Positions 1 to 34,115 are shown, counted from the first letter of the stretch. The stretch is DNA of 34,115 nt from Candidatus Woesearchaeota archaeon (GCA_018302605.1 JAGVZN010000012.1:1-34115), one strand, 5' to 3'. Notes: generated by a model from the sequence alone, not told the origin. A program made the numbers and translations.

Positions 1-1863
1 AAATTTACCATTTTCACGATCAACAAACCCGGTGAAATCTCCACTGATCTTGTTTCTAATGGGCTGGATTGGAAAGCATGTTCTTCAGCAAATGAGGGAA
101 TCTTGGCATCCCCCTATGAACTATCTTCTCAAAATCGGTTTTATTGCAGTGCTGCCGGCGAAACCGCGTTATGGGCGGATTGTTCTCAAGACCAGCCTCA
201 AGACAACGGTGTAAAAAGACGGAGTCCCGGTCAGGGAGTATTCGATCTTACGCATTTTTTAGATGAGCTCACCAAAACAACAATTCAATTTTATTCTCCT
301 GGCATCCAGACCGTATATGGAAAAATTTATGGTCCACAGAATTACCCCTCATTTGCCGGTTACGCTTATCTGGAGGTCTATTTTAAGTTTACGAATGAAA
401 TACTTCCCGCGGGAGCAAACCTGCAGCTGGAAGCTTGGTCCATCGATGGCAAAATAGACCCACAGAAAGTCCTGGCCTACGCGGTTAATGGCGCTACGCT
501 CGAAGGGAACAAGATTTACCATGCGCAAATTCCCGTCGTGGGATGGAAAGAAGTAACTCTAATCTCATTGAGACCAACGCCTTCTTCCCTGCCGTTTGAG
601 ATCATCAATGTCCATCTCGCAAAAAAAGAAAGTGATCCAGTTTGCGCCGGCAGTGTCTGGCTTTCCAGTCTTGATCAGGAAGACCATTCCATTGCCCAGG
701 GAGAAATGTGCACATCTTTGGGATTGACCTGGTTAGGAAACACGGTTAGCGATCCCTCTTTACGCTGTTGTGGGAATACGGCCGGGGAATATGGGGTTGG
801 TGCGGAGAAAGGTTGTTGGAATTCACAGGGATTGGAAATCGGAAAGACGGCGAACAATGTGCAGGTAAAATTAATGTATGGTAACAGAGAGATCATCTCT
901 ACTGAGCAATCGACAAAAGTGTCTGCAGAATTAGCTGAAACACGCTATGGGTCCGCAAATCTTTTTCTTGAACTTTTAAATTCTGAAAGCAAATGCGAGC
1001 TTGTCAATTCTAAAGTTATTTGTCCGGACGATTATTTTCCGTCTAATCTGGCCTATTCTTCAAGGCCCTATATTGATGTGAAAGGAACAAACGCAGCACC
1101 AGGATCGACTTTTGTTCGGGGCGCAGTTGCCCATCCAGAAACTATTACTATTACTGGCGTTGTGATCAACTCAGGGCCAACAAAAATCAAAGAAGTTACC
1201 TTCGGGAAAACAAACTTTTTTGAAGCGGCATTGACAGAGATCAAAGGGGGAAAAATCTATTTTTTAGATCCTCTTCACCCGGAAGATGTTGATGAAGAGA
1301 AAACAATAATCACCTCTGATGATCTTGATGCCGAGAAAAAATTGTATTACCTTATGGCAAAAGCAGATACCTCGGAACAGACTTACTCTTACGATTCTTC
1401 TGTCGAGGAAGTATTGACTTATTCCTGCAGTGCGGCGACGTGTACTTTTCCTTTGAAAGGCAATGCCCCTTACACGATCAGCAACCAGTTCCCCCAGAGT
1501 TATGACCTCTACTTCGTGGCGCGAAATAACGAAGGGCAAGAAATGCGTACTTTCATCAACACTCCGCGAACAGTCTACGCAAAAGATGGCTGGCTGGAAG
1601 TCGTTAATCTTCCGCAGCAGATCCTTTTTGAGGGAACAGCTTTTCTTGGCTGCGGGGATGCCGGCCATTTAGGGAAAGTCTCGTTTGTTATCTCTCAAGA
1701 AATGTGCTCCACCCAAAATCTGGAGGTAAGCGGCTTTTATTGCAGTCCGCAAAGCAGCTGGAAAAATGATGAACTTCCAACCGCGTTATATGATCTGGAA
1801 AACAATCTCCACGTGTTTGGCAGAAATCTGTTGATAAATCCAATGTTAGACTTGACTAAATGA
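1..1863 (+). CDS. Large Cys-containing surface/secreted protein, 3' part only
   Basis: The frame is open from base 1, so the gene begins upstream of the window; the TTG at 103 is only an internal codon. About 620 codons are visible. The protein is rich in beta-forming and polar residues with scattered cysteines, including a CC-G cluster followed by a G-C-W near the middle, a pattern that recurs in the next gene (CCPENTCWNG). There is no membrane segment in the visible part and no C-terminal anchor. The stop overlaps the next start by 4 nt (ATGA), so the two genes are probably co-transcribed and translationally coupled. I do not recognise a named family. An extracellular role is inferred from composition and from the exported neighbours; the N-terminal signal is not visible. 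Confidence 0.8.
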   Translation, partial: KFTIFTINKPGEISTDLVSNGLDWKACSSANEGILASPYELSSQNRFYCSAAGETALWADCSQDQPQDNGVKRRSPGQGVFDLTHFLDELTKTTIQFYSPGIQTVYGKIYGPQNYPSFAGYAYLEVYFKFTNEILPAGANLQLEAWSIDGKIDPQKVLAYAVNGATLEGNKIYHAQIPVVGWKEVTLISLRPTPSSLPFEIINVHLAKKESDPVCAGSVWLSSLDQEDHSIAQGEMCTSLGLTWLGNTVSDPSLRCCGNTAGEYGVGAEKGCWNSQGLEIGKTANNVQVKLMYGNREIISTEQSTKVSAELAETRYGSANLFLELLNSESKCELVNSKVICPDDYFPSNLAYSSRPYIDVKGTNAAPGSTFVRGAVAHPETITITGVVINSGPTKIKEVTFGKTNFFEAALTEIKGGKIYFLDPLHPEDVDEEKTIITSDDLDAEKKLYYLMAKADTSEQTYSYDSSVEEVLTYSCSAATCTFPLKGNAPYTISNQFPQSYDLYFVARNNEGQEMRTFINTPRTVYAKDGWLEVVNLPQQILFEGTAFLGCGDAGHLGKVSFVISQEMCSTQNLEVSGFYCSPQSSWKNDELPTALYDLENNLHVFGRNLLINPMLDLTK

Positions 1864-4217
1864 AACCAAAATTATTTCGTTATTTTGTACTTTATCTGGT
1901 ACTTCTTGTTTTTAGTATCTCTCTCGTCAGCGCTTTGGAATGTTCGGTTACTCCAAACGCCTGCAACCAACCAGGTGAAACGATCATTGCTTGCCTCTCT
2001 GATCAAACAAATGCCCTTGCTGAACTCCCGCAAACGATTGGTGGGATAGCCCGCTGCCCTCATTACGATTGGAAAATCTGCTGCATTGGTTCAGTGACCA
2101 ATGAATGCCGCGATGACAATCAAATCGCTTGGCTGGCAGCAACGACTAATGCCCATGCTTCGCGTGAAGGAGATAATACATACACGGTGCCAATCTGCAT
2201 CTCCGGACTAAGGGAAACAAAATGTTCAACGGGTTTTTTTTCCGGCGCAACCTGTGTTCTTTCTCTTTCTAACAAAACAAATGCTCATCTTGCGGGCTGC
2301 GGCGAAGGAGCATATTCAAATAAGATCTATTGTTCGGCAATCTCTGATCAAGATGGCGATGGGTTCGCCGCTGATGTTGATTGTGATGATGACGACAAAA
2401 GTATCCATCCCCAAGCCAATGAAATTGGCGATGGGTTAGACAACGATTGTGATGGTCTGCTTGATGGTGATGATCCTGATCTATTAACTTTAGCTAAAAG
2501 CTGGTACCAGGTTTCTGCTGCTGCCGACAAAGAAAAATTTGGATCTTACACTTCTCAAGGAATTGAAATCAAAACTTTGGAAACAGGTAAGAATGTTTTT
2601 GTGGTAACTGATACCGGCAGAAAAGGCATCGTTTCTCAGAAAGTACGCGTTGAAAAGAACAAAGAATATGTCGCCCGGGCAACATTTTCCTGTGAAGCAA
2701 CATTGCAGTTGGTCTTTGACGATGCCACTGCCGTCCAAGAAAAAGGGGGGTTCTTTAGTTTCCTGTTTGAGCAGGAGTTAATCAACTCGGTGAAAAGCGA
2801 AGGCACTCTGGCGATTACGGCGGATTCAGGAGAAGCTAATTATGCTTCCATCTTCATTGACGTGAAAGGGAAAGATTGCCAGATCAGTGATCCTCAACTT
2901 GACCTGAAAGGAAAAGTGCAGCCTGTTTCTTACAACGATGCAATTCAGCCGAAAGCACTCCCTGTTGATCCATCAACGACGTTTCCCGCTGCTGCTTGTT
3001 GTCCGGAAAATACTTGTTGGAATGGCTTTGCCTGTGCGGAAAACATGCGGGAGAAGACTTCTACATTTGAAAGTGTGACTGAAGAAGCGATCTATCAATG
3101 TATCGACGGAAACTGGGTTTTCTGGGCGAAATTATACGACTGGAATAATCAGGAATTTGGTTCTTGTCCACATGAAGGACAATGTTTTGTGCTCAGTTCG
3201 CAAAAAGATGCATCGGTTGATGCAGAACCTGCCGATTTTTACGCTGGAGCCTATCCGCTCTGCATTGACACTGGAGAATATATCTTTGACCATTATTGCA
3301 GTGCCGGGAAATGGCTCACCAGAACACAGCTTGTTGCTCAGCAATTATTGAAAGCAGCTTCCTCGTCTGATTTTACATTATATTGCACAACACCAGAGGA
3401 AGCCTTGATCAGCTTAGATCATCAAGAACAATTCATCCTGGGAGATCCGGTAGCGGCTGTTGAACCACCAAGCAGCGGCTTGCTTGGGCAGCAGAAAATA
3501 ACTCCTTCCCGTCTTTGTTTTCCTGATCTTGGCGAATCTGGAAAGAAACTCATTGATGACACAGAAAATACCTGCATTAACAATGTTTGTTTATTACAGG
3601 ATGCTGAAGGGAAAATTGCTTTTGCCACTACCCTCAATAAAGAGATTGCTGACCCGCTTAACTCTTTTGTCTTGGCTTTGGGAATTTCACCTGAGACCTT
3701 TCTTCAATCCTGTTCTGGGGAAGGGGATTTCCAGACTTGTGTAATCAACGGCCTTGCTGGCGAGATCTATTATTCACCTACATTAAACGCTTTGATTTAC
3801 AGTAAAGAAAGCTTAGCGTTTGATCCATCGCTCATTCAAAAGATTGCTGCTTTCTTTAAAGGAATATTCGGCGCTGAGGATGAAGATCTCCAACTCATTC
3901 CAGTAGATCAAGCCGTTCCCCAGATCTATCTCCTCCAAAAAGAAGGAAAATTGATTCAAGCGTTTGTTGAAAAGCAGGGGAGAGATGCATTCGGTGTTGA
4001 AAATAACACCATCTCAGCAAGATTTTCTGGCTTTAAGACACCCATCTGTTTATTTGTTGAAAATCTCGTCACGCCGACCATCGCGGGCCATGGCGTGCTG
4101 CCCGCCGGCGAGAGCGGATTTATCTGCATGACGAACAAGGGCGTGCAGGAAATCATTGCGACAAAAGATGTGGACTATCTCTGGCCGCAACTGACCGGGA
4201 GATTGAGAGTGGAGTGA
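1860..4217 (+). CDS. Secreted Cys-rich protein with MopE-like Asp-rich motif
   Basis: 785 residues. A typical Sec signal peptide occupies residues 1-25 (basic start, long hydrophobic core, cleavage probably after VSA before LEC). Residues 163-205 carry an acidic block with the pattern DxDGDGxxxxxDCDDDD...ExGDGxDNDCDGxxDGDD. This matches the short metal-binding motif found in MopE and many bacterial and archaeal surface proteins, where the acidic side chains commonly bind Ca2+ or another metal. Further on there are paired cysteines (CCPENTCWNG), likely disulfides outside the cell. There is no C-terminal membrane helix, so the protein is either released or held by partners. The start overlaps the previous stop (ATGA). 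The overall family is not recognised; the export and motif assignments are firm, the function is not. Confidence 0.85.
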   Translation: MKPKLFRYFVLYLVLLVFSISLVSALECSVTPNACNQPGETIIACLSDQTNALAELPQTIGGIARCPHYDWKICCIGSVTNECRDDNQIAWLAATTNAHASREGDNTYTVPICISGLRETKCSTGFFSGATCVLSLSNKTNAHLAGCGEGAYSNKIYCSAISDQDGDGFAADVDCDDDDKSIHPQANEIGDGLDNDCDGLLDGDDPDLLTLAKSWYQVSAAADKEKFGSYTSQGIEIKTLETGKNVFVVTDTGRKGIVSQKVRVEKNKEYVARATFSCEATLQLVFDDATAVQEKGGFFSFLFEQELINSVKSEGTLAITADSGEANYASIFIDVKGKDCQISDPQLDLKGKVQPVSYNDAIQPKALPVDPSTTFPAAACCPENTCWNGFACAENMREKTSTFESVTEEAIYQCIDGNWVFWAKLYDWNNQEFGSCPHEGQCFVLSSQKDASVDAEPADFYAGAYPLCIDTGEYIFDHYCSAGKWLTRTQLVAQQLLKAASSSDFTLYCTTPEEALISLDHQEQFILGDPVAAVEPPSSGLLGQQKITPSRLCFPDLGESGKKLIDDTENTCINNVCLLQDAEGKIAFATTLNKEIADPLNSFVLALGISPETFLQSCSGEGDFQTCVINGLAGEIYYSPTLNALIYSKESLAFDPSLIQKIAAFFKGIFGAEDEDLQLIPVDQAVPQIYLLQKEGKLIQAFVEKQGRDAFGVENNTISARFSGFKTPICLFVENLVTPTIAGHGVLPAGESGFICMTNKGVQEIIATKDVDYLWPQLTGRLRVE

Positions 4218-4311
4218 AATATTGTTCAGTACTCTCCGGCTTTATCACTTTAAAAAAAGATTGTATCACTAAACGAACGACTTCTTCTCCTAAGCGCACC
4301 ATCAACAAACT

Positions 4312-4319
4312 TTTATAAG
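4312..4319 (+). promoter_or_regulatory. TATA box for the leaderless 4344 gene
   Basis: TTTATAAG is centred about 28 nt before the ATG at 4344, so transcription should begin at or within a few bases of the start codon. There is no Shine-Dalgarno sequence between it and the ATG. Confidence 0.6.
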
Positions 4320-4343
4320 TATAAACTATTTATTCTTTAGCAT

Positions 4344-6830
4344 ATGAACAAAAAGAGGTGTGCTTTTCCTATTAGTAATGTTCAGGGCCAAATTACCATT
4401 TTTATGATCTTGGGAATAGTCATCCTGGTCGTCTTTTTGTTTCTCCTCTTCATCGTTCAACATACGCAGAAAACAAATCTCCTGCTAGAACAAACACAGG
4501 CTTTCAAAACGATCTATCCCCAAGAAGGGATAAATCTCTATCTTGACGATTGCCTCAAAACATCGCTAAGTGCGGCGGTTTCTACGATTGGAAAGCAAGG
4601 CCGCTTATGGAGAGACATCAATCCGGGTGGATTTATCCCATTTGAAGAAGGGATAAACGGTGTTACTGTTGCCGGTGTTCCTATCTTTTACGGGTTACGT
4701 TACACTCCAGCTCTTGCCTATCCTGAAGCCTATCCCTGCGCTGTAGAGGATGGGGAACCACCAGCATTTTGTAGATATAGTTATCCCGACACTTCCCTGC
4801 GCTTCGGAACGCTGGTGTTGCAGCCAACAACTTTGGAAGACGACATTCGAGGGTATCTCCAAGCAAAAGTAATTGAATGTGCTCAAGCTTTAGCTGTGCA
4901 AAAGATTGCGGAGAACGCCGTTGCTGAAGTCCCAAATCCCTCGTTTGCCGTCACCCTCCAAAATAAAGGCATAGTTGTAGAAGCGACTATTCCTTTTTTG
5001 CTGGTTCTGCACGGTGTTCATTATTTTACCACCTCTTCATTTCAGTTTTTTTACGAGACCACACTTCAGGATATAGTCGAAACTGCTGCCTATTTCCCAC
5101 TGCAAGCCGACCGTAATTATGTTGATTTTGATTATTCAGAAAATACACTTACTGAGGGAAGCCATCAATTTGGATCCTCAGAGGATGTTCAAAACGTCTT
5201 CGGCAACAGCAATTGTGTTTTAGAAACACATCCCTCGAAAGACTTCTATCGCTGTACAAAGAAGCTCGTATCCGGCTACTCAACGTTGGGGGTGGACATG
5301 GCCAAAGAAGATCTTCTTAATGGGGATACTTTGTTTACGTTCTCTTCGCCGGAAGTTGAGTATACAATTGCCAGGCAGAATCGTCCGCCGGCACTGGATT
5401 ACATTTCACGTTATGCCTGTCCTGCAGGTGAATACGATTATCTGGCAATTGCCGGCCACCCCGATTTAGGGAAAGTAGAGATCACGGCAACGGCATCCGA
5501 CCCTGATGAACAGGTTCCGAATCTTCAGGTTATCGATGCTTCTGGGGAAAACCTACTATCGGACGAGAATCCTGTGTCAGAAACTTTTCTGGCATCAAAC
5601 CCGGTGCCGGGAAGATATATCCTCAAAGCAACGGCAGAGGATAAATACTTGAACAGTAATTTACAGGATGAACAGGCAGTACGTATTTTGGTAGATCCTC
5701 CGATGATCTCCAGCATTAAGGTGTATCATAATTATCCCGGCCTAAAGACCGCTACGGATGAAAGCATCGCCCTAGTCTCCCCTGAAGATCCAATTACCAT
5801 TGAAGTTAAGCTTCCCGAGAAATCACTCAGCGGAAATCTTGGTGAGTTTCATTTTTCTTTCACCAACCCTATTCGGGAGATTCCCTTTCTCCTGTTTTCC
5901 GGGCAGGACTCTCCAATTGCATTTAACGAGTATAAATTCCAGTTTCCCTATACGGTTCAACAACTTTCGGGGGGGGAGCTGATCAAAAACATTGTCGAAT
6001 CGGGGTTATTTGAGTATGCCCCTTTTGTTGACGTTGGACAGCAAGGCACACTCCTGCTTGACTACAAAATAAATTATTGTGGGTATCATGAGCAGTTAAG
6101 CACAACGAAAGCAACAGTTGTCGTCAGCCCGTGTTTGCCTTACCAAAATCCAGATCATCCTTTTCCGTATCCTTATCACGAGTATGTGGACAAAGATGGT
6201 GATGGCCTTGCCGATCGGAATAGTGCTGGTGATCTTGTTCGAGAAACGATAGCTGATCCTTTTGATGCCACACATGCCTGTTGCGTCGGTGATCAGGAGA
6301 TTCCCCAATCATGGAGCTTAGCTGGTTCAGAGAAAAGTTGTTTTGCGTCAACCGTTCCGGAGGATGAAGCACTAGGCTGTTTTGGTGATGCAAACCCTGC
6401 CGGGAAAGGGTACTTTTTAGAAAAGCGCTCTGTTGCCACAGCCTTCTGTTCGGGAATCAGGGGCAATGTGTGCGGCGATGTGGTCAAATACGAAGCAGAA
6501 TCTCAGAATGCTTGCGGTGATAACAAAGTGAAGACCTGTAATCTTGTTGCTCCTCAGTGTGCTGGCTTGACCCCTTATTCCAAAGGAGATGGGTTCTGGT
6601 GCTCTGGTCCTGTCGGTTGCGGTGATATTGATAAAAAAGCCTGTACTTCTGAGATCGTCACAAAAGTTGCCGGATTAGGGTTTGCTGCCGTTGAACTGCA
6701 GCCTGAACAATATGCTTGTGAATGTACGACCAAAACGGCAGGCTGGGATTGTTTTGATCTGAGCAACGAGAAAGTAGGGAAATGCAGCGGGTTTACCGGT
6801 TGGTTTGATTCTTATTCTTGCAAATCATAA
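4344..6830 (+). CDS. Pilin-like anchored surface protein with large ectodomain
   Basis: 828 residues. The N-terminus has a short basic leader and a Q-G-Q-I-T-I-F motif (G15/Q16) followed by a 20-residue hydrophobic helix to about residue 38, the arrangement of archaeal class III (archaellin/type IV pilin-like) signal sequences. The rest is a large Cys-containing ectodomain with Ig-like beta-rich stretches around 380-480. A calcium-type DxDGDGxxD loop starts at D616, and a Cys-dense C-terminal 150 residues follows. A TATA box at 4312-4319 lies about 28 nt upstream of the ATG, so the mRNA is probably leaderless, and this supports the start. It is transcribed alone, since both sides have a promoter-bearing gap. 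An eight-G run at 5969-5976 lies inside the gene. Specific function unknown. Confidence 0.85.
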   Translation: MNKKRCAFPISNVQGQITIFMILGIVILVVFLFLLFIVQHTQKTNLLLEQTQAFKTIYPQEGINLYLDDCLKTSLSAAVSTIGKQGRLWRDINPGGFIPFEEGINGVTVAGVPIFYGLRYTPALAYPEAYPCAVEDGEPPAFCRYSYPDTSLRFGTLVLQPTTLEDDIRGYLQAKVIECAQALAVQKIAENAVAEVPNPSFAVTLQNKGIVVEATIPFLLVLHGVHYFTTSSFQFFYETTLQDIVETAAYFPLQADRNYVDFDYSENTLTEGSHQFGSSEDVQNVFGNSNCVLETHPSKDFYRCTKKLVSGYSTLGVDMAKEDLLNGDTLFTFSSPEVEYTIARQNRPPALDYISRYACPAGEYDYLAIAGHPDLGKVEITATASDPDEQVPNLQVIDASGENLLSDENPVSETFLASNPVPGRYILKATAEDKYLNSNLQDEQAVRILVDPPMISSIKVYHNYPGLKTATDESIALVSPEDPITIEVKLPEKSLSGNLGEFHFSFTNPIREIPFLLFSGQDSPIAFNEYKFQFPYTVQQLSGGELIKNIVESGLFEYAPFVDVGQQGTLLLDYKINYCGYHEQLSTTKATVVVSPCLPYQNPDHPFPYPYHEYVDKDGDGLADRNSAGDLVRETIADPFDATHACCVGDQEIPQSWSLAGSEKSCFASTVPEDEALGCFGDANPAGKGYFLEKRSVATAFCSGIRGNVCGDVVKYEAESQNACGDNKVKTCNLVAPQCAGLTPYSKGDGFWCSGPVGCGDIDKKACTSEIVTKVAGLGFAAVELQPEQYACECTTKTAGWDCFDLSNEKVGKCSGFTGWFDSYSCKS

Positions 6831-6948
6831 TACTCCTCGTAATACCCCCCCCCGAAGTGGAACTTTACATTACCCATTCACCTACGAGGGGGAATTTTCT
6901 CCAGAGTCGAGAAGAACCGATTTCCCCGACGAGAACACGCACCAAACA

Positions 6949-6956
6949 TTTATAAA
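6949..6956 (+). promoter_or_regulatory. TATA box for the 6983 giant gene
   Basis: TTTATAAA is centred about 30 nt before the ATG at 6983, giving a leader of zero to five bases. Upstream, at 6845-6853, there is a nine-C run in the gap after the previous gene. Confidence 0.6.
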
Positions 6957-6982
6957 CGTCTACGCATTCATAAATTTGAATC

Positions 6983-9900
6983 ATGAGATCACGAAAAAGG
7001 GGTTTGGCTGTAGCTTCTGCTTTATTGTTCTTAGTACTCTTTCTTGCTCTTTCTCTCCCATTAATCCCAGCTCAAGAGACACAGGCGAAAGGATGTTATT
7101 CCTATCCTCAGGGCCGGTTAGATTTGTCTTGTAAAACTGGCGGGGTGACTGAGGAAGCCGCTAAAGAAGATTGTGCTTCCTTCGCCGGTTGCGTCATTAC
7201 CCAATGGTTTAAACCAGCGTCTACTTGCGCCGAAATCTCTGAATGTGAAATAGTGACCTGCGATGCTGCGAAATACGCCTGTCAGGAAGTGCCGCGGGGA
7301 GCCTGTACTCAGGCTGGAGGAAAAGAAATCATTCCGAGTGACGTAGCCGCTCAATGTGTAAAAGGCTGTTGTGTTATTCCATTACCGGACGGCCCGTTCT
7401 GCAATCCGGATCTTGTCTTTCAATCAGAATGTGCTGATCTCGCCGCTTCAACACCGGGAGCGCCCGCTTCTTATCAATTCAACAATGACGAGTCTATGAC
7501 TCTTGCTATCTGCCAGCAGCAGTTCTGTAAGGCTGCCCTCGAAACTGGCGGATTAAAAGGTATTGTCACAGATGCTTTAGGAAAGCCTCTGGAAAATGCT
7601 GCGATCGAAATACTAGGCACTACCAAGAAGGTGGTCACAACCGCATCGGGAGCATATTCCTTTACGAACGTCGTTCCCGTAACCTATTCAGTGAAAATCT
7701 CTGCGTGGGGATATATTGATCTAATCCAGCAGGTCTCTCTTTCTGCTGGTGAACCGACGGTGCGCGATTTTACGCTGCAAAAAGCAGTGGGAGAAGCAAC
7801 ATTACGCATTATTGTTCGCGATCAATCACCAAAACTGCTTCCGGAAGTGACTGTCGCATGGAAAGGCCCGGTTCAAGGGAATAAAAAGACTGATACTCAA
7901 GGCACAGTCTTACTCCAAAATATCCCTTCAGGGACTTATACCATTCTGATCAGTGCCATTGGCTATGTCACTCAGGAAATAAAAAAGAACGTAGGGCCTG
8001 GCGAGGTCTTGGTTGAGGCAGTGCTTACCCAAGCAGCATTCCAAGGTGTGCAAGGAACGACGTACATCGGTCAGGAAAAAAAATATGAGGTCTCCATCTA
8101 TGTTGACGGCTTCTTTAAAACAAAATCAAAATATCCGAGCGGAATATATAGTATTTCGCTTCCCGCCGATGGAAAAGAGCATACCATTTCGGCCACATAT
8201 CAAAATTTTGTCTCTCCCATCCATAAAGTGGCCGTAGTTCAAAATCAGATTCTGTCTTTGGATATCTTTCTTTCACCGTTAAAAGGAGAATGTACTCCCG
8301 AAGGGACAAACCCGGAAAAGAATGTAGCGGTCTTTTCTGCTCATCCACTTCCCGGCCAGGAAAGTGTACGTCTGATCTGGGAGAAGCCCTGTCCGGAAGT
8401 GGCCGGATATACACTTCAGCGTAAAGATGGAGAGAAACTACTGGCTACCCGGACGATTTCTGGTGTGGAGACGCTCTTTGTGGACAGCGACGTCGAATGG
8501 GGCAAGACCTATTCCTATACGCTTGTCGCTCATTTTGATTCCGGACTTTCTTCCAAAGATGCCGCTGTTGCAACGATAACGCTGGGCGATCAAGAATGTG
8601 CCGGCCGCTATAACGAAGCGACAGGATCGTGGTCTTCATTCTGTCTGGTAGAGGACCGGCAGGTTGTCCAGACGTGCACTGCTGAGAATGTGCTTACGCC
8701 GGTTCAGGAATGTTCCTCTCTGGGGAACACCTGGTATTGCGCCCAGACAACGTCAACAACAGCAAGCTGCAAAGATGCAGGAATATGTCTGGTGAATGCT
8801 GCTCCTTTTGGTCTTTACGCTTCGGAAGAAATATGTTATGGGAAAAATGACGATAATTTCTGTTCTTATGACTCGAGCACGACGACGATTGCCAACCAAT
8901 GTTTGAGCTGTGCCGAAATAGAGAGCTGTTTTGCCTATCAGAGCAGAAGCGCCTGTGAAAAGAATAACTGTCTCAGTTCAACATGCGCCTGGATCGATGT
9001 TGCTTCTCCACCGGCGCTTGTTGATTACAGCTATCTTTTTTCCTCGACGATCTTCAGCCCGTTAATGACCACTCCCGAAACCGGAGCGGGTTATTGTGTG
9101 GAACAAGAATATCCCAGTGATGATCAATGTTCTCTCTGCAGTCCCGGCGCAAGCCTTTTTGAAAACTATTTTTGTACTCCCGTAGTCTGTTCCAGCCTGG
9201 GACGCTGCTTTGCCAATCCCGAAGAGACGAGCTGTGCCCAGTGTAAAGACAGCCCGGCACCCGATGCCACCTGTTACAGTTATGCCTCTGAAGAAGAGTG
9301 CAGCGGAACGGGGGGCATTGCCAAAGATGATTTTGGGCGCCTTTCTTTATCCGCCGACCGTTGTTCCTGGGGCCGTTGTTCCTGGGATGGCGCGCGCTGC
9401 TTCAAGGACGGCAACGCGGATCAGAAAGATGATTGTGCCGATATCAAAGGGAGCAGCATCGCCTGTGCCGTAGACAATACGCCGCCCACAACAACAGCGA
9501 CGGGGTCACTTGTCGTAAGCCTGAACAATCCGCTGATCACGTTTGTTGCCGATGATTCATCTTCCAAGCCCGGGCAAGGCAATCCTCTTCAGAATATTTA
9601 CTATTGCCTCAGCCCAGCAAATGGACCAAGTACCTGCACTTCTGAAAAATTTCAATCAACAAATTTCAAAGGATTGTCAACCAAAGAAAGCATCAGTATC
9701 AACATCTCTCAATTTCCCGCTTTGATGACAGCAAAACAAGAAGGGGAAATCTTCACGCTGTACTTTTCTTCGCAGGACATATTCTTCAATCAGGAGCAGG
9801 TTCAGCAAGGAACACTTTACGTTGATATGATCCCCCCGCAATTTAATGTGATCGGGGAAACATCAACATCAGGGAAAATCTCCCAGCTGGATCTCCATCT

Positions 9901-12900
9901 GGAAGAGGTCAATGAGATGATGAGCTGTGAATTTATCCTCAAACAGCTTCTTCCACTCGGGGAGAGCAAAACTGTTTCTGTTTCCGCAGACATTCTGGAT
10001 AAAAAAGTGATCTTCTCCGATCTTACCGGCATTAAATACGGCTTGACCGTTGCTTGTCTTGACCAACATGGCAACAGCGGTGTTGCGGAACAGAAATATT
10101 CGTTTGACCTCGAACAAAATATTAACTTGGTTTATCCAGCAAAAGGCCAAGTCATTGCTGAGACCATGGTTCCATTTAAAATTGAGACCAGCATCGGCGT
10201 AACCTGTTCTCTTTATGAAGCTTTCTCTAACCAAAAGATCGCTGATTTTGCGACGACAGCGGACGGCATTGTCCACGAAACTATTCCTCTCCCGCTCTCC
10301 GAAAAAGAATATGTGGCAGAACATCAAGTTTTCTGCACGGATTTGCTTTCCGACAAAACATACGAAGACTATTTTGATTTCATTATTGATTCCACGCCTC
10401 CTTCCGTGCTTGTGGAGCTGCAGGAAGGAACACGCTCTGTCCAGCACCTGGATGATGATTGGCAGGAATCGTTTATCTCTCAGGCAGCAGTGCTCCTTTC
10501 CTGCGCTCCGGGAGGAGTTGCCTGTACCAATATTTATTCCTGTCTTGGGGCGCACTGTGGTCCTGCCGACGTGTCTTCTTACACAGTATACACGGAATCA
10601 TTGATTGTAGAGCAAACCACAAAGATCTGTTATTACGCTGCTCCTCCTGCTGAATCCACAACCATTGACGTTTCCTGCGGCTTGATTACGATTGAAGGTT
10701 TTGGGATAACCCTAGACAAACCACCACGCCATACCTCAGAGGGGGAAATGTGGGGGGTGAGTGCAACGATTCCTTTCGACTGGCAATTTTACACGAAAGT
10801 GCCGACGCAGGAATGCAAATTTGATTTTGTACCAGGGTTTAACTATGACACTCTTGCAAAATACAAAGGAAAAGAAAAGAATGGTGCAGGGAAATACCTT
10901 TTTGAGAATTTTCCGGACAGCGTCTTTACTTCTTATAATTCAAACGGCGACGTCAAGACGGTGTACGTCCAATGTAAAGATGCTGAGGGAACGCCCAGTC
11001 CGGTACAGAAAATGTTTCTGGAGTACGATCCAACACCCCCCCAGATCACTTCACTAAGCGCTTCTCCTGAACCGATCATCGAAGGGATCAGTACACTCAT
11101 TACCGTTGCTACCGATGACAAGACAACCTGTATGTTCACGGATAAAGAGACAACCAAGACCTATCCTTTCCCTGGTAAAGAAGAGCATCAATTAAAGACC
11201 GTTCACGAAGGAACATTTTACGTAGGCGATTTTATCGGCAGTACCAAGACCTACACACTCAGCGTGATCTGTGAAAACGGTGCGGGTTTGCAATCAGAAC
11301 CGCGGGAAGTCACCGTCCAGGTAGATTATGCTCAGAAAGGAAGCATCGTTTCCATCTATCCTCAAAACACATACCTCCAAAACGGCCCCGTAGCCGCTGA
11401 AGTTATAACCACTAAAAATGGTTATTGTGAATATAAAAAAGGCGATGAATACATCTCATTCTCTACCACTAATGGTAATACTCACCAAACATCACTTAAC
11501 GGCACCGACGAAGGTTTTTATACTATCCCTCTCCGCTGCTTCTTTGGGGATGCTTCTCAGGAAAGCGCGTTTAGTTTTACTCTTGACCGTCAAGTCCCAT
11601 TGATCACAGAAATTAATGATGGAACGGCTACCTGTGGAAACGAGAGCTGGTCCATTCTCGTTGCGACCAATGAATCGGCGATTGCCAACTATTCATATAC
11701 CATCTACGAAGCGACAGCTTCCCCTGTTGTAACTATTGGTAATAAAAATCTTGGTAATAAAACTACTTTCAGCAAAGGGAACATTTTGACCAAGCAAACT
11801 GCCGGCGCGGATTTACCGATAGAGATTACCTTTTCTGCTTTTTCGGGACTGGTTTCTTCCGACCAGAACACGATGAAAGGACTGATCTTCTCGGTTAGCG
11901 CAATCGATGCAGCAGGAAATATCGGTCCAACTAAAGAGAGTGACGGTGTAATTGTTTCCAATGCTTCCAACCCTGCCTGTCTGGATGATACAACTTTTCC
12001 TAGTGTCTCATTTTCTACAGTGGATAGCACTTCCTGCACATCACGTCTGGTCTCCATGAACTGTACTGATGCAACGGGATGCCAGGATTATCTCTATGGC
12101 GTGGGCAAAACGCAGGATTCTTGTACTCCTGCCCTGCCTTACAATGGGAAAAATATTGAATTAAAATCTACGAATTATGTCTGCTACACAACAAATGATG
12201 CGGTCGGGAAAAGCAAACCGGGTGCTGCCCAGATCTTCTTTGAAGATGTTGATGGGGATAGCATTACTGATTCATGTGATCTTTGTTCCGGCACGCTTGC
12301 TGGGAAAGTAGTTGATGCGGAAGGTTGTGCTGGGGGACAGATTAGCCCGGAGAGCCAGACCGTAGATAGTGATGGGGATGGATTGCCCGATGCGTGGGAA
12401 AATCAATTCAATTCATTAAGCTGTCTTTTATCTTCGGTAAGTAAAGACAGCAATTCAGACAGTGTTCTTGACGGGCAGGAAGACTATGATCAAGATATGT
12501 TGACTAATTATCAGGAATTTAGCAGCGGTAAAAACCCCTGCGTCGCAGAGGTAGTTTCTTCCTCAGATCAATTACCTGTTCAACCCATCGTACCATCTAC
12601 CTACCCACAGTTTATGGCATGGCTGTTATTAATTGTGGGAATCGTTCTCTCTCTTGGCGGTTTGGGTTATCTGCTTTATGCTCATCTTACTTCAACACGA
12701 AGATCAAGCGTGCCTGCTGCTCGTCGTCCACAAGCATCAGGAATTTCTCCTGCACGGCCTCTTTCTACAGCTCAACATCCTGGCTTGGGTGATCAATTCA
12801 TGGCGTGGAAACGAACTCGCCAAGAGCGAGCTAAAGAAAAATCAAGGACAGCCATCTTTGAAGAGTTCGGTAAAGGAAAGAAAAGTGTTGAGTCACTGCA

Positions 12901-13111
12901 GAATGTTGCTCAGAGGTACCTCGAACGAAAAGAAGAGATCCGTCCTCAACTGCAGCCGCAAGAGCGCAGCGTCTTTGACAAGCTGGAATCAATCGCCCAG
13001 CAGTCGAGAAAAAAAGATATCCATGAAGTCGTGAGCAAAGATGAAGCAGAAGATATCTTTGAAAAATTACGGGACATCGGCAAGAGAAAACAGAAAAAGA
13101 AGGCTAAATAA
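6983..13111 (+). CDS. Giant multidomain surface protein with C-terminal TM and cytoplasmic tail
   Basis: 2042 residues. A signal peptide covers residues 1-35 (RKRG then a hydrophobic core ending in PAQETQA). Next is a Cys-rich region, then a carboxypeptidase-regulatory-like beta domain from about G189 (GxVxDxxGxPLxxAxVxI...T...G.Y.F) and a second related one near 273-345. A fibronectin III-like domain lies at about 436-540, followed by a very Cys-rich block to about 830. Ig-like domains start at D-x-T-P-P-type junctions at residues 831, 948, 1136, 1349, 1535 and 1668. Thrombospondin-3-like DxDGDxxxD loops occur at 1755 and 1795. A single membrane helix at about 1877-1902 is followed by RR and about 140 charged, probably coiled-coil, residues predicted to be cytoplasmic. 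This type I topology suggests an adhesin or cell-envelope organiser. A TATA box at 6949-6956 supports the start. Partner and ligand are unknown. Confidence 0.9.
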   Translation: MRSRKRGLAVASALLFLVLFLALSLPLIPAQETQAKGCYSYPQGRLDLSCKTGGVTEEAAKEDCASFAGCVITQWFKPASTCAEISECEIVTCDAAKYACQEVPRGACTQAGGKEIIPSDVAAQCVKGCCVIPLPDGPFCNPDLVFQSECADLAASTPGAPASYQFNNDESMTLAICQQQFCKAALETGGLKGIVTDALGKPLENAAIEILGTTKKVVTTASGAYSFTNVVPVTYSVKISAWGYIDLIQQVSLSAGEPTVRDFTLQKAVGEATLRIIVRDQSPKLLPEVTVAWKGPVQGNKKTDTQGTVLLQNIPSGTYTILISAIGYVTQEIKKNVGPGEVLVEAVLTQAAFQGVQGTTYIGQEKKYEVSIYVDGFFKTKSKYPSGIYSISLPADGKEHTISATYQNFVSPIHKVAVVQNQILSLDIFLSPLKGECTPEGTNPEKNVAVFSAHPLPGQESVRLIWEKPCPEVAGYTLQRKDGEKLLATRTISGVETLFVDSDVEWGKTYSYTLVAHFDSGLSSKDAAVATITLGDQECAGRYNEATGSWSSFCLVEDRQVVQTCTAENVLTPVQECSSLGNTWYCAQTTSTTASCKDAGICLVNAAPFGLYASEEICYGKNDDNFCSYDSSTTTIANQCLSCAEIESCFAYQSRSACEKNNCLSSTCAWIDVASPPALVDYSYLFSSTIFSPLMTTPETGAGYCVEQEYPSDDQCSLCSPGASLFENYFCTPVVCSSLGRCFANPEETSCAQCKDSPAPDATCYSYASEEECSGTGGIAKDDFGRLSLSADRCSWGRCSWDGARCFKDGNADQKDDCADIKGSSIACAVDNTPPTTTATGSLVVSLNNPLITFVADDSSSKPGQGNPLQNIYYCLSPANGPSTCTSEKFQSTNFKGLSTKESISINISQFPALMTAKQEGEIFTLYFSSQDIFFNQEQVQQGTLYVDMIPPQFNVIGETSTSGKISQLDLHLEEVNEMMSCEFILKQLLPLGESKTVSVSADILDKKVIFSDLTGIKYGLTVACLDQHGNSGVAEQKYSFDLEQNINLVYPAKGQVIAETMVPFKIETSIGVTCSLYEAFSNQKIADFATTADGIVHETIPLPLSEKEYVAEHQVFCTDLLSDKTYEDYFDFIIDSTPPSVLVELQEGTRSVQHLDDDWQESFISQAAVLLSCAPGGVACTNIYSCLGAHCGPADVSSYTVYTESLIVEQTTKICYYAAPPAESTTIDVSCGLITIEGFGITLDKPPRHTSEGEMWGVSATIPFDWQFYTKVPTQECKFDFVPGFNYDTLAKYKGKEKNGAGKYLFENFPDSVFTSYNSNGDVKTVYVQCKDAEGTPSPVQKMFLEYDPTPPQITSLSASPEPIIEGISTLITVATDDKTTCMFTDKETTKTYPFPGKEEHQLKTVHEGTFYVGDFIGSTKTYTLSVICENGAGLQSEPREVTVQVDYAQKGSIVSIYPQNTYLQNGPVAAEVITTKNGYCEYKKGDEYISFSTTNGNTHQTSLNGTDEGFYTIPLRCFFGDASQESAFSFTLDRQVPLITEINDGTATCGNESWSILVATNESAIANYSYTIYEATASPVVTIGNKNLGNKTTFSKGNILTKQTAGADLPIEITFSAFSGLVSSDQNTMKGLIFSVSAIDAAGNIGPTKESDGVIVSNASNPACLDDTTFPSVSFSTVDSTSCTSRLVSMNCTDATGCQDYLYGVGKTQDSCTPALPYNGKNIELKSTNYVCYTTNDAVGKSKPGAAQIFFEDVDGDSITDSCDLCSGTLAGKVVDAEGCAGGQISPESQTVDSDGDGLPDAWENQFNSLSCLLSSVSKDSNSDSVLDGQEDYDQDMLTNYQEFSSGKNPCVAEVVSSSDQLPVQPIVPSTYPQFMAWLLLIVGIVLSLGGLGYLLYAHLTSTRRSSVPAARRPQASGISPARPLSTAQHPGLGDQFMAWKRTRQERAKEKSRTAIFEEFGKGKKSVESLQNVAQRYLERKEEIRPQLQPQERSVFDKLESIAQQSRKKDIHEVVSKDEAEDIFEKLRDIGKRKQKKKAK

Positions 13112-13171
13112 TAGTAAAAAATAATCCTCAAAAGTAATAGTCATCAAAAGAGGAGTTTACTTTAAAATAAG

Positions 13172-13711
13172 ATGAAACACAGATTTATTTCCGGGAAAAA
13201 AGGACTGGGTGCAGGGCAAGTCTTTGTCTACATCGTTGCCGCGCTTACCTTTGCTTTGATTATGATCTTTGGCTACAAGATCATCAATGATTTGATCCAC
13301 ACAGGGGAAGACGTGCAATTTCTTCAGTTTAAAACCAGTTTGGAAACTTCCATCAAAAAAATATATCCCGAATTTGGTTCGGTTCGAGAAGAAACATTTT
13401 ACCTGCCCGGCAGATATACTCAAATCTGTTTTGTCGATGTCACCAAACAATTTGATCCAGACCTCTGCGCTTATGATGCTGCGGCATGCAATTTCTGGAA
13501 AACGATGGATACCCCTAACTATGATCTGGCGGCAGAAAATGTATTTCTTACGCCGGCAGCTGCACAGCAGATCAAGGTTTTCACGATTGATCTTTCTCCT
13601 GCTCACCCTGGAGAGGAAGGTTTTCTCTGTCTGCCGATCAGCCAGGGAACATTTACGATACGTTTGGAGGGAAAAGGAGATCGAACTGGAATAGCTCTCC
13701 CTCAGCCGTAG
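13172..13711 (+). CDS. Pilin-like small membrane-anchored protein
   Basis: 179 residues. The N-terminus has GKKG (G11), then L-G-A-G-Q and a hydrophobic helix at about residues 17-35. The external part is about 140 residues with Cys pairs (QICFVD; DLCAYDAAACNF; FLCLP). This looks like a class III signal/pilin-like anchor exposing a small disulfide-bonded domain. It is the first gene of a tight run: the next start is 3 nt after the stop. GAGGAG lies at 13150-13155, 16 nt before the ATG, which is rather far for a Shine-Dalgarno site, so the exact mode of initiation is unclear. No named family is recognised. An overlapping antisense frame (13157-13981) is treated as a shadow. Confidence 0.85.
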   Translation: MKHRFISGKKGLGAGQVFVYIVAALTFALIMIFGYKIINDLIHTGEDVQFLQFKTSLETSIKKIYPEFGSVREETFYLPGRYTQICFVDVTKQFDPDLCAYDAAACNFWKTMDTPNYDLAAENVFLTPAAAQQIKVFTIDLSPAHPGEEGFLCLPISQGTFTIRLEGKGDRTGIALPQP

Positions 13712-13714
13712 ACC

Positions 13715-14800
13715 ATGGTCCGCATTTTTTCTCAAAGAGGTCAGCTTGATCTTCCTTTCAACTGGATTTATGTACTCATCGCCGGGGGGGTCATCCTGCT
13801 TTTTTTTGTTGGGGTTGTGGTCAAGCAGAAAGATGTTGCTACGCAACAACTTGGAACCGATGTCAACCAGATCCTCAGCTCGATTGCCACCGCTGCTGCT
13901 GCCGCTGAATCCACCAAAGTAGTCGTCGAGACGAGTGGTCTTGCCGATGAGACACTTTATTTCGAATGTCGAAACGCGCAAACGGAATACGGCATTAAAA
14001 GCAAGGGTTCACCAGTTACTGATCCAATTATCCCCATCTTTGCACCCGCAGAGATCAACAGCAAAGAATTATTGTTATGGAGCCTGCCCTATTTTTTGCC
14101 GTATAAAGTTACTGATTTCCTCTATATCACCTCACCCACAATCCAATACATTTTAGTTGGTAATGATGCGCGTGTTCAGGAATTTCTGAAAGAATCAAAG
14201 TCCAGTGAACAGGCAAAGTTTGTTCTCTCTGTAACGAAAACTGCTGATCTCGCTTCATTTTCACCACAAAAGGGTAAGCAATCATTTCGGATTATTGATT
14301 ACACTGGTCTTGCTGTCCAGCCCGGAGGAATTGTTCCGGCAGGGTTGCAAAAGCTGGAAAATCGGCAGGTAAGTGCCGTCACTTTTAGCGGCGGGGCAGC
14401 CACTTTTTTCGTGAAGAAAGGAACTGCCTGGCAGAGTGAAGGGACTACCATTCTGTTTTCGTTAGGCGGGGATCTCGATGCTGTGCATTACGCTGCTGTC
14501 TTTTCTGACCATAAAGACATGTTTGAGTGCGGGATGCAGAAAGCATTTCAGCGTCTCAAGTATGTGTCTGATGTTTATGAGAAAAAAGGGCTTGCCTTGG
14601 AAAACTCCCCCGGGGCGCAGGATGGAAATTGCCCGGTGCTGTTTAGCGGACTGCCCTGGCTACTCCTTGCTCATCAGGGCGATTCAACATTATGTTCTGA
14701 TTTCTATCCTGAAAATTGTGTAAGCCTCGTGCAGAAATCCGGAGAGATCCGGAGCCTCAATCAGCAGCTGTTCAGCGCGAACTGTCCGCCATTATACTAA
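13715..14800 (+). CDS. Pilin-like membrane-anchored protein
   Basis: 361 residues. The leader reads SQRGQLDLPFNW, with the predicted processing point at G9/Q10, then a hydrophobic helix at about 16-37 and an Ala-rich amphipathic stretch (residues ~50-70). The ectodomain of about 290 residues has few cysteines, mostly in its last 100 residues. The start is 3 nt after the preceding stop, and the next gene follows 13 nt after this stop, so it belongs to the 13172-15865 transcription unit. A seven-G run at 13784-13790 encodes part of the hydrophobic helix (Ala-Gly-Gly-Val). Probably a subunit or accessory protein of an extracellular assembly; the precise role is unknown. Confidence 0.85.
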   Translation: MVRIFSQRGQLDLPFNWIYVLIAGGVILLFFVGVVVKQKDVATQQLGTDVNQILSSIATAAAAAESTKVVVETSGLADETLYFECRNAQTEYGIKSKGSPVTDPIIPIFAPAEINSKELLLWSLPYFLPYKVTDFLYITSPTIQYILVGNDARVQEFLKESKSSEQAKFVLSVTKTADLASFSPQKGKQSFRIIDYTGLAVQPGGIVPAGLQKLENRQVSAVTFSGGAATFFVKKGTAWQSEGTTILFSLGGDLDAVHYAAVFSDHKDMFECGMQKAFQRLKYVSDVYEKKGLALENSPGAQDGNCPVLFSGLPWLLLAHQGDSTLCSDFYPENCVSLVQKSGEIRSLNQQLFSANCPPLY

Positions 14801-14813
14801 GAAGTGAACCCAA

Positions 14814-15326
14814 ATGATCATTAAAAAAACAAAACAAGGCCAGATCCACATCACGGAAACGATCGCCGTCCTCTTTATTTTCTTTGTCCTGCTTTTTTTT
14901 GGTTTGGTCTTCTATTACAAATATGCTGATGTTTCAGCGAAAGAGCAGTTGGCCGAGAACCTCGAACGGCGTGCCGTTGACAGTACGACAAGGTTCATCT
15001 TTCTGCCGGAAGTACAATGTACGCAAGGTGAACTTCCTCCATTTTCGTATTGTCTTGATCTGCTGAAGCTAAACGCATTTAAAGATATGCTTTTGGGGGA
15101 TGCTTTGGATGAGTACTATTTTCATCTGTTCTCTTTTGCCAAGATCACCATCCAAGAGGTCTATCCTGATCCGACTCGTTCTTGGGTTGTCTATAATAAG
15201 CCAAAAATTGATTACTCTTCGAAGAAAATAACCTATTTTAGTACGGCACTAGAGGACACCAGCGTCTTTGGGGGCACAGAGCCAAGCATCTATTTTGGCT
15301 ATGTGGCAATGGAGGTCTATTCATGA
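14814..15326 (+). CDS. Pilin-like small membrane-anchored protein
   Basis: 170 residues. The N-terminus KKTKQGQIHITETIAVLF gives a Q-G-Q processing motif (G9/Q10) with a glutamate seven residues into the mature form, then a hydrophobic helix to about residue 35. An aromatic YYKYAD segment and about 130 extracellular residues with two or three cysteines follow. The last bases overlap the next gene's start by 4 nt (ATGA), indicating coupling. Its size, topology and motif match the neighbouring genes, so I infer a shared export/processing route through an archaeal prepilin peptidase not encoded here. No specific family is recognised. Confidence 0.85.
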   Translation: MIIKKTKQGQIHITETIAVLFIFFVLLFFGLVFYYKYADVSAKEQLAENLERRAVDSTTRFIFLPEVQCTQGELPPFSYCLDLLKLNAFKDMLLGDALDEYYFHLFSFAKITIQEVYPDPTRSWVVYNKPKIDYSSKKITYFSTALEDTSVFGGTEPSIYFGYVAMEVYS

Positions 15327-15865
15327 TCTCTGTTTCTGGAGGCAGGAATCGGAAAGGGCAGATGGAGATGATCGGGCTGGTGGTCATCGTTCTCCTGGTG
15401 ACAATTGCTTTCTTGTTCCTGGCGCAGTTTGCCTTACGCGACAACTCCGATGATCAATTTTTTGCCCGGAAACAGCTGGCCGTAAGCACGCTTACGGCAA
15501 TCAGTAAAACGACGGTGCAGAACTGTGAGCTGGACGGCCCACTGGAAGTACTTTCGGTGAATGACCTTTTGAAAGACTGCGCCGATAATCCTGAAGGTGG
15601 TTTTGGCTTTCTCTGCCAAGGAAAATATAGTTGTGCTTATTTGCAGGAAAACCTCTTTCCCATATTATTTGGAGGGAGCCTGGATACGTTTAAGCGTCGT
15701 TATGAATTCGTTTCTTTTATTATCCAGAATCCCGATCCTCCGCTTCTTTTTCTTACCGGCAAAAACGGTGGCTGCCAAGGAAGGAAGAATGTTGATACGT
15801 CTGGTGATTTCCCATTGAATGCCGGTGTTGGCGTGATCGAGAGCCGGCTGCTGATCTGTGATTAA
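15323..15865 (+). CDS. Pilin-like small membrane-anchored protein (KGQMEM motif)
   Basis: 180 residues. The leader GGRNRKGQMEMIGLVVIVLL has a good archaeal type III/pilin processing signature: basic pair, Gly12, Gln13 and a glutamate at the third mature position, then a hydrophobic helix to about 35. The external domain is about 145 residues with cysteines in QNCELD, LKDCADN, FLCQGKYSCAYL and GGCQG, likely disulfide-bonded. It is the last gene of the 13172-15865 run. Its stop codon (15863-15865) touches the left target duplication of the mobile element at 15873-16048, so the insertion landed just after the gene without damaging it. Confidence 0.87.
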   Translation: MISVSGGRNRKGQMEMIGLVVIVLLVTIAFLFLAQFALRDNSDDQFFARKQLAVSTLTAISKTTVQNCELDGPLEVLSVNDLLKDCADNPEGGFGFLCQGKYSCAYLQENLFPILFGGSLDTFKRRYEFVSFIIQNPDPPLLFLTGKNGGCQGRKNVDTSGDFPLNAGVGVIESRLLICD

Positions 15866-15872
15866 AGTCAGC

Positions 15873-16048
15873 GTACCTATTAAGTCTGTGCATGGGCAGG
15901 TCGGCCTGCCTCGTCTCGCCCAGAAGCAGAGATCAGTTGAACTGAAGGGTTATTCTTAAAGATGAGCGAGAGCATTATTTTTCTGTCCAATCGCAACGCT
16001 CGGCAGACCATCTTGACCAAGCCCGCACAGACTTAACTTAATACGTAC
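15873..16048. mobile_element. MITE-like element, copy 1 (176 bp)
   Basis: The element has imperfect terminal inverted repeats: it begins GTACCTATTAAG and ends CTTAATACGTAC. Inward, AAGTCTGTGC pairs with GCACAGACTT, GGGC with GCCC, GGTC with GACC and CTGCC with GGCAG, so the whole unit can fold into one long interrupted stem. It is flanked by a direct repeat AAGTCAGCGTA at 15865-15875 and 16049-16059. Allowing for chance identity with the element's GTA, the duplication is 8-11 bp. A second copy lies at 25305-25477 with different flanking repeats, which is what a transposed element leaves. There is no open reading frame inside, so it would need a transposase in trans. Removing it leaves a clean junction between the stop at 15865 and the promoter at 16063. 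Confidence 0.78.
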
Positions 16049-16062
16049 AAGTCAGCGTAAGA

Positions 16063-16070
16063 TTTATATA
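16063..16070 (+). promoter_or_regulatory. TATA box for the 16119-22642 operon
   Basis: TTTATATA lies four bases beyond the right target duplication of the mobile element. Transcription would begin near 16092-16097, leaving a leader of about 25 nt that contains GAGGTG at 16107-16112, six bases before the ATG at 16119. The mobile element therefore sits directly upstream of this promoter, next to the position of the TFB recognition element. Confidence 0.6.
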
Positions 16071-16118
16071 GGTTTGTTGGTTATTATTCTCTATAATTCA
16101 GGCAAAGAGGTGTTAATT

Positions 16119-16469
16119 ATGAATCTTCATAAAAAAGGGCAAGGATTATCGTTAAATGCAATTATTGTGGCGTTATTGGCGTTGATTGTACTGGTGGTAT
16201 TGGTTGTTCTCTTCGTGACCAGAACGGGGCAGGTTGATGTAGGAGCGCAGAAAGCGGCAGATCCAGAACTCAACTTGTTGAAATTGGGTTTTGGTGATTG
16301 TCATCCTTCGGTCAGTGATCAAAATTCATTCACGTCGGAATTCGCCGCCGCCGATGGTGATGCCGCTGCTGAGGAAGCTGCGCGATCCAAATTTAAATCA
16401 AGAATCAGCACCTGTAAGGCCATCGACGATAAGACGGCGTGTGCAGTTGGTACCTGTTCCTGGAAATAA
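16119..16469 (+). CDS. Pilin-like mini-protein, Cys-containing
   Basis: 116 residues from the ATG at 16119. I chose it over the in-frame codon at 16074 because GAGGTG lies six bases upstream, a TATA box at 16063-16070 fits, and the protein then begins MNLHKKGQG. Processing is expected at G7/Q8, then a very hydrophobic helix of about 20 residues (14-33). The exposed part is short, Ala/Asp/Glu-rich in the middle, with four cysteines in the second half. It is the first gene of the second surface operon, 20 nt ahead of the next gene. Specific function unknown. Confidence 0.82.
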   Translation: MNLHKKGQGLSLNAIIVALLALIVLVVLVVLFVTRTGQVDVGAQKAADPELNLLKLGFGDCHPSVSDQNSFTSEFAAADGDAAAEEAARSKFKSRISTCKAIDDKTACAVGTCSWK

Positions 16470-16489
16470 GCAGTTGGAGTGTGTTGTCT

Positions 16490-16825
16490 ATGCGCAAAGG
16501 CTCAACAGAAATGTGGTGGATTATCATTGGGGCAGTGATCGCGCTTGTCGTCTTGATTATTCTGATGGTTCTCTTCATTGGGAAAACCCGCGGGTTGGAA
16601 GGGGGGTTGACAGAATGTGAAGGGAAAGGGGGGATTTGTACTCAAGACAGCAGCCAGGAATGCCCGGGCAGAACGCTTCTCTCCACATCGTTCAGCTGTA
16701 AAGTTTCAGTACAAAAATGTTGTATTGGGATCCCCACAGAATGTACTGATGATAATGCTTGCGGCGTAGGGGGAAAATGTTCTCCGGTAGGTGCGTATGC
16801 CCATGCTAAACGCTATTGCACATGA
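16490..16825 (+). CDS. Pilin-like Cys-rich mini-protein (KGSTEMWW motif)
   Basis: 111 residues from the ATG at 16490. The longer frame from 16439 would put 17 residues ahead of the MRKG leader and overlap the previous gene, and a TTGGAGTG Shine-Dalgarno-like stretch precedes 16490. The N-terminus is MRKGSTEMWWIIIGA: basic pair, Gly4, then a glutamate at the third mature position and a Trp pair starting a 20-residue hydrophobic helix. The exposed domain of about 75 residues holds ten cysteines, enough for five disulfides (a knottin-like density). The gene at 19634 has almost the same first 14 residues (KGASEMWWIIMAA), so the two are probably paralogous anchors with different caps. The 3' end overlaps the next start (ATGA). 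Confidence 0.83.
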   Translation: MRKGSTEMWWIIIGAVIALVVLIILMVLFIGKTRGLEGGLTECEGKGGICTQDSSQECPGRTLLSTSFSCKVSVQKCCIGIPTECTDDNACGVGGKCSPVGAYAHAKRYCT

Positions 16826-17001
16826 AACCGTTATCTTATCAGTGCCCTTGCTTGCTTCGGGGAAAGTTTCAGATAGAATCAAGGCAAGGTGAAACAGATT
16901 GGACTAGTCCGCAGATGCTCGTTATTCTGATTCTCGCCGTCTTGCTCGGATTGGTGTTTATCTTTTACGTTTTAAAATTGAAAGGAAGGTTACTGCCATG
17001 A
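16822..17001 (+). CDS. 59-residue membrane mini-protein
   Basis: Starts with the ATG overlapping the previous stop (ATGA), in preference to the TTG two codons upstream. The N-terminal 30 residues are polar with a C-P-C pair. R-Q-G-E-T-D-W (G23/E24) then resembles the processing motif of the neighbours, and a hydrophobic helix runs at about 32-52. If cleaved after G23, the mature peptide would be about 36 residues, almost only a membrane helix. It ends with a 4-nt overlap into the next gene. Too small for a family call; its place in a chain of overlapping genes is the best evidence that it is real. Confidence 0.65.
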   Translation: MKPLSYQCPCLLRGKFQIESRQGETDWTSPQMLVILILAVLLGLVFIFYVLKLKGRLLP

Positions 17002-17159
17002 AATTGGGGCTGTTTATCCCTGGTAAGAAAGGGATGGAGATGTGGCAGTTGGTCTTATTGATTCTCGCGCTAATTCTATTGGTATTCCTCATCGCCTGGT
17101 ATGGTGGATTAAATAAAGAGTTGGGCGGCTTATTGGAGAAAGCAACGGGGCTGTCCTGA
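16998..17159 (+). CDS. 53-residue pilin-like mini-protein (KKGMEMW motif)
   Basis: A short gene: MKLGLFIPGKKGMEMW, then a hydrophobic helix (about residues 17-34) and a small amphipathic tail ending GLS. KKG at 10-12, with a glutamate at the second mature position and a Trp, repeats the signature seen at 15323, 16490 and 19634. It starts inside an ATGA overlap with the preceding gene, and its TGA shares one base with the ATG at 17159, so translation is probably coupled on both sides. The size suggests a minimal pilin-like subunit or an assembly adaptor; that is inference. Confidence 0.7.
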   Translation: MKLGLFIPGKKGMEMWQLVLLILALILLVFLIAWYGGLNKELGGLLEKATGLS

Positions 17160-18730
17160 TGGTCGATATCAAAAAAGTTATCTCGTACCTGATCCCGCTG
17201 ATTTTTTTAGTGCTGATGGTCATTTGGCTGTTCGGTGGTTCTTTTCCGGAACTGAAAGAAAAAGTGTCTGGAATTAAAGAGTATGTTAAATTTGGTGCGG
17301 AAGAAGAATTGGGGGCAAAGCCGACGATCGCTGATGATCATCGAGTCCGCATCCAGAATTTGCTGAAGACGATGAACGAGATGAAAAAAAGTTCTGTCAA
17401 GAATTGTTTTGCGAATTATGGAGGACTGCCACCGTTGGGAGAGAAAGGCACGTCGATCACTTTTAGCTATGATGCGGCGAAGGACGCAACGAAAGTGATC
17501 GTGAAGGGGGGTGCGGAAGGAGTGCAGATCGTGGAAATAGAGGAGGGAAAAGGAGAATTGGAACTGCCGGGGATCAGGCCATGTGTGATCGCGGGAAAAA
17601 ATGGCGATGAAGTAATAGCAAAAAATTTTTATGATACCTTCCTCAACGAGAAACCAGAAGTGAAGAAATATTTTACTTTCTCGATAAATGATTTTACTCT
17701 GGCCTATGATAGAGGCAATCATATTTCTACTGGTGGTCGCACCATTGATAGTGGTTTTCAAGATGGCGGTTGGTTATTTACGCCGGGAGACGGTAAGATC
17801 TGTTTTTTCCCTTCGACGACGGGGTTAAGCTGTGGGGGAAAGATAGGCGGTTTGCAGAATGATTGTTTAGAAGATGATCCCAGCGAAACTGATTCCATCC
17901 CATATCTCTATGGTCGAGGCAAATTATTGGAGTGCAGTCAGAACAAAGGTTATGGTTTTATTGAAGCAACTATCCATGGGAGCTCAGGTAAGGGGATCAT
18001 TTCCGGTCGTTGTCCGGTTGGTGGTCGTTGTACTTTTCGGGAATCCTGTAAAAATACATACCAATCCAATACCGTTAACAGACCTAATTGCGTCATCGGG
18101 GTAACTATGGACAATGACGATAGTAGTTGTGGCTGGATTGAAGTTAAGCCCGGCACCAAGATTGGACATGGGAATGTTCAAAATAAATTAAATCAAATCA
18201 ATTGGTATACAACCCAAGATGCGAGTGAGAGTGGTGACCTATCTGTGGAGATCGTGAATCAAAATCTTCACATTTTCCTGTTCAATACTGCTGATCCGGA
18301 ATTAACCTGTGGCAATAATGGGGTCTGGAATATCTTTGGTTTAGTGGATGTAGCTTCTATTCCGGCTGCCGTCGATGATCGTTTTAAGACAGAAGCGGGA
18401 TTTAGTCAGTTTGGTATTAATAGCTGTGCCGATCTGAAAGATAATGATGATAATAGTCGTATTGACTGTGATGATTCCAGCTGCTTGACTAATCTTGCTT
18501 GCATCCAAGATAAAAATGGTGGCCAAATTCTCAAGAAGAGCTGTTTTGATAGTCTTGATAACGAGATGATATTGGTCGATATCGATTTTGAGGAGGATGG
18601 TTCTTATCAGGGAGGGATTAAAGAAGACGGTTCTGCTAACAAGCTCATCGATTGCGCAGATCCCATCTGTGAGGATGTGGAATATCAGAAGCAAAAGTGT
18701 TCGGAATCTGAGGTTATAAATTTAATATGA
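17159..18730 (+). CDS. Membrane-anchored protein with Cys/Asp metal-binding-like repeats
   Basis: 523 residues with an N-terminal membrane helix at about 8-25 after MVDIKK; there is no clear Gly processing site, so a plain signal anchor is likely. The ectodomain has a beta-rich middle. At C423 there is a CADLKDNDDNSRIDCDDSSC block, and at C462 a related one (CFDSLDN ... LIDCADPIC) split by about 23 inserted residues. These follow the C-x-D-x-x-DND-x-D-x-x-IDC-x-D-x-x-C pattern common in archaeal surface proteins, probably a disulfide-braced metal loop. The gene is joined to its neighbours by 1-nt and 4-nt overlaps. Function unknown beyond extracellular display. Confidence 0.83.
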   Translation: MVDIKKVISYLIPLIFLVLMVIWLFGGSFPELKEKVSGIKEYVKFGAEEELGAKPTIADDHRVRIQNLLKTMNEMKKSSVKNCFANYGGLPPLGEKGTSITFSYDAAKDATKVIVKGGAEGVQIVEIEEGKGELELPGIRPCVIAGKNGDEVIAKNFYDTFLNEKPEVKKYFTFSINDFTLAYDRGNHISTGGRTIDSGFQDGGWLFTPGDGKICFFPSTTGLSCGGKIGGLQNDCLEDDPSETDSIPYLYGRGKLLECSQNKGYGFIEATIHGSSGKGIISGRCPVGGRCTFRESCKNTYQSNTVNRPNCVIGVTMDNDDSSCGWIEVKPGTKIGHGNVQNKLNQINWYTTQDASESGDLSVEIVNQNLHIFLFNTADPELTCGNNGVWNIFGLVDVASIPAAVDDRFKTEAGFSQFGINSCADLKDNDDNSRIDCDDSSCLTNLACIQDKNGGQILKKSCFDSLDNEMILVDIDFEEDGSYQGGIKEDGSANKLIDCADPICEDVEYQKQKCSESEVINLI

Positions 18731-19629
18731 TGTCCAAAAAAGCAATCGCCGCTGGTGTCATCGTTGTCTTAGTGGTTACTTTAGTCAGCTTCTTCCTCTT
18801 AGCTGGAACAATCGTGAAATTCAATAAAGAAAGCGAAGAAAATCAGAAAGTGACGTTGTGTAAAGATAGCGTCCAGTTTCGGGCTGCAACAACGCTTTCT
18901 GTAGCTGATGTGGAAGAGATAAAATTATTTCCTCCGCTCTGCCAGACGATAGATAAAAAAGTGTCTGGCGACCAGGCAAAAGTCCAGAAAGCGATCGCCG
19001 ATTCGATGGCGACGTGCTGGCAGATGTTTGGCGAGGGACGATTTAAGAAGAACATCTTTGATACAATCAGTTCTTTTGGCGGTGATGCGAGCTGTTTTAT
19101 CTGCTATACTATTTTGGTTGATCCGAGTACGAAGTTCAAAGAAAATGATTTGGTAAAACCAGCGGATTTTCAGACGTATTTGCTGAATACTCCTTATCGT
19201 TCTTACACCCCGCCGGATAGCCCCAAAGGAACACCCAAACAGATAGAATCATATCATCAATATATTCAGTCCGGTAATGGTCCGGGTTATGTCTATGGGT
19301 TTTTGACTGATCAGGGAATCCAGCCGGGACGTGCCTACGCTGTGATGTATAAAGCAAAGCATACTGATTTGGGAGCAACAGGTGCGTTGCTTGGTGTTGC
19401 TGCGGGAACCTTTGCTGTTGGCAGTGTTTTTACTGGCAACATTCTTGGTGCGATCGCAGGCGCTGCTGTTGCTGGTAAGACTTTGGTTGAAGGAATTAAA
19501 TTGATAATAACAATACAAACAAACATCGACGGCATTTACTTGGTAGACATCAGCGATCCGGATCTGAGAACAGCGTTCTTTGAAGGAGAAGACCATTGTT
19601 CTTATGTGGGAGACTTAGCAGGAGGTTAA
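18727..19629 (+). CDS. Membrane protein with two hydrophobic segments
   Basis: 300 residues. MMSKKAIAAGVIVVLVV opens a hydrophobic helix (about 7-29); a KKA rather than KKG leader may still be a processing site. The extracellular part has several cysteines (TLCKDS, PPLCQT, ATCWQM, SCFICYTI). A second glycine/alanine-rich hydrophobic stretch at about 218-255 could be a membrane hairpin or a glycine-zipper segment, which none of its neighbours has. The start overlaps the previous stop (ATGA), and the next gene follows after 4 nt. No family is recognised. The extra segment makes this a candidate for an assembly or pore component rather than a simple subunit. Confidence 0.8.
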   Translation: MMSKKAIAAGVIVVLVVTLVSFFLLAGTIVKFNKESEENQKVTLCKDSVQFRAATTLSVADVEEIKLFPPLCQTIDKKVSGDQAKVQKAIADSMATCWQMFGEGRFKKNIFDTISSFGGDASCFICYTILVDPSTKFKENDLVKPADFQTYLLNTPYRSYTPPDSPKGTPKQIESYHQYIQSGNGPGYVYGFLTDQGIQPGRAYAVMYKAKHTDLGATGALLGVAAGTFAVGSVFTGNILGAIAGAAVAGKTLVEGIKLIITIQTNIDGIYLVDISDPDLRTAFFEGEDHCSYVGDLAGG

Positions 19630-19633
19630 GAAA

Positions 19634-19918
19634 ATGAAAACAAAAAAAGGGGCATCAGAGATGTGGTGGATTATCATGGCGGCAATCTTAGCTATTGTCA
19701 TCGTCATTATCGTGATCATCTGGTTTAAGGGAAGTGGTGGAAGAGCCTTTGAAGATGTTGATAAAAAGATTGGTGGCTTGGCCGATTGCGATAAAGACGG
19801 TGTCGCCGATTTGTTTGACAAATGTAAATGTGATCCGGCTATCGGAGAAGATTTCCCTTCTGGTGTGACGGCGTGTCCTACGGATAAGAAATGTGCAGAT
19901 CCGCCCGTCTGTGTGTAA
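19634..19918 (+). CDS. Pilin-like mini-protein with EF-like loop (KGASEMWW motif)
   Basis: 94 residues: KTKKGASEMWWIIMAA leads into a hydrophobic helix to about residue 31. A short linker and one thrombospondin-3/EF-like DxDxDGxxDxxDxC loop (D-C-D-K-D-G-V-A-D) follow, then a six-cysteine tail. The N-terminus is nearly the same as that of the gene at 16490, while the exposed cap differs. The gene starts 4 nt after the previous stop, close enough for coupling. Probably a calcium-stabilised, disulfide-linked tip or spacer protein; this is inferred from composition. Confidence 0.8.
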   Translation: MKTKKGASEMWWIIMAAILAIVIVIIVIIWFKGSGGRAFEDVDKKIGGLADCDKDGVADLFDKCKCDPAIGEDFPSGVTACPTDKKCADPPVCV

Positions 19919-19943
19919 CAATCCTGAACAAGAAAGAATAACC

Positions 19944-20615
19944 ATGAACAAGAAAGCGATAATGGTCAATTTTCTGGTCACCGTAGTCTTAGCCATCCTC
20001 ATCTTTGGCGGGGCGACGGCGATCATCGCCAAAGTCTTGGGCGTGGACCAGCAGGCGAAACAGAACTTCTACAAGCTGGATAAAGAATTACGGGAATTTG
20101 CGCAGAGTGACAAAGATCTTTCTGGATTCCTGATGATTTTGGATGAGGAAAGCTATGTCGCAAAATTTACTAAAGATACAAATCTTAATCTACTCGTTTT
20201 AGTGAGAAGAACCCCTATTGGAACATCGGTTAGTCCTGTGCCCGTAGAGCCGATTGATGAATCTCAAAAAAGAGTATATCAGTACCCCTCGCAATGCGCA
20301 GGGAAAGATTGTCTTGTTCTCTGTAAAAAACTGGCAATGATTGATGATACTTGGACGGTACGCTGTGACGAAGCACTTATCCTTCCGGTTTCAGAAAAAT
20401 TCATCATTGAACCATTCTTGGTGATCCGTACTCAAAAAATCGACTATCGCAAGATATTTGACTATAACCAGAAAGTGATTTCCACAGAAGGGGATAATGT
20501 GATTGAAATCACCGGTGCTGCCACTTCCCGAAGAGTTCCGGTCAATCTTGTGCGCAAAGAAAAAAGGGATGATGGAAGAAATTACATTTCCATTTCAGGT
20601 TCCAGTATCCAATAG
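19944..20615 (+). CDS. Membrane-anchored protein (MNKKA type)
   Basis: 223 residues from the ATG at 19944. The frame extends back to 19893, but that would overlap the previous gene and add 17 polar residues ahead of the basic MNKK leader. A hydrophobic helix runs at about 9-31, then a helical stretch (KNFYKLDKELREFAQ-like) and a beta-rich external domain with four cysteines around CAGKDCLVLC. The leader has KKA rather than KKG. The gap to the previous gene is 25 nt and to the next 9 nt. No named family. Confidence 0.82.
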   Translation: MNKKAIMVNFLVTVVLAILIFGGATAIIAKVLGVDQQAKQNFYKLDKELREFAQSDKDLSGFLMILDEESYVAKFTKDTNLNLLVLVRRTPIGTSVSPVPVEPIDESQKRVYQYPSQCAGKDCLVLCKKLAMIDDTWTVRCDEALILPVSEKFIIEPFLVIRTQKIDYRKIFDYNQKVISTEGDNVIEITGAATSRRVPVNLVRKEKRDDGRNYISISGSSIQ

Positions 20616-20624
20616 TGATCTCGC

Positions 20625-21029
20625 ATGAACAAAAAAGCAGCCAGCATCATCCTGATGCTTTTTGAAGTGATTGTCGTGATCGTGGTCGTAGGCATTGCCC
20701 TCACTGTTGCCACACGGCTGGGAAAACCAGAAACAATCAACAAGATCACTGCTGCTGAAGACCTGGCAATGATGGTCAATACGCTGGTTGCCCTGCCCGG
20801 AGACGCGCTGGTGGAATATCCCCGTAATATGTCATTGTATTCTCTCGTTCTGACCTCCCAAAAAGTGACTATTTATGAAGGCGATCAAACCAAAGATCGT
20901 GATCCCGTGTCCAGGCCGTTCATTTTGCCGCAAGGCTATACTGCCACAAAATTTGTCAAGCAGAAAGCAAGCGTCTGCCTGCAGAAAGAAGGGAAAACAA
21001 TTGTTATTGTGGAGTGTCCTAAACCATGA
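20625..21029 (+). CDS. Small pilin-like membrane-anchored protein (MNKKA type)
   Basis: 134 residues: MNKKAASIILMLFEVIVVIVVVG gives a basic leader, a glutamate inside the hydrophobic helix and a 20-residue membrane span. The mature part contains the stretch LAMMVNTLVALPGDALVEYP, then a beta-rich C-terminus with two cysteines. The glutamate buried in the helix recalls the conserved acidic residue of type IV pilin helices. The gene overlaps the next one by 4 nt (ATGA). Assigned to the same surface operon; function not otherwise known. Confidence 0.82.
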   Translation: MNKKAASIILMLFEVIVVIVVVGIALTVATRLGKPETINKITAAEDLAMMVNTLVALPGDALVEYPRNMSLYSLVLTSQKVTIYEGDQTKDRDPVSRPFILPQGYTATKFVKQKASVCLQKEGKTIVIVECPKP

Positions 21030-21520
21030 GCGACAATGATGTGTTTGAAGTCGGGAGAAAAACAATCTATTGGATGATCGCCAGCTTTATCATTGGCGTG
21101 CTGATGATTGCGTTTGTAATCTTCATCGTTGGATATCAAGGGAAGCTGACCGCTGTACCGGGAGAACTAAAAACTGGATTCATCACCCTGCGGTTTGTGA
21201 CCAATCCTGATTGTTTTGCCTATCAGGATGCCACGGGCAGGACCTTCCCTTACACGATTGACCTCAGTAAATTTACCAAAGAGAGGATGAATCTGTGCTA
21301 TTTGACTGATCCGGAGAAAGGTTATAACACGTTCAACTTTAAATTAACACTCCACGGTCGGGATATGTCTCTGGCCACAAATAACTTTTTTAATGTAGTT
21401 TATTATAGTCCATTGGGATACGCCGTCTTAATCTGGGATGGGGAAAAATTCATCAGGGATGATCTCCTCATTGAAGTACAAGAAAGCATTTCATCTATCC
21501 CTACGATGAAAGGTAGTTAA
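21026..21520 (+). CDS. Small membrane-anchored protein
   Basis: 164 residues. MSDNDVFEVGRKTIYWMIASFIIG is an acidic start followed by RK and a hydrophobic helix at about 14-36. The remaining 125 residues look beta-rich with two cysteines (PDCFAY, MNLCYL). It differs from its neighbours in lacking the KKG/KKA leader, so it is probably an uncleaved signal anchor. The start is an ATGA overlap with the previous stop. No family is recognised. Confidence 0.8.
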   Translation: MSDNDVFEVGRKTIYWMIASFIIGVLMIAFVIFIVGYQGKLTAVPGELKTGFITLRFVTNPDCFAYQDATGRTFPYTIDLSKFTKERMNLCYLTDPEKGYNTFNFKLTLHGRDMSLATNNFFNVVYYSPLGYAVLIWDGEKFIRDDLLIEVQESISSIPTMKGS

Positions 21521-21542
21521 AGTTGCTAACAAAGGTCAAAAC

Positions 21543-21872
21543 ATGAAAATAATTTCCAAGAAAGCGATGATGGACGATCTATTCGACGTTTTATTTACCG
21601 TGATGGTCGCTTTTTTTGCGCTCTTATTTATCAATGCCGCACTGGTTAAAAGTATTGATGACCGCAACGAAAGATCGTTGGGAGAGATGACTGCGGTCTT
21701 GCAGAATGGTCATAAAATCATCGTGGAGCAGGAGGCTCTGGAACAAGGGGGAGATGCTTCTGCTCTATTAGGAGTCAGAGCCGAAATAGAAAAGCATAGT
21801 ACAACTTTGCCTCTCAAAGCGGCAAGGAAAGAAGGCGAGGTTACTCTTCTCGTCGAAGGACAGCAAAAATGA
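21543..21872 (+). CDS. Small membrane-anchored protein with coiled-coil-like tail
   Basis: 109 residues: MKIISKKAMMDDLFDVLFTVMVAFFALLF contains KKA, then an acidic patch and a hydrophobic helix at about 15-32. The exposed part is short, charged, free of cysteines and probably helical (RNERSLGEMTAVLQ...). The gap from the previous gene is 22 nt, and the 3' end overlaps the next start by 4 nt. The helical, Cys-free nature sets it apart from the disulfide-rich caps nearby. Confidence 0.78.
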   Translation: MKIISKKAMMDDLFDVLFTVMVAFFALLFINAALVKSIDDRNERSLGEMTAVLQNGHKIIVEQEALEQGGDASALLGVRAEIEKHSTTLPLKAARKEGEVTLLVEGQQK

Positions 21873-22642
21873 ATAAGAAAGGCGCGGTGGTATTGCATTG
21901 GATACTCTTTGGCATCATTGCCGCGATAGGGTTATTTCTCTATTATAGCAATACCTCTGACCTCCCCGTTCAGGCTCCCCTCGGCTCCTGGCAGCTGGAA
22001 ATGATTAATAGCTTCCTTTACAAATCGGAATTAGATCTGTTAGACTTGGATCTCTCCGCGCGGGAAACGGGTTGGAAAGTGGTTTCAGAATTAGCCGGCC
22101 GTGGCGGTTTTCTGGAACAATCGTCCTGCGGCATGGAAAAGGGTGTCAATCGCTGGAATATCGTTGATAAATGGTGTCTGCCCGATGAGAAAGAAAATCT
22201 GAAAACATTATTCTTTCAATTATTCCCCAATCCCGAGGGGAGAGGTTTTTCTCCATTAGCCATTGCGGGCCAACGGATTATGTCTTCTGGGGGGATGAAG
22301 ACGTTGAAGAGTACTGATCACTATCTACGACAATACACCTATGATTATAGCTTTAACGTAAACCTGCACTATTCTTTTGACGAATATGCCCAGTTAGCAG
22401 CCGAAGCGCGGAAGATGGTAGATACCTGCCGAGGGGAGGAAGCGTTGGAAGCAGTTGCCGAATGCCTAAAATTGGTGAAGCCAGAACACTGGCATTATAC
22501 TTCTTGTGACGTTCCTGTTGTTCCACAGGAAACTCGTATCTGGCCGTTCTGCGTGAAAAGTCCGAATAATGTCGAGATTGAAGGGAAAGTAGTAGAATAT
22601 AATCTGGCGTTGGATTTTACGGGGTATAGTGATCCCGTTTGA
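21869..22642 (+). CDS. Membrane-anchored protein (MNKKGA leader), last gene of the surface operon
   Basis: 257 residues: MNKKGAVVLHWILFGIIAAIG, with a KKG leader and a hydrophobic helix at about 8-26. The external domain has cysteine pairs spread over residues 90-240 (SSCGMEKG, DKWCLP, VDTCRGEE, AECLKL, TSCDV, PFCVK). Its start overlaps the preceding stop (ATGA). The next gene has its own TATA box at 22690, so this looks like the operon end; only a weak T-rich stretch follows. No named family. Confidence 0.82.
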   Translation: MNKKGAVVLHWILFGIIAAIGLFLYYSNTSDLPVQAPLGSWQLEMINSFLYKSELDLLDLDLSARETGWKVVSELAGRGGFLEQSSCGMEKGVNRWNIVDKWCLPDEKENLKTLFFQLFPNPEGRGFSPLAIAGQRIMSSGGMKTLKSTDHYLRQYTYDYSFNVNLHYSFDEYAQLAAEARKMVDTCRGEEALEAVAECLKLVKPEHWHYTSCDVPVVPQETRIWPFCVKSPNNVEIEGKVVEYNLALDFTGYSDPV

Positions 22643-22689
22643 GGCCAGGCGACTGACTTTCTCTATAGCTCCTTTACCACCATAATCAA

Positions 22690-22696
22690 TTTAAAT
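22690..22696 (+). promoter_or_regulatory. TATA box that decides the 22719 start
   Basis: TTTAAAT lies about 26 nt upstream of the ATG at 22719, the spacing expected for a leaderless archaeal transcript. The alternative in-frame ATG at 22695 overlaps this TATA box and would lie upstream of transcription start, so 22719 is preferred. Confidence 0.55.
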
Positions 22697-22718
22697 GCTC
22701 GTTGTCTTGCAGTTTTCC

Positions 22719-23411
22719 ATGGCTAACTTATTGGCAAAACTGGTTAAACTCCAGCAGCAGAATCTTCAGGCTAAAGACACCGTAGCAGAAACAGAAAGAG
22801 CACTTCGAGATGAATTACACCAAGTACAGTCTCAATTGCGAAATTATGGCCAGACTACGGGTGATCCCATCCGGGATTGGGCAGTACTACAATTTGGATT
22901 AGGTTACGAAAAAAAAGAAGCCGCGGCGAGGAAAGTCGGTGACTATCTTAAACGGAAGCAAGGGGAATTAGTCGGTCTTTTCACCGAGGAAGCATTCTCG
23001 GGGAGTATCCGGCGCACTGTTAAAGTAAGTCATCTTTTGAAGAATCCTCTGGATGCCATTTTTGGTAGTGAAGATGGAAAGCATTTGGTACTTTCAAAAG
23101 ATAAAGAAGAGATGATATACTCCTGTGACCGTCCATTAGAGTGGGGCAAGTTAAAAGAATACGATCATTCGACTTTTTATCAAGATCCGATTAAGCTTGA
23201 TAAACTTCTATCGGGATCACTTCTGTTCACTGATTTTGCGGTCTTGGGGCGTTACCGAAGCTCTGAGTATGAGTGCGATACTACCATTGAACTCCGAACG
23301 GGAGAATATGTGTTGCCTTTGCTCAAATCGTTTATCTGGGGTTGGGGGAGTGCGGATGAAATAGTAATCCCTCCATTATATCAGCGATGGGAAGAGAAGT
23401 ATGGGAAGTGA
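22719..23411 (+). CDS. Hypothetical soluble protein with N-terminal coiled coil
   Basis: 230 residues from the ATG at 22719, chosen because the TATA box at 22690-22696 places transcription start at that codon. Residues 1-45 are rich in Gln/Leu/Glu heptads (LLAKLVKLQQQNLQAKD...), a likely coiled coil. The rest is a mixed, soluble-looking domain with many aromatic residues (FIWGWGSAD), no membrane helix and two scattered cysteines. It stands between the surface operon and the DNA-maintenance genes and probably has its own promoter. I do not recognise a family or propose a function. Confidence 0.75.
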   Translation: MANLLAKLVKLQQQNLQAKDTVAETERALRDELHQVQSQLRNYGQTTGDPIRDWAVLQFGLGYEKKEAAARKVGDYLKRKQGELVGLFTEEAFSGSIRRTVKVSHLLKNPLDAIFGSEDGKHLVLSKDKEEMIYSCDRPLEWGKLKEYDHSTFYQDPIKLDKLLSGSLLFTDFAVLGRYRSSEYECDTTIELRTGEYVLPLLKSFIWGWGSADEIVIPPLYQRWEEKYGK

Positions 23412-23515
23412 AAATAGTTGGATGGTTATCTCCAATAAATGATCTGTATTTTCCACTATCCAAATGGTTATAAATCATTTTCATTATGTTTCTCTTATAA
23501 TTGGGGGCATTATTC

Positions 23516-24514
23516 ATGTATAAGATACCACTCGCAGAGTTGAAAGAAAAAATTACCAAAAACGGCGCTTTATCGTCGATAGAACTGGACGAAAAGATCA
23601 AAGAAAAGATCAACGAGCTTTCCGGGCTGATCAGCGAGGAAGGGGCCGCTCATATCATCGCCAACGAGTTAGGCATTGAGCTGATTTCTACGGCTACTTC
23701 TCAGAAGCTTAAAGTGAAAGAGATTTATAGCGGGATGCGCAATATCTCTGTCGTCGGACAAGTGGTTCAGAAATACGAGCCGCGCACATTTACTAAAGGC
23801 GACAGCCTTGGCCGGGTATGTTCTGTACTGATTGGGGATGAGACGGGCACGATCCGTCTGGTTTTCTGGAATGAGCAGGTAGATCAGGCAGTTTCACTGC
23901 GCGTGGATGATGTTGTGCGGGTGAATGATGTCTATGTTCGGGAGAATAATGCCGCTCCGGAAATCCATCTTGGCTCTCGTGGCACATTGGATGTAAACCC
24001 AGAAGGGGAAACCGTAAGCAGTGTCCGCAAGAGTAGTAAGGGATATGAGCGCCGGAAGATCGAAGAGCTAAAAGAGACCGGTGATACTGCCGAGATTGTC
24101 GGCACGATCGTACAAGTTTTTGATCCGCGTTTTTTTTATACCTGTCCTCAGTGCAACAAGAAAGCGCTGGAAAATAGTGGCACGTTTCTCTGCGGGGAAC
24201 ATGGTGCCGTAGAAGCCAATCTCGCTTATGTCCTTAATGCGGTCTTAGATGATGGCACGGGGATGATCCGCGGCGTATTTTGGAAAAACCAAACCAACTA
24301 TCTTCTGGGAAAAGATGAAGTGCAGGTCGGGGCTTATAAAGAAGAACTTCCTTTATTCGAGGACGTGAAGAACGATCTCCTCGGCGAGCAATTCAAACTG
24401 CTGGGGAAAGTTAATAGAAATGAAATGTTTGACCGCTTGGAATTCAACGTGCAGATCGTCGAAAAAGCAAAGCCTGAGGAAGAAATGCTGCGCTTAGAGC
24501 AGCAAGAGTCATGA
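23516..24514 (+). CDS. RPA-type single-stranded DNA-binding protein
   Basis: 332 residues from the ATG at 23516, preferred over the TTG at 23501; a G-run ends 8 nt upstream and a TATA-like TTATAAAT lies at 23468-23475. The N-terminal ~65 residues are helical. A first OB fold spans about 68-165 (SVVGQVVQKYEPRTF...DETGTIRLVFWNEQ) and a second about 178-300 (AEIVGTIVQVFDPRFFY...DGTGMIRGVFW). The second contains a C210-x2-C213-x12-C226-x2-H229 zinc finger, as in archaeal RPA large subunits. It protects ssDNA and recruits recombination and repair enzymes. The next gene encodes a nuclease of the Holliday-resolvase-related group 1 nt downstream, and radA is 1.6 kb away, a coherent DNA-repair neighbourhood. 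Confidence 0.9.
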   Translation: MYKIPLAELKEKITKNGALSSIELDEKIKEKINELSGLISEEGAAHIIANELGIELISTATSQKLKVKEIYSGMRNISVVGQVVQKYEPRTFTKGDSLGRVCSVLIGDETGTIRLVFWNEQVDQAVSLRVDDVVRVNDVYVRENNAAPEIHLGSRGTLDVNPEGETVSSVRKSSKGYERRKIEELKETGDTAEIVGTIVQVFDPRFFYTCPQCNKKALENSGTFLCGEHGAVEANLAYVLNAVLDDGTGMIRGVFWKNQTNYLLGKDEVQVGAYKEELPLFEDVKNDLLGEQFKLLGKVNRNEMFDRLEFNVQIVEKAKPEEEMLRLEQQES

Positions 24515-24515
24515 G

Positions 24516-24935
24516 ATGGTCTTTGCTGATCTGGATACGATTATTATCCTCTTTGTCGTTGCTGTCATCGCCTATTTTCTGGGAAGAATCCTGCGTGATC
24601 TGTATTGGAAAGAACAGATCGATGCCATCCGCAAAGATGCAATTAAACGCTCACGCGCCGTGTTGGGCGGCCAATTTTCTGAGCAGTTAGCGCCATTTCT
24701 GCCCGATTTCCCGTTTTCACCGACGGAATGTCGTTTCATCGGCAAGCCGGTTGACTTTATTGTATTCAAAGGAATGGATGGCAAAGCAATCGAAGAAGTT
24801 GTTTTTGTGGAAGTAAAGAGCGGGAAAGCAACATTGTCTGGTCCCGAAATGGTGTTGCGGGATGCGATTCGGGAGAGGAGGGTTTCGTGGGTAGAATTTA
24901 AAATTCCGGAAGAATTAACAAAAAGTAAAGGGTGA
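24516..24935 (+). CDS. Membrane-anchored endonuclease related to archaeal Holliday junction resolvase
   Basis: 139 residues. A hydrophobic helix at 8-26 is followed by a basic linker. A PD-(D/E)XK-type core then shows E56 (GGQFSEQLAPF), D80 (GKPVDFIVFKG) and E99-V-K101 (VFVEVKSGK), with the RDAI...V.WVEF ending typical of the Endonuc_Holl family (Pfam PF10107). The predicted activity is Mg2+-dependent cleavage of a DNA or nucleic-acid structure; the true substrate of this family is not firmly known. It starts 1 nt after the RPA stop and is presumably co-transcribed with it. The membrane anchor would place the nuclease at the inner face of the cell membrane. Confidence 0.83.
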   Translation: MVFADLDTIIILFVVAVIAYFLGRILRDLYWKEQIDAIRKDAIKRSRAVLGGQFSEQLAPFLPDFPFSPTECRFIGKPVDFIVFKGMDGKAIEEVVFVEVKSGKATLSGPEMVLRDAIRERRVSWVEFKIPEELTKSKG

Positions 24936-24956
24936 AAAACAAAAAAAAAATAAAAA
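24936..24956 (-). terminator. T-run terminator for the zinc-ribbon gene
   Basis: On the minus strand this stretch reads as a near-continuous run of T (broken by one A and one G) about 30 nt after the stop of the leftward gene at 24986. That is the usual oligo-T form of archaeal intrinsic termination. It directly follows the stop of the rightward gene at 24935. Confidence 0.5.
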
Positions 24957-24985
24957 TGAGATACTAAAGCTATTATGATCAGAAA

Positions 24986-25177
24986 CTAATACGCTGGTTT
25001 TCTCTTTCTGTAACAGTCTCGGCAAAAGACTGGTTTTCCTTCAGTTGGTTTGAAGGGTACTTCACATTCGCTGCCACATTCGGAGCATGTTGCTTTATGC
25101 ATTTCACGTGGGCCAAAGTTGTTGTTGCTGCTGTTATTATTGCTGCGGAAACCGCCGCCTTGTCTAAAGTTGTTCAT
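24986..25177 (-). CDS. CxxC-x17-CxxC zinc-ribbon mini-protein
   Basis: 63 residues from the ATG at 25177; a GTG at 25186 would add three residues. The first 25 residues are Asn/Gly/Ser-rich and disordered (NNFRQGGGF...NNN). The second half is a compact zinc ribbon, C-S-E-C, 17 residues with EVPFKPTEGKPV, then C-R-D-C, ending in a basic tail (YRKRKPAY). This exact spacing defines a small family frequent in DPANN archaea and candidate-phyla bacteria. Its role is not established; the low-complexity plus ribbon layout suggests nucleic-acid binding. GAGTGAG upstream may act as a ribosome site. A palindromic TATA-like ATTTATATAGT near 25282-25292 or TAAAATAC near 25193-25200 may be its promoter. 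Confidence 0.8.
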   Translation of the reverse strand: MNNFRQGGGFRSNNNSSNNNFGPREMHKATCSECGSECEVPFKPTEGKPVFCRDCYRKRKPAY

Positions 25178-25304
25178 ATTTCTCACTCTATTGTATTTTA
25201 CTCCATATCAAAAAACGTCGATCAACAGACGATTAATCCGCTGTGTTTCTAGATATGTGTATTAATTCATTTATAGTGGCACTATATAAATCTTTCTGGA
25301 AAAT

Positions 25305-25477
25305 GTACCTATTAAGTCTATGCTGGGCGGGTCAGCCTGCCTCCTCTTGCTTTGATTGTTTTCTTGCATCTTTTGAGAACTCTATTCAGAGATGCGCGAG
25401 AATCTAACTTTTAGTCCAATAGCAACGCTCGGCAGGCCATCTCGACCCTGCCCACACAGACTCAACTAAATACATAC
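25305..25477. mobile_element. MITE-like element, copy 2 (173 bp)
   Basis: It begins GTACCTATTAAGTCT, identical to copy 1 (15873-16048) for its first 15 bases, and ends CTAAATACATAC. The last ~90 bases match copy 1 closely, including GTCCAATnGCAACGCTCGGC in the 3' half, whereas the middle ~40 bases have diverged. The pairings GGGC/GCCC, GGTC/GACC and CTGCC/GGCAG are kept, and a left-side hairpin keeps its stem through an A-U to G-U change (GGCAGG/CCTGCC in copy 1, GGCGGG/CCTGCC here). It is flanked by TGGAAAAT (25297-25304 and 25478-25485; up to 11 bp with chance matches), different from copy 1's flanks, as expected for target-site duplications. It has no open reading frame. Confidence 0.78.
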
Positions 25478-25635
25478 TGGAAAATGTGGGTTTTTTTGCT
25501 CTGTCTTGAAAGCCACCCCCCTACTTTTTTCTGATGGTGTTACTCCCTCCACCAACCCCCACTAGACACCACTTTTTTCCGCCTATTTCTTCTTAAAATA
25601 ACTAGCCACTCCCCACTGGTCAAGTGCGGGCAGGG

Positions 25636-25643
25636 TTTAAATA
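25636..25643 (+). promoter_or_regulatory. TATA box for the 25748-radA operon
   Basis: TTTAAATA would set transcription start near 25665, leaving a leader of about 80 nt before the ATG at 25748, the longest leader inferred in this window. A Shine-Dalgarno GAGGTG at 25736-25741 precedes the start by six bases. Confidence 0.5.
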
Positions 25644-25664
25644 ACTCCCCGGCTGATCAGTTTT

Positions 25665-25747
25665 GTCATCCATAATGGGGTGGCCCTCACCGGCTTCCTG
25701 AGAACCGAAGCGGCTGAAATAAAATGCGAAAGCAAGAGGTGTCAGAA
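25665..25747 (+). promoter_or_regulatory. Structured 5' leader of the radA operon (candidate)
   Basis: The leader can form a small hairpin GGTG/CACC (25679-25682 with 25688-25691). It can also form a stronger one, GCTTC/GAAGC (25693-25697 with 25707-25711), extendable by two more pairs across a bulge. The rest, near the ribosome site, is A-rich and open. No known riboswitch class is recognised. Whether this is regulatory is an inference from its unusual length compared with the leaderless neighbours. Confidence 0.3.
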
Positions 25748-26071
25748 ATGAACACAACAAAACTACAACCAAAAACAAGTATTGAAACAAAAGGAGTAAA
25801 AGAAGAGCGGGAAGGCAATCTGCCTGAAAAGAAATTTCGGGCGGGAGCAATCTCCGCGACGATATGGCTAAATAAAGGTCAATTGGCCAGCGGGCTGGAG
25901 TCGGAATACCGGACAATCTCTATCGAGCGTAATTATACGGATAAAGAAGGAAAATGGCATTCTAACAACTCATTACGCATCAACGACTTGCCCAAAGCAA
26001 GATTAGTCCTGGACCGGGCCTATGAGTTCCTATTGCTTCAGGAGCAAGATCTATTTAAAGGAGGGATGTAA
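25748..26071 (+). CDS. Small conserved-looking protein encoded directly before radA
   Basis: 107 residues from the ATG at 25748; an in-frame ATG at 25724 exists, but GAGGTG sits six bases before 25748. A charged, disordered first 25 residues precede a compact domain: FRAGAISATIWLN, then ...YRTISIERNYTDKEGKWHSNNSLRINDLPKARLVLDRAYEFL. The central strand-rich segment followed by a helix resembles small single-strand nucleic-acid-binding folds, but I cannot name the family with certainty. It ends one base before the radA ATG and sits on the same transcript, so a role together with RadA (loading or ssDNA handling) is the natural guess. No Cys, no membrane segment. Confidence 0.8.
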   Translation: MNTTKLQPKTSIETKGVKEEREGNLPEKKFRAGAISATIWLNKGQLASGLESEYRTISIERNYTDKEGKWHSNNSLRINDLPKARLVLDRAYEFLLLQEQDLFKGGM

Positions 26072-26072
26072 T

Positions 26073-27047
26073 ATGATGGCAGAACTACAATTAGAGATGA
26101 AAATGGAACAAAAAAAATTAGCGTTAACAGACTTGCCTGGTGTGGGCGCAGCAACCGCTGAAAAATTAGAAAGTGCAGGATATTATGACCTCATGGCCAT
26201 CGCCGTCGCCAATCTGGGAGAATTGGTAGAAGCGTCTGGTGTATCCGAAGCCGTTGCCCGGAAAATGGTCAATGCCGCCCGCGACAGCATGAAGATGGGC
26301 TTTGAGACAGGCACAGAAGTCTTGCGTAAAAGGCAGTTCGTGTCCAAAATATCTACTGGTTCAGCCAATTTTGATACGTTGATGGGTGGCGGTTTTGAAA
26401 CAGGTGCAATCACGGAGTGCTTTGGCGAATTCGGCTGCGGTAAAACACAGATCGGGCATATCCTCGCCGTAAATACACTACGAGAAGATCCCGATGCGTA
26501 TGCGATCTATATTGATACCGAAAATACTTTCCGTCCCGAGAGGATCACTCAACTGGCATTAGGTGCGGGCATGGATCCAAGTGAAGTGTTGAGCCGGATC
26601 ATGGTTGCTCGAGCATATAACTCCGATCACCAGATGCTTCTCTCGGAAAAAGTGGAAAGTCTGATCTCTGAGCAAAAGAAGAAAGTGCGTCTCGTTGTTG
26701 TTGATTCTTTGACTTCCCATTTTCGGGCGGAATTCATCGGCAGAGGTACTTTGGCAGAACGTCAACAGAAGCTCAATCGACACATGCACGTTCTCTCCAA
26801 GCTCGCCTCCACCCACAACCTTTGTGTCTACGTGACAAACCAGGTTATGGCCAGACCAGATCAATTCTTTGGTGATCCGACCACCGCAATCGGCGGGCAT
26901 GTTGTTGCCCATGCTTCCACGTTCCGGATCTACCTCCGGAAAGGAAAGAAAGGGACGCGGGTAGCCAAATTGATCGACGCACCAAACCTGCCGGATGGAG
27001 AGGTTGGCTTTGAAGTGATCGAAGCTGGGCTGAAAGACATAGCATAA
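26073..27047 (+). CDS. radA: DNA repair and recombination protein RadA
   Basis: 324 residues, the usual archaeal RadA length. A helix-hairpin-helix DNA-binding domain lies at about 15-75 (LTDLPGVGAATAEKLESAGY). The RecA/Rad51 ATPase core has Walker A G118-E-F-G-C-G-K124-T125, Walker B LVVVD211, the FRAEFIGRGTLAERQQ segment and the L2-region GG-HVVAHASTFR. RadA forms filaments on single-stranded DNA and drives ATP-dependent strand exchange in homologous recombination. Walker A has Cys122 where Ser or Pro is more common; the catalytic Lys and Thr are intact. The start follows a strong GGAGG (26060-26064) located inside the end of the preceding gene, so the two are translationally linked. An A at the second codon (MM) leaves 26076 as an alternative start. 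Confidence 0.96.
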   Translation: MMAELQLEMKMEQKKLALTDLPGVGAATAEKLESAGYYDLMAIAVANLGELVEASGVSEAVARKMVNAARDSMKMGFETGTEVLRKRQFVSKISTGSANFDTLMGGGFETGAITECFGEFGCGKTQIGHILAVNTLREDPDAYAIYIDTENTFRPERITQLALGAGMDPSEVLSRIMVARAYNSDHQMLLSEKVESLISEQKKKVRLVVVDSLTSHFRAEFIGRGTLAERQQKLNRHMHVLSKLASTHNLCVYVTNQVMARPDQFFGDPTTAIGGHVVAHASTFRIYLRKGKKGTRVAKLIDAPNLPDGEVGFEVIEAGLKDIA

Positions 27048-27056
27048 AGCCAAAAT

Positions 27057-27096
27057 TCTTCTTTTTTTTCTTCTTTAAATTATTGTCTTTTTTGTA
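27057..27096 (+). terminator. Oligo-T terminator after radA
   Basis: Immediately after the radA stop there are several T-runs (an eight-T run near 27062-27069, then TTTAAATTATTGTCTTTTTT) without a hairpin, fitting archaeal factor-independent termination. It lies in the gap between two convergent genes. Confidence 0.5.
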
Positions 27097-27102
27097 TTTG
27101 TT

Positions 27103-28767
27103 TCATTCTTTCTTATTCAAATATCTCAGGACGGCTCTTGCCGTTTCTATCGCGCCAGAAGTGGCCCCGCCAACTCCACCGGCGAGGATAGCTGCACCCG
27201 TAAGAAAAGCTCCTCCCAAAGGGACAATCGGTGAAGGCCTGTTTGGTACAAATCCTTCTACCGTTGGCGCGATGGAATAAACTGCGCCTTCACAAGAATT
27301 TCCATAGCGGTCGTACGTCGCTCCGGTGTACATCGATCGGTGCAGGACATGCTGAGCTAATTCTGGGATCAGCAGTTGATCGGTGATCCCGATCATCTGA
27401 TCCATATGACGATCCTTGAAAGATGCGTATTCCCCGCGCTTATCACGATCTCTCATCTCTCTGGACTTTTTGGGATTTCTAGCACGCATGACAATATCTA
27501 CAAGATGAAGATCGTCGATCGGTTTCCCTTCCAGATCTTTAATCAATCCTGCGTCCGGCCGCAGTACCGTCGGAATGTTTACATAAAACACAAATTCATA
27601 CGGAAAATTATGTTCATCTTCTTCTTCAATGGCTTCCGGCGAGGAAGCAAGAATATTGGCCGCGTAGCCCAATTGTGCTTTCATCTCGTGCAAAGGCAGG
27701 TCAGTCACAACGTGCGTAGCCATCAGTGACATAGACATGAGGTAAGATTCTATTTTTGTCCTATATTTTGGGGGGAGATGATCTTTAGTCAATTCCAAAA
27801 AAGATTTCTGAAGGTCACCGGCAAAGATGACACAGTCGGCCTCTAATGTAGATCTTGGTTTGCGTCCTCGTTGAAGTTCAAATTCAACGCCTTTAATCTT
27901 TCCTTCCTCAACGATCACCTGGGTGACCAGAGATCTTAATTTTACCTCTCCCCCATGCTTTTCTTCGAGCACACGGGCCAGTTCGTCATGCATTGCTTGG
28001 AAAGAATGTTCTGCAGGCGCCTGCGGCCCGCCGCCTCGCCAATAGGAAAGAAGCATCAACGAAAAAAGATTGCCGGAGCAGGTAGAGGGAGGTAATCCCA
28101 CATATCCATAAAGCATGGAAAGAGTTGTTTTCAATTCTTCATTGTTGAAGAATCCATCTAAAAGGTGTTCATAAGTGTCATTGCGATGGCCAACAAATGT
28201 CGGCTTGGTATAACTAAACAAAGCAACCTGACTGAGGATTTTCCAAGGCTGGGGAAACTCGGCAATCCGCGGCGCAACTTTTTCTTCCAGCGTCCGCTTC
28301 AGCCCGATGGGCAATTCCCGCTGCTGGTCTAAATTTTCCATAAAGCGGACAAATCGGTTGATGCCTTTGCGCTCCTCCGGATATTTCTCTAAGAATGAGG
28401 CAACATTTTCTTCAAGCGTGTTATACAGAATCAATGGTTCTTTGCCGGGGGTGATAAACTGGGCAAATTGTGGTGCGGCTTCGAAGCGGCCAATTCTTTC
28501 CCAATCAACATCTAAATCAGTATATAGTTGGTGGAACGTTCCGCTTTCACCCATCTCCGAGATGGCGTGGGTCAGTTCGTAGTCGACCTGTACTTTTTGT
28601 CCATCGCGTAAAACGGGAGTGTGTTTCCAGGCCTGAGCCAGACCGCCGACGTGCTCCTGACCTTCGACGAGAATAACCTTGTAATCCGGCCGTTCTTTGG
28701 CGAGGAGATTAGCACAGACCAACCCGGCCACGCCTGCTCCGATGACAACGATCTGTTTTTTGGTCAT
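27103..28767 (-). CDS. FAD-dependent oxidoreductase, phytoene desaturase/retinol saturase-like
   Basis: 554 residues. The N-terminus is an FAD-binding Rossmann fold, VVIGAGVAGLVCANLLA (G10-x-G12-x-x-G15) with acidic E35 (ILVEGQEHVGG) closing the dinucleotide motif and GG following, as in the amine-oxidase/CrtI superfamily. Mid-protein has a LLSYWRGGGPQAPAEHSFQAMHDELARVLEEKHGGEV segment and a V.....G.I.GVEFE strand that often flank the FAD site. The end, GGAFLTGAAILAGGVGGATSGAIETAR, matches the C-terminal FAD-contacting motif of carotenoid desaturases and isomerases. It probably desaturates, saturates or isomerises a polyprenoid or a similar membrane lipid; the substrate cannot be read from sequence. 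It is convergent with radA and has no obvious partner gene beside it. Confidence 0.85.
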   Translation of the reverse strand: MTKKQIVVIGAGVAGLVCANLLAKERPDYKVILVEGQEHVGGLAQAWKHTPVLRDGQKVQVDYELTHAISEMGESGTFHQLYTDLDVDWERIGRFEAAPQFAQFITPGKEPLILYNTLEENVASFLEKYPEERKGINRFVRFMENLDQQRELPIGLKRTLEEKVAPRIAEFPQPWKILSQVALFSYTKPTFVGHRNDTYEHLLDGFFNNEELKTTLSMLYGYVGLPPSTCSGNLFSLMLLSYWRGGGPQAPAEHSFQAMHDELARVLEEKHGGEVKLRSLVTQVIVEEGKIKGVEFELQRGRKPRSTLEADCVIFAGDLQKSFLELTKDHLPPKYRTKIESYLMSMSLMATHVVTDLPLHEMKAQLGYAANILASSPEAIEEEDEHNFPYEFVFYVNIPTVLRPDAGLIKDLEGKPIDDLHLVDIVMRARNPKKSREMRDRDKRGEYASFKDRHMDQMIGITDQLLIPELAQHVLHRSMYTGATYDRYGNSCEGAVYSIAPTVEGFVPNRPSPIVPLGGAFLTGAAILAGGVGGATSGAIETARAVLRYLNKKE

Positions 28768-28917
28768 GGCAAATGCAATAATCTCTTGGTGTCAGCATAC
28801 GCTTGGCTTTCTTCTCTGCCCACCTCATCTTTCCATTATCTCTAGTATCGCCAAGCTTAGACCTTCTTTTCCAGAGGAGCTTCTTCTTTTATTATTTTCC
28901 ATAGCGCAAACCATATC

Positions 28918-28925
28918 TTTATATA
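28918..28925 (+). promoter_or_regulatory. TATA box for the TRAM/thpR pair
   Basis: TTTATATA implies transcription start near 28948 and a leader of about 70 nt. The leader carries a tandem 16-bp repeat (28957-28988) and a GGAGG ribosome site at 29003-29007, ten bases before the ATG at 29017. Confidence 0.55.
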
Positions 28926-28956
28926 ATATTCACATTTTAACGAAAAGAGAGCAAAA

Positions 28957-28988
28957 ACCAATCAAAACAAAGACCAATCAAAACAAAG
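28957..28988 (+). repeat. Tandem 16-bp repeat in the TRAM leader
   Basis: ACCAATCAAAACAAAG occurs twice in perfect tandem, followed by a partial third unit at 28989-29004 (ACAGTCAAACGACAGG). It lies wholly in the untranslated leader between the inferred transcription start and the ribosome site. Confidence 0.85.
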
Positions 28989-29016
28989 ACAGTCAAACGA
29001 CAGGAGGATTGATGAC

Positions 29017-29334
29017 ATGAATGAAATAGAAGTGCCAGTAAAAGAAGGAGAGACCTACGAAGTAAGTATCAATGCAGTTGGCGAGAAAGGCGATGGTATC
29101 GCTCGGGTGAAAGGATTTGTCATTTTTGTGCCTGGCGTGAAGAAAGGAGATTACGTTAAAATAAAGATTACCAAAGTTCTAGCAAAAGTTGGGTTTGCCG
29201 AGGTTGCGGAAAAGTTAGAGAAGCCCGCGCACTCTTCCAAGTTCACCACAATCAGTAAAGAAGAAATGGAACAGGGACGTGGAGAGTCAGAAGCAAAGTA
29301 TGAGGATACGGAAGATTTTGGTGAAGAAGAGTAA
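29017..29334 (+). CDS. Stand-alone TRAM-domain RNA-binding protein
   Basis: 105 residues. Residues ~5-63 form a TRAM domain (VKEGETYEVSINAVGEKGDGIARVKGFVIFVPGVKKGDYVKIKITKV...FAEVAEKL), a small RNA-binding beta barrel also found in tRNA-modifying enzymes. Short archaeal TRAM proteins act as RNA chaperones or cold-responsive factors. The C-terminal 30 residues are strongly acidic (EDTEDFGEEE) and probably disordered. A GGAGG lies ten bases before the ATG. The next gene, thpR, follows after 2 nt, so the two are one transcript linked by RNA metabolism. Confidence 0.9.
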   Translation: MNEIEVPVKEGETYEVSINAVGEKGDGIARVKGFVIFVPGVKKGDYVKIKITKVLAKVGFAEVAEKLEKPAHSSKFTTISKEEMEQGRGESEAKYEDTEDFGEEE

Positions 29335-29336
29335 TC

Positions 29337-29885
29337 ATGAAGCGGCTGTTTGTGGGAATCTCTCTTCCAGGAGATGTGAAAGAGAAGATTGCCGTTTTTT
29401 CTCATAAAGTAAAAGAAACAGAAGGAGAATTTCGTTTTGTTTCAGCGGAGAATCTTCACATCACTCTTTCTTTTTGGGGAGATGTTGAGGAGGGGAATAT
29501 TAGTTTTGTCGTGGAAAAATTAACTTCTGTATTGGCCCATCACGGAACGGTCAAAATCGATGCTATCGGCGGCGGCGTTTTTCCCACCGCGGGGAGAATC
29601 AATGTGGTCTGGGTAGGATTAAAGAATGGGGCGCTAACAGATTTGATCAAAAAGATCAATGCAACTCTATCAATCAATGCCGGCCACGAAGAGGAAACCC
29701 CTCACGTGACCATAGCTCGGGTGAAATCGGGAAAGAATAAAGAGAAAATCAGAGAAGTCGTGGAACGGTTCAAACATTTTGACTTTGGCACGTTTGTAGC
29801 GGACAGGATTACTTTGTACGAAAGTAAATTGACTTCCGCGGGGCCGGTCTATCATATTGTGAAAGAGGTCGGATTGGTCAAATAG
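29337..29885 (+). CDS. thpR: RNA 2',3'-cyclic phosphodiesterase (ThpR/LigT)
   Basis: 182 residues, the normal length. The two catalytic HxTx motifs are H41-I-T-L and H123-V-T-I, with the usual MKRLFVGISLP start and RFVSAENLHITLSFWGDV context. The 2H phosphoesterase family hydrolyses 2',3'-cyclic phosphate ends of RNA to 2'-phosphate and in vitro can join tRNA halves via a 2'-5' bond. It starts 2 nt after the TRAM gene stop, so it is presumably co-transcribed. Start choice is clear from spacing and the conserved N-terminus. Confidence 0.95.
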   Translation: MKRLFVGISLPGDVKEKIAVFSHKVKETEGEFRFVSAENLHITLSFWGDVEEGNISFVVEKLTSVLAHHGTVKIDAIGGGVFPTAGRINVVWVGLKNGALTDLIKKINATLSINAGHEEETPHVTIARVKSGKNKEKIREVVERFKHFDFGTFVADRITLYESKLTSAGPVYHIVKEVGLVK

Positions 29886-30092
29886 TAATGGGTATTTGTT
29901 GAGCTTTTCCGGCAGGCCGTGCGTGAGAGCAGAATTCGGCAGGGATATTTTCTGCATCTCGTTATGAACCAGAAGATTTCCGCACCAAGTTAGGAGTAAA
30001 ACTTCTGCGGCTGTACTTCTTGGCCTTGTCGTCAGCTAAACAAATACATTGGCTACAACAATCTTTATAAAATCCTCTCTTTCATTCATTCT
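29886..30092 (+). other. Intergenic region with two hairpins and a promoter
   Basis: There is no supported gene in these 207 nt. One inverted repeat is GCAGAA/TTCTGC (29929-29934 with 29950-29955). A stronger one is CCGC...AAGTT/AACTT..GCGG (29980-29991 with 30000-30010, one small bulge). A TATA box for the next gene closes the region. The hairpins could be a terminator remnant, a small RNA or degenerate sequence; sequence alone does not decide. Confidence 0.35.
30064..30071 (+). promoter_or_regulatory. TATA box for the leaderless 30093 gene
   Basis: TTTATAAA is centred about 26 nt before the ATG at 30093, so the transcript should begin at or next to the start codon. Confidence 0.6.
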
Positions 30093-30566
30093 ATGCTGCT
30101 CCCTACATTGGATCTTGGCAATGAGCCCTCTCATTCGACTTCTAGAAAGATGTTAGACTCTCTCGGGGAATACACGTTTGTCAACTGGGGTTCTGTAGAA
30201 CGTAGTTTCATTCCTCTTGCTTCATTCGGATTCTTTGATTGTAGTGCTCTCGCGGCATTCTACGGGGATTGTTCGGGTAGTCTTGCTCACGTCAAACATG
30301 ATTATTGTGTTCCCGATCGCGTGTTGTTAGAACAATATCTTGAGAAATTGGTTGATTCTTCTAACTCTACTTGTTTTGTTGCCGCTAATAGTGAATCGCG
30401 TATTGAGTTGATTGTCCGAACTGCAGGAGAGAGGGGAGCAAAAATAGGGGGTTCATTTATCTTCTCGGATCACGTTGGTCCTAAACCGAAAGATATAATT
30501 GTCTTCCCCCACATTCGGCAAGTAAGAATTTATTCTACAATGGGAGTAGAAATACGAACAGTGTAA
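30093..30566 (+). CDS. Orphan protein, possible CheD-like cysteine hydrolase fold
   Basis: 157 residues with no signal peptide or membrane helix. Segment PLASFGFFDC50SALAAFYG...GSLAH66V resembles the CheD (chemoreceptor glutamine deamidase) signature, in which a catalytic Cys is followed about 17 residues later by the catalytic His in an AHV/AHA context; here the distance is 16. The later part (FVAANSESRIELIVRTAGERGAKIGGSFIFSDHVG ... IIVFPHIRQVRIYS) has the strand pattern expected for the rest of that fold. No chemotaxis genes are nearby, so if the fold is right the substrate is probably different. It stands alone between two promoters. The similarity is by eye and tentative. Confidence 0.7.
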   Translation: MLLPTLDLGNEPSHSTSRKMLDSLGEYTFVNWGSVERSFIPLASFGFFDCSALAAFYGDCSGSLAHVKHDYCVPDRVLLEQYLEKLVDSSNSTCFVAANSESRIELIVRTAGERGAKIGGSFIFSDHVGPKPKDIIVFPHIRQVRIYSTMGVEIRTV

Positions 30567-30594
30567 AGCTCTTAATCATTTAACCTCCCAAAAC

Positions 30595-30602
30595 TATTTA
30601 AA
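30595..30602 (+). promoter_or_regulatory. TATA box for ppsA
   Basis: TATTTAAA places transcription start around 30623-30626, giving a very short leader that consists almost only of a Shine-Dalgarno site, GAGGTG at 30625-30630, five bases before the ATG at 30636. Confidence 0.5.
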
Positions 30603-30635
30603 CTTTCTTCCTTTTATAATCAAAGAGGTGCTTCG

Positions 30636-32951
30636 ATGAGTAAATACGTGGTCTGGTTTAAAGATCTGGAGAAAGATTCTCTGCCCGTTGCCGGCGGCAA
30701 GGGAACAAATCTAGGGATTATGTATAAACTAGGTTTCCCCGTTCCCAACGGTTTCTGCGTGACAGCACAAACATATCAAGAATATCTCGATCGAACCAGT
30801 ATCAAAGAGAGGATCAGGGAACTGTTAACAGGCTTAGATAAAGAAGACACGAGCCGCCTGCAGCAGACTGCGGCACAGATCCAGGAATTGATCGTTTCGA
30901 CTGCGATTCCCGAAGATCTCGCTGAGGAAATAAGAGATAATTATGAGCTTCTGGGCGCAGACCAGCACAAAGCTTCGGAAATTGTCCAGGCGAAAGACGT
31001 GTTCGTCGCCGTGCGCAGTTCAGCCACGGCGGAAGACCTGCCCGAAGCAAGTTTTGCCGGACAGCAGGCAACGTATCTTAATGTACGGGGCAAAGAGAAT
31101 GTCGTCGGGGCTGTCCTTGCCTGCTGGGCTTCTCTGTATACCGCCCGGGCGATCTATTATCGCCAGAAAAACAATTTTGACCATATGAAAGTCCTGATTT
31201 CTGCTGTAGTACAAAAGATGGTCGATGCCGAGAAATCAGGGATCATGTTTACGATCAATCCGGCAACCAATAACCCGAATGAGCTTGTCATCGAGGCCAT
31301 CTACGGACTGGGGGAACTGATTGTCGGCGGGGAGATCAATCCGGACATGTACCTTGTCGATAAACAGAAACGCGAAATAAAGAAGATTGAAGTACGCAAG
31401 AAACAATTCGGTTTATTTCGCAATGAAGACGGCGAAAATGAACGGCAGGACATTCCTTTGGAGGAACAGAGCCGCCAGGTATTAAATGATGCCGAGATCA
31501 AAGAGTTGGCCCGGCTTGGGCGGAAATTGGAAGACCATTACGGAAAACCACAAGACGTGGAATGGGCCGTGGAACGGGGGCAGTTATTTCTGGTGCAGAC
31601 CCGTGCGGTGACGACGTTCAAGCCAACCGTCTGTGCTTCCGAGACAGAAGTGTGCGAAGAAGAAGGTAAGATCCTGCTGCGGGGCGAGACCGCTTCTGGT
31701 GGCGCGGCTTGGGGAGTGGTGAAAATCGTCGAGGATATCTCCGCGTTGGGAAAAGTGCAGAAAGGAGATATTCTGGTGACAAAGATGACTACGCCCGACA
31801 TGGTCCCGGCAATGCAGCGGGCGGGGGCGATCATCACGGACGAAGGCGGGCTTACCTGCCACGCCGCTATCGTTGCCCGTGAGATGGGAACGCCGTGTCT
31901 TGTTGGAACAGAACATGCTACAGAAATGTTAAAAGATGGACAGACAGTGACGGTGCATGCTTCACGAGGAATTGTCTATGCCGGAAAAGTAGAAGTCGTC
32001 AGAGAAAAGATGTCCACAATTCTTACACCTTCTCATCCCGATCATGATGCGCTGGTTACTGCTACAGAGATAAAAGTCATTCTGGATCTGCCCGATCTGG
32101 CTGAGCATGCTGCGGCAACTGGCGCCGACGGCATCGGCTTAGTCCGTCTGGAGATCATGATTGCCAATGGGGGAATTCATCCAGCAGAATATGTCCGTAG
32201 TGGAAAAGAACAGGATTATAATCGGTTACTCAAAGATGGTATCCGAAAGATTGCCCAAGCCTTTGCCGGCAAGCCAGTCTGGGTGCGCTGTTCCGATTTG
32301 CGCTCTGACGAATACCGCCGCTTACGTGGCGGGGATAAAGAACCGCGGGAAACCGATCCGATGATCGGCTGGCATGGAATACGCCGTCTGCTGGATGAAC
32401 CGGCAATTCTTCGCGCTGAATTTCAAGCGGTACGTGATCTGCATTATGAAGGATTAAAGAACATCGGCGTGATGCTGCCGTTTGTGATCCGAGTAGATGA
32501 ACTGCGCCAGGCAAAAGAAATGATGCGTGAAATTGGTCTTGAACCCGTGAAAGCGATTGAGTTTGGGGTGATGATTGAAACGCCCGCTTCCTGCTGGATC
32601 ATTGAGGAATTATGTCGAGAAGGGCTTAGTTTCGTGTCTTTTGGCACAAATGACTTGACGCAGCTGACCTTGGGCATAGATCGGAATAATCAGAAAATCG
32701 CTTCTTTATTTGATGAGATGCATCCCGCCGTTCTGGGTGAAATCGCCAAAGTAATTAAAGTCTGCAAGAAATACTGCGTGAAGACGTCCGTCTGCGGCCA
32801 GGCGGGATCACGACCAGAGATGGCTGAGTTTTTAGTTCATCAAGGGGTTGATTCTATCTCGGCTAATGTTGATGCAGTGGACGAAATTCGGCGTGTTGTG
32901 GCAAGGGTAGAGAAGAGATTGATGCTTGATGCGGAAAGGAAGAAAGGTTGA
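30636..32951 (+). CDS. ppsA: Phosphoenolpyruvate synthase
   Basis: 771 residues, near the usual length. The N-terminal ATP-grasp-like nucleotide-binding half covers about 5-330 (GGKGTNLG; VAVRSSATAEDLPEASFAGQQATYLNV). The central swivelling domain holds the phospho-accepting His409 in GGLTCHAAIVAREMGTPCLVG. The C-terminal PEP/pyruvate TIM barrel has FGTNDLTQLTLGIDRNN and catalytic C720 in SVCGQAGSRPEMAEFLV. The enzyme makes PEP from pyruvate and ATP (yielding AMP and phosphate), the entry to gluconeogenesis, and in some archaea may run toward pyruvate. All key residues are present. It has its own promoter and meets the leftward protease gene tail to tail: the two stop codons abut with no gap. 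Confidence 0.96.
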   Translation: MSKYVVWFKDLEKDSLPVAGGKGTNLGIMYKLGFPVPNGFCVTAQTYQEYLDRTSIKERIRELLTGLDKEDTSRLQQTAAQIQELIVSTAIPEDLAEEIRDNYELLGADQHKASEIVQAKDVFVAVRSSATAEDLPEASFAGQQATYLNVRGKENVVGAVLACWASLYTARAIYYRQKNNFDHMKVLISAVVQKMVDAEKSGIMFTINPATNNPNELVIEAIYGLGELIVGGEINPDMYLVDKQKREIKKIEVRKKQFGLFRNEDGENERQDIPLEEQSRQVLNDAEIKELARLGRKLEDHYGKPQDVEWAVERGQLFLVQTRAVTTFKPTVCASETEVCEEEGKILLRGETASGGAAWGVVKIVEDISALGKVQKGDILVTKMTTPDMVPAMQRAGAIITDEGGLTCHAAIVAREMGTPCLVGTEHATEMLKDGQTVTVHASRGIVYAGKVEVVREKMSTILTPSHPDHDALVTATEIKVILDLPDLAEHAAATGADGIGLVRLEIMIANGGIHPAEYVRSGKEQDYNRLLKDGIRKIAQAFAGKPVWVRCSDLRSDEYRRLRGGDKEPRETDPMIGWHGIRRLLDEPAILRAEFQAVRDLHYEGLKNIGVMLPFVIRVDELRQAKEMMREIGLEPVKAIEFGVMIETPASCWIIEELCREGLSFVSFGTNDLTQLTLGIDRNNQKIASLFDEMHPAVLGEIAKVIKVCKKYCVKTSVCGQAGSRPEMAEFLVHQGVDSISANVDAVDEIRRVVARVEKRLMLDAERKKG

Positions 32952-33731
32952 TTACGGGGAGTCATCTCTGCTGAATTTTATTTCTGCTTTTTTCCAATAT
33001 GCTTCTGGCGACCGCAGTTCTTCCGCAGTGGGTGTATTAACAATGAGATAGTCAATACCCCTGCTTCCAAACCGGTCAATGATTGGTTTGACAAACTGAA
33101 AGCCTTGTTCGTATTTTCTGCCACCATATTCAAAATCGAGGTCGGGATAGATCCTTTTCTGAACGTAGACGGCAATGCCTTCTACTACAGTTACAAAAGC
33201 CATCACTTCTACTTTATTTCGTAAAAGGTCGTTGAGTTCTCTATCAGAAGGTATCCAATCTCTTCCCATTAGTTCCTGTCCGCGTTTGTCGGTATAGTAA
33301 TGGCTGAGTTCATGGCTGACGATTACTCTTGCTTCTGCTGTTTTTCCCCACGTTAATATATGGATGAGCAACTCATCGATGCTTCTCTCCGGTGTCCTCA
33401 ATACACCACTGCGGAGATAGATCGTATCCTCATCTTGGTTATATCGTCCAAAAGAACATGATCCGAAGCCGTCTAATATGGAGATAGTATCTTCAGGGAG
33501 CTGGTAATGAAAAGTTGGTCTTCCCGGGTATCGTATACCAAGGCTGTCTTCCTGTTCTTCGATAAGATCATCAACATGCTTTTCCACGTATTCTCGTACG
33601 CTACGGCTTTCCGTTTTGGAATAAAGATAAAATGTCACGGGACTTGTGATGTAGGAAAAGAGAGCAATTCCTGCTGCTGTGAAAATACCAGCGATCAGTC
33701 TTTTTGTGATCTTTGATTGCTTTTCAGTCAT
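32952..33731 (-). CDS. Membrane-anchored gluzincin-type metalloprotease
   Basis: 259 residues. A basic start (SKITKR) and a hydrophobic helix at about 11-36 anchor the protein. The catalytic zinc site is VIVSH140-E141-L-S-H144YYTDKRG, and a second glutamate E184 in VVEGIAVY, 40 residues on, fits the third zinc ligand of gluzincins (compare NEGLAVY-type motifs). The domain probably sits outside the membrane and cleaves surface or exported proteins. The start ATG overlaps the rnp4 stop by 4 nt (ATGA), so it is co-transcribed with rnp4 in an unlikely functional pairing. A link to the surface-protein cluster in the same window is only a guess. Family not named with certainty. Confidence 0.82.
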   Translation of the reverse strand: MTEKQSKITKRLIAGIFTAAGIALFSYITSPVTFYLYSKTESRSVREYVEKHVDDLIEEQEDSLGIRYPGRPTFHYQLPEDTISILDGFGSCSFGRYNQDEDTIYLRSGVLRTPERSIDELLIHILTWGKTAEARVIVSHELSHYYTDKRGQELMGRDWIPSDRELNDLLRNKVEVMAFVTVVEGIAVYVQKRIYPDLDFEYGGRKYEQGFQFVKPIIDRFGSRGIDYLIVNTPTAEELRSPEAYWKKAEIKFSRDDSP

Positions 33732-34045
33732 GATTTACTCCTCAACGGTATCCTCATGAACTTCTTACATTCAAAACAGGAAATGATGACTTTCCCCCCC
33801 CGCGTTCGGATGCGGGAATTGACACCCGGCTGGAGATAGGCATAGCAATGCTTGCAATAACGGCGCTTGTAGTGCCGCGGCAGGCGCAATTTTACTTTCA
33901 TCGCGATCTTTCGGGCGAGAGCGACGTATCTATTAGCTCGCTCTTTGTCTTTCAAAAAAACAGCTGCGGCAAGTTTGAATAAGCGATCAATCTGCTCGTG
34001 GGCAATTACTTTCTGCTTCTCTTTAGACACTCTTGGCCGGGTCAT
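33728..34045 (-). CDS. rnp4: RNase P protein component 4 (Rpp21/Rnp4)
   Basis: 105 residues. The N-terminal half is two basic helices (AHEQIDRLFKLAAAVFLKDKERANRYVALARKIAMKVKLRLP). The C-terminal half is a zinc ribbon with C64-K-H-C67 and C90-F-E-C93, the signature of archaeal Rpp21, which with Rpp29 binds the specificity domain of RNase P RNA during 5' maturation of tRNA. The next gene overlaps by 4 nt. A TATA box at 34070-34077 lies about 28 nt upstream of the ATG, so the mRNA is probably leaderless. An eight-C run (33794-33801) lies within the gene. Confidence 0.93.
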   Translation of the reverse strand: MTRPRVSKEKQKVIAHEQIDRLFKLAAAVFLKDKERANRYVALARKIAMKVKLRLPRHYKRRYCKHCYAYLQPGVNSRIRTRGGKVIISCFECKKFMRIPLRSKS

Positions 34046-34069
34046 ATTTCAGATGGAAGACAACAATTC

Positions 34070-34077
34070 TTATAAAT
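34070..34077. promoter_or_regulatory. Bidirectional TATA box between rnp4 and a divergent gene
   Basis: TTATAAAT (ATTTATAA on the other strand) is centred about 28 nt from the leftward ATG of rnp4 (34045) and about 26 nt from the rightward ATG at 34099. Both distances match leaderless transcription, so a single TATA element may serve both directions. Confidence 0.5.
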
Positions 34078-34098
34078 CTTCTTTTACTTCTTCCCTAG

Positions 34099-34115
34099 AT
34101 GAGAAGAGGACGACC
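34099..34115 (+). CDS. Start of a rightward gene, truncated by the window end
   Basis: The ATG at 34099 opens MRRGR and runs off the window. Support comes only from the TATA box at 34070-34077 at leaderless spacing. The product cannot be told from five or six codons. Confidence 0.4.

Follow-up and report, generated by a model that had tools for sequence, protein, structure and literature searches.

A prepilin-leader-bearing surface protein cluster of Woesearchaeota with a class-wide core, conserved in genomes without a detectable T2SSF platform

What may be built from sixteen different, nearly all pilin-like proteins encoded in one block, and by which machinery? Machines of the type IV filament superfamily are generically defined by an ATPase, a membrane platform and a major pilin, together with a prepilin peptidase (Denise et al. 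2019, PMC6668835). The stretch of DNA analysed here (the window, 34,115 nucleotides, Candidatus Woesearchaeota archaeon, contig C9 of a 1.16 Mb genome in 32 contigs, 90% complete) carries such a block, g1–g16, preceded by two genes for large surface proteins, with that for a membrane-anchored nuclease further downstream. The features are listed below, with a slash at the putative processing site:

up2, 4344..6830, + strand: surface protein of 828 aa that itself carries a class III-like leader (VQG/QITIFMILGIVILVV)
up1, 6983..13111, + strand: 2042-aa giant surface protein, directly upstream of g1
g1, 13172..13711, + strand: core pilin-like protein (GKKG/LGAGQVFVYIV)
g2, 13715..14800, + strand: core pilin-like protein (QRG/QLDLPFNWIYVLIAG)
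g3, 14814..15326, + strand: core pilin-like protein (KQG/QIHITETIAVLFIFF)
g4, 15323..15865, + strand: core pilin-like protein with conserved cysteines (RKG/QMEMIGLVVIV)
g5, 16119..16469, + strand: small pilin-like protein (KKG/QGLSLNAIIVALLALIVLVVL)
g6, 16490..16825, + strand: small Cys-rich pilin-like protein, paralogue of g5 in the leader-helix region (RKG/STEMWWIIIGAVIALVVL)
g7, 16852..17001, + strand: tiny single-helix protein with uncertain start codon, probably TTG at 16852 (RQG/ETDWTSPQMLVILILAV)
g8, 16998..17159, + strand: tiny single-helix protein (KKG/MEMWQLVLLILALIL)
g9, 17159..18730, + strand: membrane-anchored protein without processing site
g10, 18727..19629, + strand: class III-leader protein (SKKA/IAAGVIVVLVV)
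g11, 19634..19918, + strand: class III-leader protein with Asp/Cys-rich exposed part (KKG/ASEMWWIIMAAIL)
g12, 19944..20615, + strand: class III-leader protein (NKKA/IMVNFLVTVVLAIL)
g13, 20625..21029, + strand: class III-leader protein (NKKA/ASIILMLFEVIVV)
g14, 21026..21520, + strand: single-helix protein whose window copy has lost the site
g15, 21543..21872, + strand: class III-leader protein (SKKA/MMDDLFDVLFTVMV)
g16, 21869..22642, + strand: class III-leader protein (NKKG/AVVLHWILFGIIAAI)
Nuclease, 24516-24935: membrane-anchored Holliday-junction-type nuclease (Pfam PF10107, Endonuc_Holl)

All sixteen ORFs of the preliminary description are present within 13172-22642, with tight, operon-like spacing and a sole gap of 253 bp (15866-16118), which splits them into four plus twelve genes. 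The window copy of g9 is about twice the usual length. Upstream, up1 combines a Sec-type N-terminus, carboxypeptidase-regulatory-like domains, a C-terminal transmembrane segment and a basic cytoplasmic tail, and matches to an up2 profile occupy the corresponding position, before up1, in many relatives; the up2 form of other orders of the class measures about 256 aa.

Fourteen of the 16 cluster proteins (all except g9 and g14) open with a short basic leader, followed by a K/R-G/A site and a single hydrophobic helix. This is the arrangement that characterizes subunits of the type IV filament superfamily, and it agrees with the earlier claim that nearly all of the proteins have this build. In alignments of orthologues the leader motif is conserved in 15 of the 16 families (for example 23/23 sequences for g2, 27/27 for g5, 26/26 for both g10 and g11, and 23/24 for g4), including g14, where 19/25 relatives have it although the window copy does not; in g9 it is present in only 2/27 relatives. 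Of 304 control ORFs, 88 have a hydrophobic stretch at the N-terminus and 24 satisfy the same criterion, a loose one, several of them falsely; the motif is thus commoner in the cluster than in the control set.

Within g1–g8, conservation is highest in the mature helix, with pairwise identities of 0.42-0.77 versus 0.29-0.46 for the exposed part. The same comparison gave no clear excess conservation of the helix in g9–g16, and therefore some of these may be plain membrane anchors. Across 60 sequences of g4, Gln13 and Glu15 (mature positions +1 and +3) do not vary, and the glutamate of the TETI motif of g3 is invariant in its own family alignment. The g5, g6, g8 and g11 proteins have the leader-helix region in common and differ in their exposed parts, as pilin families do, with shared helices and differing heads. 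The exposed parts differ from one another, as had been described, and a Pfam scan of all cluster proteins returned only chance-level matches and assigned none of them to a family.

The AlphaFold2 model of g2 (pLDDT 92.8, pTM 0.86) consists of a 47-residue N-terminal helix followed by a large head, made of a beta domain and a helical domain, and that of g4 (pLDDT 90.3) of a transmembrane helix and an alpha/beta head containing the conserved cysteines. Foldseek searches of both models against the PDB retrieved no solved pilin and nothing significant, and profile searches with the two proteins in the same database gave nothing credible. The predicted architecture of both appears pilin-like, with heads that match nothing known in the searches made.

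A lack of conservation of the cluster in relatives had been named as a refutation of the surface-structure interpretation; the gene order proved strongly conserved, and the interpretation was not refuted on this count. The succession giant surface protein-g1...g16-RPA is strictly syntenic across one Woesearchaeota family and looser across its order: from up1 to RPA it is almost invariant in 27 loci of relatives, and 20 loci of the order's other families retain the framework; in these the copy number of g5/g6-type genes varies, and 2 of the 20 have an inverted middle block. The same gene order was seen on 64 named contigs, with g2-g3-g4 consecutive in nearly all and up1 directly upstream of the cluster in 57. 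Among order-level loci covered as far as their downstream end, most have RPA after the cluster and several have RadA. With g9 as bait, 32 of 59 relatives gave a match, and a g2 profile search recovered 159 of 193 genomes of the order and 219 of 279 of the phylum; the named g2 relatives almost all belong to Candidatus Woesearchaeota or Nanoarchaeota genomes. We found no description of this cluster in a search of open-licence full texts.

In other orders of the class the conserved unit is up2-up1-g1-g2-g3-g4, directly upstream of an S-layer gene. Eight other-order loci were read; in most of them g4 is followed by a gene for an S-layer protein of family PF05124 (E down to 8e-17), and g5–g16 were found in none. 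Among 1957 ORFs tested from the remaining loci analysed there is no PF05124-family S-layer gene, and in those loci g5–g16 take its place. Since the sister orders show only up2-up1-g1-g4 and the S-layer gene, g1–g4 with up1 and up2 are, judged by sequence and gene order, an old, class-wide core, and g5–g16 look like an addition or replacement in the order of the window. The observation of the cluster holds, but the block is not homogeneous.

The preliminary description had the cluster lacking its own machinery, and indeed none is encoded within it and no T2SSF platform was detected in the genome; a peptidase and an ATPase, however, are encoded elsewhere. A single A24 prepilin peptidase (G000:C30:29269-29595, E 8.4e-15) is present in the genome of the window, as are A24 peptidases in 179 of the 193 genomes of the order. 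The absence of such an enzyme from the genome, likewise named beforehand as a refutation, was not borne out. Another leader-bearing protein, MGKKGSLNLSIEAIVIIVIAF, is encoded near the peptidase gene. A genome-wide search identified a single T2SSE-type ATPase (789 aa, contig C24), outside the cluster, with GspE2, CpaF and FlaI as nearest solved relatives. This ATPase finds matches in 190/193 genomes, most best hits exceeding 50% identity over nearly the full length, and its nucleotide-binding motifs are kept in 21 aligned sequences. There are 33 genomes with an ATPase hit and no detected g2, probably in part a result of limited search sensitivity.

Neither a type IV filament platform nor the archaellum platform ArlJ, both T2SSF proteins, was detectable in the genome of the window. 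By one Pfam model applied to draft genomes, which was positive in 13 of 14 control genomes, T2SSF was detected in 158 of the 193 genomes of the order and in nearly all listed genomes of other orders, and not detected in 35/193. Within the window's family, 26 cluster-bearing genomes were sampled and 21 gave no T2SSF match, some of these in as few as 2-8 contigs; assemblies without it include G018, G008 and G017, of 2-8 contigs and 96-98% completeness. The earlier claim that the cluster fits no standard archaellum or type IV pilus is strengthened by these many genomes without detectable T2SSF. The 35 genomes retain the peptidase (34), the g2 cluster (31), the ATPase (32) and an M-type protein, described below (33). 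Exactly one ATPase hit was obtained in 28 of them, versus 2-5 in most T2SSF-bearing genomes (Mann-Whitney p = 2.5e-19, without phylogenetic correction). Read most simply, this means that the loci of ordinary T2SSF-dependent pili are separate and are gained and lost, and that the ATPase and the pilin-like cluster do without T2SSF. One genome (G101, 91% complete) keeps the cluster and the peptidase, with no ATPase, M-type protein or T2SSF detected.

At the ATPase locus, three genes (M1-M2-M3) face two others (cc2-cc1), which are followed by the ATPase gene:

M1–M3, L003:11601-13470: three paralogous polytopic proteins beside the ATPase

M-type proteins were found in 185 of the 193 genomes of the order and 266 of the 279 of the phylum, and near the ATPase in 15 of 21 loci. 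Searches of M1 against Pfam and the PDB gave nothing consistent, and its identification as a divergent T2SSF was rejected at the sequence level (HH probability 0.8%); that M1–M3 serve as the platform is a guess from their position and distribution. The cc1 protein matches FlaC_arch weakly (4 of 15 members, best E 0.039). In a single genome, G120, the only one seen with a close link between ATPase and cluster, the ATPase gene overlaps an up2-like leader-bearing gene, which is followed by one opposed gene and then by up1-g1-g2-g3-g4. A general linkage is unsupported, other same-contig pairs noticed being about 30 kb or more apart. Co-occurrence of ATPase and cluster is weak evidence because both are near-universal, and we infer their coupling from the G120 linkage and this shared near-universality.

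We favour, with about even confidence, the explanation that Woesearchaeota and related orders possess an envelope-spanning machine resembling a type IV filament (pilus or pseudopilus), with its subunits encoded by the cluster and with an alternative or missing platform; it would then be a multi-subunit surface structure. In such a machine the A24 peptidase would cleave the leaders of the cluster proteins, and the conserved helices of g1–g4 and g5–g8 would pack together as a hetero-oligomer, in the form of one bundle or a short filament. The ATPase would power assembly through M1–M3, polytopic proteins that would replace the platform, with the coiled-coil proteins cc1 and cc2 at the cytoplasmic face, like ArlC/D/E in the archaellum. 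Both giant proteins, up1 and up2, may be exposed adhesins or envelope scaffolds. Because sister orders have the core beside S-layer genes, the most likely role of the machine is to organize or cross the S-layer and to make contact with other cells, not swimming. Leader conservation, the excess helix conservation in g1–g8, the invariant residues of g3 and g4, the retention of peptidase and ATPase in T2SSF-less genomes and the gene arrangement in G120 speak for this explanation. Against it stand G101, the 33 genomes with an ATPase hit and no detected g2, the close ATPase linkage in one genome only, the want of significant matches for the g2 and g4 models, the g9–g16 helices, the dissimilarity of M1 to T2SSF and the weak FlaC match of cc1.

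The main rival explanation, which we regard as less probable, is an S-layer or envelope scaffold, in which the leaders are cut and the single-helix proteins act as monomeric or small-complex anchors for the S-layer or for up1/up2, with no ATPase-driven polymerization. The S-layer gene directly 3' of g4 in most other-order loci read, the giant surface proteins adjoining the cluster, the retention of the cluster in G101 with no ATPase detected and the lack of special conservation in the g9–g16 helices are all consistent with it. Nevertheless, the helices of g1–g8 are more conserved than the exposed parts, unlike those of simple anchors, and the ATPase persists in T2SSF-less genomes and in G120 adjoins up2-up1-g1-g4, both of which argue against it.

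We consider unlikely a pseudopilus-like secretion or DNA-uptake machine, whose subunits would move substrate or DNA across the envelope. The RPA, RadA and Holliday-junction-type nuclease neighbours would suit such a function, RPA following the cluster in most covered order-level loci; however, RPA and RadA were not seen beside the core in other orders, and the nuclease accompanies the cluster in only a few relatives. Equally unlikely, and already strongly disfavoured, is an ordinary archaeal type IV pilus whose platform was missed through assembly gaps or divergence. The 90% completeness of the genome and the presence of a platform in most genomes of the order and nearly all those listed from other orders would allow for this, but the absence is phylogenetically clustered (the 21 of 26 family members) and extends to the three near-complete assemblies named above, the Pfam model performs well in controls, and the T2SSF-less genomes also lack additional ATPases, as expected if whole ordinary pilus loci had been lost.

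Returning to the favoured type IV filament-like machine, its closest counterparts include the archaeal type IV pili of the TadC type (Makarova et al. 2016, PMC4858521), which likewise have class III-type leaders, an A24 peptidase, a GspE2/FlaI-class ATPase and several pilins, with S-layer-like and large surface proteins frequent in their loci. Here, by contrast, many genomes have no TadC/T2SSF, the ATPase is encoded elsewhere, and up to 14 leader-bearing subunits per block show no sequence or fold match to known pilins. In Thermoproteales clade 4D loci (PMC4858521) the ATPase also adjoins a membrane protein of 4-5 TMs, which we liken to M1–M3 by description, with no clear TadC; those loci are without pilins, whereas here three paralogous five-TM-like proteins accompany a separate pilin-like cluster. 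The archaellum (ArlC/D/E-F-G-H-I-J) shares a FlaI-like ATPase and class III leaders and, possibly, coiled-coil cytoplasmic proteins near the ATPase, but here the genome has no T2SSF (ArlJ), cc1 is only weakly FlaC-like, and no archaellin-like Pfam match was obtained. The system is type IV filament-like in leader, peptidase and motor class, and we do not file it as a member of the superfamily because the platform, a defining component (PMC6668835), was sought and not found.

Some DPANN dark-matter islands were suggested to encode diverse pilins (Makarova et al. 2019, PMC6393860, Fig. 2A), and the same study lists as enigmatic a secreted protein, cls.004306 (NEQ255), often encoded beside S-layer-like genes. 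Those islands similarly contain fast-evolving secreted proteins predicted as pilins, but it was the co-location of FliI and TadC that led to their recognition, whereas the present cluster contains neither and its genome has no T2SSF. Beyond that work, the present analysis shows that the core is class-wide and adjoins S-layer genes in sister orders, that the 16 genes stand in a strict arrangement, and that the cluster persists without T2SSF alongside the ATPase and M1–M3 locus. A more specific version, which we hold only tentatively, is an undescribed prepilin-based envelope machine, ancestral to the class of tiny archaea around Woesearchaeota: a many-subunit hetero-oligomer, assembled by a dedicated ATPase on a platform of three proteins that bear no relation to T2SSF, and built into the S-layer or replacing it.

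If the platform is truly replaced, the need for a T2SSF protein would cease to be a rule for type IV filament machines. Woesearchaeota and their sister orders make up a very large archaeal radiation with hardly any members in culture. How these archaea meet other cells becomes testable with a near-universal surface system that has recognizable processing sites, a candidate motor and a candidate platform.

Two further large surface proteins are encoded upstream in the window, at 1-4217:

within 1-4217, surface protein of 620+ aa, truncated by the contig end
within 1-4217, surface protein of 785 aa carrying a metal-binding motif of the MopE type (PF11617)

On the 3' side of the pilin-like cluster (g1-g16), we identified:

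23501-27047, RPA, PF10107 endonuclease and RadA
24516-24935, the endonuclease itself, membrane-anchored and of Holliday-junction type (PF10107)

The vicinity of RPA to the cluster is conserved throughout the order Woesearchaeales; loci examined in other orders of the class do not show it. In a single other-order genome (G270, L166:8189-19990), a ribosomal protein operon lies directly downstream of the core genes g2-g4.

Within the cluster, g9 (window 17159-18730) is about twice as long as most of its relatives, with an Asp/Cys-rich extension, and the g9 and g11 alignments match at an HH probability of 98.9. Since the g5-g11-type middle block is inverted relative to g1-g4 in family f25 (L064, L065), we suggest that it constitutes a separate transcription module.

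The 91%-complete genome G101 (L069, G101:C11) retains the upstream giant surface protein up1, g1-g16 and the A24 prepilin peptidase; an ATPase of the GspE2/CpaF/FlaI type, an M-type protein and the T2SSF platform were all undetected there.

At L003, the following lie beside the GspE2/CpaF/FlaI-type ATPase:

L003:11601-13470, M1-M3, three paralogous, five-TM-like proteins
L003:13711-15684, flanking genes, which encode a secreted membrane protein of Ig-like (CARDB) type as well as SepF (PF04472)

The M1-M3 type is an uncharacterised membrane protein family, near-universal in the phylum (266 of 279 genomes). Because SepF and the Ig-like protein flank this locus in the window's family, a link to cell division is hinted at.
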